Origin: Rugalucina vietnamica
Taxonomy: Eukaryota > Mollusca > Bivalvia > Lucinida > Lucinidae
Direction of reading: 5' to 3'
Length of the DNA: 64,000 nucleotides
Assembly (NCBI GenBank): GCA_964017185.1
Contig: OZ024884.1
Coordinates: forward strand, 11,695,548 to 11,759,547
Part shown: piece after piece, positions 1 to 64,000 of the stretch
Numbering within the stretch: the stretch's first letter is position 1
How the letters are laid out: every line of letters begins with the position of its first letter
Made by a program: the position numbers and the translations under genes
The notes under the pieces: model-generated
The model's input: only the letters and a program-made list of their open reading frames with translations
Databases searched by the model: none
What the model was told of the DNA's origin: nothing

Positions 1-345
1 AATTGTTGTGTATGCAATTGATTGTGTGTTGAGAAATAAGATGATGTGCGCTATGAAACTGGATTATAGTGAGGAAGAGGTGCGCAGCGTCAACCTCACT
101 CGCTCGTCCTCACCCAACTGTGCTCAGAGGCAAGACACAGGTCAAGATATCTGGAGTTGGGTTTACCGTAACATTTTTAGTGCTTTGTCACGCTCTGCAT
201 GTTCCACAACATGTTGCTGTATCGCTTTCCAAACCATTGAATCAGATGATTTCTTCCGCTCATTCTTCCGGAAGTCTTTGCATTTCTGGACTAGGGAGAT
301 CCAGACACACAGGCTTTAATTTGGAATAACCTTTTCCTTAATGAA
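1..345. other. Unassigned stretch upstream of LINE fragment
   Basis: No supported gene. Short open frames here have no recognisable domain. It may be a more diverged part of the LINE that follows, but I see no conserved reverse-transcriptase motif. Confidence 0.3.
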
Positions 346-1257
346 TTGCTAGCCACAGCTGAAAAGCTCCATCTATCCTTTTATAGGTTTTGTTTAGAGA
401 CCTGTAAACTCCTGGAAAACAATGAAATAACCATCACTGTGAATGGACAAAAACTGAAAGTTGTTGATAAATTCACTTACATGGGAAGTACTCTTTCCAG
501 AGCAGTGCACATTGATGATGAGATCACTGCCAGAATTGTAAAAGCCAGGTGTGGCATTCGAAAGACTCCGTGCAAATGTCTGGGAGCGAAATGGAATCAA
601 TCTTGACACCAAGCTGAAGGTCTACACGGCTGTGGTACTGCCAACCCTCTTGTATGCATGTGAGACCTGGACAGTATACCAGCGTCATGCAAAGAGACTG
701 AACCATTTCCACTTAAGCTGTTTGAGAAAGCTGTTAAAAATCAAGTGGCAAGACAAGATTCCAGACACGGACGTCCTTGAAAAAGCAGGGATGCAAAGCA
801 CGCATAGTGTCTTAAAGCTACCACAGCTAAGGTGGACTGGCCATGTTATAAGAATGCTTGATGAGCGACTTCAAAAGAAAGTCTTCAGTGGAGAACTACA
901 AGAGGGAAAGCGCTCTCAAGGTGGCCAGAAGAAACGCTACAAAGACTCCCTCAAAGCCTCTCTGAAGGATTTCGACATACCAATTGGGTCTTGGGAACAG
1001 ACTGCACAGGAACGATCAAAGTGGCGAGGTTTCATCAACAAAGGAGCAACTCTCTATGAAAAAAGAGAATTTGTGAAGCTGAAAGAAAGCGCAGAGAACG
1101 CAAAGCCAATACCAATGGGCCACCAGCTGATTCCATGTCATTGACTTGCTCTTCTTGCAACCGACAGTTTAGAGCTAGAATTGGCCTAGTCAGTCATCAA
1201 AGAACTCACCAACACACACGAACCTATTTAAGAAATAATGACGGTCTTTCTCATTAG
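346..1257 (+). pseudogene. LINE ORF2 C-terminal fragment with terminal C2H2 knuckle (frameshifted)
   Basis: This is the C-terminal end of a non-LTR retrotransposon ORF2 protein, lacking the endonuclease and catalytic RT core. The first frame (from 346) carries the typical stretch with FTYMGSTLSRAVHIDDEITARI. Near 550 a +1 shift moves to a second frame with VYTAVVLPTLLYACETWTV, the post-RT region seen in many invertebrate LINEs, followed by LRWTGHVIRM. Near 1110-1140 another shift leads to CSSCNRQFRARIGLVSHQRTH, a perfect C-x2-C-x12-H-x3-H knuckle typical of the extreme C terminus of such LINEs, then a stop near 1257. At least two frameshifts plus 5' truncation make this a dead copy. Confidence 0.82.
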
Positions 1258-1417
1258 TGAGAGACGAACGACCATATGTACATGTGAACAAGTCATTGTA
1301 AAGTTGTAAAAATGCATGTAAACATCAGATTTGTTCCCAGTAATTACCGTCGGTGTCGGTAAGTGTGCTCGTTATAGCGTAGTATGTTTGATAGGAAAAT
1401 ATCCGTCCTCAATAAAT

Positions 1418-1651
1418 GAGCCACCTCGTGGGAAAACCAACAATGTGGTTTTCGAACAGGTCCAACACAAACCGGCCTGTACAAGCACAGAAAAGAGCTA
1501 GAAGCTTGAAAATTCGGATTTAAGTAGTAGAGGAACTGTACTATCCGAGTAGCGAAAACAAAGGCGCTGATCAGCTTCGCGGTCACCGCGAAGCTGATCT
1601 GCGCCTTTGTTTTCGCCTATGCAGACTGTTGGTTTTCCCATGGGGCGGCTC
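1418..1651. mobile_element. Family A hairpin MITE, copy 1
   Basis: Terminal inverted repeats read GAGCCACCTCGTGGGAAAAC and end in the complement GGGGCGGCTC. The centre is a long palindrome (AAAGGCGCTGATCAGCTTCG and complement) around 1562-1613. AAAT directly flanks both ends (1414-1417, 1652-1655), a likely 4-bp target duplication. The same element recurs at least seven more times in the window. Confidence 0.8.
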
Positions 1652-1655
1652 AAAT

Positions 1656-2416
1656 ATTCGTCGGAAGTCGAATAATGTCCATCGTTATAAAGAATTCTGA
1701 CTGTATTTGTGCACCTGAACAAGTCATTATACATAGACAACCAACCGGTCACATTGGTTCCAATCGCAATGATATAACCAATGATAGTGCATGGTTGGTT
1801 GAAGACTTTACTTAAATCGGTGCAAACCGGAGTTACAATGTAATCATTTGGTAATCGTTTGGCTCATCTGCTTTGATAAGGAGTACCAGTAAGCTATATT
1901 TGAGCAGAAAAGTAGATAAAAAAGATAAACACTACTGCCGAGCAATGTGGAAAGCTGACAAAACAGCCTCAGTCAAATGAAACTGGCCATAAAACAATGA
2001 CGAGTTGTTGTCATTAACGATGCGTTTTAAAATTTGCATATCGCAGTTGTGACAGTTAACAAGTTTATGATATTCATAAAAATTCAACTTTTATGACAAA
2101 ATCTTGACAATTGTTGCTTATATTTGTGACAAGTATATTAAGTTGTAAAGTGCGATGAAAATAAAATTTTAAATGAGTCCACACCCCAACGTTTAATACG
2201 TTCTTTGTTTACTTCTTTTTCTATTCTTTCTTTCTTTCCATGTTTGTTTTAGACAATAAATGTATAAAAAAAAAAGAAAAAACAAAAAAAAAAAAAAAAA
2301 ACTAGTTAGTTATTTTTTGGAGTTGGTTTCGCTGCGTTTATACGAATACCAATTCGAATCATATTTTCATTTTATGAAACAAATAATTCGAATTTTCTAA
2401 TTGGTTTTTCGAACAG
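1656..2416. other. Repeat-poor AT-rich stretch
   Basis: No gene seen. It contains a purine-rich/poly-A low-complexity tract at about 2268-2300 and a TTTCTTTC run near 2212-2240; otherwise I recognise nothing. Confidence 0.5.
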
Positions 2417-3392
2417 CACTGGTTCTCGCGAAAGTGGGCATTTTGAGTGGCGTAATAAAGATGATACTAATTGGACCAAAAAGATATTCAATGCACATCT
2501 TTTACTTGCTTCATATCTGTTGTAACGAATTTTGAAGTTTTTGCACTGTAAATATCACTCAGGTTCTAAACACAGGGGGCGACATAACAACACTTCTTTG
2601 TTTTGACTTGTATTCTACGAGTCAGGCATAGTAAACATTACGCAGTCTTGTATGAAAATGTGCAATCGCTAAAGATAATCATTTAGTGCTTCTTAACAGG
2701 ACTAAATACTGCTTTTGAAGTATGCAGCTAATTTACGGGTATTTAGAAAAATACATTTATTTTTTTCAGTCCGAAGAAGTACAAATATAATGTATTTTCA
2801 GACAAAAAGCAGTGTCAATTTCATAGAAAGCCTGCACTTTCATAAACCTACAAATAACAGGAAATCCTTTTGTCTAATGGATCATTGGACACAATGGCTG
2901 TTTTAAACATATAAAATTATAGTTCATCTAAAAGGCGAAATTGAGCTCTTGCTTGCGTCTTATTGTACCGATGGTTGTCCCGTAGAATACATGTACTTAT
3001 GATAAGTCACCATTGTTTCATTATTTGCTGGTCCCCAGCTTACACATAATCAATAGTGGAAATACAGGTAATCTCCCCAACCCCCGAGAAAATAATCAAT
3101 AATCCAGGGGGGGTGGTTACCTGAATCTTCAATACTGATTTCAATAAGCTGGGAACCAGTAGATAATGGAAAAAAGTGAATGTTCTAGTACAAAACAAAA
3201 ACAAACCAAAATAAATGAATAAAGTCGGCTTGAAAAAAAAATATCCGTGTAATTTAGACTCCCCCCCCCCCCCCTGACTGGGCTTGACAGAAGATCTACA
3301 TGTATACTTTTCATTTTTATGGTAAAACATCGAATGTGGGAACTACGCCGAGGCGTTTTAAAGTGTTCCCTCAATCTTTGCTTTGAGGTTTT

Positions 3393-3470
3393 GTACGAAG
3401 TCATGGATTTTGGGCACCCGTTTGAACCGCCTCGCTCATGCGAAACTAACATGTATCCACAATCAACGTT
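3393..3470. repeat. Family B MITE, decayed core
   Basis: GAACCGCCTCG, TATCCACAATC and flanking bases match the central palindrome of family B (GGGTACnCGTTAGAACCGCC and complement), but with many differences and no recognisable ends. Confidence 0.5.
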
Positions 3471-4029
3471 TTTTACAAGAGGAAGAAAAGATAAATCTCT
3501 TCTTTTTTCGACTGAAAATTATCATATTAACACGTGAGAAATCCATCCAGGTGGTATAGACCTGTAATGGACATGATTTAAGCAAAAATGTGAATAACAG
3601 AGGTACAGAACTGCGCATGCTAATCAAGGTCTTTGATGTTCGCTGGTCAGCAACTTCAACGTTGATTCAAGACATTATAAGACTGCTGAAAACCACTTGT
3701 CCTATTGAAGATGTTGACTACCATATTCGTACTAATTAGCGCACATACTCCAATAACCGCACACCCTAGACGTTTTTGAAAACAAAATACTCATAAGCGC
3801 ACATGGCTCGACAAACATATTATTAGTTTACACCTATTTTATACATAAATACCGTATCTAAACTTAACATTAATTGAGGAATCGCTGTTTTTAAACGAAT
3901 GAAACAAATGCATGACATCATCTGACAGTGATATTTTTACATACATGTAGTTATTTCAGCAACTTTTATGTGTTGTTTCCATTCGTAGTGTGCGCTAATT
4001 AGAACGATATTTAGTTACCTTCCCTGTCA

Positions 4030-4690
4030 CACACTCACGTGTTGGAGCTACTAGTTAACCTCCGGCCACCTTTTTGGTGAACTCTTAGCAACTCGTATAG
4101 AAGTCGCCATATGTCGGCGGTTGTTGTACACAAGTTTTCTAAATTCGTAGCAACTCGTAGCTGTCGTGGAAAGGATTAAAATTCTCGTAACAACTCGTAG
4201 CAACTCACTGTGTAAAAGTGGGCGGGACATGGGTGGATCATAACTCATACTGATCTAGTAGCTTATTGACAGAACTCGTAGTAGTGTCGTGGGGTGTCGT
4301 GCGTTGTCGGCGTCTTGTCATATATGGCAAGTAACCTATGAGTTAACTACGAGTTGCTACCATATTCAAGGCGCCTTCTCGCGAGTTGCTACGACATCTC
4401 GCGGGTTTACTACGACATTCTTACGAGTGTCCGCGAGTTTCCACGACTTATATCGTATGAAAGTCGTGTAGTACTCATAAGAGATTATAATTCGTTGCAA
4501 CTCGTGCGACAAGCGGAGAGTTATGATTTGAGTTAAATCGTAGCATGTCGTAGCTTCAACTCGTGAGCTATGTGTGACAGCTTCTATTTTTTCCAACTTA
4601 ACACGTGGCAACTCGCACGACATGCGCCGACATATAACTCGTACCAACTCGTAGCATGTCGCAGCTTCAACTCATGACAGGCCCTTTTAA
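4030..4690. repeat. Cluster of degenerate CAACTCGTAGC repeats in both orientations
   Basis: The words CAACTCGTAGC, ACGAGTTGCTACGAC and variants (AACTCGTG, GTCGTAGC, CGACATGCG) recur more than fifteen times without a fixed period. Direct copies dominate before about 4280, complement copies dominate 4337-4480, and direct copies return after 4495. The strand switch could let the stretch fold. Flanking TTAATTAGCrCACA words at about 3735 and 4750 are inverted, so this may be the body of a small element. Confidence 0.6.
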
Positions 4691-6414
4691 CTTTTCTTTA
4701 AGTTATTTTGAAAAGTTATAATTACCTTTAAGTGCACTGTGTAGCGTGTGTGCTAATTAACTGTATCTGGCACCTCTATTGAGTATTACATGGAGTGCGT
4801 GCGCAAAAGATCGACATCCAAAAACTAAAAGTTCTGGCTCAAAAAATTGGTTTATAGGGATTTTTTTTAGCAAATTAGAACGAATACGATATATTTTGTA
4901 TTCTATTTTGTACATAAGCAACGTATTTTACGGGACACTCTGCTCGAGCTTAATGAAATATATTGACACGCATTTGAATACCCACACAAAATTCCTATCA
5001 GAATAACCGATTTCATTTATCAATAAATTCGAGCAGCTCAACCCGAAATGCATTCTTCCGGCAATTTATGTATTGCACCGGCCATATGCTGAATCCAAAG
5101 TATACACACTATTGAGCACACAGCATAGCATCGATTTTTGTGTAATTAAAATCATACGTAATGATTGACACTATTCCGTGCATAGTTGTCTCGTGGATAA
5201 ATAAGCATCTCGTTAAAAAGAAATTTCCACCTGTTTTATGGATAGTTTTTGTTTTCACAACCGCTTTCAGCTTCTAGCAGCTTCGAAAATGGTGGTCCGA
5301 CCACCGATTATGACGTAAATTTCTGTTTGATATACGGTCAGCCAAAGCCATTGTCCCGTAGAATACGTCCCGTAAAATACAAACATATTTTCAGATTCAT
5401 TTCCGACGAGCCGTAGTATACAAAAAATATGAAATGTCTGTAGTGACCAACACGGGTTCTCTCCCTTTCACTATAGGGACGGAGCCATAACTATGACTAA
5501 GCACTTCCTTACTATTGATGGGCTCGTAGAATACAACAGAAAAATACGACTCATAATAAAGAATGCGGCATCATACCCAACGATAAGTTTTAAAAACTGC
5601 CATTAAAATACTTTCATTTTTTGTCGAGATAAGCGTTAGTGACTCTCTGGTGAAAACAATCAACATGATTGTCTTTTTTTGAAAGAATCTATTGAAGCTT
5701 TTATATCTGGGCTCGTAGAATACACCAAAGGCAATGACAAATATACTTTGATTCTGTTTATTTCCATTTATCTCTGGTGATTGGGCATTTATTAAGGATC
5801 AGAACAATACTTCTGTAGTAACATTTTCCGAGCGTGTCTGGCTGTTTTAATGCAAAAAGTCAGTCAATAATAACTAAGTGAGAAACGACCCATTTAACTA
5901 TGACATTGTGATTAAATAGGGACCTTGCATCAACACACGCTAGCATACGTACCTTTCGGTATGTTAGACTCATATTTTCTGTTCAAATATTTCAATACGA
6001 GGTAGATACTTCGAAACGCAATCTTAATTCAGGTTACCTATTCATTAAAGTAGCATAAGATGTGCATTTTACGCTATGACGCCATTTGGTCCACTTTCGC
6101 GAGAACTGGTGACAGGTTTTTGTGCGTTGACATTTTATTTCTTTCATTCATTCTATCGTCAGTGTGCAATTTTGGCAACCGAATACATTTTAAATCGCAT
6201 TTTTTTAATTTTTTTTTTAAAATCGCATAGTAGCAAATATGCCAAGTGATAGTATGTGAAATTTAAATGTTTTGAGTTTATCAAACAGGGGCTAGCCTAA
6301 TTAACCCCTCCCTCTCAAACACACGCCGACCATCTGCGTCCATTTCTTTTATTTTGACTGCCTCCCGGAGTGGGTACTCCCATATTAAAGCAGTTCGGGT
6401 ATGTGCCACCGTAA

Positions 6415-6590
6415 AGCCGCCTTTTTTGAGTTTTATTAGCTCTGAATGCACCTACTTTTTCAGTTCGATTAGCTCTAAAAGCACCCACTTTTTCTGAATG
6501 CACCCATTTTTTCCAGTTCGAGCAGCTCTAAAGGTACAACTTTTACCGTTTTTCAGCTCTGAAAGCACCCACTTTTTCAGTTTGATCATT
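6415..6590. repeat. Degenerate tandem repeat, about 40-45 bp unit
   Basis: The phrase CAGTTCGATTAGCTCTGAAAG followed by CACCCACTTTTT recurs four to five times with variation. A 62-residue minus-strand open frame over it is only the translated repeat. Confidence 0.6.
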
Positions 6591-6599
6591 AACATAGGG

Positions 6600-8104
6600 C
6601 GGCACATGCATACCCATTTTATATGTGAGAACCCCCACCCTCGGATTACCTACTGGAAAAAGTGAGTTAGATTTACTATGGATCAAAGAGACATTTATGA
6701 TTTTGTTTTGATTTACACGTATCTAAATGGCGTATAAATGATAATTCAAACGGTCACCTCTCGTTGGTATCATAAGGAACGTATTGTCTGTGTAAGTATA
6801 AGCAATGCACACGGGTAAACCGCCACATGGTATTTTCACAGAATAAGCGTAACTACGTGTAAATTATAAAGCTTATGTCTCGGCATAACATGTTCTGTAT
6901 TGGCTGGGCCAATAAACGTCACCAAAATTAAAAATAGCATTTAGTGTTACTGCCTACTCAATCATAAACTCACCGTTTCTGGCAAATTGGGTATCTTGTC
7001 CAAAGCACATGGTCAAAGTCAAACTGATGTATAAACAATTGAGTACGTAATCCACACACGAAAATCCCATTTTTCCTACTTTACCAAATATATCCTAGCA
7101 CTTTACACAAAATTATTAATGTCATTCATTTTAAGATAAATTTGGCGTTTTAGAATATTTTGACGTTTTAATGTTTAAGACGAATTTGCGTCTGTTCACG
7201 TTATATCGTTTTAAACTAACATAAATCTATTTTCAAGGTTCTCCCTGAATTTTGATGCAACGTTTTCATAATAATAAACAACACCGAAGTCACTCATTTA
7301 ATTAGAATTTTAACAATTTTCTGTTAATCCTAACTTTATCAAATGCGGTGTCCTGAAATGCCACACTAAGTACAAAATGCATCGCTTCATGAGAAAGTCG
7401 GTTTTTTTGAATATGCAAAAAGCAAATTTATATGCGCGGATATAACAGAGCAGCCGATCAGCTCCATGGTTTCGCTACAGTTTTCTGCATGTCTGAGACA
7501 AAATTTTCCCTATCCCCTAGGCATCTAACCATCTTCTATGACTTTCGCGGTAACGTTTGTTCTTCCTGATCCTTAACCTCGGACAGGTTTTCCCATATCG
7601 TAATTCAAAATGACATTCAAAACTCCGAATTCTCCGAATTCAGTGAGACAGATAAGCTTGGTCATGCACTTGATGTCTTCTCCGTGTAAAAATATTAGAT
7701 AGATATAATACATGTAGAAACAAGAGTAGATGAATATATGCTTTTGATAGAAACTATGTATGATGATAATGATTTATTAATATGCTTAAAGCAAATATAG
7801 TCAGCATTCATGGGCAGCATTAGGGCTAACAGCTTTGGCGTGTTTTTGTTATATTGAAGCCTTTTGTTTGAAGCAAAAGTTTTCAGTGTGAAATGCTTTT
7901 AACCAAACATTAATTATGACGATTATTTTAGTCGCAGTTGCATAGACGACTCAAGAATCAAGATGCTAGTCAATTTTTCATGTAAAGCATTTAAATTTTA
8001 GCTCTTTGGGCCTTTCGTGAAACGCGTAAAAGCACTATTTTCGTTTTTGTTATAGTCGTAGTTAAAATGTTTCCTACGCATGTATGCATAATATCAACTC
8101 ATGC
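6600..8104. other. No recognisable feature
   Basis: AT-rich sequence with no open frame of note, no match to the window's repeat families and no RNA gene that I can support. Confidence 0.5.
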
Positions 8105-8290
8105 CTTAGAATAATAAGGTACAAGTAGGCAAAGATCAGGAAAAGGCGCAATCAGAAAAAGATTCCCACTCCAAAAACCGAGGTGGGAAAAAACCAAACT
8201 AACAATCAGGTACTTATACCATGAAACATATCGTAAGCCGAATGAGCAGCTATTTTCCCAATAGGTGGCCACTCAGTTACCTTAACTTAA
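8105..8290 (-). repeat. Family G repeat, partial copy
   Basis: Complement of the 3' half of the repeat found at 9905-10250 and 61888-62232. Shared blocks include AGGTACAAGTAGGCAAAGATC, CCAAAAACCGAGGTGGGAAA and CGTAAGCCGAATGAGCAGC. Confidence 0.7.
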
Positions 8291-8319
8291 CTAAAAATAT
8301 GAAAACATACATCATGATG

Positions 8320-8494
8320 CATTACGAAAACCTGCTCATGCAATATACAGAGATTTTTTAAGTTGTAAAAAATGAAAATTTCATCAGAAAATATTTGATA
8401 TTTTTCTTATTTTTGCTCAAAACATAGATTGTGGGTACACGTTAGAGCCGCCTCGACGAGGCGGTTCTAACGAGTACCCACAATCTATGTTTTG
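8320..8494. mobile_element. Family B MITE, left part (split)
   Basis: Starts with CATTACGAAAACCTGCTCATG and includes the complete central palindrome. It is interrupted at TTTTG (8490-8494) by the 3.1 kb zinc-finger element and resumes at 11626. Confidence 0.8.
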
Positions 8495-9377
8495 CACGCC
8501 TACCAAACGATCAAATACTTCTCCACTGGTGCATATAGGAAAATCGATTTGATTGTAACATGGTGAAGGATTAGATGACACAAAAAGGTAAACACGCTTT
8601 GCATACTCTGTATTTTTTGCGCAAAATATTTTTTTTAAGGAAAGAAGTCAAAAATCGGGGAATACAATTCCCCGTAATAATGACTTCTACGCTTTCTATG
8701 ACAAGCTGAGGTCAAATGCTTCGCGCATTTTTCGTTTAATTCATCAAAAACTACATACGAGTAGCTAGAAGACATTGAAAACTCGCGAAAACTGATGATA
8801 AATAGGTAGCTAATTTAATTCTGAAGCCGGATAAGTTCTGACGGCTATCACGTACACACGGCATGCACAAACAGGTATATTTTGGAAGATTATTTCAGCT
8901 GATAATGTAGCAGGACCGAGAAAACCCAGAGGGAACTGCCGAAAATTGTCGGTCAACAATTCGATCTATAAAAATGATAATGAAAATGTTTGCCAAAACA
9001 AAATCTTTAACACGCCTCTAAAAGTCTGGAAATGCATAAATGTTCTTTAATTCGTGCTTTTCTGATCATATAGCAGCGGCGACCAATGTGGGTTTCATAA
9101 TTAGTCGTACTTGCAATGAAAATTCATATCAGCTCCAAATTTGCAGGTGCATAGGCTTTCTCTACAAATAGTATGCTTGCTTACCATTTATATGGCCTCG
9201 AACATGTCTAAAATACCATTTTACGTGTTTTTGATTTTCTTTTCAGCTTTGGAATGCACTCCTGGTCGATTTTCTCCGGTGTAGCATTTGATCGTCCGGT
9301 GAAAAATTCGATCGTTGAATGTATATGTCTTGATTTAAACGCCCTTTCTTAGTGTTGCCGCACGTATTGTAATCATA
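8495..9377. repeat. Left long inverted arm of the zinc-finger element
   Basis: Complementary to 10745-11625. Conserved blocks include AATCGGGGAATACAATTCC, GTCAACAATTCGATCTATA and GGAATGCACTCCTGG. Confidence 0.85.
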
Positions 9378-9904
9378 ACAGACAAAACTCTGATTTAAAT
9401 AGACAATGTCACGCTGCATTGTCTCACTATATCTTTAATACATGAGTTATTGATCCAATTAGCGAGCAGCGTTATTCTTTAAACATGCAATCTGTGATGC
9501 TATGATGAACTGATAAACTCTCGATGGATAGAAACAGCGGCTGTTGTTTCGAGGACGATATCTTACATATTCACAACGCACTGAAATGATCCTGTCATTT
9601 TAAGAAACCAATTCCTTCAAATACATAATACAAACTTCTTTGTTGACAGTTAAGCTTAAATTTTTGCGACAGGTTTATGGGGTTTTAATCCAATCATGAG
9701 TGATAACTACGCTGCCTTCTTTAATTGCACGCCGGTGGGTCAGGCGTCAGACTCTATGATGGCACCGACTTAATCTCTACTGTCCTCGTTTTTGATTCAA
9801 CATGGCGGTTATCATGGTATATGTTTGTCCTTGATGATTCATTGACTAGATGGAGAATCACCACTTGGACAGAACAACTAACTTAATTTTATGAACCGCT
9901 ACAG

Positions 9905-10250
9905 AAGTTTAGGGGTAGAATATGGCCATGTAAAGTACATTTAAACCCGCCAGTAATTTGATATTACTGATCGTTCCAAGGCGATACGTCTGTGGAGGTT
10001 ATATGTGTTTTTATTTTTATTTGTTTTATGTTTTGGAGTAGAATTTTATGCTGCTTGAACCTTATGTACGTATTCCTAGTTTTAGTGAAGTTCCTGGCCG
10101 CCTGATGTCAAATAGCTGCTCACTCGGCTTACGATAAGTTTTCTAAGTATAAGTACCTGAGTGTCAATTTAGTCTTTTCCCTCCTCGGTTTTTGGGGTGG
10201 GAATTTCTTTCTGGTTGCACCTTTTCCTGATCATTTGCCTCCTTGTACCT
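9905..10250 (+). repeat. Family G repeat inside the zinc-finger element
   Basis: About 345 bases similar to 61888-62232: GGCCaTGTAAA, TTTAAACCCGCCAGTAA, TTACTGATCGTTCCAAG, then GGTTTTTGGnGTGGGAAT and a TTGTACCTT end. It lies just upstream of the zinc-finger ORF, probably in an intron or leader. The family is unclassified. Confidence 0.7.
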
Positions 10251-10307
10251 TATTTATAGTTTATCATCCTGTCTACGTGCATTTTATTCGTCTGTTTTTG
10301 TTTACAG

Positions 10308-10772
10308 ATGTCTGGTAAAAAGCCACCTACAAGTAGTCACACATGTGCCACATGTAATAAAGTTTTCTCAAAGAAATCATTTCTTAAGACACACATACGG
10401 TATATGCATAAAAATAAACAAGAAGATTGCCAGTTCTGCAACAGGTCTTTTCGGACAAAATCAAACCGAAAACGGCACGAGGATGTTGTGCATAGGCAAA
10501 TTAAGAGACATGTGTGTCAGGATTGTGGCGAAGGCTTCGCATCCAAATACCAGTTAAGTGGCCACAGAAGAGACAGCCACAACGTCGAAAAGCTCAAATG
10601 TCACATGTGCAAAAAGTCATTCAGCTATGCAAGCAATCTGACACAACATCAGCAAATATGTTCGGCCAAGCCGAAAGAAACCAAAAGGAACTCACATGAC
10701 TGCCAGCAATGCGGGAAAAAAATCTCCACAGACCGATACCTATTATTACTACAATGCGTGAGACAACACTAA
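10308..10772 (+). CDS. C2H2 zinc-finger protein carried by the long-TIR element (154 aa)
   Basis: A small predicted nucleic-acid-binding protein. Three classical fingers are visible: CATCNKVF...HIRYMH (about residues 13-34), CQFCNRSF...HEDVVH (about 41-62) and CQDCGEGF...HRRDSH (about 70-91). A fourth, CHMCKKSFSY...HQQIC, ends in Cys instead of His. A fifth, CQQCGKKISTDRYLLLLQCVRQH, has lost its first His. The ATG is directly preceded by a pyrimidine tract and TTTACAG, a good 3' splice site, so translation may start in a second exon behind a non-coding leader. There is no transposase, THAP, BED or nuclease domain. The final residues are encoded in the inverted repeat arm, which ties the gene to the element. 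It could be a captured host finger gene, the DNA-binding half of a lost transposase, or a regulator of the element; I cannot decide which. Confidence 0.7.
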   Translation: MSGKKPPTSSHTCATCNKVFSKKSFLKTHIRYMHKNKQEDCQFCNRSFRTKSNRKRHEDVVHRQIKRHVCQDCGEGFASKYQLSGHRRDSHNVEKLKCHMCKKSFSYASNLTQHQQICSAKPKETKRNSHDCQQCGKKISTDRYLLLLQCVRQH

Positions 10773-11625
10773 GAACATGCGTTTAACAGGCATACACAAT
10801 CCCCGATCGAATTTTTCACCAGACGATCTAATGCTTCACCGGAGAAAATCGACCAGGAGTGCATTCCAAATATGAAAAAAAAAATCCAAAACACTGAAAA
10901 TGATATTTTGGACATGTACGAGGCCATAGAAATAGTTAGAAAGCATACTATTTGTAGAGAAAGCCTTTGCAGCTGCAAATTTGGAGTTGGTATAAATTTT
11001 CACTGCAAGAACGACTAATTATGAAACCCATGTGTATCGCCGGTGCTATATGATCAGACAAGCACGAATTAAAGAACATTTATGCATTTCAAGACTTTTT
11101 GAGACGAGTTAAAGATTTTGTTATGACAAACATTTTCACTATCATTTTTATAGATCGAATTGTTGACCAACAATGTTCGGCAGTTCCCTCGGGGTTTTCT
11201 CGGCTCTGCTACATTGTCAGCTGAAATTTCCTTCAAAAATATACCTGGATGTGCATGCCGTGTGTGCGTGATGGTCGTAAGAACTTGTGACCGGCTTCAG
11301 AATTAAATAAGCTTCCTATTTATCATCAGTTTTCGCGAGTTTTCAATATCTTCTAGCTACTCGTGTGTAGTTTTTGATGAATTAAACTAAAATGCGTGAA
11401 GTATATGACCTCAGCTTGACACCACAAGCGTAGAAGTAAATATTACGGGGAATTGTATTCCCCGATTTTTCACTTTTTTCCTTAAAAATGTATTTTGTGC
11501 AAAAAAGATAAGAGTATGTAAAATATGTCTACCTTTATGCGTCATCTAATCCTTCACCATGTAACAATCGAATCGATTTTACTATATGCACCGGTGGAGA
11601 AGTATTTGATCGTTTGGTAGGCGTG
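10745..11625. repeat. Right long inverted arm of the zinc-finger element
   Basis: Complement of 8495-9377. The arm begins inside the last codons of the zinc-finger ORF and ends GGTAGGCGTG before TTTTG. Confidence 0.85.
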
Positions 11626-11728
11626 TTTTGGAACAAAACTAAGAGAGATATGTAAACCTCTGCATAATCCAGTTTTGCACATATAAAAGTGGGGTGTAAG
11701 GACATTGTATGGACATGTTTTTCTGGTG
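11626..11728. mobile_element. Family B MITE, right part (split)
   Basis: Resumes at TTTTGGAACAAAACTAAG and continues through AGTGGGGTGTAAGG to ATGGACATGTTTTTCTGGTG, the expected B end. It completes the copy begun at 8320. Confidence 0.75.
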
Positions 11729-11881
11729 GAGTTTCTTATATTTTTGTTTTCTTTTTATCATCTCAAATAGAGTACAATGTTACTAACAGTTGTTAATTAA
11801 ATTTGACGATAGATAATCGGACAAGTGGACTCAGGTTTATGTCAAAATTATGCATATAATTAGAAACACTAACTATAAAAT

Positions 11882-12116
11882 GAGCCGCTGCATGAAAAAC
11901 CCAACAATTTGGGGTTCCGACCAGGTCTGACACAAACCGGCCTGTACAGTCACAGGAGAGGGCTAGAAGCTTGAAATTTCGTATTGAAGAAGAAGAGGGA
12001 TTTTACTGTCCGTGTAGCGAAGCCTATCGCGCTGATCAGCTGTGTAGTTACTGCACAGCTGATCTGTACCATTGTTTTCGCCTATGTGTGTTGTTGGTCT
12101 TTTTATGCCGCAGCTC
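11882..12116. mobile_element. Family A hairpin MITE, copy 2
   Basis: GAGCCGCTGCATG to GCCGCAGCTC with the central CTGATCAGCTGTG palindrome. AAAT flanks both ends (11878-11881, 12117-12120). Confidence 0.78.
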
Positions 12117-12332
12117 AAATGTCATCGTCTATGTCTGATCATGTCTGTTTATTGTAGAGAGTAAAAAGTGTAAAAATATAATAATACTGTTTATTTGAAG
12201 TCGCATACATATCAACAAACAAAATAATCTCTGTAGAGCTTTTAATTGCGACTATATAACCGTTAAGAAAATGCAATACATATATACATGAGCTGTGGAA
12301 AATGTGACTTGCTCAGTGCTATAGCAGACAAC

Positions 12333-12410
12333 GCCCCTGACGAGGATCGAACTGGGGACCCCTTCGGCCCAAAAGTCCTGTGCGCTACCAACTGTGCCAG
12401 TCGCTCCTAA
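12333..12410 (-). repeat. tRNA-derived SINE head
   Basis: On the minus strand it reads TGGCACAGTTGG (A box) and CAGTTCGATCCTC (B box) in the tRNA order. There is no full cloverleaf with a matched acceptor stem, so I call it a SINE remnant rather than a tRNA gene. Confidence 0.65.
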
Positions 12411-12569
12411 ATGTTTAAAAGTTCCACTGTCCCGCGGAAATATATATCCTCACTCATGTTACTAAGAAACTTCATTGAATTTCAAATTATACTGAATTTA
12501 CAGTAATAAGTCAGCCTGAGGGACAAAAAAGTTTGATATTCCATAGACTTCAATGTATTTTCATATTTA

Positions 12570-12876
12570 CGTGACAATTCACATATAGCAAAACTGGCGT
12601 ATGCAGGGGTATACCTATTTTTCTTATTTTTACTCCAAAACATAGGTTGTGGGTACTCGTTAGAACCGCCTCTAACATGTACACACGGATCTATGTTTTG
12701 ATTTTTACCCCAAAACATAGGTTGTGGGTACTCGTTAGAACCGCCTCTAACATGTACACACGGATCTATGTTTTGAGCAAAAATATTAAAAATTACAAAA
12801 TTTTTCTGCTGAAAATTATTTTCATTTTTTCAGAACTTTCAAAATCTCTGTACATTACATGGGCATGTTTTCCTGA
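12570..12876. mobile_element. Family B MITE with internally duplicated core
   Basis: A B copy whose central region is duplicated: CATAGGTTGTGGGTACTCG begins at 12641 and again at 12716, so a 75-bp block is repeated with no visible change. The right end is ATGGGCATGTTTTCCTGATG. Confidence 0.75.
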
Positions 12877-12949
12877 TGCTTCTTCTTTTTCTTCGTAGTT
12901 ACAGCCTTTATAAGGATTACCAGAAATCCGGTGGAGAGTTGTTTGAATG

Positions 12950-13500
12950 GGTTATATTGTCGTCAAGTCTGTCGTCAAGTATGTACAAATACTAAATGGA
13001 CCTTGAGCGATCATCGTGGACCATGGCAGCAAAGATCTCCACCAATTTATAACAATTGTTTATGTAAGTTAAGTATTTGTAGGTGTAATTTAAAGAATAA
13101 TGTCCTGGAGCTAGTTTCAATCATGTTCAGAGTTTTTGCACATGTTTTTAGAATCTCTTCTAGTGTTTGGCAGTCAATGATCAATGACAGCAATACAGTC
13201 TCTGAACAGAACTTTTTTGACCGCATTTCTTGACCCACATTTCCAGTCACCAGCTAAGATCTTTTATATGGACTTCTCTGACGTGAGCCAATGCAGGGTA
13301 TTTCAATATGAAGTAGACGAGGTCCTCATTTTTAGACGGCACAGGGGACACTTTGTCGACTGCAACATGTAGATTCCCGTCAAGACTAAGATTTCCTTTT
13401 TGGAACATACAATACGAAGTCAAACCACGGTTGGATACTGGCCAACTCTGTGGACGAGCTCTAGATGATGCTTGACTTAAAATACACATACTAGTACTCA
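12950..13500 (-). pseudogene. LINE C-terminal fragment (minus strand)
   Basis: Minus-strand frames give LSLIIDCQTLEEILKTCAK...LFFKLHLQILNLHKQLL (13250 down to 13047). This is homologous to LQLILDCTKLVPKI...LCYKLHLKRLYLHKSI on the plus strand at 15860-16000. Further upstream (13489-13250) a frameshifted CPLCRL and KNEDLVYFILKYPALAHVRE match the plus-strand zinc-knuckle region CPLCRLEDEDIGHMLLRC. It is a truncated, multiply frameshifted relative of the next LINE. Confidence 0.65.
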
Positions 13501-13724
13501 GGAGAGAGGAGGTTTAGGATTCATCCCATAAAGACAGTTATTGTGCCACGAGTAGCCACGCAATCAAGTAAAATAACACGACAAAGACACTGTATTCTAT
13601 GTTGGAAAATCAAACATAAGTACTAGTGATAGCTCAGCTTAGGTCTGATAAGGTCAACTAAAGATGAAAATGAACTGAATATAAAAAGAAAATAATCTTA
13701 GCTAGAAGAATATTATACTCACTT

Positions 13725-14015
13725 ATAAAAACCGGTGTTCATGGTAGTAGTGGACTGAATCCGATAACCTCGTACAAGATATACCAAGTGTATGTGATAC
13801 TGCGGCTTTTATATGGTTTAGAAGCCTCGCCCATTAATGCAACCCAAATAAAACAGGTTACAGCGTTCCATCTTGATAACCTGCGCAATATACAGTCACT
13901 CCCAAGGAGAACAGCGACATGTATTGTTTACTTGCTTCTCGGGGTCCTACCTATTGAGGCAGAACATGAAAAAACAACAAATCAACTTGATGTCGGGTCA
14001 GCTAAGATCAGATGA
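13725..14015 (+). pseudogene. LINE post-RT fragment, first block
   Basis: The frame from about 13733 reads GVHGSSGLNPITSYKIYQVY, LRLLYGLEASPIN and then LPRRTATCIVYLLLGVLPIEAE. The order GLNP..SxKIY..LLYGLE..LPxRTA..YLLLGxLPIEAE is a recurring signature of the region after the RT domain in invertebrate LINEs. It is probably the same element as 15380-16153, interrupted by about 1.4 kb. Confidence 0.65.
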
Positions 14016-14029
14016 CAATTTTAAATTTA

Positions 14030-15379
14030 CCAAGTGTTATGCGGTTGTGTAACGAATTCTTCGACACTAACTTATTTAAATTGAATTGCAGGATGTCAAG
14101 ATTAATTAATTCTCACTGGCCTAAAAAAATCGTGTTGATTGGACAAGCCATTTTTTCAAAGTATAAGTTTAAATAGCCAAAAATACCCCCAAAACAGGTG
14201 TTATACTGTCTCACTTGAAAATTGCTTCTTTTTATGTGTAAGGGGATTGAAACTGACAATTTATTTGCTAATAAAATATTCTGTGGCTAGTAAGTGGCCA
14301 TAACCCCTTTATTCTGCTGTTTATTTGAATGGGCTACGACTATTTGTTTTTGAGTTATGCCATGATTACTAAAGCTGATGACATGTGCCAAAATGAGGTA
14401 TTTTAAAGTGAAAAAAGTGACCTGCCAGATAAGTCAGACTGTTACATCCAATACTACTTCCAATGTGTTATAAACAATATTTGGACATACCTTATCGATA
14501 AAAATAACCAGTCGTGTGACTTACTTTTATCACTGGATAGATATTTATATCCCAAATTACTGAGGACAATGTAACAAAAAAGTGTCCTGTCCGTAAGATG
14601 TCATTTCTCTATGACATCACATACTTCTGGAAGTTTAAATCACATTGGGAAATGGAGTCTTATGAACTGATAGTTGTCATGAGAAAAATATTATACCAAC
14701 GCCAATGACAATGTAGAATTATAGAAATTATATTTTGGTCAAAAATGTCCTGTCCGTAGAGAAAAAATCTACAACAAAAAGTGCAAAATTTCTTAAACCA
14801 ATGAACCCAGAACCATCAAATTTCACATGACGCATCTTTTTATCAGAACACAACTTTTATTACAATATAGGGTGGAATGGATCAAAATTCTGGTTACCAT
14901 GGAAACGGATAGGTCCCATAGGGTTATAATGGTGAAAACAATGTTTTCTTATTTTCTAGCTAGCTATTAATCTGATTCTGTTCAAACTTATTCATAACCA
15001 GGATATACACACCAGCTTTTAGTATATTAAGTTTCGGCCAAATCCGATTACTAAGTAAGAAGTTAGCTCCCCTTTCTTAATTTTTCATGATTTTGAAGAT
15101 GAAATAGAGTTTTGGATATAACGGAATTCTGTGGCATAGAATGATAAAAAGGTATTTATTTTCCGAAACTGTTTAACTTACAGATTTCGGAAAAAGTGAA
15201 ACAAAGCCAAGGGTACAACTTTTACAAAACGCCTCTGAAAACAGGTGAAACAAAAATTTGCTTCTGATCGTAGCTGAGACGTGTACTCCATCTCACGAAG
15301 TAATAATCCTACATTGCAAGGGTTGAGGAAAAGGCAGGAAGTAGTTTAATTCCCAGAAAGTTTCTTTACATGCGTTGCA
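14030..15379. other. Stretch between two LINE blocks
   Basis: No open frame or repeat family of this window recognised. It could be an insertion into the LINE or simply decayed LINE sequence. Confidence 0.35.
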
Positions 15380-16153
15380 AATGTCAGCGCAAAGTATAAT
15401 ATCACAAGTTCTGAAGAAATGAACCAGTTTTCCAAGAAGCAGTGCAAATATAAGGTTAAGTATGCAGTCAGGAACTACTGGACAACCGAACTGATACAGT
15501 GCGCAAGGGATAAATCCACGTTAGAGAGATGCCATCTACCGGGCCTCCACATTGGGTATACTCATCAAGTCTGGGATTCAGTGCAGCCAGACAGGATCGA
15601 TGTCATGCGGGCCACCGTGAAGGTATGCATGCTAACGGGGACATATCTGCTGGGGTCGCATAAGAAGAAGTTCAACATAGTCGGTGCAGTAGAGGCAACA
15701 TGTCCATTGTGTCGCCTTGAGGACGAGGATATTGGTCATATGTTACTACGGTGTGCAGCCCTTCGGTGTGTCAGAAACCAGTATCTGGCAGAGCTTCGGG
15801 GTGCCTTCAACAGCATCTGGGAATTCATATATGGTCAGAAAACCTCAGAGACAGAAACGATATTCTGCAACTGATTCTTGACTGTACAAAATTGGTTCCA
15901 AAAATACTTCCTGACAAAAGAGACCTTTTATTGAACATTGAGTTTTGTACCAGAATATTGTGCTACAAACTTCACCTTAAAAGACTCTATCTGCACAAAA
16001 GCATCAAAGAAGAATCAGGGAACAAGGTAGCTGCCAACCCCTCGTGCTAACCATACATTTTTACTGAGCAGTATTTAGTGGAGATTCAGAACAGAGGATA
16101 CCACGTGCGCCTATATACAGGCGGAATATACAACGGCAAGAAGAAGAAGACTT
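15380..16153 (+). pseudogene. LINE C-terminal fragment with CCHC knuckle and 3' tail
   Basis: The open frame 15419-15874 reads RNYWTTELIQCARDKSTLER and later CPLCRLEDEDIGHMLLRC, a CCHC-type knuckle (C-x2-C-x8-H-x4-C) seen near the C terminus of several LINE clades. At about 15840 the coding sense shifts to the frame giving LRDRNDILQLILDCTKLVPK and KLHLKRLYLHKS up to about 16050. An A-rich AAGAAGAAGAAG tail (16137-16152) probably marks the 3' end. One frameshift and 5' loss make it inactive. Confidence 0.7.
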
Positions 16154-16159
16154 GGAAAA

Positions 16160-16512
16160 AATCCACTGTCGCTGACAGGTAGCGCTTCACGCACTAACCT
16201 GTCGCAGTTGGCCAATAGACCATTCCATATCTTCAATAAAATAGACTATGACTATGCAGTGAAGCAGCTAAGTTGGTCAATGGGATCTGGAAAATTCATG
16301 CGGGATGTCCCCAGCTTTCTTCGTGTGTCGTCTGTAGCCAAAATCGGCTATATCCCACAATTCAAAGCGTCAAATGCGAGAGATCAAGATGGGGTATCGT
16401 CTGATCTTGCGAGAATGGGAAAAAATCTTGAGTCGAAGTGGCCCGTTAATTTTTGCACGAAATCCATATCAATAGCTCTTGATCGTGGTGAACAGACGCT
16501 TTTAGTACGCTC
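16160..16512 (+). other. Open frame of unknown nature before transposon
   Basis: A frame open from 16208 (ANRPFHIFNKIDYDYAVKQL...) runs to the transposon inserted at 16513. Across the insertion the reading could continue into 18782 and on to a possible splice donor (AAAGTAAGTG). I recognise no domain; it could be an exon fragment or chance. Confidence 0.2.
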
Positions 16513-18773
16513 GGGAAGGAGTAAAACCCGGGACCAACGCCCGGGACCCGGGACCAAAATCCGGGACCAATTTTTATTGGCACCAAAAAGGCACTAAGCA
16601 TGCAAATAATTACATGAAAATTACACCATATATAGTTTAAAGAGTCTTCTCAAAGGTCCATATATTTGTCTTCCAAGCATATTCGAAATATCTGGGAATG
16701 TGACCAAAATATAGGACCCCATCGAGGAATTTAGACCCGGGACCAGTTTTTGCGGTATTGACGATGTTAGGGACATTGCAATTTTTGTCATTGTAATCAT
16801 TTGGTAAACAATTATTTTCATGTTTTGCTAACTGTACACATATCAAAGAAAGCTAGAATGAAAAAATCTGCAATAAAATCCCACAGATATTTGAGAAAAC
16901 CAGCCCGGGACCAAAATTTCCACAATTCATTGTTTGCGCTATTGACGTTGTCATAACATTAACTATTTTCTATCCCATAATTGTTTGCTTAGTCATATAT
17001 GCATCTTTAAGCCAACTCTTAAGATGTTACTTAAGAAAAAATATCTTAAATGCATCCCATATTGATTAAGAAAATAAGTTTCATAGGCCGGGACCAAACT
17101 GGGATTATCACAATAAATCTAAGCATTTTTGTTATTTTGGTCCCGTGTTGGTCCCGGTCTGATTTTCTCCGTAATTTTAATAAATATCAACGATAATTTT
17201 GAATTTTGATCTTCTTTAATAACATACCAGATGACAGCTCATTAAAATAATTGCATGTAAAAGGATTTAAATGGGTAAAATCAAGGACACTCTATCGAGA
17301 GGACGACACACTCTGATTATTTTGCCCTTTATCTACTGTGACATGATTTTGGACCGAAACGACCCGTTGCCCCGCGTGATCCGGCAAACGAGCGGTAGTT
17401 TCAAAATTAGAATTAATTGAATGGAATTATCTTCTCTGAGCCAGTAGGTAGAACCTTTTAACAATTAAATCCATTTACCAGATTAAAGGCCTTTTAATTA
17501 TCTTTCATCTGACATATTTATCTTTCCCCTAATTATCACATTACAGGTAATTTTAGTGGTTTTCTTTACCCTTATTTTGTTTCTATTTTTGACCTTAAAA
17601 TGGCGTCATGGCGACCAATTTTCACACAGTCGTCATAAATCGGAACCGATTACTTAGATATAAGCTGCGTGCTATTAGTATGTATAATATTTATGAAAAG
17701 CAGATACATCAAAGTTTCGGAAATTTTATATAAGAGTTTGATATTTTGAAATATGTAGTAGTAAACTTATTAGAAATTACAAAGTCCGCGTGACAAAATG
17801 GCGGACCGTTTTAAGAAAACGAAAATCAACGCTGGCGCTTTTGGAACACTTTACAGCTTTATTTGAGCTTTCTACCAATAGTTATTTTGTTTACTTTGTA
17901 TGTTAAAGACAAATCTTTATGTTAACATATGCAAAACCTAAGTTCAAGCTATACTGTCAGTTTGTCAGGACGATTTTATCCGGGAAATTTACGGCTCATA
18001 AATTTGTTTTAGGGGTTTCTTTTTCCTACGTTTTTCCTAAATTGAAAGGTTTTCGTTTAAAAATTGGTTCTAAAACTGTCTGTTATGATGACGGTAGACT
18101 TTGTGCACTTAATTTTCTTTATTTTTCGATTTGAATGCAACCGATCTTTGGAGTTATTTAATAAAAACTCGAACAGGTATGATTTATCTAATTTCAAAAT
18201 GGCGACAATATCGACTGCTGCGGCTTAGCGGACAGGTAAAAGTGGCATAGTACATAGTCAATATTTCATGAGCGATTTCCATTGAGTGTGTCGTCCTCTC
18301 GATAGAGTGTCCTTGGTAAAATTGAGATTTACTTGACATCGCAAATATGGATCATAAAATTTGGTCCCGGATTGGTCCCGGGCTACCTTTCTCCTACATT
18401 TATGAAAATTCTAAACGGACTTTTTCATTTTAGTATTCTTTGATATGTTAACAGATGGCAAAACATAAAAATAATTGTATATGAAGCGATTATAATGGCA
18501 AAAATCACGAGTTATCGGACATCGTCAATACTGCAAAAATTGGTCCCGGGTCTAAATTCTTGGATGGGGTCCTATATTTTGATCAAAATTTCAAACAGTT
18601 CTAGATTTTTGGGAAAACGATGATATACATCATTGAAAAGACCCTATAAACTACACTTAGGCCAATTTCTATTTTATTTGTTGCACGCAAAATGACTTTT
18701 TGATGACCGTAAAAATTGGTCCCTGATTTTGGTCCCGGGTCCCGGGCGTTGGTCCCGGGTTTTACTCCTTCCC
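16513..18773. mobile_element. 2.26 kb non-autonomous DNA transposon studded with CCGGGACC
   Basis: Ends GGGAAGGAGTAAAACCCGGG and complement, flanked by an 8-bp duplication GTACGCTC (16505-16512; 18774-18781). Inverted similarity runs far inward on both arms, to GGACACTCTATCGAGAGGACG (about 17285) and its complement (about 18283). The words CCGGGACC/GGTCCCGG recur at least a dozen times, mostly in the arms. The 8-bp duplication fits hAT, P or Merlin; a GG start fits Merlin best, but no transposase is present to decide. Confidence 0.82.
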
Positions 18774-18990
18774 GTACGCTCTGTACATTTCTTTAGCGCC
18801 TCTTCACACAGACTAAAGTAAGTGACGAAAAACGTGGTTTGATCGTGCAATAATCAGAAGTATTTTAACTGTTGTATTCGTTTTGCCAGCTTTCATATTG
18901 CGTTGTATTTATGTGTGACAAGTTTATCTAGCTGTTTAAACTGAATTGACATTTTTCTAATAACATCAGGTCACAGGTGTGGCCACTGTT

Positions 18991-20844
18991 CGGTGAGACG
19001 ATTAACCGAAATCACTGAAATCACCACCGAAATCACCGAAATCACCGCAAAAATCACTGAAAACACTCTCAAAATTAAAATAAAGGGCATGTATTATTAA
19101 TATATGGCTTAAATAAAATATATTTTGATAATATTTGATAAAAAAAAAATGCTTAGACACGATCAAAACTATGTCTACCGACTTGGGTACACAGGTGATT
19201 AACCGAAATCACCATCTAACAGCAATAGAATATTGACGATCAACCAAACAAGAAACTAAGTTGTCATCTAAATAATATAATATTAAATTATTACCAAATA
19301 CAAAAAGCTATGGCTATGATTATTTAAAATTTTAAATGCGAGAAGTGTTAGAAAGATTTAAAAAGCAGTTTTTGGCGCATATCTGTTAACATTTCTTGAA
19401 ACTTGCGTTAGTCATTGTAAACGTTCGGCCGCAACGGAACTACATGTATGATTCTGGCGATGATAAACCGAAATCACCATTGTTTTCTGTTTTCAACAGT
19501 CTATACATGTATAAAAGCATATCTAAAACAGCATACATATGCGTAAATATTCGCATATATCACTCGATCTAGCTGTGCTTATGTTGCATCCGCAGCTAAA
19601 ACGTAAGGTCATTGGGCGATAAACTGAAATCACCTAAAGTCAATGAAAGAGGTACTAGTATGAAAACGAGACGATGATATTTAAGATATTCGGAGGAATA
19701 ATTACTTCATACTGAGATAAAGATCTTTATCTCAGCTTCATATAAATATATTTTTGATTGCAATATTCATCCCTTCTTTCTATCCTTTGGTGTGGACGTT
19801 AACATTGTCGGATCGCTGTTTAAACTGTTTAATTGATTTAGATCAGCAAAACCATTAATTGTTCCAAAGAAAGAAAGAATTATCCTTTACCGTGAGAAAC
19901 AACATTACGAAAATGTGTACATATAATCATATTTATACTGGAGAGGACGAAATATGTAATATGGAAAAAAAAGAAAAATACAATAGGTATTTTGAAGAAA
20001 AGAATGGGGAAAATAATATAGCGATAAATAAGTAGAGTCATGCACCTGGACACAAATTTCAGATACCTGATTCAAAGGAGACGAAGCTTCAAAGACATTT
20101 GTACTTCTTTAATCTTTTAAATAATTAGATACTTAAAGGTGTGATTGGAATCTTGTCCCTGAGCAATTTAAATTAACATGTTTGTCACGAGTAATTAAGG
20201 GACAGCTGGTATGCGCTATCCGCATCACTGTCATATATTTAAAAAAAATTAATTCTGCAATACGACGATTAACCGAAATCACCGTGCACTTTTTTAATAT
20301 TCCCCATTATTCTTCCCTATTGTTTTACTGACAATAAACTAATAGATTTTTGTTTAGAGTATTCTAGAATTGGTGTGTACTAAAGCCTGAATCAAAGCAT
20401 GCACTGCCGTAAGCTTCCAGGGTGATTTCAGTATGCTTCTTCGGCGACGATTAACCGAAATCACCGCGGAAATCTTACATGCTCTTTTGCATTTTAAAAC
20501 AAAATTTTATGAAAAAAAATATATATATATTATTATAAAAGTTTAGAATACTATTTTGTTGTAATATGCACCATTAAACAGGATAATATTGTTTATATAG
20601 GTGATTTCTTCGGCAATGATTAACCGAAATCACCACGGAAATCTTACATGCTCTTTTTTATTATTTGCATTCTAAAACAAAATTTTATGAAAAAAAGTAT
20701 TATAAAAGCTTAGAATACTATATTTTGCTGTAATATGCACCATTAAACATGAAAATATTGTTTAAATAGGTGATTTCTGAAGTGATTTCGGTGATTTCGG
20801 TGATTTCATGGTGATTTCGGTGATTTCAGTAAATCGTCGAACCC
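18991..20844. mobile_element. 1.85 kb non-autonomous element with dispersed AACCGAAATCACC motifs
   Basis: The left end CGGTGAGACGATTAACCGAA pairs imperfectly with the complement of the right end (TTCAGTAAATCGTCGAACCC). GCCACTGTT flanks both sides (18982-18990; 20845-20853), a probable 9-bp (or 8-bp) duplication. The motif GATTAACCGAAATCACC recurs at 19198, 19464, 19617 (variant), 20267, 20448 and 20618, and the right end carries several GGTGATTTCGGTGATTTC copies. No coding region. Confidence 0.7.
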
Positions 20845-21240
20845 GCCACTGTTGGGTGGGTGGCTAAATTTCCAATAGGTTTGAATCGTGAAAGATTATG
20901 CTCTAAATTATCGCTGGGTGACCATTAACAGTTTCTTTGAGGAGCAGATTGGAGCAGAGGTATAGTGTAGGACTGTGGTCCCAGAACCTTTGGCAGCTCT
21001 GGCAGCCGGAGGTCCCAGTTTTGATCAGAATCAGAATCAGAATAGTTTACTGGTGACACGCCAAATGACATTATTTCACCAGGGGGTTCGGATGGGGGGG
21101 GGGAAATTAGTCCCTTGAACGCACGAGTGAAGCGAACTTGGACACACAATCATCTGACATTTCAGCAGTAGAAAACAGAGAGTCAGGGAGGTCATTCCAG
21201 TCCCTGATAGTCTGGGGAAAGAAACTACATTTATAGGCCT

Positions 21241-23230
21241 CTATACTAGCAGATGGAAGCTGAAATGCCTGGAGTGGCTATTTCTACAACGCCTAGTCTT
21301 TGGGATAAGGTCATCTGTAGGTATTCTGGCTTTACCCTTCAGACCTTTGTATAGTAATATAAGTCGATTATCCGTCCTCCTTTTCTTGAGAGATTCCCAT
21401 CTGAGTTGTTCAAGAATGCCAGTCATACTACCTTCCTCGAAAGTATAATTCCTAGTTACAAATCTAGCGGCACGATTCTGAACCTTCTCCAATTCCTCCT
21501 GGAGGCATTTAGTATGAGGATCCCAAACAGAACTTCCATATTCCAGGACTGGGCGCACCAGTCCTTTATAAGCTGCTTCTTTAACATCTTGGGGGCAAGA
21601 AAATAAGTTTCTCCTCAAGAATCCAAGTGTTCTGTTGGCTTTAGTACAGATATTATTGATATGGGTATTCCACTTGAGGTCATTTGTAATTGTTACACCT
21701 AGATATTTAATGCTATCAACATTTTCCAAAACCGTTCCCTCGAGGGTGTACGAGGCCTCAATTTTATTTATCCGCTTATTTGTCAGCTGCATCATGTTGC
21801 ATTTGACAGGTTGAAATCTCATGCCCCATTTTCGGGCCCAGCTCCCTAAAAGGTCAATGTCTTTCTGAAGTTTCAATGTATCTTCTACTGTTTTAATTTC
21901 ACGGTAACAAACACAGTCATCAGCAAAAAGCCTGATTTGAGAGTCAATGCCAACGGGTATGTCATTTATGTACAAGGAGAACAACAATGGACCGAGAACG
22001 GTGCCCTGAGAGACACCAGACACAACAGGGGCCCAGTCAGATTTAACACCATTAACTACTACCCTTTGCTGCCTGAAGCACAAAAAAGCATTTATCCATT
22101 CCAATGTCCTTCCACCTATACCATAACTAAACAATTTGCTTTTAAGAAGTTCATGTGGAGGGGTGTCAAAAGCTTTTTCAAAGTCCAAAATAAAAGTGTC
22201 AACCTGACCCTTTTTGTCCAATATTTTTGCCCAATCATTTATCACTGTAATTAACTGAGTTTCACAACTATGCCATTTCCTGAATGCATGCTGTTTGTCC
22301 GACAAAAGTTTATACTGGTCAAGATGACCCATGATATTTGAGCAGACAATATGTTCTAGAAGTTTGCAAGGAATACAAGTCAAAGAAACTGGGCGGTAAT
22401 TACAAGCAAGGGACCTGTCACCTTTCTTGAAAAGTGGACAAATATTAGCAAGTGACCATTCCTTGGGGATTTCACCCGTATTGATTGACTGCTGGAAGAG
22501 ATGTGCAAATACAGGTCCTAATTCTTTTGCCAATTCTTTAAGGACTCTAGGATGGAGTTCATCAGGTCCTAAGGCTTTAGATGGGTTCAGACCTTTAAGG
22601 AGTTTTGTTACTCCTTCCTTTGTTACAACAATTTCATCCATGAATGGGGCCGACCTATCCAGAAGTGGGACTTGGTTGTGTACCGTTTTGGTGAATACAT
22701 CTGTGAACTGTCCATTAAATTCTTCTGCTTTTTCGAAATCTGATTGAGCAATGCCACTTCCATTTTTCTTTTTCAAAGGGGGAATGCCTTGGGTATCTTT
22801 CCTCTGACTATTGATATACCTATAAAAATCCCTGGGATTAGCCTTAACGTCCCCTACCAAGTTATTGACATAAAGGTCATGCTGCTTCCTTATATCAGCT
22901 TTGATTTCCCTTCTTAAGTTTTCAAATTTAGATCTAATTTTTGCACTTCCAGTTTTCTTAGCTTTTGCATGAGTTATATTTTTCCTGCGAATCTTCCTCC
23001 TTATCTCAGGAGTTATCCATGGGACAGAAGAGACAGAGCGACTTGTTTTTGATGGGATATGCTTATCTGCCGAGTCCTGAATGAAAGATGTAATAAGATT
23101 GAAATTTTCCTGAACCGAACGGGTATCCGAGTAGCCATTGAAATACTTTTCCTTTGCAAATTTTAATGTTTCTGTCCTCATAGATTCATAATCACCTTTC
23201 TGGTACCGATACACCTTCCTCCGAGGTTTC
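21241..23230 (-). CDS. LINE reverse transcriptase (ORF2, RT part, ~657 aa)
   Basis: RNA-dependent DNA polymerase of a CR1-like retrotransposon. Visible in order are NPSKALGPDELHPRVLKEL (RT motif 1 region), PLFKKGDRSLACNYRPVSL (motif 2), FLDFEKAFDTPPHELL (motif A, catalytic Asp), SGVSQGTVLGPLLFSLYIND (motif B), FADDCVCYR (motif C, catalytic Asp pair), KYLGVTIT and the thumb LGFLRRNL...LVRPVLEYGSSVWDP. The reading frame is intact through the whole RT. In-frame codons continue upstream to the TTAA insertion at 23231, so the ATG at 23214 is not the native start; the protein originally ran on from the endonuclease. The homology downstream of the stop at 21241 suggests a late frameshift in the C-terminal tail. 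Confidence 0.88.
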
Positions 23231-23234
23231 TTAA

Positions 23235-23937
23235 AGCCAGATGTACGTAATTGACCTCACGGTAGAAAATTTTTATTTTTGGCATGTGGGTGTATTTTGA
23301 TGTCCTGCATACGAAAATAAAAAGAAATCGATACCGTTCCGAGCTTGTTTTCGAGATATCGGCTTTCAAAATCGTCAAATTTGAGAGCGAAAATACATTG
23401 ACGTCAACGTAAAATGCGATTTTTAGACCCCCTTTTTGTTAATTTTCTTGATATATTTCAAAAACTCCACGGTAGGATTTTTTAAAAAACTGATATGTAT
23501 TAGAGAAATTCCTGAACTACAGCTAGATAATGAGAAAGTCCCTAGTTACCGGGTTCGTTTTCCTGCTATAAGCGTGCGAAGAGAGGTAGTCGTTGCTGAA
23601 TTCAGTACGTTTTATGCGCGACGTCGATTTTGCGCCAAAATCTCCGACGCTATTTAGTATTCAATATTGCTAACTGTCGCGCAAATGATGTTTTCCTCGG
23701 GATAACATGTCCACCATCTATATTTTGAGCAAAAATAATAAATAACATCAATTTTTTTTTACATTTCTGAAGTCCTCTGCATAATTTTATGTAAATAGTC
23801 TCGTATTCCGAACGTAAACTAACGCTAGAAATGACGTTTCGAGCGAAAAGTGACGTTACGAATGCGGCGTAAAAATGACGTTTCGACCCTTAGATACGCA
23901 CGCTCCTTTGAGCGCCTTCAATTACGTACATCTGGCT
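23235..23937. mobile_element. 703-bp TTAA-flanked MITE inside the LINE
   Basis: Ends AGCCAGATGTACGTAATTGA and exact complement, flanked by TTAA on both sides (23231-23234; 23938-23941). Removing the element plus one TTAA restores an in-frame LINE junction (IVIPPIKKPRRKVYRYQ). The TTAA target fits piggyBac or Kolobok type elements. No transposase ORF. Confidence 0.88.
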
Positions 23938-23941
23938 TTAA

Positions 23942-24365
23942 TGGGGGGAATAACAATCTTCAGCGTTCCAGAAACAATATCATGATCACTGAGACAATCT
24001 GGGGAGTGGATGTCTACAAACTGATTGGGAAGAGAAGTGATAATCAAGTCCAAGGTATTTCTTTCTCTGGTAGGGAAGTGGACTAATTGATCAAATCCAT
24101 GATCATTAATAATGTCAACCAAAATTTGACCTTCAATCCTACTCAATGGTGACCCACATTTATTGTGTCTGTCCGGCCAAACAATATCTCCAAAGTTGAA
24201 ATCCCCTAGAACGTGAACTGAGGGGGGTTTATTTCCTTTATGTTTATCCCTAATTTTGTTAAGCTGCTCTCTGAACAAAGTATCAAATTTCTGTAGGTCT
24301 TCCAAAGGTGTCAAGTTTTCATCACTATGGGGCGGCCTATACCAGCTTGCAACAAAATGTGCGGT
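23942..24365 (-). pseudogene. LINE AP-endonuclease C-terminal part
   Basis: The minus-strand frame reads FVASWYRPPHSDENLTPLED, then VLGDFNFGDIVWP (the GDFN motif) and LSDHDIVSGTL (the SDH motif) of the exonuclease-endonuclease-phosphatase fold used by LINEs to nick target DNA. It is in frame with the RT once the TTAA element is removed. The N-terminal half of the nuclease is absent, so the copy is 5'-truncated and dead. Confidence 0.85.
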
Positions 24366-24594
24366 TTTATTAGCGAATACTTTTATCCTATTGATACGAT
24401 CGGCGTGACGTCATAGGTCATTCGTACGAGGTGACTTCCTCGGTGTTTATCGCTGTAACCTTACTGAATTAAAATCAGAAAATATGAAAACAAAATAAAT
24501 ATGAAATAAAGGCACGCTGCCTTATCTGCAAACACACACGGAAAACCGTATGCTGGGATTTTTTTGTCAATAAGTGTATCCAGCTATCCATTTT

Positions 24595-25503
24595 AGTAGA
24601 CCTGAGTAAGTAGACCTTGTAGGTAAACCTAGGTAGGTAGATCTTGGTAAGTAGACCTTGGTACGTAGACCTAGGTAAGTAGACCTAGGTAAGTAGACCC
24701 CGGACGTAGACCTTGGTAAGTAGACATAGTAGGTAGACCCAGGTAAGTAGACCTAGGTAGGTAGACCTTGGGAAGTAGACCTAGGTAGGTAGACCTCGGT
24801 AAGTAGACTTTGGTAAGTAGACATAGATAGGTATGTATACCTTGGTAAGTAGACCTAGGTAGGTAGACCTAGGTAAGTAAACCTTGGTAAGTTAGACCTT
24901 GGTAGGTAGAAATAGGTTAGTAGACATTGGAAGTAGACTTAGTATGTAGGTTTTGGTAGGTAGACCTTGGTAGGTAGACCTTGGTAGGTAGATATTGGTT
25001 AATAGACCTAGTAGGTAGACTTTGGTAAGTCGACCTAGGTGGGTAGACCTTGGTAAGTAGACTTGGTAAGTAGACCATAGAAGGTAGACCTTGGTAAACA
25101 GACCTTGGTAAGTAGACCCCGGAAGTGAGACCTTGGTAAGTAGACCTAGTTCGATAGACTAAGGTAAGTAGACCTAGGTAGATAAACCTTGGTAAGTAGA
25201 CCTAGGTATGTAGACATTGGAAGTAGACCTAGGTATGTAGACCTTGGTAACTTGACCTTGGTAAGTAGACCTAGATAAGTAGACCTTGGAAGGTAGACCT
25301 AGACTAAGACATAGGTAAGTAAACCTAGGAAAGGGAACCTTGGTAAGTAGACCCAGGTAGATAAACCTTGGTTAGTAGACTTAGGTAGGTAGACCTTGGA
25401 AAGTAGACGTAGGTAGGTAGACCTAGGTTGGTAGACCTAGTTAGGTAGGTATACCTTGGTAGGCAGGTAGACCTTGGTAGTTAGGTAGACCTAGGTAGGT
25501 AGC
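24595..25503. repeat. GGTAAGTAGACCTA minisatellite
   Basis: About 910 bases of a 13-15 bp unit with consensus GGTAgGTAGACCTt/a, degenerate and without regular higher-order period. It lies about 1.9 kb upstream of the first La coding exon. Each unit resembles a splice donor (GTAAGT). Confidence 0.92.
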
Positions 25504-25875
25504 TCCCTTAAATGTTTTCCTTCTGTTCCTTCAAACCTCAAATATTGTCCCCCAAAAATAACCAGGCACGCTATTCACGGCGTAATTTCCGTCTGTTCGA
25601 AACGTCTCGATAATTTTGCCGGTTACCTGCTTTAGGTACACCTCGCAGACGCTTGTTTTTTCGAGCGTTTATATTGCCTTGTTGACTGGTTTGCTATAAT
25701 ACGAGGATTTTAACGGTGTAATTTCGAAAAACCAATCTTCATCGTCGTCTGCATTTGTAAATTGTGTATTTATCTTATATTTTTACATTTTGGAAACAAA
25801 TATGATCTGAAATAGGATATATGGAAATATGTTTGACAAAGAAAAATGTTCAGCCGAAAAAAGAAAGTACAAATT
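25504..25875. other. Non-repetitive stretch between minisatellite and putative La leader
   Basis: No gene or repeat family recognised; it probably includes promoter sequence of the La gene. No clear TATA box. Confidence 0.3.
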
Positions 25876-25967
25876 TCCCGACATCTGAACGACACATTGT
25901 CTGCGCATGCCGACTAAAATGTCTGCGCCCAACATTAATGGCCGCCTAACCGTCGGTTTTGTTCGGT
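25876..25967 (+). promoter_or_regulatory. Putative La 5' UTR exon / promoter-proximal region
   Basis: The stretch containing GTCTGCGCATGCCGAC and ATTAATGGCCGCCTAACCG is richer in GC than its surroundings and ends at a good donor, GTTCG/GTAAGGTATG near 25966. The first coding exon has an acceptor 7 bases before its ATG, so a non-coding first exon must exist upstream; this is the best candidate. Inferred from splice-site logic only. Confidence 0.35.
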
Positions 25968-26587
25968 AAGGTATGTAGATTTTTTATTCTAAATTTCTTA
26001 CGTACGTTTATCCTAAAGCAAACACACATGTGTGTTTGCTAAAATATTGATAAAAGCTTTGTATGTTTTTTTAGATTTTCATTATTTATTCAACTTATGG
26101 TATAAACCCCGTTGTTATTCTAACAAATTATGATTTTATAAGCATCTAAAAATGATTAAACCACAGCGATATTGACCAAGTTATACCCTAGACCGAAGGA
26201 GCGAAGAGGCAGGAAAGGTGCAGTTCCGGTAACCAATATTGATTTTTTCTAACGGAAGAGTAGCTTGCCGACTGGGTCAATCTATCCTCAAATGCTGCCT
26301 ATACCCGCGCGAACATTTTTGGCAGGAAATGTGCTTCAGGTTTATAAAAAAAAAGAATAAAAGCGAGTCTGTGTCAAGATGAAAGGTTTAAAAAAATAGA
26401 TGGATGATAAAGGGGAGATATTGTGGAATAAGGCCACTTCCAAATAATTCATTTGTGAAGAGGTAAATTGGACAGTAGGGGTGCAGTGTGTGGCATACGA
26501 GTATAAGGTTTTTGTGGAATTCAGGGAGCGTGCTGATGCATCCTCCTCGCCAATGAAGTATTTAAGAAGAAAAATCCCATGTCCCAT

Positions 26588-26785
26588 GCTAGGATCTATT
26601 AAACCTGGACCTCAGTTGTGACAAGCGACCACTCTAACCATTTGGCTAAAGAGCTAGCCCAACACCGAGGTTGTTGGCAGTGGCCTTATTTCACAATACC
26701 GGGTTGCTGTTCATTGTGGCCTTAAGCAAGTCACATTTCCACAGCTCTTGAGGTAATGGTCAGAAATGGCTCTTCTTAGTACACA
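26588..26785. repeat. SINE remnants in La intron 1
   Basis: On the minus strand 26588-26670 has a degenerate tRNA-like head (TAGCCAAATGGTTAG). On the plus strand 26685-26780 has GTGGCCTTAAGCAAGTCACATT, the core seen in SINEs of several marine phyla and again at 32248. Confidence 0.45.
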
Positions 26786-27077
26786 GTATAGTAAGGAAAA
26801 AGAAACTTCAAAAATCAATTATTGTATTTGCTGTTTGGAATTTTTATTTGATTTTCATTGTGTTGTCCTGTTTTCATCAAAACAATGATAACAATCTGTT
26901 ATTCTTGGACCACAGGATAGGATCTATGGCAGAAAAAAATATCTATAGATACTGAGAGTTGATCATTCTCTGATCATTACCTAAAATAAACAATGTCAGC
27001 AGTTAAAATTACATGTATCTGCTTGGAAACAGGGCTTTTTTCTAACCTTTTTGGGAAATCTTTGTTACCTATGAAAA

Positions 27078-27134
27078 TGGAAAAAAAAAAAACAAAAAAA
27101 AAAAACAAAAAAAAAAAAAAAAAAAAAAAAAAAA
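27078..27134. repeat. Poly-A low-complexity tract
   Basis: Nearly pure A with a few C. The open frames across it on either strand (poly-Lys / poly-Phe) are artefacts. Confidence 0.9.
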
Positions 27135-27397
27135 CAAGCACATTTGTGGAAAACATTGTGCAAGTTTTATCCAAATTGGGAAAGTTTACCTTTAAATTTG
27201 GATTTTATTTTTCTGCTAATCGGGAATGTTTCAGGTTAATTGGTTTTTTTTTTGTGTTTTTATTTTATTTGTTTTTTGCCCATTGGGAAAAAAATCAGGT
27301 ACCGGAAACCGGACCCACTTTTGCATAGAGAGAAAGCCCTGAGAAATTAAGTGCTTATTTTGCCCGGTTTAACATGTTTAATGTGTTTCTATTTCAG

Positions 27398-27452
27398 TTC
27401 TACCATGGCAGAGATCTCAGACCAAGAGAAGAAAATCATCCGACAAATTGAG
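27398..27452 (+). CDS. SSB: La first coding exon (MAEISDQEKKIIRQIE)
   Basis: Acceptor TTTCTATTTCAG, then TTCTACC and ATGG (good Kozak context). Residues 1-16 form the first La-motif helix. Donor GAG/GTAACA, phase 0. A family B MITE begins about 24 bases downstream. Confidence 0.93.
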
Positions 27453-30400
27453 GTAACATCTTAGTATCTTCTAGAACATGAAGAAAACACGCCCATGCAA
27501 TTTAAAGGGATTGTTTTTTCAAAAGCAAAAATTTAACTTTTCATTGGAAAAACTTTGATTTTTAGCTCACCTGAGCCGAAGGCTCACAGGTGAACTTATA
27601 GTATACCCATGCTCCGGCGTCTGTCCGTCATCCGTCCGTCCGTCGTCCACAATTTCAAAGATCTTCTCCTCTGAGTCTGAAACCGCATGGCCAATCAAAG
27701 CCAAACTTCATGTGGAGCATCCTTAGGAAGGGGGAACGAAAGTTTATATAAATGGTCCAGGTCACATGACCAAGATGGCCGCCATGGCTATAAATAGCAA
27801 AAACCTTTAAAAATCTTCTTCTCCAGAACCCGTGGGCCGATTTCCACGAAACTTGGTATGTAACATCTGGGACTTAGGCCCATCATAATTTATATAAATC
27901 ATGACCCTAGGATGACCTTGACATATTTTACGGCAAGGTCAACTTAGGTCGCCAATTTATTTGAATGGAAAAAAATGGTAAAATGCTATTTAATGGGTAA
28001 AACTTACTGGGAATAGGCAAATGGACAGAAGATTAATGTTAATGGAAAATTTTAGCCCCTTGGGGGTTGTCTGCCCCTGCCCCGGGGCTATATACATGTA
28101 TATTTCCATAATAATGAAACATCTTCTCCCCTGAAACCGCTTGGCCAATCAAAGCCAAACTTCATATGGAGCATCCTTGGGAAGGGGGAAAGAAGGTTTA
28201 TACAAATGGTCATGGTCACATGACCAAGATGGCCGCCATGGCTATAAATAGAAAAAACCTTTAAAAATTTTCTCCAGAACCAGAAGGCCAATGATTTTGA
28301 AACTTGGTGTGAAGCATCAGTGACTGGAGCTCTACAAAGTTTATATAAATCATGACCCTGGGATGACCTTGACCTATTTTACGGCAAGGTCAACATAGGT
28401 CGCTCATGCATTTGAATGGGAAAAAGTGTTAAAATGTAATTTGTAGGGAAACACTTGCAGGAAATGGGCAAATGGACTTAAGAATAAGATTGATGATTCT
28501 GAAAAAATTTGGACCCCAGGGGTCTGTCTGCCCCCACCCGGGGAAATATACATGTATATTACAGTGATATTCAAAGATCTTCTTTTCTGAAACTGCTTGG
28601 CCAATCAAAGCCAAACTTTATGAGGATTATTGTTAGGAAGTGGGAATGAAAGTATATATAAATGGTCAAGGTCACATGACCAAGATGGCTGCCGTGGCTA
28701 TAAATAGCAAAAAACCTTTAAAAATCTTCTTCTCCAGAACCAGAAGGCCTATCATTTCATAGGGCCTATGATTTTGAAACTTCGCATGAAGCATCAGGCA
28801 ATGGAGCTCTTCAAAGTTTATATAAATCGTGACCCTTGGATGACCTTGACCTATTTTACGGCAAGGTCAACTTAGGTCGCCCATGCATTTGAATGGGGAA
28901 AATTGTTAAAATGTCATTTGAAGGGCAAAACTTGCAGTAAAGTGGCAAATGGACTGAGGTTTTATGTTTTCAAAAAGAAATTGACTCCAGGGGTTGCTCT
29001 GACCCGGCCCTGGGGTTATATACATGTACAATACCATTCTAGTCAAACAAGTTTATTGGTATATATATCGGGTTTCAGGTGAGCGTTTACAGGACCATTG
29101 GTCCTCTGGTTTAAATATTTTCACTCATATTGTGGGTGAGGCGGTTCTAACGAGTACCCACATTGTATGTTTTGGAGCAAAAATAAGAAAAATAGGTATC
29201 CCTGCGTACCCCGTTTTACTGCATAAAAGTGGGGTTTAAGAGGGTATACATTTCTTGGACATGTTTTCCTGATCAACCTATGGAAACGGTGTATTAGAAA
29301 AATGATGAATCAACGGGGGTTAATCGGAAAAATGTGAAGCATCGGGCGATGTGTCTGTGAGACATCGGGATTTACAATGGCGACATGGTACATAGTTTTA
29401 ATCTTCTTTTTGTTTTGTTCAGACATGGCTGGGTGACGTTGCATGTCAAAATTCTGTTTGCTGCAGGAGCTGTAGAAATCATTATTGTTCTTTATCATGT
29501 AAACAGTTTGTAAATAAATATTCCAAGAAACACGTGATTGTGCTCCCCATTTTAGAGGGCATGCCTTTCAAGGCCACGAAAACACATTTTCGTTTGATTT
29601 TCTAGTAAAAGAAATGGACCAAGAAGGTAGTGATGGGCCGATGATCGATTATAATCGAAAGCTAGTTGGTTCGGGCTTCCGATTGCGATAATCGATAGTA
29701 AAATGCCGCAATCGATTGTAATCGGTTTCAAGACTCAGGGTGTAGAAAATTTTACTTTGTGCTTTTTTATTTGACAAAGTTTTAGGTTAGTTAAAAATTT
29801 CAGAGTTTGAGATAGATCTCACTTGTACTTACATATATAACTACTTTGGAGCAATTTTTCTTCTTCATTTTCTTCAAAATATCAGAACAGAAAGGTAAAA
29901 ATTTGTAAATGCATGCCATCTTATGTTCATGTAAGTGGAATTGTTCTAAATAAATTCTGTAGTCATATCTAACAGATTTAATGGCTCTCTCCTTGACCCC
30001 TCAGTCTGCATGGTGATGACACGCATGCTGGGCAATTGCACAATATATTGCTAATTGAACAGATTATACAATCGATAGCTAGTTGGTTTAGTCCTTCCGA
30101 TTATAAACCGATAATCGATTGCAATTTCAAACCGATGGCCCAACACTACAAGAAGGTCACGTTGGTATTTGCAAATGAATAATAGTATACTGGAAAATTC
30201 CCACAAAAAATAAAATCTCGCCAAGCATTGCAAAGGGATTTAATGCTAGGTGCATTTACATAATGTGAGGCATCGGGCAAGTTGTGTGAGACAACAGGGC
30301 GAATTTTGTGAGTCATCGGGCAATCAAAACTTATTGCATTAATTTCCAATTACATGATGAGAACATCTCTTATATCTGTAAACAAGAATTCTTATCTTGC

Positions 30401-33400
30401 AGCTATGCACCTATTATGTAAATGAACTAATTAACACCTAGAGTCTTCAGCTACATTTACCTGTATTTTGTCCATTTTCTTTACCTCAACAAAGTATTAA
30501 AAATGTTATTTTTTGGTCAAATTTAACGTTTGAAAAACAAAAATCAGTTAACTTTTCTCCCTCTTTAAAACTATAGCCTTAAATTTTTTGTACAATTTAA
30601 AAACTTAAAATTTATATATTTTCCATTCTTTTGATTGTGGTATCAGATTACCTTTTAATGACCAAGCAGATATCAGACTCTGACCACTCCAACATTTTAT
30701 TGCAATAATTACTACAGAATGAATCAAAGCCACCTGTTATCAGCAGGAAGCCTCAAAACCGCACTTCCTTATCTAACCCGAGTTAGCACCTAGTTTCTCG
30801 GGTAACCGCACTTAATTTTATAAGAGGATGTTCTCAGCATGATAAACACTCTAGAGCTATTTTTGATCAAGGTAATTTCATATTCCGTGTCATCTTCGAC
30901 CCGGTAATTTCATATTCCGCATCATCTTCGACCCTTTCTTGTTGGGAAATTAAAGTGCTAGACCGACAAGTGTAAAACTCTAGCGTTCACCTGAATCATT
31001 GCCAGTGCCAGACGCACTTGTGTGAAAATCGTTCCCAAACGGATTACCGTTTGTTGTTTGAAATATGTACATGTATGTATATTCATTTTAAACTCAACCC
31101 CAACTGTAGTAATTTTGTAAAGTCCAGTAATATTTTGAGCAATTACATAGCGTCGTCACCAAATTGCAATTTTAGTTCCGATGAGCCCTCCGTTAACTGC
31201 TAACGACATCTGGAAATATTTTCGGAAATATTAGTTTGTTTCTTTGTTTGATTGGTGTTTTACTTCCCACTCAACAGCTGTCAGGTCATATGGAGAAGGG
31301 GTCTCGGTTTAAAGTCTCATCCGAAAGACTGGAGAAGCCCGGGATCGAACACACGACCCCTGATTTACAAGGCCAGTAGCTTGGCCACCATGCCACGGAG
31401 GCTTCTAAGGAAATATTAGTGATTGCTGTGAAACTACAAATTGCAGTTTTTCAATCATCACTCATATTTCAGAAAAATATGAAGCCTCACTGGCATGTAT
31501 ATAAACGGCCCATGCCAAAGGCGGCCGCCACGTCCATATATTGGTAAAATCCTTTAAAAATATTCTCCAGAACTCAAAGGTGTTCCATGATCTGAAAGTG
31601 GTTCAAGTCATAACCATGTTTTGACATTGAATTGCGAATATCGAGATTGAATGGTGGTGTTGTGTAACGTCCTAGTCAATAATTTTTCATTGCCACCTCT
31701 TCCGGGGTAGTTGGCATATACTTTGGAGAGATTAAGTGTCATGTCCAAGGACACTACAAGATGATCATGGTGTTCGAATTCCTGACTTCTCGCTCTGGAG
31801 TCCGATGCGCTACCACATAGCCTCAGTTTACCAGGTATATTCTAGAGGACCAATGGCCATGAGAGCGCTCACCTGAAACTTTATATACTGTCTTATATGT
31901 CCTCGTTTATAGGCCCAGAGCTTGGGTAGTAACACCCCCAGGGGAACTACTTTAAATTTATGAAAATAAACCTGACTGATACGCATTTCTGCATTCTATC
32001 ATAATAATAATCTATGTTATTCGTATCAACAGTGGATCTATTTGTTTTTTTTTTCAGCCTGCTTGTGCGTTAGCCTCGAATTCTGTTAATTCGTGCTGGC
32101 AGTGAAATGTGACAATGTTAATGTCGAATGTCGGTCGTTAATCGTGACTAATATTCCCTTTTAGGACTGACCATCGTTAAAGTCTGACTTTCTTGATTAT
32201 TAAAGGTTATTTCTTTACCTTTCTATCCTCACCGGTGGCACCGGGTTGTGTCCTTAAGCAAGGCACATTAACTCTCCTTAGTTCTTGTTAAATACCCGGG
32301 AAGCGGTGGCCCCGTCCAGACATGACTGAATAGTTGTTGACTGGGACGTAAAGCCTTAAATTCAAACAAACCAACTATGGTACAGCAAGGTCAAATTGGG
32401 CTAAATTTACCCCGCCGTATACCGCTGGATGCAATCAAATTCTTACAGCACAGATTGATGCAGCGACACACGAAACCTGACAAAAATGGAGTTTACTGAT
32501 TGGTAGTCAGATCGTTTGAGCAACAACCTACAGTGAAAAGTTCATTGCTGTGTTGTAGGTTGTTGCCTAATTTATCCGGCTTCCAGTCAACACATTCCCT
32601 TTCGGCATGTGTCTTGTGATATTGCAACAATCTGCGCTGTAAGAATTATTTCACTTATTAACAAATCAGTAGGTGGGGCAAAAATAGGAGTACTCAAGGA
32701 AACAGCACCTGACACACCTGCAAGCAGAACTTGACTTGTCCCACATGTGACCCGTGCGGGGCTCGAACCCTACACGGCGCTCGTGGGGATCGAACCCAGG
32801 ACCTCTCGCTCCAGAGTGACAGTCTGACGCTCTACCGCTTCAGCTACCGCGCTCTAGTGGGGGCTGTGACTGTGGTATCTTTGTCCCTAGATCTCACAAG
32901 AAACGTTAAGCTTCGACACGCAATCATCTGGCACCTCAGCGGTAGACATCAGAGGGGGCATTTCAGGCCCTGATAATTTTGGGAAAGAAGCTACCCCAAT
33001 AGATACTGTTCCATGTTATTTCCAAAGATTATAATTTTCCCAGTCTTCAAATCGGCAACCGAAGAAATTTAAGAATTGGAGACAGTATCTTTTCCAATTA
33101 TTTCTTACACGTTTTCATTTGCTTCAGCTTCTTTTAACCAGCGAAAAAAAAAAAACTATATATATGCGAACAGTGCGATATGACGGACGCTGCGGACGAG
33201 GAACGTCCGAGTTCTCATCACTGCCGGTGATTAACGTGTGTTTATAGCATCCGTAATTGGGATAGATATGATCCCCTTCAAACTAAAAGTTAAAAAACAA
33301 CAATCATGTACTGTCTAGAATTAAGAAAATAAAGTTTTATTCCATCAAAATTTGGTTGCTCCCCGGCGACACACACAACTTGCCCGGAGACTCACCAAAT

Positions 33401-36400
33401 AATCAATCACGATTTTCCCAGTCTTTTTTACAAATTTTCTGAAGGTTGATAATCAGGAGCTTACTTTTCTATATTCACCAATCTAAATTAAGGTTGTTTA
33501 CATTCGTAATTCGATGTAAGCATAAAAAATAAACAAAAAATACAACCGAAAGTCAACTGAAATGTTTGAGTAGTAAAATGGGGCGCACTGTGGCGATTAA
33601 ACAAAATACATTTTCAACAATTTTAGGGTTTCCGGGGCTGCATCAAAGACCCTTACAGCTCCTGCAAGTGTTTGATTTGTTTTTATTGTCTGCAGTATTT
33701 TTAGCGTTCGCTTCAAAATAGAAGTAAATAAACAACATACCTTTTATCTAGTGCAAATCCCGATGTCTCACCGACACATCGTCCGATGCTTCACATTTTT
33801 CCGATTAACCCCCGTTGATTCACCGTTTTTCTAATACACCGTTTCCATAGGTTGCTGATGTTTACTAGCAATGAATAATGAGAAGTGAACTTTTGGGGCC
33901 TAGATAGCATAGTGGATAACATACTCGCTTGTCACATATACGATCCTGGTTCAAATCTGGGTGAAGGCTTGTGACAGGGTAGCGGTCGTCCATCCGTCGG
34001 TGGTTTTCCCCAGGTTCTCTGGTTTCCTCCGCCATGTTGATCACATTACGCCAACATCTGCGTCTTCAAGAACCCACATATAAGTTCTATGAGCTTTCTG
34101 TATAATTGAAGTAAAATAAATAAAGTTTAAACTTAAGACACAAAATTTTTTCAACATTTTAGCAGAGGTAATTACACTTCAAACTCTTTACACCGCCCCT
34201 CAATTTTCAATATAACAAGACTATGTTATAGCTTCCAAATTGTTTATTATGTGTACAGTAAATAAAATTAAAACTGAGATCCTTTAAGAGCAGTGAACTC
34301 ATTAATGAGAAAATGGAATGGGCCATACCGCGGTTTCGACTATTGAAGTCTCGTCAGTGATCCTTTAAATTTGGCAACATGGAGCCAAAGAGAGTTACTG
34401 AAATTTTGCAACTTTCAACATGGTAGTCGATACAAAGACTTGTATTATCTAAATGGGACCAAATGTATCAAACATTGGTAAGAAAATGAATCTTAACCGA
34501 TAATAAATTTCTGATTTCTCAGAATATCGTCGCTGATCTCAAAAGACCAAAAAGGAAATATCCTTATTATAACACAGTTTCACTTATAACATGGTCTGCT
34601 CGTAAGGACCCCAAAGATAGCCTTATAATGAGGTTGATCTGTATTAGAGAAGAACATTATTGTGCAATCTGAAGCAAGCAACTTCTCCAGGCAGGTTTTA
34701 CTCATTGAGGAGCTTACACGAGTGGTCATTTCATATGAAATTTATGAAACAAGCTTTTGGCGAGTTAATAAATTTCATAATGAAAAGACCCAAGTGTAAG
34801 ATTTGTTTTATCATATGACTTCAAAAATAGGATTTAATCGCCTTTGTAGTGGACATATTTTCAGTGAAAATTTACACTGTTGTTATTGACGTTGTCAATT
34901 ATGTTACTTATTCCCGCAAAAGTGTTAATACATGTGTGGTCATAACACTTTTTATTACATGATGTTATCCACTGGAAAACGGCCATGTTATAATTATGAT
35001 AATTGTTTTTATGAATGATAAATATTTCAGTATTATTTTGGAGATATATCTCTACCTAGAGACAGATTTCTGCAGGATCTTATCAAACAGGATGAAGGAT
35101 GTATCCTTTTACCTTTTTGTTTGTCAGTGAAACAAATATGGATATTTATAGTTAATTAATGAGTGCTAAAGCCTTGAGGTTATTATAAAACTTTTTTCAT
35201 GCTCAGCTGAGTTGAGCATGAAATTTCAATACTCATAAGTTATAAAATAGCCAAAATCAGCTGAAAATTCTGGGCATAGGTCCCATAAGACAGTAATTTA
35301 TCCTGCTGATAAGCGTTGAAATGCCAACAATTGTTGGCATTTCAACATTTATGAACAGGATAAATTTCAGTCTCGGCTGAATTGAGCAAGAAAAAACTTT
35401 TTTCATGCTCAGCTGAGTTGAGCATGAAATTTCAATACTCATAAGTTATAAAATAGCCAAAATCAGCTGAAAATTCTGGGCATAAATCCCATAGGACAGT
35501 AATTTATCCTGCTGATAAACTTTGTTGGCATTTTAACATTTATGAACAGGATAAATTTCAGTCTACGCTGAATTGAGCAAGAAAAAAGTTTTATACCCTC
35601 AACCCCAGATCCAAAGGTTCATCACAAAAATATGTCCGTGTAATGTGTACCCCCTTATACCCCACTTTTATATAGTAAAACTGGGGTATAAAGGGGTATA
35701 CTTATTTTTCTTATTTTTTATCCAAAACATAGATTGTGGGTACTCTTTAGAACCTCCTCGAAGAGGTGGTTCTAACGTGTACCCACAATCAATGTTTTGA
35801 GTGAAAGTATTGAAAATACATGTATCATTTTTTCCAATGAAATTTTCAATTTTTTACTGCTTCAAGTTCTTTTTTCTGAATTTGGACATGTAGATACCAA
35901 TAGGTAACTGCCAAAATTGATAAAACTCTGCTTTTGTTCCTACCGCGAAGCTGCGTCTTTGTTTTCTCATATGCAAATTGTTGGTTTTCTCATGATGTTG
36001 TGTAAATCATCAGGAAAACATGTCCGTGCAATATATACCCCCTTAAACCCCACTTTTATATAGCAAAACTGGGGTTTGCAGGGGTATACCTATTTTTCTT
36101 ATTTTCGCTCCAAAACATAGATTGTGGGTACTCGTTAGAACCGCCTCGGTGAGGCGGTTCTAACGTGTACCCACAATCAATGTTTCGAGTGAAAGTATTG
36201 AAAATACATGTATCAATTTTTTCCAATGAAATTTTCAATTTTTTACTGCTTCAAGTTCTTTTTTCTGAATTTGGACATGTAGATACCAATAGGTAATTGC
36301 CAAAATTAATAAAACTCTGCTTTTGTTCCTACCGCGAAGCTGCGTCTTTGTTTTCACATATATGCAAATTGTTGGTTTTCTCATGATGTGGTGTAAATCA

Positions 36401-39400
36401 TCAGGAAAACATGTCCGTGCAATATATACCCCCTTAAACCCCACTTTTATATAGCAAAACTGGGGTTTGCAGGGGTATACCTATTTTTCTTATTTTCGCT
36501 CCAAAACATAGATTGTGGGTACTCGTTAGAACCGCCTCGGTGAGGCGGTTCTAACGTGTACCCACAATCTATGTTTTGAGCAAAAATAAGAAAAATATCA
36601 AAAATTTTCAGCTGAAAATTTTCAATTTTTAAAGCTCAAAAAGTATCTGTTTATTGCATGGGCAAGTTTTCGTAATGATCACTGAGAACATGATTTCCTT
36701 AACTCAGTGACTCAGGGGTCACCATGGAAACGATGACAAAATTCAACAGGTTGAAGCAGATCTGCGACGATGTTGCCGTCATCGCCGCTGCTATGAGGAA
36801 ATCCACTTCGGGACTTATGGAGGTATGTAAATATATTTTTTTTTGTTTGTTTGTTTGAATCAACGGTTTAAATATACAGGTTCTAAGGGGAAAACTGTGA
36901 CAAAGTTCGACAGGTTAAAACAGATCTGCGATGATGTTGCCATTATCGCTGCGGCTATGAGAAAATCCACTTCTGGACTTACGGAGGTAGATCTATGGAT
37001 ATTTACTGTAAATCCAGAAATATTCGCAAGAATTTAATTTTCGCTAATATTCGCGAATTGGTTGCCTCGCAATTCCAAGTTCTTGCTAATAAAGTGTCAC
37101 TATAAACTTTATAGAATACATGGACACTCACTGGCAAATTCAAGAACTCGTTAATAATTCGGAGATAGAAAATTCGCGAAACAAAAGTCACGCGAAAATT
37201 TCCAAATTTACAGTATTTATTATGAAAACAGTCTCTACTTAACCCAGAAACCTCTGTGGTGCAGTGGTTATGTCACTCACCTTGTAAACCAGGGGTCGCA
37301 GGTTCGATCCCGGGCTTCTCCAGCCCGTCGGATGGGACTATAAACCGAGGTCCCGTCTCCATATGACCTTAGCTGTTGGTGGGACGTTAAACCCCAATCA
37401 ACCAATCTACTTAACTCAACTTGATTTTATTTGCAAATTACACACCACAGAAAAACACAGATTTTTCTTTAGCTGCAAAAATGATTTTTTGATATTTTTT
37501 GCTCCAAACATAGATTGTGGGGGTGCATGTTTAAACTACCTCAGAGAGGCTGTTCCAACAAGTACCCACAATCTTTATTTTGAATTTAAAATAAAAAAAT
37601 GTATACCCCTGTAAATTTAAAGTTCAGCAAATGACAAAGTTCAACAATTTGAAACAGAGCCGTGATAAAATTGCAGCTATTGTCAAGCTTAATATGAGAT
37701 TATCTAAATAGGAACTTTATAACAGTTCTAATTTTATTACTTGTTTCACCAAAAAGGAAAAAACCAAAAAAAAAAAAAACAACATCCATTTCCTCCATAT
37801 AGGTTAATGAAGATGGCACAAAACTTCGGCGATCACCTGACAATCCTATGCCAGAGAACACAGAGGAAAGACGTCAAGACCTTACAGCCAGGACAGTTTA
37901 CGCAGTGAGTAAATATTACAAAAACATAGTCTATATGACCTTTCTCCGGGATCTCCGAACAGGTCTGACACAAACCGGTCTGTGCAGCCACGGAGGATGG
38001 CTAGTTGCTTGAAATTTCGGATTTAAGAAGAAGAGGAATTGTACTATCCGTGTAGCGAAAACAAAGGCACTGATCAGCTTCGCAGTTACAGCGAAGCTGA
38101 TCTGTGCCTTTGTTTTTGCAGAGGCAAAAATCCGGTTTTCTCATGACGCTCATATATTTGCAGCGATAACCTCAAGTTTGCATATGTGATACTGTGTTTC
38201 CCACCCTCTGGTGGATGGGCTGATAACTGGAAATCACGCATTTTGAATGGAGAGAGGTTATCATGCCTGCATGTGACATTTTCGCTTGACGTTATATGTG
38301 ACATCAAGTGAAATGATGTTACATCATTTTAGTGGCGCCATTTTCTTCTTTGACACAGAAATCAACAATTTTTCGTCTTTGTTTTCGCCTATGCAGATTG
38401 TTGGTTTTCCCATGGGGCGGCTCATATTGACATTAGAAAAACTTGCTCATGCAATATACAGAGATTTTTTTTTCTGCTGTACAAAATTGAAGATTTCATT
38501 AGATAAATTTTGCTTTTTTTCTTATTTTTGCTCAAAACATAGATTTTGGGTACATGTTAAGAGTAGAACCTCATTAGCGAGGTGGTTCGAACGAGTACCC
38601 ACAATCTATGTTTTGGAGCAAAAATCAGAAAAATAGGTACACCTCTGCATACCCCAGTTTTTCTATATAAAAGTGGGGTTCAAGGGGGTAAACATTTCAT
38701 GGACATGTTTTCCTGATGTTTAGGGTCCTGTCTGAGAAAAGTTTTGCTTATTACAAAAAATTGTTATGTTCAGAAACATTGTCGTGATTTTCAGAAACCT
38801 TTCCCACTGGATGCCCAACTAGAAGAATTAATCACTTGGTTTGAAACATATGGACCCATGGACACGGTGTTCATGAGGAAAGATGCTCATAAAAAGTTCA
38901 AGGTCAGTGAATACTGGAAATTCTGAAATGCTTGCGAAAACTTAATTTTCACTAATTTTTACTTGCAAAAATACACTAATTTATGCTTGCAAAAATAAAG
39001 TTATCAGTATTATAAAGAATTACTGAAAGCGTATGCAATAAAACTTGCCTGCAAATTCAGGAACTCACTTATACAGTCAAGGACCAAAAGTATTTCCACA
39101 ACGTCAGAAACTCCATAGACACATGTATTTTCACGTTTACAAGAAAAAATCCTGTCCCTCTCGGTCAACATATTTTCATCATTTTGGTGTCATTTGGAAG
39201 GTGAACAAATAAAGCCATTAACAAGGTATTTTCAATCAATTCCGTGCATGCATTTTTAGCTCACCTGAGCCGTCAGGCTCACAAGGTGAGCTTATAGTAT
39301 ACCCATGCTCCGTCCGTCCGTCGTCCGTCCGTCCGTCGTCCACCATTTTCAAAGATCTTCTTCTCTGAAACAGCTTGGCCAATCAAAGCCAAATTTTACA

Positions 39401-42400
39401 TGAAGCATCTATGGGAAGGGGGAACCAATGTGTATATAAATAATCCAGGTCACATGACCAAGATGGCCGCCATGCCCATATATGGTAAAAACCCTTCAAA
39501 AATCTTCTTCTCCGGAACCACTGGACCGATTTCAACCAAACTTGGCATCAAGCATCGATGACTCAAGTACTACAATGTGTATATAAATCATGACCTTGCG
39601 GTGACCTTGACCTATTTTACGGCAAGGTCAACATAGGTCGCCTTTGCATTTGAATGGGAAAAATTGTTAAATTGTCATTTAAAGGAAAAATCTTGCAGAA
39701 AATGAGCAGTAGGACTGAATATTAATGATTCTGAAAAAAATTGGGCACCAGGGGCTCATCCGCCCCCACCCCGGGGCAATATACATGTATATTATCATAA
39801 TATTCAAACATCTTCTTCTCTGAAACCGCTTGGCCAATCAAAGCCAAATTTTACATGAAGCATCTATGGGAAGGGGGAACCAATGTGTATATAAATAATC
39901 CAGGTCACATGACCAAGATGGCCGCCATGCCCATATATGGTAAAAACCCTTCAAAAATCTTCTTCTCCAGAACCGGTTGACCGATTTCAAGGAAACTTGG
40001 TACGAAGCATTGATGGCTCAAGTACTACAATGTGTATATAAATCATGACCCTCTGATGACCTTGACCTATTTTACGGGAAGGTCAACATAGGTCACCAAT
40101 GCATTTGAATGGGGAAAACTTTTAAAATGTCATTTAAAGTGAAAGTCTTGCAGGAAATGGGCAGTAGGACTGGATATTAATGATTCTGAAAAAAATTGGA
40201 CCCCAGGGGCTCATGTGCCCCCACCCCGGGGCAATATACATGTATATTTCCATAATATTCAAACGTCTTCTCCTCTGAAACCGCTTGGCCAAACAAAGCC
40301 AAATTTTATGTGAAGCATCTATAGAATAGGGGAATCAATGTGTATATAAATAATCTAGGTCACATGACCAAGATGGCCGCCATGCCCATATATGGTAAAA
40401 ACCCATCAAAAATCATCTTCTCTGAAACCAATAGACTGATTTCAAGGAAACTTGGCGTGAGGCATCGATGGCTAAAGTACTCCAATGTATATATAGATCA
40501 TGACCATGTGATGACCTTGTCCAAGTTTATGGCAAGGTCAACATGGGTTGCCTATGCATCTGAATTGGGAAAACTGTTAAAATGTCATTTGAAGGAAAAA
40601 GCCAACAGGAAATTGGCAAATGGACAGAATATTGAAGATTCTGAAAAAAGAAAATGGCCCAAGGGCTTCATCTGCCCCTGCACTGGAGTTAAATACCATA
40701 ATATTCAAACATGTTTATTGGTATATGCAGCTGATCTCAGGTGAGCGTTTACAGGACCATTGGTCCTCTGGTAAAGCTACCAATTTTTAAACAACACATG
40801 GTATTTATTTTGACAATTTTTGGGCAACTTCACCATTGACGTCAATGGGAAAGTGACTTTTTAAAGATTTCCTAAAATTTCAAAATTGTTGTATACAGAA
40901 AATGCAATGTTGAAACTTCACCAAATAACATTTGTTCATTGCTTTATTTATTTAACCTTCACATGACACCAAAATCATGCAAATATGTTGACCAGAAGAT
41001 GCAGGATAATTTTTCAGGCAAACATGAAAATACAGGTAAGTCTATGGAGTTCCGGGCGTTGTGGAAATACTTTTGGTCCTTGACTGTAATTAGGAAATCG
41101 AAAATTTGCGAAATAAAAGTCACAAAAAAAAATTCTGAATGTAGTATACACAACATTACAAAAATTTGCCCATGCAATACACAGGGTTTTGTAAAGTTTC
41201 AAAAAACTGGCAATTTTCAGTAGAAAACTTTTGATATTTTTTCTTATTTTTGCTCAAAACATAGATTGTGGGTACACGTTAGAACCGCCTCGCCGAGGCG
41301 GTTCTAAGGAGTACCCACAATCTATGTTTTGGAGCAAAAATAAGAAAAATAGGTATACCCCTGCATACCCCAGTTTTACTATATAAAATTGGGGTATAAG
41401 GGGGTATTTATTTCACGGACATGTTTTCCTGATGAAAAAGCATTGTTTTTTTTTTTTTAATATTTTAGGGATCAGTGTTCGCCACATTCAAGTCCAAAGA
41501 TGACATGGAAAAATTTCTCAAGGAAGAAACAGTGAAATATGGCGACCTAGAACTAGAGGCTAGAAAGACTAAGTACGTCGGAACTGAATCAACATACTGA
41601 ATAAGCTTTAATTGATTTAGAAGTCAAGATTTATTTGAAAACTCGGCCTGTAGCATGTCATATTAATACTGAAGTGGACCTGAGTTACCTATCTTGTGCG
41701 GAACATTTCTATAGAGAAGATTTTATTATACTCTTATGTTTGTTCTTCCTCTAATGCTGATTCAACCAAGAATGTCTTGATATTAATGAAAGTTGTTGGC
41801 TGGGAATTTAAGCCATATATTTTTTCTTTGATTCAGTTAAACATCCCTTTCAAGATTATTTCAGTTCATATGAGACGGGCCAATTAGTAGATGGGGCGAA
41901 AACAAGAGAACCCCGAGAAAAACCACCAGGCACACCCGCCAGCAGAAATTGGCTTGTCTAAAATATTGCCAGAGCGGGGCTCGAACCCACATCAGACACA
42001 GCGGTGAGATGATCGAGTGATTAAGAAACAGTACTCTTAACCGCACGGCCAGGGGGGCCGCCTTTAGCCATAAATGAGCCACTATAAACAAGATGACTTG
42101 ATGTTCTTGATTTTGTTTCAGACAGCAGTATTATCAAGACAAACAAGAGGAGAGAAAACAACAAAAAGAGCACCAACAACAGAAAGGAAAACAGTAAGTG
42201 AATTCTGTTGTAGCATGAGTAAAAAATTGTTGACTGGGACGTACGAAGCAAAGAAAGTAAGAGTGACTTGGGTGAGTCTTTCACTAGAGGGAGTGCATTG
42301 TGGTTGGTTTTAGTGGTAGACAAAAAGAAAATTGAGTGTGGTAGACGTGTCGAACCCCACAGCGCTTGGTTATGCAATTAACAAGAAGTGGCGGCTCTGT

Positions 42401-45400
42401 CCTGACCCGAATAAAAAAGATAAACAAAAAGAATAAAACAAAAACAAAAAAAACATGCTGCGTGGAACCTTGGAAAATCCAAATACTGACAAATTCAAAT
42501 TTCTCATTGATGAAGATTTACCCTATCGTTTAAAGGGGATATCAACCAAACACTAAATAACAATTTCAATAAATGTTGAATACGAGGGAAAATCCAAAAT
42601 AATGTAAACTTTTGCTGTAGCGTCAACATACGTAGATAAATTTTAGAAAAACGTATATTGCGATAAAGCAGAATATTCGTAAAACAAGATAAGGTAAAAC
42701 AATTACACATTTCATAATTATCTGAAACACGCCGTGCCATTTTAAAACCATGGTGATGCATAGGCGGCGCACACGAATTTTCGGCCCTGTCCCGCGTCAT
42801 ACATGTCTCGACAAAATGTAAAATAGGCATGAGAATTGCGTTAAACTTAAACCAGCAAAAGCTTGGGTGTTTAGATAATACTGTGCATAAGTTTCAACAA
42901 ATTTGAGTAGTGCGTTTTTGAAATATTAATATCAATTGTGGGCTGTTTCAGTACTGACACAAAGACCGAAAATATCTAAATGTAGACAAAACGGGAATAT
43001 TCAATGAATAAATCAGGTGTGTAAAAATGTTCCCGTTGTGATTCTGACGCTAAAATAGCATAACAAAGATGGAAAAAGAAACAAAAATAACTCGCGTCAA
43101 TGGTGACGTAAATGCGTAAGTCACTGACCGCATTCGGACGGCTGATGATGTGGCGATTTTGAAGTAATTTAAAGTAAGAATTTGTTTCGAGTTTTGGATA
43201 CTGACAGAAAATTTGTGAGGTACAAAGCACAATAAGCAAACAATCTTTATTCTATGGTACATGTTGAATAGATGGCCGTGAGCGCTGAGGGGATGTTAAT
43301 TTCAAAATGAATAAAAACGTCAACGACGTTACGAAATCAAAGATGGCGTGCGCCGGGTAGACCATTGTGACCTTTTTGTTTTGACTGTAGATTTTTAACG
43401 AGTCGTTATTTTTTCCTGATATTTTACCACGAAAAACTAGACATATTTCGATTTATGTTCATGTTATTTTATAAGCATTTGAATGAGTTGTATAGAAGCT
43501 ACAGCAAAAGTCTACGTTATTTTGGATCATCCCCCGTAATTCTACAAAATGTTGTAAAATGAAAGTTTTGCAATTGACAATAAATTGAAAACTAATTAAT
43601 AGACAACTGCTGACAAAATTGGACATTGGAACTGATTAAAGTGTTCTTTATTCACAGAGCCAGAGAACGACAGGATGAAGAGTACAGAAATAAGATCAGA
43701 AACGAGTTAACAAAAGGTGCTATGTTACACATGAAAGGGTTCAGCGGCGAGACCAAGCGAGAAGACATCAAGAATTTCCTACAGGATCACGGTCAGGTGG
43801 CCTGGATTGACTTTGATACGGGAGATACCGAGGTAATAGAGTCAAACATCTCTAGTAATTAGATAGTATAAGTTAAGGAATATTCTGTTGTTAAAAATGA
43901 TGTATGAAACTTTATTTTTGCATAAATACCCCTGTCACAGCCATAGATTAATGGAAAGAAAGCCATGTATTAATGTAGCAATTTTCGTGTGCAGGTGCTG
44001 TTAATACTTGGCTTTTATTTATGCTCGTTACCAGGCGCCACGCAAAACATGTTAATATAGGGATCAAACATAATTTTCCATTCATTAATATTCGCTACGC
44101 CCGCAGTTTTCAACACTCCACGAGGGACCTAGCGAACGTTAATGTTTTGATCGCTATTATTGCATAAATTCTGTAAGAACGAAAGAAATAACAGCCCACT
44201 ATATTTTACAGCCTCATCACGTTTTCATAAGCATAAAAGTTTACATTCTTATGCTTGTTCCAGGCAGACTTCAGTTACGCATTATTAGCATGTGTTTTGC
44301 GTGGTGTCCAGTAATGAGCATAAATAAGAGCCATGCATCGGGACCTAGCAAATGTTAGTGAATGGAAAATCATATTTGATCCCTATATTGAAAGAAAATG
44401 AATTCAGAGTTTGAAAATGTTTGTCTGTCCTTTTCAGGCCTGGATAAGGTACGATGAAGAGAATATGGCTCCCAGTGTGTTGGAAAAACTGAACACAGCA
44501 ATGCCGGACGGTATCATGCTAAATGAATCCAAACTAGAGTGTAGGGTATTAGAAGGTATGTTAGCAGGCTAACAGTCCCAATGATTTAAGATACTTCTGT
44601 GGTATAGTTAACTCATTTAAGCCTGGCGTCCCTTTTATCGGACATAGGCAAACAGAATAGCCCCAGATGTGACGCCGCAGAACGCGGCGTCCCATCCTGG
44701 GCTATTCTGTTTGCTTATAGGAATTTCATCGAAAAATGGAATAAAATTTTAAAATCACACCTGCGGCCCCTAAAAATGAAAGTGGACTCGTCCAATTGAC
44801 ATTTATGGGAGAATCCATTCGTCAAATATGGGTTAACTCATTTAAGCCTGGCGTCCCTTTTGTGGGACATAGGCAAACAGAATAGCCCCAGATGTGACGC
44901 CGCAGAACGTGGCGTCCCATCTGGGGCTATTCTGTTTGCTAATAGGAATTTCATCGAAAAATGGTATAAAATTTTAAAATCACACCTGCGGCCCCTTAAA
45001 ATGAAAGTGGACTCGTCCAATTGATAATTATGGGAGAATCCATTCGTCAAATATGGGTTAAACTAAGTGGTTAAGTCACTTGATGCAGTGTATTCTAGGA
45101 ACTACTACTTGTAGTTAGGGTGGTGCTATGCTACTTCTACTGGTCTTTGGTGCAATACTAATAAGCAGCTGATCTCTTTGACATCAAACCCACAAAAATG
45201 CAATTTGCATTTATGCTCTCCTTATACATGTATATCCCGAAGTTCAGTCCCTTATTATCTATTGGGTATCAATTTTTGGAGAAGAAGAGCTAGAGTAGTG
45301 GTTCAAATTGCTACATAAATGAATGAAAATTAAAAAAAAAATGGAAAAGATTAAAATGGAAAAGATGAGCCATCTCATGGGAAAACCAACAATCTGCATA

Positions 45401-48400
45401 GGCGAAAACAAAGACGCAGATCAGCTTCACAGTAACCGCGAAGCTGATCAGCGCCTTTGTTTTCGCTACTCGGATAGTACAATTCCTCTTCTACTTAAAT
45501 CCGAAATTTCAAGCTTCTAGTTCTTTTCTGTGCTTGTACATGGTCGGTTTGTGTCAGACCTGTTCGGAAACCACATTGTTGGTTTTCCCACGAGGCGTCT
45601 CAAATGTCTGAAAACACTGAGCCTCTTTGTTTATAGGTGAAGAAGAGCTAGAGCGATGGATAAAAATGTTCAAAGGTCTGAGAGACGGAAAATCTAGAAA
45701 TTAACTTTGTTGTTAAAAGAAAAAAAAAAAGGAAAACATTAAGAAAACATATCCGTATAGTATATGAGCCGCGACGCGAAAAAAACGGTCTTCGGGATTT
45801 CCGACCAGGTCCGACACAAACCGGCCTGTACAGTCACAGAAGCAGGCTAGAAGCTTGAAATTTCGGATATACGTAGAAGAGGAATTGTACTATCCGAGTA
45901 GCGAAAACAAAGGCGCTGATCAGCTTCGCGGTTACCGCGAAGCTGATCTGCGCCTTTGTTTTCGCCTAGGCAAAAATCCGGTTTTCTCACGATGCGGCTC
46001 ATATGTACCCCCTTAAACCCCACTTTTATATAGCAAAACTGGGGTATGCAGGGATATACCTATTCTTATTTTTGATCCAAAACATGCATTGTGGGTACTC
46101 GCTAGAGCTGAGGTGGTTCTAACGTATACCCACAATCTATGTTTTGGAGCTAAAATAAGAAAAAAAAATATAAAAAAATTTCTACTGAAAATTTTCAGTT
46201 TTTACAACTTAGGAAAAATCAATATATTGCATGGACGTGTTTTTGTAATGAGTCTGAAAGTACTGTAAATTCGGAAATTTTCGCGTGACTTTTATTTCGC
46301 GAATTTTCTATTTCTGAATTATTAGCGAGTTCTTGAATTCGCGAGTGAGTGTCCATGTATTCTAAAAAGTTAATTGTGGCTCTTTATTAGCGAGAACTTT
46401 GAATTCGCGAGGCAACCAATTCGCGAATATTAGCGAAAACTAAGTTCTCGCGAATATTTCCGGATCTACAGTATTGAGTCTCTTTGTTTATCTACAGGTG
46501 ATGAAGAGCTAGAGAGATGGATCAAAATGTTCAAAGATATTGCCGATAGGCGACAAGGCTTCAGAGACAAAAGAAATAAGAAAGGCCGAGATGGGGGGAA
46601 AAAACAGAGATATGGATCGAGACCTTCAAAGGTAAATTATTACGAAAACTTGCCCATGCATTATGCAAAAAAAATTTGGAAGTTGTTAAAAATCAAATTT
46701 TTCAGTAGAAAAACATAGATTGTGGGTACACGTTAGAACCACCCCCGTGAGGCGGTTCTAACGAGTACCCACAATCTATGTTTTGGAGAAATAGCTATAC
46801 ACCTGCGAACCCCAGTTTTTCTTTTACAAAAGTGGGGTTCAAGGGGGTATACTTTTTATGGACATGTTTTCCTGATGTTTTTAAGGTTTCTAAAGTAAGA
46901 GGGAGTGCAGTGGCCTAGTGGTAGAGCATTGGACTCTGAATCGAGAGGCCCTTTGTTCTATCCCCACTTGAGTACATGCGCGGATCCAGAGGGGTCCGGA
47001 CCCCCCTGGAATTTGAAAATTTTCCCTAAAAAAAGGTAATTTCGGGATTTTTTGAGGGTTGGACCCCCCTCGTCTGTGACCAAAAATTACCATTTTCGTT
47101 GGACCCCCTCTCATGAAAATTTCTGGATCCGCGCATGGAGTAACCATGTCGTGTCCTTGAGTAATGGTCAATACCCAGGAAGCTGGGTCTCCTGCTCAAC
47201 ATGGCCGAAAAATTGTTGACTAAGGCATTAAAACACAATACAAACTAACAAAATAAGAATAGAAGATCCAGAAATGGATACAACGAAATATAAAATCCCA
47301 ACCCAGATAGCAGGTAGCAAAGAAAGGACAGTACAATACAACACCAACATATTACAACATATAGGATGATTAAGATGACTAGCTCTTTCCCAACAAGGTA
47401 GCCACCTGACTAGCATCAACCAGAGATCTCGAGGACGCCAGATTCGGCGTCCCGGGACGAGAAAACTTGGACTCGGACGCATGATTCTGCCAAGAGATGA
47501 TTCCCGGGACGCAAGATTTTTTCGCCGTGAGACGTCCCAAAATTCCCATCTTTACCTTGGCTTTTGTTGTTTATTAGCTCCAAGAATCAATTATCTCCAA
47601 TCAAGATAGGGATTACACAAATTAATGGTGTTGTCCCAATGCAAATTAGACATGCTATAAAGTTTCACGCCTCCGGCGCCTGATCAATATGACGGTCGCG
47701 TGTCATTGTGTAAACATGTTAGCATACGGTTGATCGGTCAGCTAACATAAAACAATTTACTTTTTAAACAGTCATAAAATCTTGTGAAAACCTAGCGATT
47801 TTCATTTAAAGATCAATGGAATTACATAAACAATTAAAAAAAAAGCAAAAATTTTACACTTTTGGACCGATTTTTGAAATGTCATTAGTTTTCGCGACTT
47901 TAAAATTAATGGAAAAATCGTGATTATTTGTTTGTTCTTGTTGCATCAAAATCATAATTGTTGGTAAAACTTTGTTTAAAGTGTTCAAAAGAGGTTTAGT
48001 GTCCATATTTTAATAATGAAGAATGCAAGCCAATCTTATCATTCTTACCAAATTGACAGTACTTAGGAAATCCAGCCTTTGAGGGGTCACCCCTCATTCA
48101 CCCCAAACTCATTACTGAACAAGCGAAAGTAAATGATATTCACCTAACATTATATGATAGACAGATGTCACAGAAAGGCTTTGTCTACAAAAGGAGCTAA
48201 TTTTGGAGTGTATTACACACATTTCTTGGTCTTACCTAGTAGAGTAGACCCCCCCCCCCACCATGTACCTAACCAGTGTAACCACACTACTAAGACTGTT
48301 TAATTATACCCCCGGCATTTATGCCGACGGGTATATAGTTTTCGCTTTTCCGTTCGTCCGTTCGTCCGTTCGTATGTTCGTTCGTTCGTTAGTTCGTTCG

Positions 48401-49101
48401 TTATTCCGGAACGTTCGTGGAATTTATGTCAAAGTTTTTGTTAAAGTTTCTCTGGTGGTGTATATCTCATGAACCAATGATCAAAAACCATTCATATTTT
48501 AACCATAGGTACCCTATAGGGTTTGCTTTGTTTCTGTGTGTTCGGACCCTGGGTCCATGCCCGGGGGTGGGGCTAGAGGTCAAAATCTAGGTCACCTTTA
48601 ATTTGGGTCAAAGTTTTGGTTTAAGTTTCTCTGGTGGTGTATATCTCATGAACCAATGATCAGAAACCATTTACATTTTAACCATAGGTACCATATATGG
48701 TTTGCTTTGTTTCTGTGTGTTCGGACCCTGGGTCCATGCCCGGGGGTGGGGCTAGAGGTCAAAATCTAGGTCACCTTGAAAATGTGCTGTTTACATAGTG
48801 TTTTTTCATCTCTAAGTTCATATCTTAACAAATACTTATAGGAATGTATTCCTGTTTGGATCACAGATACCCTTTAGGGTTGAATTAAATTCTATGGCAC
48901 CAAACTCCCGGGGTGGGGCTGGAGGTCAAAATCTAGGACACATAAGATAGAATAGTTATCAAGATTAATATTCCGTATGTCTATATCTTGACAACCATGT
49001 GTCAGAAAATGTTCATGCTTACAACACAACATAGGTACCACATAAGGGCTAGACCCAAGGGTCCATGCATGGGGGTGGGGGTGGGACCTGAGGTCAAGAT
49101 C

Positions 49102-49139
<38 letters not shown>

Positions 49140-52100
49140 ATGACATTCTACTTTCATTTCAATCTAGGACTGAGGACCTGACCCACAATGTCCGTGCTTA
49201 TGTCCTAGATTGGGTATACACGTCAGCTCTGTATACCGCTCTAAAATAGATATGTCATTCTAAAACTACACTTCCTGTATACCGCTCTAAAATAGATATG
49301 TCATTCTAAAACTACACTTCCCCATGTTTGTATGCAAAGTACTTTACGCTGCTTATTTCTAAAATGTACTTGATAAGGGTACTGTCTTTTATTGGTAATG
49401 TGAGGTTCAATGTCAGGGGTGAGCATGTGCCCGGTTGTTTAGGTAGGGGGTATGGAAGGGGGCTGGCTACCAACCGGGGTAGGGAAGGGGGCTTGGTGGC
49501 TACCAGCCGGGGGTATACGTGCCTCTCAAGGCACTTTTTCTAGTTTAACCAATTCTACAATTGATAGCATGCCATTTTATACAATCAGTAAGGTTTTGAC
49601 AAATGCCGTGGTCAATATTATTGTCTTAAGAAATAGAAGCCCCAAACCCTGTTTATAAAGAGGTAAAATAATTATGATTTTTTTGGTCAAAAAAATTAGG
49701 ATTGTAATTGAGTTTCTATAGTGGGACTCCTAAATTTTGTCTGGGACTCCTACTTTTTCTTTTGGAGGAGTCCTGGACTCCTGTTTTCAAAATTCTAGTG
49801 AGATCCCTGATCAACCAAATACCATTAAAGGTGAAGAAAAGAAATGACAACACAAGACACCACATGAATTTAAAAAAAAAAACACGCGAACAGCAAGATG
49901 TCTAGTTCTGTCCCACATTATGAAAACTTGTCCATGCATTATACAGAGATTTTTTCAGTTTTAAAAATTGAAAATTTCATTGGAAAAAATTTAACATTTT
50001 TCTTATTTTTGCTCAAAACATAGATTGTGGGTACACGTTAGAACCGCCTCGCCGAGGCGGTTCTAACTAGATCCCACAATCTATGTTTTGGAGCAAAAAT
50101 AAGAACCAGAGGACCATTGGTCCTGAGAACGCTCACCTGAAGCCTGATCCTGGAGTATTAAGTCATCATGAAATGACCTTGAATACTCACACACCTTTAT
50201 TGAATTCATAAGTTGTCTGCATCTGCAAAGTTTCAGGTCTCAGGCTGCAATAGTTTCCAAACCCAGTGATTTATGAGAAAACCATAATTTTAATTTTGAT
50301 ATTTAAATGACTTTGGGTCAAGGTCAAGAAATGACCTTGGCCTTCATTAATTACTTACCTTAATTGACTCCATTGGTTGTCTGCATCTAGCAACTTCCAG
50401 GTCTCAGACTGCAAGTTTCCAAAATATCCATTGTTTTCGCCTTTTCCCATGTAAAAGCCTATGTTTCCAAAATTGACCTTGCCGTAAAACAGGTCAAGGT
50501 CATCCTATGGTCATCATTTGATCAAACTATGATGGGCTGTAGTCCCAAATGCTACATACCAAGTTTCGCGAAAATTGGCCTGCCGGTTCTTGTGAAGAAA
50601 ATTTTTGAGTGGTTTTTACCATATATGGGCGTGGCGGCCATCTTGGTAACGTGACCTGGATTTCGCGATCAAACTTTCGTCTCCCCTACCCATGGATGCT
50701 CCACATAAAATTTCACTTTGATTGGCCCAGCAGTTTCAGAGAAGAAGATCTTTGAACAGTGTGTATGGACGACAGACTGGCCAAGGTCAAGAGATTATTT
50801 TGACCTAAATTAATCACATACTTTCATCTACTCCATTAGTTGTTTGCATCTACCACTTTTAAAGCATCAGGCTGCAATAGTTTTCAAAAAATCCATAGTT
50901 TTCACTTTTTCCCATGTAAAAGCCTATGTTCCCAAAATTGACCTTGCCGTAAAATATGTCAAGGTCATCCTAGGGTCATCATTTTATCAAACTATGATGG
51001 GCTGGAGTCCCAAATGCTACATACCAAGTTTCATGAAAATCGGCCTGCCGGTTCTGGAGAAGAAGATTTTTGAGTGGTTTTTACCATATATGGGCGTGGC
51101 AGCCATCTTGGTCATGTGACTGGATTTCGCGATCAAACTTACGTCTCCCCTACCCATGGATGCTCCACATAAAATTTCACTTTGATTGGTCCAGCAGTTT
51201 CAGAGAAGAAGACCTTTGAAAAGTGTGTATGGACGACAGACTGGCGAAGGTCAAGAGATGACCTTGACCAACATTAATCACATACCTTCATCTACTCCGT
51301 TAGTTGTTTGCATCTACCACTTTTCAGGCATCAGGCTGCAATAGTTTTCAAAAAATCCATAGTTTTCACTTTTTCCCATGTAAAAGCCTATGTTTCCAAA
51401 ATTGACCTTGCCGTAAATTAGGTCAAGGTCATCCTAGGGTCATCATTTTATCAAACTATGATGGGCTAAAGTCCCAAATGCTACATACCAAGTTTCATGA
51501 AAATCGGCCTGCTGGTTCTGGAGAAGAAGATTTTTGAGTGGTTTTTACCATATATGGGCGTTGCAGCCATCTTGGTCATGTGACCTGGATTTCGCGATCA
51601 AACTTTCATCTCCCCTACCCATGGATGCTCCACATAAAATTTCATTTTGATTGGCCCAGCAGTTTCAGAGAAGAAGATCTTTGAAAAGTGTGAATGGACG
51701 ACAGACTGGCCAAGGTCAAGAGATGACCTTGACCTAAATTAATCACATACCTTCATCTACTCCATTAGTTGTTTGCATCTACCACTTTTCAGGCCTCAGG
51801 CTGCAATAGTTTTCAAAAAATCCATAGTTTTCACTTTTTCCCATGTAAAAGCCTATGTTTCCAAATTTGACCTTGCCGTAAAATAGGTCAAGGTCATCCA
51901 AGGGTCATCATTTTATCAAACTATGATGGGCTGAAGTCCCCGATGCTACAAACCAAGTTTCGTGGAAATCGGCCCACCGGTTCTGGAGAAGAAGATTTTT
52001 GAAGGGTTTTTACCATATATGGGCGTGGCGGCCATCTTGGTCATGTGACCTGGATTTTGCGATCAAACTTGAAATGCCACTACCCAAGGAGGCTCCACAT

Positions 52101-53395
52101 AAAATTTCAACTAGATTGGCCAAGCGGTTTCAGAGAAGAAGATCTTTGAAATTGTGGACGACGACGACGACGGACGGACGACGGACGGACGCCGGATCAT
52201 GGCCATCCTATAAGCTCACCTTGTGAGCCTTCGGCTCAGGTGAGCTAAAAATAGGTATACCCTTGCATACCCCAGTGTTGCTATATAAAAGTGGGGTTCA
52301 AGGGGGTAAACATCACACGGACATGTTTTCCTGATGTTTTTTAAGATATTTTACTGTTTTAATGAAGATTAAATATTTTCTTGTCACATTAAAGTATTTG
52401 GTGTGTCGCAAAATGTGCTGCAAAAATTTTGAAAATAGATTGACAAATAAGAAAGTTCTGGTCAAAACTTTTTCGAATAGGTATTTTCTGTACAAAAATT
52501 CTCATGCAAGGGAGGTAAAAATTTTGAATTCTCATTATTTTGTTATGATTGCTCAAAATGAATTTAAAATGACATACCTTAGATGCAATCTTCATGACTA
52601 CGTATTTTTTTTTTTTTTTGAAACGTAAGCATTTTTATCATCAATTATCTCCCTTGACAATTCAAAATGTCTATTTAAATTTCATTTTGGCTATTAAAAC
52701 TACATTTGTTCACCGATTTACAAAATTTTGTCAGGTCCTATTAGGACAAACTAAGATCAAGATTTTGACATGAAAATAATTTTCCTATCGCCCTCCACAC
52801 AAAAATTATCCACGAAAAAACATTATCAGAGGCAAGTTTTTAGATTCTTAAGTTCTTTCATTTGTTACAGAAAACAAGAGATGCAATAAAAGCAGCCAAG
52901 GAAAAGGAAGGAGAAGGAGGTATACCTAAATTTCTTATTTTTGATCCAAAGCATAGATTTTGGGTACTCATTAGAACTGCCTTGGCGAGGCAGTTCTAAC
53001 GTGTACTCACAGTGTTTTAAATTATTGAACATATCATTTTTTTCCAGCGAAATTTTTAATTTTTGCTTTTGAAAAAAATCTCTATATATTGCATGGTCAT
53101 TCATATTCAAATTTCATTCTCTGTTTGAGCAGGTGGCAGCGGTGATGATGGAGGTGATAACACAACATCTCCACAGGTGAAAACTGAAAACACAGGAGCA
53201 CAGGTGAAAACTGAAAACACAGAAGCAGCAGCCGGTGAACCACAGAACATAAAAACAGAAACTGCACTTGGGGAACCACCAGAAAAGAGGGTAAAAGTTG
53301 AAGCTGCTGCCGGCAAAAATGTAAAAACTGAAAATTCAGGAGCTGGGGATGAGCCACCAGTGAAAAAAATGAAAACAGAAGGTGGTGGGGAATGA
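27405..53395 (+). CDS. SSB: La autoantigen homolog (LARP3), spliced gene, 449 aa
   Basis: La binds UUU-OH 3' ends of nascent RNA polymerase III transcripts and acts as an RNA chaperone, mainly in the nucleus. Coding segments: 27405-27452, 35031-35100, 36716-36822 (or 36880-36986), 37803-37904, 38795-38902, 41469-41572, 42122-42193, 43658-43832, 44438-44555, 46498-46631 (or terminal 45637-45704), 52871-52919, 53133-53395. All have AG/GT borders and phases that close to 1350 nt. La motif: residues 1-90, with RQIEYYFGDISLPRDRF matching the 3'-end pocket (Gln14, Tyr17, Tyr18, Asp27, Phe29, and Phe49 in the next exon). RRM1: TVYAKPF (RNP2) and KGSVFATF (RNP1). xRRM-like RRM2: about 223-310. The basic region RDKRNKKGR, NLS-like KRVK and KKMK, and an acidic tail follow. 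Length is near the 408 residues of human La. I am confident of identity; the first and last UTRs are not resolved. Confidence 0.95.
27477..27563. mobile_element. Family B MITE, left part (split by C1)
   Basis: AAGAAAACACGCCCATGCAAT and TTTCATTGGAAAAACTTTG match the B end. It stops at TTTTT where the C1 element begins and resumes at 29111. Confidence 0.65.
27564..29110 (+). mobile_element. Family C Helentron/HINE-like element, copy C1
   Basis: 5' AGCTCACCTGAGCCGAAGGC (palindromic), then a CCGTCCGTCCGTCG microsatellite, then about three tandem units of roughly 450-475 bp (landmarks GCCAATCAAAGCC and TTTTACGGCAAGGTCAAC near 27926, 28376, 28853). It closes with CAGGTGAGCGTTTAC and the hairpin AGGACCATTGGTCCT followed by CTGGT. 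No protein is encoded. It interrupts a family B MITE. Confidence 0.8.
29111..29273. mobile_element. Family B MITE, right part
   Basis: Continues with ATTGTGGGTGAGGCGGTTC through ATAAAAGTGGGGTTTAAG to GACATGTTTTCCTGAT, where the 4.6 kb element begins. Confidence 0.75.
29628..30148. mobile_element. hAT-type MITE (521 bp)
   Basis: TIR TAGTGATGGGCC on the left and complement of TAGTGTTGGGCC on the right, with subterminal ATCGATTATAATCG-like words. An 8-bp duplication CAAGAAGG flanks it (29620-29627; 30149-30156). Start sequence and duplication length fit the hAT superfamily. Confidence 0.85.
31243..31403 (-). repeat. tRNA-derived SINE (same family as 37246-37402)
   Basis: The minus strand reads GCCTCCGTGGCATGGTGGCC (A-box region) and GTTCGATCCCGGGCTTCTCC (B box), then AGTCTTTCGGATGAGACTTTA and the AACACCAATCAA tail. 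Confidence 0.75.
31650..31830 (-). repeat. SINE remnant
   Basis: The minus strand has a decayed tRNA-like head (TAGCGCATCGGACTCCAGAG), a GTGTCCTTGGACATGACAC core and a tail containing TTGACTAGGACGTTACAC. Confidence 0.6.
32220..32380 (+). repeat. SINE core and tail
   Basis: GTGTCCTTAAGCAAGGCACATT followed by CAGACATGACTGAATAGTTG and TTGACTGGGACGTAAAGCC, the tail also seen at 61093 and 60225. The tRNA head is missing or decayed. Confidence 0.6.
32690..32860 (-). repeat. tRNA-derived SINE
   Basis: The minus strand reads GCGCGGTAGCTGAAGCGGTA (A box) and CTGGGTTCGATCCCCACGAG (B box), followed by a second GGGTTCGAGCCCCGC-like word. Confidence 0.7.
33893..34130 (+). repeat. tRNA-derived SINE with AATAAATAAAG tail
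   Basis: Head CCTAGATAGCATAGTGGATAA (A box) and CCTGGTTCAAATCTGG (B box), body with CGGTGGTTTTCCCCAGGTTC, and an A-rich tail with AATAAATAAAG. A complete-looking SINE. Confidence 0.75.
35031..35100 (+). CDS. SSB: La exon 3 (YYFGDISLPRDRFLQDLIKQDEG)
   Basis: Acceptor AATATTTCAG; donor GGAT/GTATCC, leaving phase 1 (T). It encodes the most diagnostic part of the La motif, including the two tyrosines and the D-x-F that hold the 3'-terminal uridines in human La (Y23, Y24, D33, F35 there). Confidence 0.95.
35191..35591. repeat. Tandem duplication, ~206 bp unit
   Basis: CTTTTTTCATGCTCAGCTGA begins at 35191 and again at 35397. Each unit contains a hairpin-like GAAATGCCAACAATTGTTGGC (reduced in copy 2) and ends TGAATTGAGCAAGAAAAAA. 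Confidence 0.85.
35622..35870. mobile_element. Family B MITE in La intron 3
   Basis: TATGTCCGTGTAATGTGTAC, central palindrome with CCTCCTCGAAGAGGTGG, and a decayed right end. Confidence 0.75.
35795..36577. repeat. 391-bp tandem segmental duplication (B plus A fragments)
   Basis: Bases about 35795-36185 recur almost unchanged at about 36186-36577 (CATCAGGAAAACATGTCCG at 36008 and 36399). Each unit contains the end of a B MITE, a fragment of A (GCGAAGCTGCGTCTTTGTTT) and the first part of the next B. It lies 140 bases upstream of La exon 4a. Confidence 0.85.
36399..36677. mobile_element. Family B MITE, full copy next to La exon 4a
   Basis: Complete copy from CATCAGGAAAACATGTCCG to GCAAGTTTTCGTAATG. 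TIRs of about 25 bases; its right end is 38 bases upstream of the exon 4a start. Confidence 0.85.
36716..36822 (+). CDS. SSB: La exon 4a (canonical La-motif exon version)
   Basis: 107 nt, phase 1 in and phase 0 out. It encodes WVTMETMTKFNRLKQICD... to GLME (residues 40-75). It keeps the conserved Trp after DEG and the Phe (TKF, human F55) of the 3'-end pocket. Acceptor ACTCAG, donor GAG/GTATGT. An almost identical alternative exon lies 57 nt downstream. Confidence 0.93.
36880..36986 (+). CDS. SSB: La exon 4b (alternative, probably mutually exclusive)
   Basis: 107 nt with the same phases as 4a. It encodes CSKGKTVTKFDRLKQICDD... to GLTE. From TKF onward 29 codons align to 4a; 11 codons differ, 8 of them silently, which suggests coding constraint. 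The first residues differ: the conserved Trp becomes Cys and VTME becomes SKGK, possibly altering folding or RNA binding. Acceptor ATATACAG, donor GAG/GTAGAT. If 4a and 4b were joined, a TGA would be met within the first 25 bases of 4b. Expression is unproven. Confidence 0.75.
37004..37215. mobile_element. Family H MITE, copy 1
   Basis: Ends TACTGTAAATCCAGAAATAT and complement (AATTTACAGTA), with GCGAATT-rich body. Begins 17 bases after the exon 4b donor. Confidence 0.75.
37246..37402 (+). repeat. tRNA-derived SINE in La intron
   Basis: Head CTCTGTGGTGCAGTGGTTAT (A box), CGCAGGTTCGATCCCGGGC (B box), body GTCGGATGGGACTATAAACC and tail CCAATCAACCAAT. The reverse copy is at 31243-31403. Confidence 0.8.
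37488..37616. mobile_element. Family B MITE, decayed
   Basis: CTCCAAACATAGATTGTGGG and AAGTACCCACAATCTTTATT flank a degenerate centre. It directly precedes the decayed exon copy 4c. Confidence 0.6.
37622..37712 (+). pseudogene. Decayed third copy of La exon 4 (4c)
   Basis: The frame after TTCAG reads QQMTKFNNLKQSRDKIAAI, then VKLNMRLSK and a stop. It aligns to the TKFNRLKQICDDVAVIAAAMRKS part of 4a but has lost the start, the end and the donor site. A relic of a larger tandem exon array. Confidence 0.75.
37803..37904 (+). CDS. SSB: La exon 5 (linker to RRM1)
   Basis: Acceptor CCATATAG, donor GCA/GTGAGT, phase 0/0. VNEDGTKLRRSPDNP matches the human ISEDKTKIRRSPSKP linker; ends TARTVYA, the start of RRM1 RNP2. 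Confidence 0.93.
37932..38151. mobile_element. Family A hairpin MITE, left-truncated copy
   Basis: From TCCGAACAGGTCTGACAC through the central CTGATCAGCTTCGC palindrome to TTTTCTCATGACGCTC. Confidence 0.75.
38371..38426. mobile_element. Family A fragment
   Basis: CGTCTTTGTTTTCGCCTATG to TGGGGCGGCTC, the right end only. Confidence 0.7.
38431..38718. mobile_element. Family B MITE
   Basis: CATTAGAAAAACTTGCTCATG to GGACATGTTTTCCTGATG, with full palindrome; ends 76 bases upstream of La exon 6. Confidence 0.82.
38795..38902 (+). CDS. SSB: La exon 6 (RRM1 first half)
   Basis: Acceptor GATTTTCAG, donor AAG/GTCAGT, phase 0/0. It encodes KPFPLDAQLEELITWFETYG through KKFK, i.e. the end of RNP2, helix 1 and strand 2 of RRM1. 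A family H MITE begins 9 bases after the exon. Confidence 0.94.
39074..41086. mobile_element. Tc1/mariner-type MITE, split by C2
   Basis: Ends CAGTCAAGGACCAAAAGTAT and complement, with TA on both outer sides (39072-39073; 41087-41088). The arms stay similar for about 165 bases. Without the C2 insertion the element is about 498 bp. CAGT start and TA duplication fit Tc1/mariner. Confidence 0.82.
39258..40772 (+). mobile_element. Family C Helentron/HINE-like element, copy C2
   Basis: 5' AGCTCACCTGAGCCGTCAGG, CCGTCCGTCCGTCGTCC microsatellite, tandem units with GCTTGGCCAATCAAAGCC, 3' CTCAGGTGAGC and hairpin AGGACCATTGGTCCT-CTGGT. The 11-base CTCAGGTGAGC is the exact complement of GCTCACCTGAG at the 5' end. 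Confidence 0.82.
41154..41434. mobile_element. Family B MITE next to La exon 7
   Basis: CATTACAAAAATTTGCCCATG to ACGGACATGTTTTCCTGATG; ends 34 bases before exon 7. Confidence 0.84.
41469..41572 (+). CDS. SSB: La exon 7 (RRM1 second half)
   Basis: Acceptor TATTTTAG, donor ACTAA/GTACGT, phase 0 in and 2 out. GSVFATFKSKDDMEKFLKEE supplies RNP1 and helix 2; human counterpart GSIFVVFDSIESAKKFVE. Confidence 0.94.
41880..42065 (-). repeat. tRNA-derived SINE (same family as 54355-54505)
   Basis: The minus strand reads GCCCCCCTGGCCGTGCGGTTA and GTGGGTTCGAGCCCCGCTC. It ends about 57 bases before La exon 8. Confidence 0.7.
42122..42193 (+). CDS. SSB: La exon 8 (Gln/Lys/Glu-rich linker)
   Basis: Acceptor TTTGTTTCAG, donor CA/GTAAGTG. 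Encodes KQQYYQDKQEERKQQKEHQQ..., the charged, probably helical linker between RRM1 and RRM2 (human YFAKKNEERKQNKVEAKL). Confidence 0.9.
42573..43565. mobile_element. Candidate ~1 kb element with imperfect TIRs in La intron 8
   Basis: CCAAAATAATGTAAACTTTTG then CTGTAGC (42593-42620) pairs with the complement of 43497-43533 (GCTACAGCAAAAGTCTACGT then TATTTTGG). Outward similarity ACGnGGGA extends a few bases. No duplication identified and no ORF of interest. Confidence 0.45.
43658..43832 (+). CDS. SSB: La exon 9 (start of xRRM)
   Basis: Acceptor TTATTCACAG, donor GAG/GTAATA. Encodes the linker helix QARERQDEEYRNKIRNELT and then AMLHMKGFSGETKREDIKNF...AWIDFDTGDTE, matching human [20 protein letters not shown]...IKWIDFVRG. 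Confidence 0.94.
44438..44555 (+). CDS. SSB: La exon 10 (xRRM second half)
   Basis: Acceptor CCTTTTCAG, donor GAAG/GTATGT. Encodes AWIRYDEENMAPSVLEKLNT... to CRVLEG; human counterpart [20 protein letters not shown]...VTWEVLEG. Confidence 0.93.
44608..44832. mobile_element. Family D element, copy 1
   Basis: CTCATTTAAGCCTGGCGTCC to TCGTCAAATATGGG between TTAA words, with a central hairpin AACAGAATAGCCCCAGATG and complement. Confidence 0.7.
44833..45060. mobile_element. Family D element, copy 2 (tandem)
   Basis: Near-identical second copy, 225 bases downstream, again bounded by TTAA. Copies share the middle TTAA. Confidence 0.7.
45278..45330 (+). pseudogene. Decayed copy of La exon 11
   Basis: GGAGAAGAAGAGCTAGAG aligns with the start of exons 11a and 11b (GEEELE), but the next codon is TAG and the acceptor AG is lost (TTTTTGG). 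The following WFKLLHK resembles WIKMFKG. Confidence 0.65.
45366..45601. mobile_element. Family A hairpin MITE
   Basis: GAGCCATCTCATGGGAAAAC to CCCACGAGGCGTCTC with full central palindrome; right end 35 bases before La exon 11a. Flanks AGAT/AAAT. Confidence 0.8.
45637..45704 (+). CDS. SSB: La exon 11a (alternative C-terminal exon, early stop)
   Basis: Acceptor TTGTTTATAG, phase 1. Encodes GEEELERWIKMFKGLRDGKS then RN-stop, giving a 323-aa isoform that lacks the basic tract, NLS-like motifs and acidic tail. The first 40 bases match exon 11b with three differences, two silent. No donor restores the frame, so it would have to be a terminal exon. No canonical AATAAA is seen close downstream, so use of this exon is uncertain. 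Confidence 0.6.
45766..46000. mobile_element. Family A hairpin MITE
   Basis: GAGCCGCGACGCG to CACGATGCGGCTC; ATAT on both sides (45762-45765; 46001-46004). Confidence 0.8.
46005..46250. mobile_element. Family B MITE, left-truncated
   Basis: From ACCCCCTTAAACCCCAC to GCATGGACGTGTTTTTGTAATG. Confidence 0.75.
46261..46473. mobile_element. Family H MITE, copy 2
   Basis: TACTGTAAATTCGGAAATTT to CCGGATCTACAGTA; ends 24 bases before La exon 11b. Confidence 0.8.
46498..46631 (+). CDS. SSB: La exon 11b (basic region)
   Basis: Acceptor TTTATCTACAG, donor AAG/GTAAAT. Encodes GDEELERWIKMFKDIADRRQ and GFRDKRNKKGRDGGKKQRYG, the basic stretch after the xRRM that in human La (KWKSKGRRFKGKGKGN) helps bind RNA. 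Needed for the 449-aa form. Confidence 0.93.
46639..46877. mobile_element. Family B MITE abutting the exon 11b donor
   Basis: ATTACGAAAACTTGCCCATG to GACATGTTTTCCTGATG. It starts only 7 bases after the exon end, just past donor GTAAAT. Confidence 0.83.
46897..47245 (+). repeat. tRNA-derived SINE, split by a small MITE
   Basis: Head GCAGTGGCCTAGTGGTAGAG (A box) and CTTTGTTCTATCCCC (B box), interrupted at GAGTA. The body resumes with GTCGTGTCCTTGAGTAATGG and ends with ATTGTTGACTAAGGCATTAA. Confidence 0.78.
46975..47137. mobile_element. 163-bp MITE with CATGCGCGGATCCAGA ends
   Basis: Perfect 16-base TIRs (CATGCGCGGATCCAGA and complement), flanked by GAGTA on both sides (46970-46974; 47138-47142). 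Inserted in the SINE. Confidence 0.9.
47246..48304. other. Intron sequence without recognised elements
   Basis: Nothing supported apart from a poly-C tract at about 48251-48258. Part of the long La intron between exons 11b and 12. Confidence 0.4.
48305..49535 (+). mobile_element. Family E Helentron/HINE-like element
   Basis: 5' TATACCCCCGGCATTTATGC (with GGCATTTATGCC hairpin), CCGTTCGTCCGTTCGTCCG microsatellite, two tandem ~175-bp units (landmark CTCTGGTGGTGTATATCTCA at 48450 and 48629), poly-T at about 49104-49136, then GCCGGGGGTATA (49506-49517, exact complement of the 5' TATACCCCCGGC) and hairpin GTGCCTCTCAAGGCAC (49519-49534). No protein. Confidence 0.7.
49229..49320. repeat. Perfect 46-bp tandem duplication
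   Basis: CTGTATACCGCTCTAAAATA... occurs at 49229 and 49275 without a visible mismatch. Confidence 0.9.
49916..50104. mobile_element. Family B MITE, left part (split by C3)
   Basis: CATTATGAAAACTTGTCCATG through the whole palindrome to GAGCAAAAATAAGA. Resumes at 52247. Confidence 0.83.
50105..52246 (-). mobile_element. Family C Helentron/HINE-like element, copy C3
   Basis: Minus orientation. It begins ACCAGAGGACCATTGGTCCT on the plus strand and ends CCTTCGGCTCAGGTGAGCT. Four tandem units of about 465 bp (GCCGTAAA landmarks at 50481, 50946, 51410, 51875), then GGACGGACGACGGACGGACG next to the 5' end. Open frames inside are repeat artefacts. Confidence 0.85.
52247..52336. mobile_element. Family B MITE, right part
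   Basis: AAAAATAGGTATACCCTTGC to CGGACATGTTTTCCTGATG, completing the copy at 49916. Confidence 0.83.
52871..52919 (+). CDS. SSB: La exon 12 (KTRDAIKAAKEKEGEG)
   Basis: Acceptor TTTGTTACAG, phase 0 in, phase 1 out. The donor G/GTATACC coincides with the GGTATACCT word of an adjoining family B MITE. A short lysine/glutamate-rich segment. Confidence 0.88.
52919..53097. mobile_element. Family B MITE, truncated, starting at the exon 12 donor
   Basis: GGTATACCTAAATTTCTTAT, core CTTGGCGAGGCAGTTCTAAC and right part TATATTGCATGG. About 75 left bases of B are missing. Confidence 0.75.
53133..53395 (+). CDS. SSB: La last coding exon (acidic/basic tail with six psi-K-x-E motifs)
   Basis: Acceptor CTGTTTGAGCAG, phase 1, stop TGA at 53393-53395. 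Residues 363-449: Gly/Asp-rich start (GGSGDDGGDN), then VKTE at K379, VKTE at K388, IKTE at K403, VKVE at K417, VKTE at K427 and MKTE at K443. Each fits the SUMO acceptor consensus. EKRVKVE and KKMK could act as a nuclear localisation signal, as KRAREE...KQQK does in vertebrate La. Low-complexity tail, expected to be disordered. Confidence 0.92.
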
Positions 53396-53819
53396 AGAGT
53401 GGTCAGGGGAGATTATTCTAGAAGACTTGAAGGGACATTACTCTTGTGAACTTGAAATAATAGAGTTGAAAGGGAGAGAACTTTCATGGAAAACATGAAA
53501 TGACGGGAAAGCACTCCATAGGAATTTAAGAATTTTATTGTCTTTTGTATAAAGTCAATGATCTTAATTAGGATAATATTTTGAAAGCTTATGTGAAGAG
53601 ACCCAAGATAGTTTTCCTTTCAGTAGGCTTTATTGTTATGCATTTTACTCATTTTAATATTGTCTGCCTCACCTGTATTGAAGAACTGGTAAAATCAAAA
53701 ATATTTCATTGTAGACTAACATGTCACAGATTTTCCATGATGAATTTGAATGAACTATCTATTGGTTTCATTTACATTAATAATGGAAAATCTCATGAAA
53801 AAGATTTCTGGTTATAAAT
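53396..53819 (+). other. Probable La 3' UTR
   Basis: AT-rich, repeat-free sequence up to the family A MITE at 53820. I find no canonical AATAAA here; the polyadenylation site is unresolved. Confidence 0.4.
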
Positions 53820-54050
53820 GAGCCTGTGTGTGAGAAAACCAACAATTTGGGTTCCGACCAGTTCCGACACAAACCGGGCTGTACAATCACAGAATAAGGT
53901 TAGAAACTTGAAATTTCTGATTCGTGAAGAAAAGGAATTGTACTATCTGTGTAGCGAAAACATTTAGGCGCTGATCAGCTTAGCAGTTACTGTGAAGCTG
54001 ATTTGTGTCTTTGTTTTCGCATATGCAGATTGTTTTCTTGTGTAGGGCTC
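53820..54050. mobile_element. Family A hairpin MITE
   Basis: GAGCCTGTGTGTGAGAAAAC to GTGTAGGGCTC with AAAT on both sides (53816-53819; 54051-54054). Confidence 0.78.
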
Positions 54051-54159
54051 AAATGGCTTAATTCAAGGTCTCAGAGTGTAGATTTAAATGTCAGACTATA
54101 GGTGTATAATTAGATGTAAGTGAAAAAATGAGCACAAGGAACGGCAGTTCAGTTAGTAG

Positions 54160-54342
54160 CATGTCCGATTTGTGCAGTAAATGCACAGCTGATCTGGGCC
54201 TTTGTTTTTGCTACACAGATAGTACAAATCCTCTTCTACTTCTATCCAAAATTTCCACCCTCTAGCTGTCTTCTGTGGCTGTACAGCCCAGTTTATGTCG
54301 GACCTGGCCGGAAACCACGTTTGTTTTCTCATGATGGGGCTC
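54160..54342. mobile_element. Family A MITE, left-truncated
   Basis: From GCAGTAAATGCACAGCTGATC to CTCATGATGGGGCTC. Confidence 0.7.
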
Positions 54343-54354
54343 ATTTCTTTTGCG

Positions 54355-54505
54355 CTGATTTGGTGATTAAAAGAACTTGGCTTGTCTCACATGACCCGTG
54401 TGGGACTTGAACCCACACCAGACACAACAGTAAGATGATCAAATGGTTAAGTGTGGTAGTGAAATGTCAGTGCTCTTAACCTCTCAGCCAAGGGGGCTGT
54501 CCCAT
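54355..54505 (-). repeat. tRNA-derived SINE
   Basis: The minus strand reads GCCCCCTTGGCTGAGAGGTTA and GTGGGTTCAAGTCCCACACG, the same family as 41880-42065. Confidence 0.7.
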
Positions 54506-54586
54506 GAAAAAATAACTGAAGTGAATTTATGAGGTTTTGTAACTGAACCAACACCAATTTTCTGCAAGTATCTCAGATTTATTATG

Positions 54587-54865
54587 CATTACGAAAACTT
54601 GCCCATGCAATATATTGAAATTTTTTTTACTTTAAAAATTAAAATTTTTCAGTTGAAAAAATTTGATATTTTTCTTATTTTTGCTCCAAACATAGATAGT
54701 GGGTACTCGTTAGAACCGCCTCGGCGAGTCGGTTCTAACGAGTACCCACAATTTATGTTTTGGAGCAAAAATAAGAAAAATAGGTATACCCCTGTATACC
54801 CCAGTTTTGCTATATAAAAGTGGGGTTCTAGGGGGTATTCATTACACGGACATGTTTTCATGATG
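54587..54865. mobile_element. Family B MITE
   Basis: CATTACGAAAACTTGCCCATG to ACGGACATGTTTTCATGATG, complete. Confidence 0.85.
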
Positions 54866-55168
54866 TAATGATGATGTGTATCCAAACTCATTATTATATA
54901 TTTCTCAATCATTCTGTCATTTGTATACAATATTCATATGGTCATACTTTTCAAGGCATAAAATAAATTGAACAGACCATCTATTGTTCTTTCTTGTGAT
55001 ATGCTAAACATATGCTTGGATAGAAATATTTCTAGACCTTGCAGCCTTGCAACTGAGCAGCTGGTTAGGACAGTCAAGCTGGTCTTATTGAGCCTTGTGA
55101 CAAGAAAACCAATGTTCAGATTTCTGACAAGATCTGACATGAATCAGTGTGTATAGCTACAGTTATTT

Positions 55169-55375
55169 GAGCCGCCTCATGGGAAAACCAACAATCTGCA
55201 TATGCGAAAACAAAGACGCAGATCAGCGCCTTTGTTTTCGCTACTCGGATAGTACAATTCCTCCTCTACTTAACTCCAAAATTTCAAGCTTCTAGCCGTC
55301 TTCTGTACTTGTACAGGTCGGTTTGTGTCGGACCTGTTCGGAAACCACATTGTTGGTTTTCCCACGAGGTGGCTC
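55169..55375. mobile_element. Family A MITE, hairpin loop shortened
   Basis: GAGCCGCCTCATGGGAAAAC to CGAGGTGGCTC; ATTT on both sides (55165-55168; 55376-55379). The centre reads GACGCAGATCAGCGCC, so most of the palindrome has been lost. Confidence 0.8.
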
Positions 55376-55379
55376 ATTT

Positions 55380-56007
55380 GGGACCATAGAATCACACTTG
55401 GGGAAAATAAAGTATACATTACTCCTCCTAAAAAAATCTGGTCACCCAAAGTTGTAAGAATTGTAAATTGTTTTTGCAATCTGTATACTTTTGATAAGTT
55501 GGCTGATATGTTTTCACTCTTAACTACTCTATACCCAACCTAAAACTGGAGGGATGTTTGCTGTGTAAGGGGTTTTATGCCCTTTCAACACCTTATGTCA
55601 TACAAAGACATGTCATGCTGAAAATGTGACTAGAAAGGCTCTGGATCAAGCTGATGATCCCTGATTAGCTTTACCACTACATTACGGAGGCTTCTATGCT
55701 GTGGTAGAGTCGAGGGCTGGGCTGAGTTTCTAGATCCCCACCCATTTGGATCCTTATAACCGTAGAACATTTTAGTACTGAGCATGCGCAAAAGATGCAT
55801 GCTGTATGGCAAAGGGCAGTTGACACCCAAGATTATGTCAGTATAATTTTAAATTGACAAAAACATCTAGAACGTTATCCCTATTCATTTATAGAGTACT
55901 TGAAACGCAACTAGGTGACCAGATTTTTTTTTAAGGAGGAGTATATATTGTGTACTTTATAGAGGGTCTCTGATGAAGGGTTCATTATCCGAAATTGTAA
56001 AGACATG
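55380..56007. other. No recognisable feature
   Basis: AT-rich flank without repeat family matches or convincing coding potential. Confidence 0.4.
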
Positions 56008-56098
56008 CATCATGAAAACATGTCCGTGTAAAGTATACCCCCTCAAACCCCACTTTTATAAAGTAAAACTGGGGTATGCAGGGGTATACCTATTTTTT
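56008..56098. mobile_element. Family B MITE, left part (split by C4)
   Basis: CATCATGAAAACATGTCCGTG to GGGGTATACCTATTTTTT. Resumes at 59143. Confidence 0.82.
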
Positions 56099-59000
56099 AG
56101 CTCACCTGAGCCGAAGGCTCACAAGGTGAGCTCATAGGATGGCCATGATCCGGCGTCCGTCCGTCGTCCTTCCGTCCGTCGTCCACAATTTCAAAGATCT
56201 TCTCTGAAACCGCTTGGCCAATAAAAGTGAAATTTTATGTGGAGCATCCATGGGTAGGGGGAACTGAAGTTTGATCGCGAGATCCGGATCACATGACCAA
56301 GATGGCCGCCATGCCCATATATGGTAAAAACCCTTCAAAAATCTTCTTCTCCAGAACCGGTGGGCCGATTTCCACGAAACTTGGTATGTAGCATTGGGGA
56401 CTTCAGCCCATCATAGTTTGATAAAATGATGACCCTTGGATGACCTTGACCTATTTTACGGCAAGGGCAAATTTGGAAACATAGGCTTTTACATGGGAAA
56501 AAGTGAAAACTATGGATTTTTTGAAAACTATTGCAGCCTGAGGCCTGAAAAGTGGTAGATGCACACAACTAATGGAGTAGATGAAGGTATGTGATTAATG
56601 TAGGTCGTCATCTCTTGACCTTGGCCAGTCTGTCCTCCATTCACACTTTTCAAAGATCTTCTTCTCTGAAACTGCTTGGCCAATCAAAGTGAAATTTTAT
56701 GTGGAGCATCCATGGGTAGGGGAGATGGAAGTTTGATCGCGAAATCCAGGTCACATGACCAAGATGGCTGCCACGCCCATGTATGGTAAAAAACCACTCA
56801 AAAATTTTCTTCTCCAGAACCGGCAGGCTGATTTTCATGAAACTTGGTATGTAGCATTTGGGACTCCAGCCCATCATAATTTGATAAAATGATGACCCTA
56901 GGATGACCTTGATCTAATTTACGGCAAGGTCAATTTTGGAAACATAGGCTTTTACATGGGAAAAAGTGAAAACTATGGATTTTTTGAAAACTATTGCAGC
57001 CTGATGCCTGAAAAGTGGTAGATGCAAACAACTAATGGAGTAGATGAAGGTATGTGATTAATGTAGGTCAAGGTCATCTCTTGACCTTGGCCAGTCTGTC
57101 GTCCATAAACACTTTTCAAAGATCTTCTTCTCTGAAACTGCTGGGCCAATCAAAGTGAAATTTTATGTGGAGCATCCATAGGTAGGGGAGACGAAAGTTT
57201 GTTCGCGAAATCCAGGTCACATGACCAAGATGGCTGCCACGCCTATATATGGTAAAAACCACTCAAAAATTTTCTTCTCCAGAACCGGCAGGCCAATTTT
57301 CATGAAACTTGGTATGTAGCATTTGGGACTCCAGCCCATCATAGTTTCATAAAATGATGACCCTAGGATGACCTTGACATATTTTACGGCAAGGTCAATT
57401 TTGGAAACATAGGCTTTTACATGGGAAAAAGTGAAAACTATGGATTTTTTGAAAACTATTGCAGCCTGATGCTTGAAAAGTGGTAGATGCAAACAACTAA
57501 TGGAGTAGATGAAGGTATGTGATTAATTTAGGTCAAGGTCATCTCTTGACCTTGGCCAGTCTGTAGTCCATACACACTTTTCAAAGATCTTCTCTGAAAC
57601 TGCTGGGCCAATCAAAGTGAAATTTTATGTGGAGCATCCATGGGTAGGGGAGACGAAAGTTTGATCGCGAAATCCAGGTCACATTACCAAGATGGCCGCC
57701 ACGCCCATATATGGTAAAGACCACTCAAAATTTTCTTCTCCAGAACCGGCAGGCCAATTTTCGCGAAACTTGGTATGTAGCATTTGGGACTCCAGCCCAT
57801 CATAGTTTGATCAAATGATGACCATAGGATGACCTTGACCTATTTTACGGCAAGGTCAATTTTGGAAACATAGGCTTTTGCATGGGAATAGGAGAAAACA
57901 ATGGATACACTGAAAAAAAGTTATAAGAGGCCACTTTTCAAACTCATTTTTTGTTTCTAAGCCATGTTTAAAATTGCGCGATTTTTTGCCTGAAGTCGTT
58001 TCTTTCAAGTAAGTAAAGTTTCAAAGTGTTGAGAAATAATTTTCTTTCACTAAAAGCGTTTTTGGAGTAAAAATGCAAAAAATCAATGTTTTTAAATGAA
58101 AAAATAGATACAGCACACCATTTATTGAAATTAGGAACGGGTGTCATCAAATGGGTCGTTACGGCTCGGAAAAACATCAAACATTCGAATTTTCTCTACT
58201 GGTAGAATTTTTATGCATTTTTAAGAATCGCCAATTTTTAGATTTTTTGGAAAATTCATAAATGTGCCTCTTAAACATGTTGACCCCTATTAAATTTACT
58301 TGATGAGGCCTGGAAATGAGAGATATAACTCGACCGAACTGTTTTAGACCATTTTCGAGGACCAACAGGTCAAGGCTGCCACACACTTCCGGTTTCAATG
58401 CCAATTTTTAAGGAACAAAATAACAAAATTTGTGGACGATTTTTTGAATTTTCAAAGTTTATCAGAGTCTAGTAAGTTAATAATCGCTGAAAATTTCAAT
58501 GCCGTGCTGCTGATAATAACGCAACTGGAGAAGAACAAAGTTGGTATGCAAATTGCAAACAAAAGCTGAATTCCTGTTATTCAGGTTGTTGTCTTCTTGC
58601 ATGTACAAAACAGAAACGAAGATTCTTATTGCAGCAACTTTTTTTACTGAATTTTGATCTTGCATCATGGCAGTCAGTAGCACTTTCAAATAAATTAAAA
58701 TGTAAAAACACAACGTCATAATATGACATTTAATTTGATGTTAATAAAGTGTGACCTTTTGAAATGAGGGTACCTTTACACATGCTTTGTCTGTGTGAGA
58801 AGTATCACACATTTTGGAATGCAGAAATTCACAGAGCCACTGTTAGACATTGGTTTATTCATATGATCATGAATTTTAATTGATCGTATTTTACTTTCTG
58901 AACTAGAAGCATTTCTTGACCTTGACCCAGTCATTTAAATATCAAAATTAAAATTCTGGTTTTCTCATAAATCACTGGGTTTGGAAACTATTGCAGCCTG

Positions 59001-59142
59001 AGACCTGAAACTTTGCAGATGCAGACAACTTATGAATTCAATAAAGGTGTGTGAGTATTCATGGTCAAGGTCATTTCATGATGACTTAGTACTCCAGGAT
59101 CAGGCTTCAGGTGAGCGTTCTCAGGACCAATGGTCCTCTGGT
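56099..59142 (+). mobile_element. Family C Helentron/HINE-like element, copy C4
   Basis: AGCTCACCTGAGCCGAAGGC, CCGTCCGTCGTCC microsatellite, four ~465-bp units (landmark TTTTACGGCAAGG near 56452, 56918, 57382, 57846), then CTTCAGGTGAGC and AGGACCAATGGTCCT-CTGGT. About 1 kb of unrelated sequence interrupts it near 57905-58908. Confidence 0.85.
57905..58908. other. Foreign ~1 kb block inside C4
   Basis: C3 and C4 are collinear except here. C3 has about 110 bases between GAAAACAATGGATA and TTTCTTGACCTTGACCC, whereas C4 has about 1 kb. The block has three short minus-strand open frames with no recognised domain and no clear TIRs. Confidence 0.5.
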
Positions 59143-59332
59143 CTAATTTTTGCTCCAAAACATAGATTGTGGGTACTCGTTAGAACCGCCTCGGCGAGGC
59201 GGTTCTAACGTGTACCCACAATTCTATGTTTTGAGCAAAAATAAGAAAAATATCAAAATTTTTCAGCTGAAAATTTTTAATTTTTAAAGCTAAAAAAATC
59301 TCTGTATATTGCATGGGCAAGTTTTCGTAATG
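59143..59332. mobile_element. Family B MITE, right part
   Basis: CTAATTTTTGCTCCAAAACA to GGGCAAGTTTTCGTAATG, completing the copy at 56008. Confidence 0.82.
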
Positions 59333-60424
59333 TTTATGGAAAATAGGAACAATACACATTTATTATAATATCCTTTCATTTTTTATTTTTCAAATTTATA
59401 CATCATTTATATATTCTATATTTAAAGTATAAAGGAAATTTACATCATATTCAGTACAAGCAAACACATAAAATATGGAAGGAGTGAAAATCAACAAAGT
59501 GAAGTAACACTAAAATATATGAAATTACAAGTATACAAAGCCACAAAAGTTAAGCTCTTTTAATTTTCTTTTATATTCATTGGCACCCTATAAAAACCAG
59601 TCTCAATGGACTGGAAAAAATTAAACATATAAATCGGAAGCAGTAAATATTCCAAAGAAAGAGGATGAGCCACATTATGCAACTTCTTTTACTGAATTTT
59701 GTTAGTGATCCCTAACATTTAAGCCTGACGTCCCTTTTATGGGACATAGGCAAACAGAATAGCCCCAGATGGGACGTTGCAGAATGTGGCATCCTATCTG
59801 GGGCTTTTCTGTTTGCTTGAAGGAATTTCATCGAAAAATGAGATAAAAATTATAAACCACTCTAACACCCCTTTTCACTCGCCTTCGGCTCCTGAGGTCA
59901 TGATGAAAGTTCACTGAAAGTGTGGTATTATTTACAAAACACTGCTCTTGAAGCAAAATCAGTTGATTATCAATAACATGTCCTTTTTTGACAGTTCATT
60001 TACTATACATGAAGCTTAACTTTTGTGGATCTGTATACTTATGTACAAATAACACCAATTAAATAACAAGATGAGGTTATCTATGTTTAACACAGCATAC
60101 ATGTATCACATGAATATGATAAAAATATGAAAAAAATCTAGAGCACAGTAGTCTGTGGTTGAGTTCTGTGGCTGAAAATCATATACTTCAGGGTTCTATT
60201 ACTGCTTCCCAGAGGCAGCTCAGAACCAATCCGACTGAAAAATTGTTGATTGAGACAACAAGCCATAACTAAACAAAAATTATAAACAAAAACGCACAAG
60301 CTTTGTCATGAGAAAAACTAAACTCATCACTTACCAAACCCTTTTATGCAAATGTTTATTTTTTGGACTAAGGATGTAGAGGCTTTCCATACATTACACA
60401 TACATGTTCATGTATTTTAAACAA
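59333..60424. other. Mostly unique AT-rich flank with D and SINE fragments
   Basis: Contains a partial family D copy (about 59710-59850, TAAGCCTGACGTCCCTTTTA and hairpin) and a SINE tail (about 60190-60285, AAAAATTGTTGATTGAGACA). No gene. Confidence 0.5.
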
Positions 60425-60712
60425 CATTAGGAAAACATGTCCATGAAATGTATATCCCCTTGAACCCCACTTTTATATAGCAAAACGGGGGTATGCAGGG
60501 GTATACCTATTTTTCTTATTTTTGCTCCAAAACATAGATTGTGGGTACTCATTTGAACCGCCGCGCTAGATTATCAGCGAGGCGATTCTAACGTCTACCT
60601 ACAATCTATGTTTTGAGCAAAAATGAGAAAAATATCAAAATTTTTCTACTGAAACTTTTCACTTTTTACAACTTAAGAAAAATCTGTATATGACATGTAT
60701 TTAAAACACGAT
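60425..60712. mobile_element. Family B MITE
   Basis: CATTAGGAAAACATGTCCATG, core with GCGCTAGATTATCAGCGAGGC (expanded loop), decayed right end. Confidence 0.75.
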
Positions 60713-61840
60713 GCTTTCATGACTTAGCTAAATGAAATGTAAGTACTGTTTCTAAACTTTCCTAATAATGGAAAGTATTAGAAACCAACCATAACATATG
60801 AAAAATGACCTATAATTAACATTAATGAATAAACTATTCAAACATAAAACAAAACTTGATGAACACACTACGTGAAAACGGGAAACAAAATTAAAAGAGA
60901 ATATCCAAGCAAAATTGCTAAGATGTCGTTTAAAAGATTGCACAACTCCCTTTCAAAATTTACTTGATAAATATTGCACCTCACCATTGTTGCATAATGA
61001 GATCATCGTTTACAATAAAATTGAAAATGATAAATACGTTTAAGAGTAAGCTGACATTAATTCCTCAAAAGATTGCCCAGAAGAAGTGGTTGCGTCTTGA
61101 CATGACTGAAAATTATTGACTGGGATGTTAAACCATAAATTCTGTCTAATTCCATCATACTAGATTATGATGTAAAGAATTTAAGCAAAAAAATCAAGAA
61201 ATCAGAAATCTTACACACATGTTCAACATAATGAAAGAAATCATGATACTTGCACATCTATGGTGTTCTATGTCGATCTGACATCATTCTGGCGCCATGT
61301 GCCCGCTGGGACATCATGATACCTGCACACGTATCATATTCTAGAATAAGCGCATATGGAAATAAACACACATGCATGGATGTGAAAGAAATAAGCAAAT
61401 GGTGGAAAAAACTACCTTGCACACATGTTTGATGGATACATGTCACACTATTTTTCAAGCCATTTGTTCAACATTATACATGTGCTGACATAGTGCATAG
61501 GCAATTGAGACTGTTTGCTTTACCATCTATAAAGATATAACAAGGAGCTTAAATTCTTATCTCTCGTGCTGTAAAATTGTAATATACAATAACTCACTAT
61601 ATAAAGTTTTGCGTCCAAATTTGTATTGAGATTCACAATTTGGTTTTACATATCATTTGTAAACATAGTCTATCACGTAAGATATTAAATCCTGCTAATT
61701 AATATGGAGATAGAAGTGTTCCAATGTTTGTTGCAACTTGCAAACAGCTATTTGAAGGGAATATTGAACAGGCTGTGCATATATTTTGTGAGTAATTTGA
61801 AGTGTTCACAGATTGCAAACGAAGGGTCACCCGCAAAAAA
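60713..61840. other. No gene recognised
   Basis: AT-rich; one SINE tail fragment at about 61090-61150 (TTGACATGACTGAAAATTAT, TTGACTGGGATGTTAAACC). Confidence 0.4.
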
Positions 61841-62306
61841 GTACAATTCCTCTACTGTCTAAATCCAAAACTTCCAGCCTCTAAGCTGAGGGTGAGGTTA
61901 TGGCCTTGTAAAATCGATTTAAACCCGCCAGTAACTTTGTGTTACTGATCGTTCCAAGTCGATACTTCTGTGGTGGTTCTTTTTGTTTTATGTCTTGGTG
62001 TTTAAAATATTTTTGTGCTGTTGGCGCCTTATGTATGTTTTCATATTTTTAGTTAAGTTAAGGTAACTGAGTGGCCACCTAATGGGAAAATAGCTGCTCA
62101 TTCGGCTTACGAAATGTTTTCATGGTATAAGTACCTGATTGTTAGTTTGGTTTTTTCCCACCTCGGTTTTTGGAGTGGGAATCTTTTTCTGATTGTGCCT
62201 TTTCCTGATCTTTGCCTACTTGTACCTTTCTAAATATCTTCTGTGACTGTACAGCCCGGTTTGTGTCAGACCTGGTCGGAACCCACATTGTTCGCACAGG
62301 CTCATA
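61841..62306. mobile_element. Family A half split by a family G repeat
   Basis: A sequence 61841-61887 (TACAATTCCTCTACTGTCTA) and 62236-62306 (CTGTGACTGTACAGCCCGGT) flank a G repeat. TCTAA occurs at both junctions (about 61880; 62229), a possible duplication. Confidence 0.6.
61888..62232 (+). repeat. Family G repeat, best copy
   Basis: About 345 bases from GGTGAGGTTATGGCC to CCTACTTGTACCTT. Includes TTTAAACCCGCCAGTAAC and CCACCTCGGTTTTTGGAGTG. Class unknown; no tRNA-like promoter seen. Confidence 0.7.
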
Positions 62307-62334
62307 TAGTCCTAAACCAACAGTATAGCATTAA

Positions 62335-62613
62335 CATCAGGAAAAAACGTCCGTGCAATGAATACCCCTGTAAACCCCACTTTTATATAGTAAAACTGGG
62401 GTATGCAGGGGTATACTTATTTTTCTTATTTTTGCCCCAAAACATAGATTGTGGGTACTCGTTAGAACCGCCTCGCCGAGGCAGTTCTAACTTGTACCCA
62501 CAATCTATGTTTTGAGCAAAAATAAGAAAAATATAAAAAAATTTCAGCTAAAAGTTTTCAATTTTTGAAGCTCAAAAATTGTCTGTATATTGCATGGGCA
62601 AGTTTTCGTAATG
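62335..62613. mobile_element. Family B MITE
   Basis: CATCAGGAAAAAACGTCCGTG to GGGCAAGTTTTCGTAATG, complete with palindrome. Confidence 0.85.
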
Positions 62614-62704
62614 AGTCAAAGTGAGTTATCACCTGCTATCACATCTTACTTCATAACTAAATAACTTAAATAACACTAAACATTCTAAACACTTCAGAAA
62701 ACAA

Positions 62705-63562
62705 GAACTCCGCGGAGGTCGATATCGCACCTGCATCGGGCAAAATAACTAAAAACGTGAAATATAGGTCAAAAGCACCAGGTAAAGGTGTGTTCTGAAA
62801 GGGTATGTGGAGAACATTTACTATGCAAGGTTTCACACTCACAGCTATCACTGATGCAGAAAAAAACAATTTGGCTTAAAAATTAACAAAGTCAATGGAC
62901 CATGAAATATAGGTCAAGGTCAGCGGGTCAAGGTGTGTGCTTGAAGGGTATTTCAAGGACAATTACTATGCAAGGTTTCACACTCGCAGCTATCACTAAT
63001 GCAGAGAAAACCAAACTTTGACGTAAAAATTAACAAAGTCAATGGACCGTGAAATATAGGTCAAGGTCAGCGGGTCAAGGTGCATGCTTGAAGGGTATGT
63101 CAAGGGCAATTACTATGCAAGGTTTCACCCTCACGGCTATCACTGATGTCGAGAAAACCAAACTTCGACGTAAAAATTTTCAAAGTCAGTGGACCGTGAA
63201 ATATAGGTCAAAGGTACTAGGTCAAGGTGGCGGCTTGAAGGGTATGTCAAGGACAATTACTATGCAAGGTTTCAGACTCGCAGCTATCACTGATGTCGAG
63301 AAAACTAAACTTCGACGTAAAAATTTTCAAAGTCAGTGGACCGTGAAATATAGGTCAAGGGTACTGGGTCAAGGTGGCGGCTTGAAGGGTATGTCAAGGA
63401 CAATTACTATGCAAGGTTTCAGACTCGCAGCTATCACTGACGTCGAGAAAACTAAACTTCGACGTAAATGTTGACGGACGGACGAACGGACGGACGGACA
63501 TACAGACGGACGGACAGAAATTTGGACTCCTATATCGCACCCTGCTATAAGCAGGTGCGATA
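62705..63562 (-). mobile_element. Family F Helentron/HINE-like element
   Basis: In minus orientation: 5' TATCGCACCTGCTTATAGC (palindromic), GTCCGTCCGTCC-type microsatellite, five tandem ~146-bp units (ATGCAAGGTTTCA at 62823, 62968, 63114, 63262, 63409), 3' GCAGGTGCGATA (exact complement of the 5' end) and palindrome CTCCGCGGAG. The 141-residue plus-strand open frame is the translated repeat. Confidence 0.72.
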
Positions 63563-64000
63563 AAAAGCTGATATCGATTGAGGTCTGTCTATGAAAAAAC
63601 AAAAACATGACAAAAACACAGTGGAGCAATTCTACATACGAGTAATTTTGCTTATTTCTCCATAAAATCAATGCTGCAGTATCAGCTTAACTTATCGTTC
63701 TAGATAGAGATTACTTTGTTGGCCAAAAAGTATGAACAGAATCTGTACGATGCTAACAAATTTAAGATTAATGAAAAAAAAGAGTCAATAAGCAATGCTT
63801 ATTAAATACCCCCCGCAGGGTGACTGTTTACCACAAAAATTATTTTGGCAATATAATCTCTTCATGCAAATGTCCAATGGGTGTACATCATGTAGGTATG
63901 ATATCAAATTGTTCCATCAAAAACTGAGGTAAGAAAAACTAATAAAAATTGTCTAAGTTCTCATAGCTGTCATTTTGTCAAAATTTATTTTTTCACAATA
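63563..64000. other. No recognisable feature
   Basis: AT-rich end of the window; nothing I can support. Confidence 0.4.

Follow-up and report, generated by a model that had tools for sequence, protein, structure and literature searches.

A tandem copy of exon 4 in the La gene of Rugalucina vietnamica keeps its borders and frame and is probably not a maintained alternative exon

The window, by which we mean the whole stretch of 64,000 nucleotides analysed here, carries a La (LARP3) gene on its + strand. The gene runs from an N-terminal coding exon (MAEISDQEKKIIRQIE) at 27405-27452, located by tblastn with the relatives P0001 and P0003 and given with approximate borders, through exon 11 at 46498-46631, and its charged C-terminus probably lies near 53129. 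In between, all on the + strand, are exon 3 (YYFGD...DEG, donor GAT/GTATCC) at 35031-35100, exon 4a, the family-type exon that encodes W46 to E81, at 36716-36822, and exons 5 (37803-37904), 6 (38795-38902), 7 (41469-41572), 8 (42122-42193), 9 (43658-43832) and 10 (44438-44555). When exons 3 to 11 are spliced with 4a, the product scores 56.4 bits for the La motif PF05383, 45.7 bits for PF00076 (RRM1) and 77.4 bits for PF08777 (RRM_3) in Pfam, and it matches the Lupus La protein chain 9nf8_B with an E value of 3.6e-60 over residues 1-322 of 330. By these matches to La motif, RRM1 and RRM_3, the gene with 4a encodes a genuine La protein. Among the best 120 of 207 matches to the 4a form the four closest proteins, all unnamed, have 71-80% identity, and the closest named ones are those of Mya (57%) and Mercenaria (56%), which agrees with a bivalve. 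Elsewhere in the window we noticed by eye a 671-aa open frame on the - strand (21241-23256) that resembles the reverse transcriptase of a mobile element, and an open frame with several C2H2 zinc-finger-like units (10260-10772).

Exon 4a is followed, after a U-rich gap of 57 nt containing one AG (36823-36879, + strand), by exon 4b (36880-36986, + strand), an open tandem duplicate in the same phase. A mutually exclusive pair should consist of adjacent homologous internal exons of the same phase and similar length, and 4a and 4b (107 and 107 nt) are of this form. The original prediction, made from the letters of the window, had described two same-phase 107-nt exons with AG and GT borders and 57 nt between them, all of which is exact, and our recount agrees with its statement that from TKF onward 11 of 29 codons differ, 8 of them silently. 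In ungapped comparison 76 of the 88 nucleotides of this tract are identical in the two exons; with 4a, 4b and the third copy 4c set aside, the best other place in the window scores 42, and the similarity of 4a and 4b is far beyond chance. Alignment to Lupus La PDB chains puts the Trp and the Phe of this region at chain positions 46 and 55, the latter in agreement with the F55 of published papers. As had been predicted, 4b replaces WVTME by CSKGK and keeps the Phe; in the same numbering its residue changes are W46C, V47S, T48K, M49G, E50K, M52V, N56D, V67I and M80T.

If 4b is used at all, the two exons probably exclude each other, which says nothing about whether 4b is used. Including both shifts the frame, so that the reading MEVLRGKL meets the early TGA that had been foreseen, at bases 19-21 of 4b, and skipping both also leads to an early stop, the reading being GC followed by two stop codons. 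The adenines 17-22 nt upstream of the 4b acceptor are 36-41 nt away from the donor of 4a, and all adenines of the gap that stand more than 10 nt before the acceptor are at most 41 nt from that donor. A steric threshold of roughly 50 nt between 5' splice site and branch point is cited in vertebrate work (PMC7969005), and since the branch candidates fall below it, the suggestion that the 57-nt gap may be too short for splicing of 4a to 4b finds support. With the TGA in 4b and a steric barrier extrapolated from the vertebrate threshold, joint inclusion of 4a and 4b is probably either blocked or unproductive.

The donor of 4b (GTAGAT) has neither +4A nor +5G, and 8 of 17 positions in the 4b acceptor are pyrimidines, which speaks somewhat against a regulated exon, though exon 3 is no better, with 7 of 17 pyrimidines in its acceptor and 2 of 7 donor matches; as exon 3 is the weaker of the two, these counts do not disqualify 4b. 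An alternative 4b acceptor eight bases in (AAG/GGG), which would yield a Trp codon, was rejected by eye because it breaks the frame. Around 4a, a 7-bp hairpin (CACTGAG/CTCAGTG) is predicted at 36680-36709, directly before the acceptor, and a second AG lies 8 nt upstream of the acceptor AG that is used. Folding of the RNA of 36680-37010 gave a z of -1.71, 3 of 100 shuffles being at least as stable, and revealed no structure that could be linked to exon choice.

We compared both forms with 123 homologs, comprising the best 120 of 207 matches to the 4a form and three matches to a 129-aa 4b fragment. W46 is found in 123 of 123 homologs, F55 in 122 and N56 in 108. Taking W46 and N56 beside F55 as the mark of a functional La motif, 4b has lost the first two (C46, D56) and retains the Phe. 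Six of its nine new residues, C46, S47, G49, V52, D56 and T80, occur in none of the 123 homologs, whereas 4a carries no residue unseen among them; in leave-one-out counts 87 homologs had no unseen residue, 27 one, 6 two, 2 three and 1 five, the maximum. A profile derived from the homologs gave 4b a whole-exon score of 58.8, below 4a (103.2), which is likewise outside the profile, and below every homolog, the homolog range of 81.7-115.1 being flattering as the profile was trained on the same homologs. The 29-codon tract of 4b alone scored 68.3, within the corresponding range of 59.8-90.7. In Pfam, exchanging 4a for 4b lowers the La score to 38.3 bits, which narrowly passes the cut-off of 37.1. 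In the human La complexes described in PMC2430598 the U-1 phosphate is held by backbone NH groups, those of N56 and R57, and U-4 is contacted by the N56 side chain, so an Asp at position 56 would be expected to be harmful; F55 is listed as one of six pocket residues (PMC7928032).

No 4b-like protein is present among the best 120 of 207 matches to the 4a form and the three to the 129-aa 4b fragment, all 123 being 4a-like at the Trp, and a search with the 4b segment of the complete 4b form gave one candidate, with none scored. In terms of conservation of the pair in relatives this amounts to 4b-like sequence in 0 of 123 aligned homologs, all taken from a protein collection. The best La match has only 80% identity and no near-identical protein from the species of the window is among the best 120 of 207 matches, so the absence of 4b there says little on expression; isoforms within 90% identity could also be hidden inside a protein cluster.

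About 650 nt downstream of 4b lies a third copy, 4c (37614-37720, + strand, recognisable from about 37631), which the original prediction had missed. This copy is dead: it has an in-frame TAG, no donor GT and no acceptor in register. Without gaps it matches the 4a tract at 47 of 88 nucleotides, the next best place except 4a and 4b reaching 42, and its first 43 nt match at 31 positions, as compared with at most 25 elsewhere. Used as an outgroup, 4c allots 11 of the 12 nucleotide differences of the tract and leaves one silent change unplaced; since it is very diverged, differing at 41 of 88 nt from 4a and 42 of 88 from 4b, the placement of single sites is noisy. The 4a branch receives no replacement and five silent changes, and the 4b branch three of each. 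When the neutral replacement fraction is fixed by hand at 0.65-0.75, neutrality is rejected for the 4a branch (P 0.001-0.005) and not for the 4b branch (P 0.17-0.35, or 0.07-0.20 with the unplaced change put on 4b). In simulations of neutral copies carrying 6 or 7 substitutions, 6-23% of the runs gave no more than three residue changes. A count that dispenses with 4c and holds 4a fixed gives 3 replacements among 12 changes, which is somewhat few (P 0.02-0.07), and when all 12 changes are put on 4b the replacements are far too few (P 0.001 or less); adding the first seven codons shifts the whole exon towards neutral.

Judged by these counts 4a is under purifying selection, none of its five placed changes being a replacement, and the pattern on the 4b branch appears compatible with no selection, although some of the counts leave a hint of constraint in the 4b tract. 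The original prediction leaned on the 8 silent differences among the 11 differing codons, which by themselves do not show constraint on 4b. Both branches contribute to the differences between the copies and the parent branch is a constrained one, hence a high silent share is no proof of constraint on 4b; five of the nine silent nucleotide changes belong to the constrained 4a branch.

Exon 4 is not the only exon with extra copies. When the nine La exons from 3 to 11 were compared with the window, additional copies were found of exon 4 and exon 11. A partial duplicate of the start of exon 11, 11b (45637-45675, + strand), matches at 92% of 39 nt (E 6.9e-9) and reads on into a stop. A possible further copy at 45281-45310 (80% of 30 nt, E 0.019) runs into a stop as well and is weak when taken alone, as a reversed low-complexity decoy reached E 1.5e-4. 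Both partial copies lie upstream of the real exon 11. Before its stop 11b reads GEEELERWIKMFKGLRDGKSRN, and it could conceivably act as an alternative last exon; it retains the Glu of the relatives P0001-P0004 at a position where exon 11 has Asp.

Four other La-domain places of the genome were taken for comparison, and one of them, a LARP4-like La-motif exon (L004 1189-1815, on C16 at about 14.182 Mb), is accompanied by two additional pieces in tandem, within some 0.6 kb. These copies (L003, L004) resemble 4b in concerning the same domain in the same genome at close range, and they differ in their state: the nearer ends in a stop and the farther is a fragment, whereas 4b is still open. The genome search for La domains missed the split La exons of the window itself and is insensitive to such genes. 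From this handful of cases, which gives no genome-wide rate, it looks common for short exon copies to be made and lost in this genome.

With regard to age, 4a and 4b have C62, A66 and A70 in common, residues found in none of the four closest relatives and in 2, 7 and 18 of the 123 homologs, respectively. The tract therefore probably split after the lineages of the closest relatives had parted, or was homogenised later, and the pair is probably young or recently homogenised. The similarity is not even along the exon, as the local alignment of 4a with 4b spans exon bases 13-107 only. In the first 19 bases 11 differ as against 12 of the remaining 88 (Fisher p = 0.0001), and of the first seven codons six differ by replacement and one silently. 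Such a contrast is not as expected from uniform neutral drift, and the sharp drop inside the exon suggests a conversion tract, an in-exon breakpoint or uneven selection. On the upstream side, 36600-36693 matches other places in the window and ends about 22 nt before 4a; on the downstream side, 37004-37075 matches another repeat and starts 17 nt after 4b. With dispersed repeats abutting the copies, little intron flank is left for a comparison of 4a and 4b.

Based on these data we propose, with a probability of roughly 70%, that 4b arose by tandem duplication of La exon 4, has kept its borders and frame and is not maintained as an alternative exon. Local duplication in a repeat-rich genome would keep generating short exon copies, the working La motif would be supplied by exon 4a, and 4b would be either ignored by the spliceosome or rarely used. 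Were it used, the 57-nt gap would hinder joining to 4a, and splicing would give an in-frame La with D56 and no W46 in its La motif, which may be expected to fold or to bind UUU-OH poorly. We favour decay because 4c is dead, the copies of exon 11 and of the LARP4-like exon are broken, residues of the family are lost and the 4b branch is neutral-like. Counting against decay, 4b keeps its AG, GT, phase and frame, and its 29-codon tract scores like that of a homolog. It is also conceivable, at a small probability, that La transcripts include 4b at a low level with no selection on it, or that 4b leads only to a by-product of the La transcript that is unproductive or dominant-negative; its borders are of ordinary strength for this gene and its frame is open, yet the sequence contains nothing that demands such splicing. 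An assembly artefact, for instance two divergent alleles set in tandem, is hardly credible, as the coding tract shows 12 differences in 88 nt and replacement of invariant residues, the flanks of the copies do not align and the assembly consists of long contigs (47, for 1.09 Gb).

The original prediction had instead envisaged two La isoforms with altered 3'-end recognition or stability, that is, genuine mutually exclusive exons in which 4b is regulated and the choice is enforced by the short intron and the frame. Equal length, phase and AG/GT borders, the stops met when both exons are included or both left out, the branch candidates below the threshold of about 50 nt cited in PMC7969005 and the score of the 29-codon tract within the family range all agree with such a pair, and the long U-run and single AG of the gap are like those of the OGDH 4a/4b intron as described in that paper. 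Nevertheless W46 and five more residues of 4b lie outside the variation of the family, its branch is neutral-like at 3:3, no 4b-like relative is among the listed matches and the sibling copies are broken, so that we now consider regulated exclusion unlikely. A functional 4b is made less likely by the loss of the Trp and by the broken sibling copies, and slightly more likely by the intact frame and borders. A more specific version, in which 4b acts as a tissue or state switch that replaces W46, V47, M49 and M52 and places an acidic residue at N56, keeping the RRMs and weakening UUU-OH binding, seems improbable.

Known systems show both what a used pair looks like and how 4b departs from it. OGDH 4a/4b and U2AF1 3/Ab are, like La 4a/4b, tandem homologous exons, and OGDH also has a short intron between its two exons, with branch points closer to the first donor than the steric limit (PMC7969005). 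The OGDH and U2AF1 isoforms are, however, reported as expressed (PMC7969005, PMC5224494), whereas La 4b, described here from genomic sequence, has lost residues invariant in its family. Closer in phylogeny, the duplicated exon 10 of oyster AOX is also a tandem exon duplicate in a bivalve; it differs from La 4b in being a terminal exon with its own stop that is common to two oyster species, and it is described as expressed and stress-responsive, spliced as the second copy alone or as both copies together (PMC5589949). Tandem exon duplication is reported to be common and mutually exclusive splicing of the copies not, and many predicted mutually exclusive exons are not true events (PMC9741552). 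Among newly predicted intronic exon candidates in human, 654 of 1,722 were verified, 358 with three reads, and the overall verification rate was lower (1,399 of 6,541), according to PMC5740500. A search of open-access papers, which is weak evidence of absence, found no title on mutually exclusive La exons among those listed.

Our results call for caution in that many silent differences between tandem exons are no proof that both are used, as a constrained parent contributes silent changes of its own, and the dead 4c copy is what makes the parent's share of them visible. Should the switch prove true, splicing would control how far La turns away from binding 3' ends and towards roles that involve only its RRMs. 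If 4b is regulated, it would provide a natural on/off control of the RNA 3'-end pocket of La, separating the functions of the La motif from those of the RRMs in an animal.
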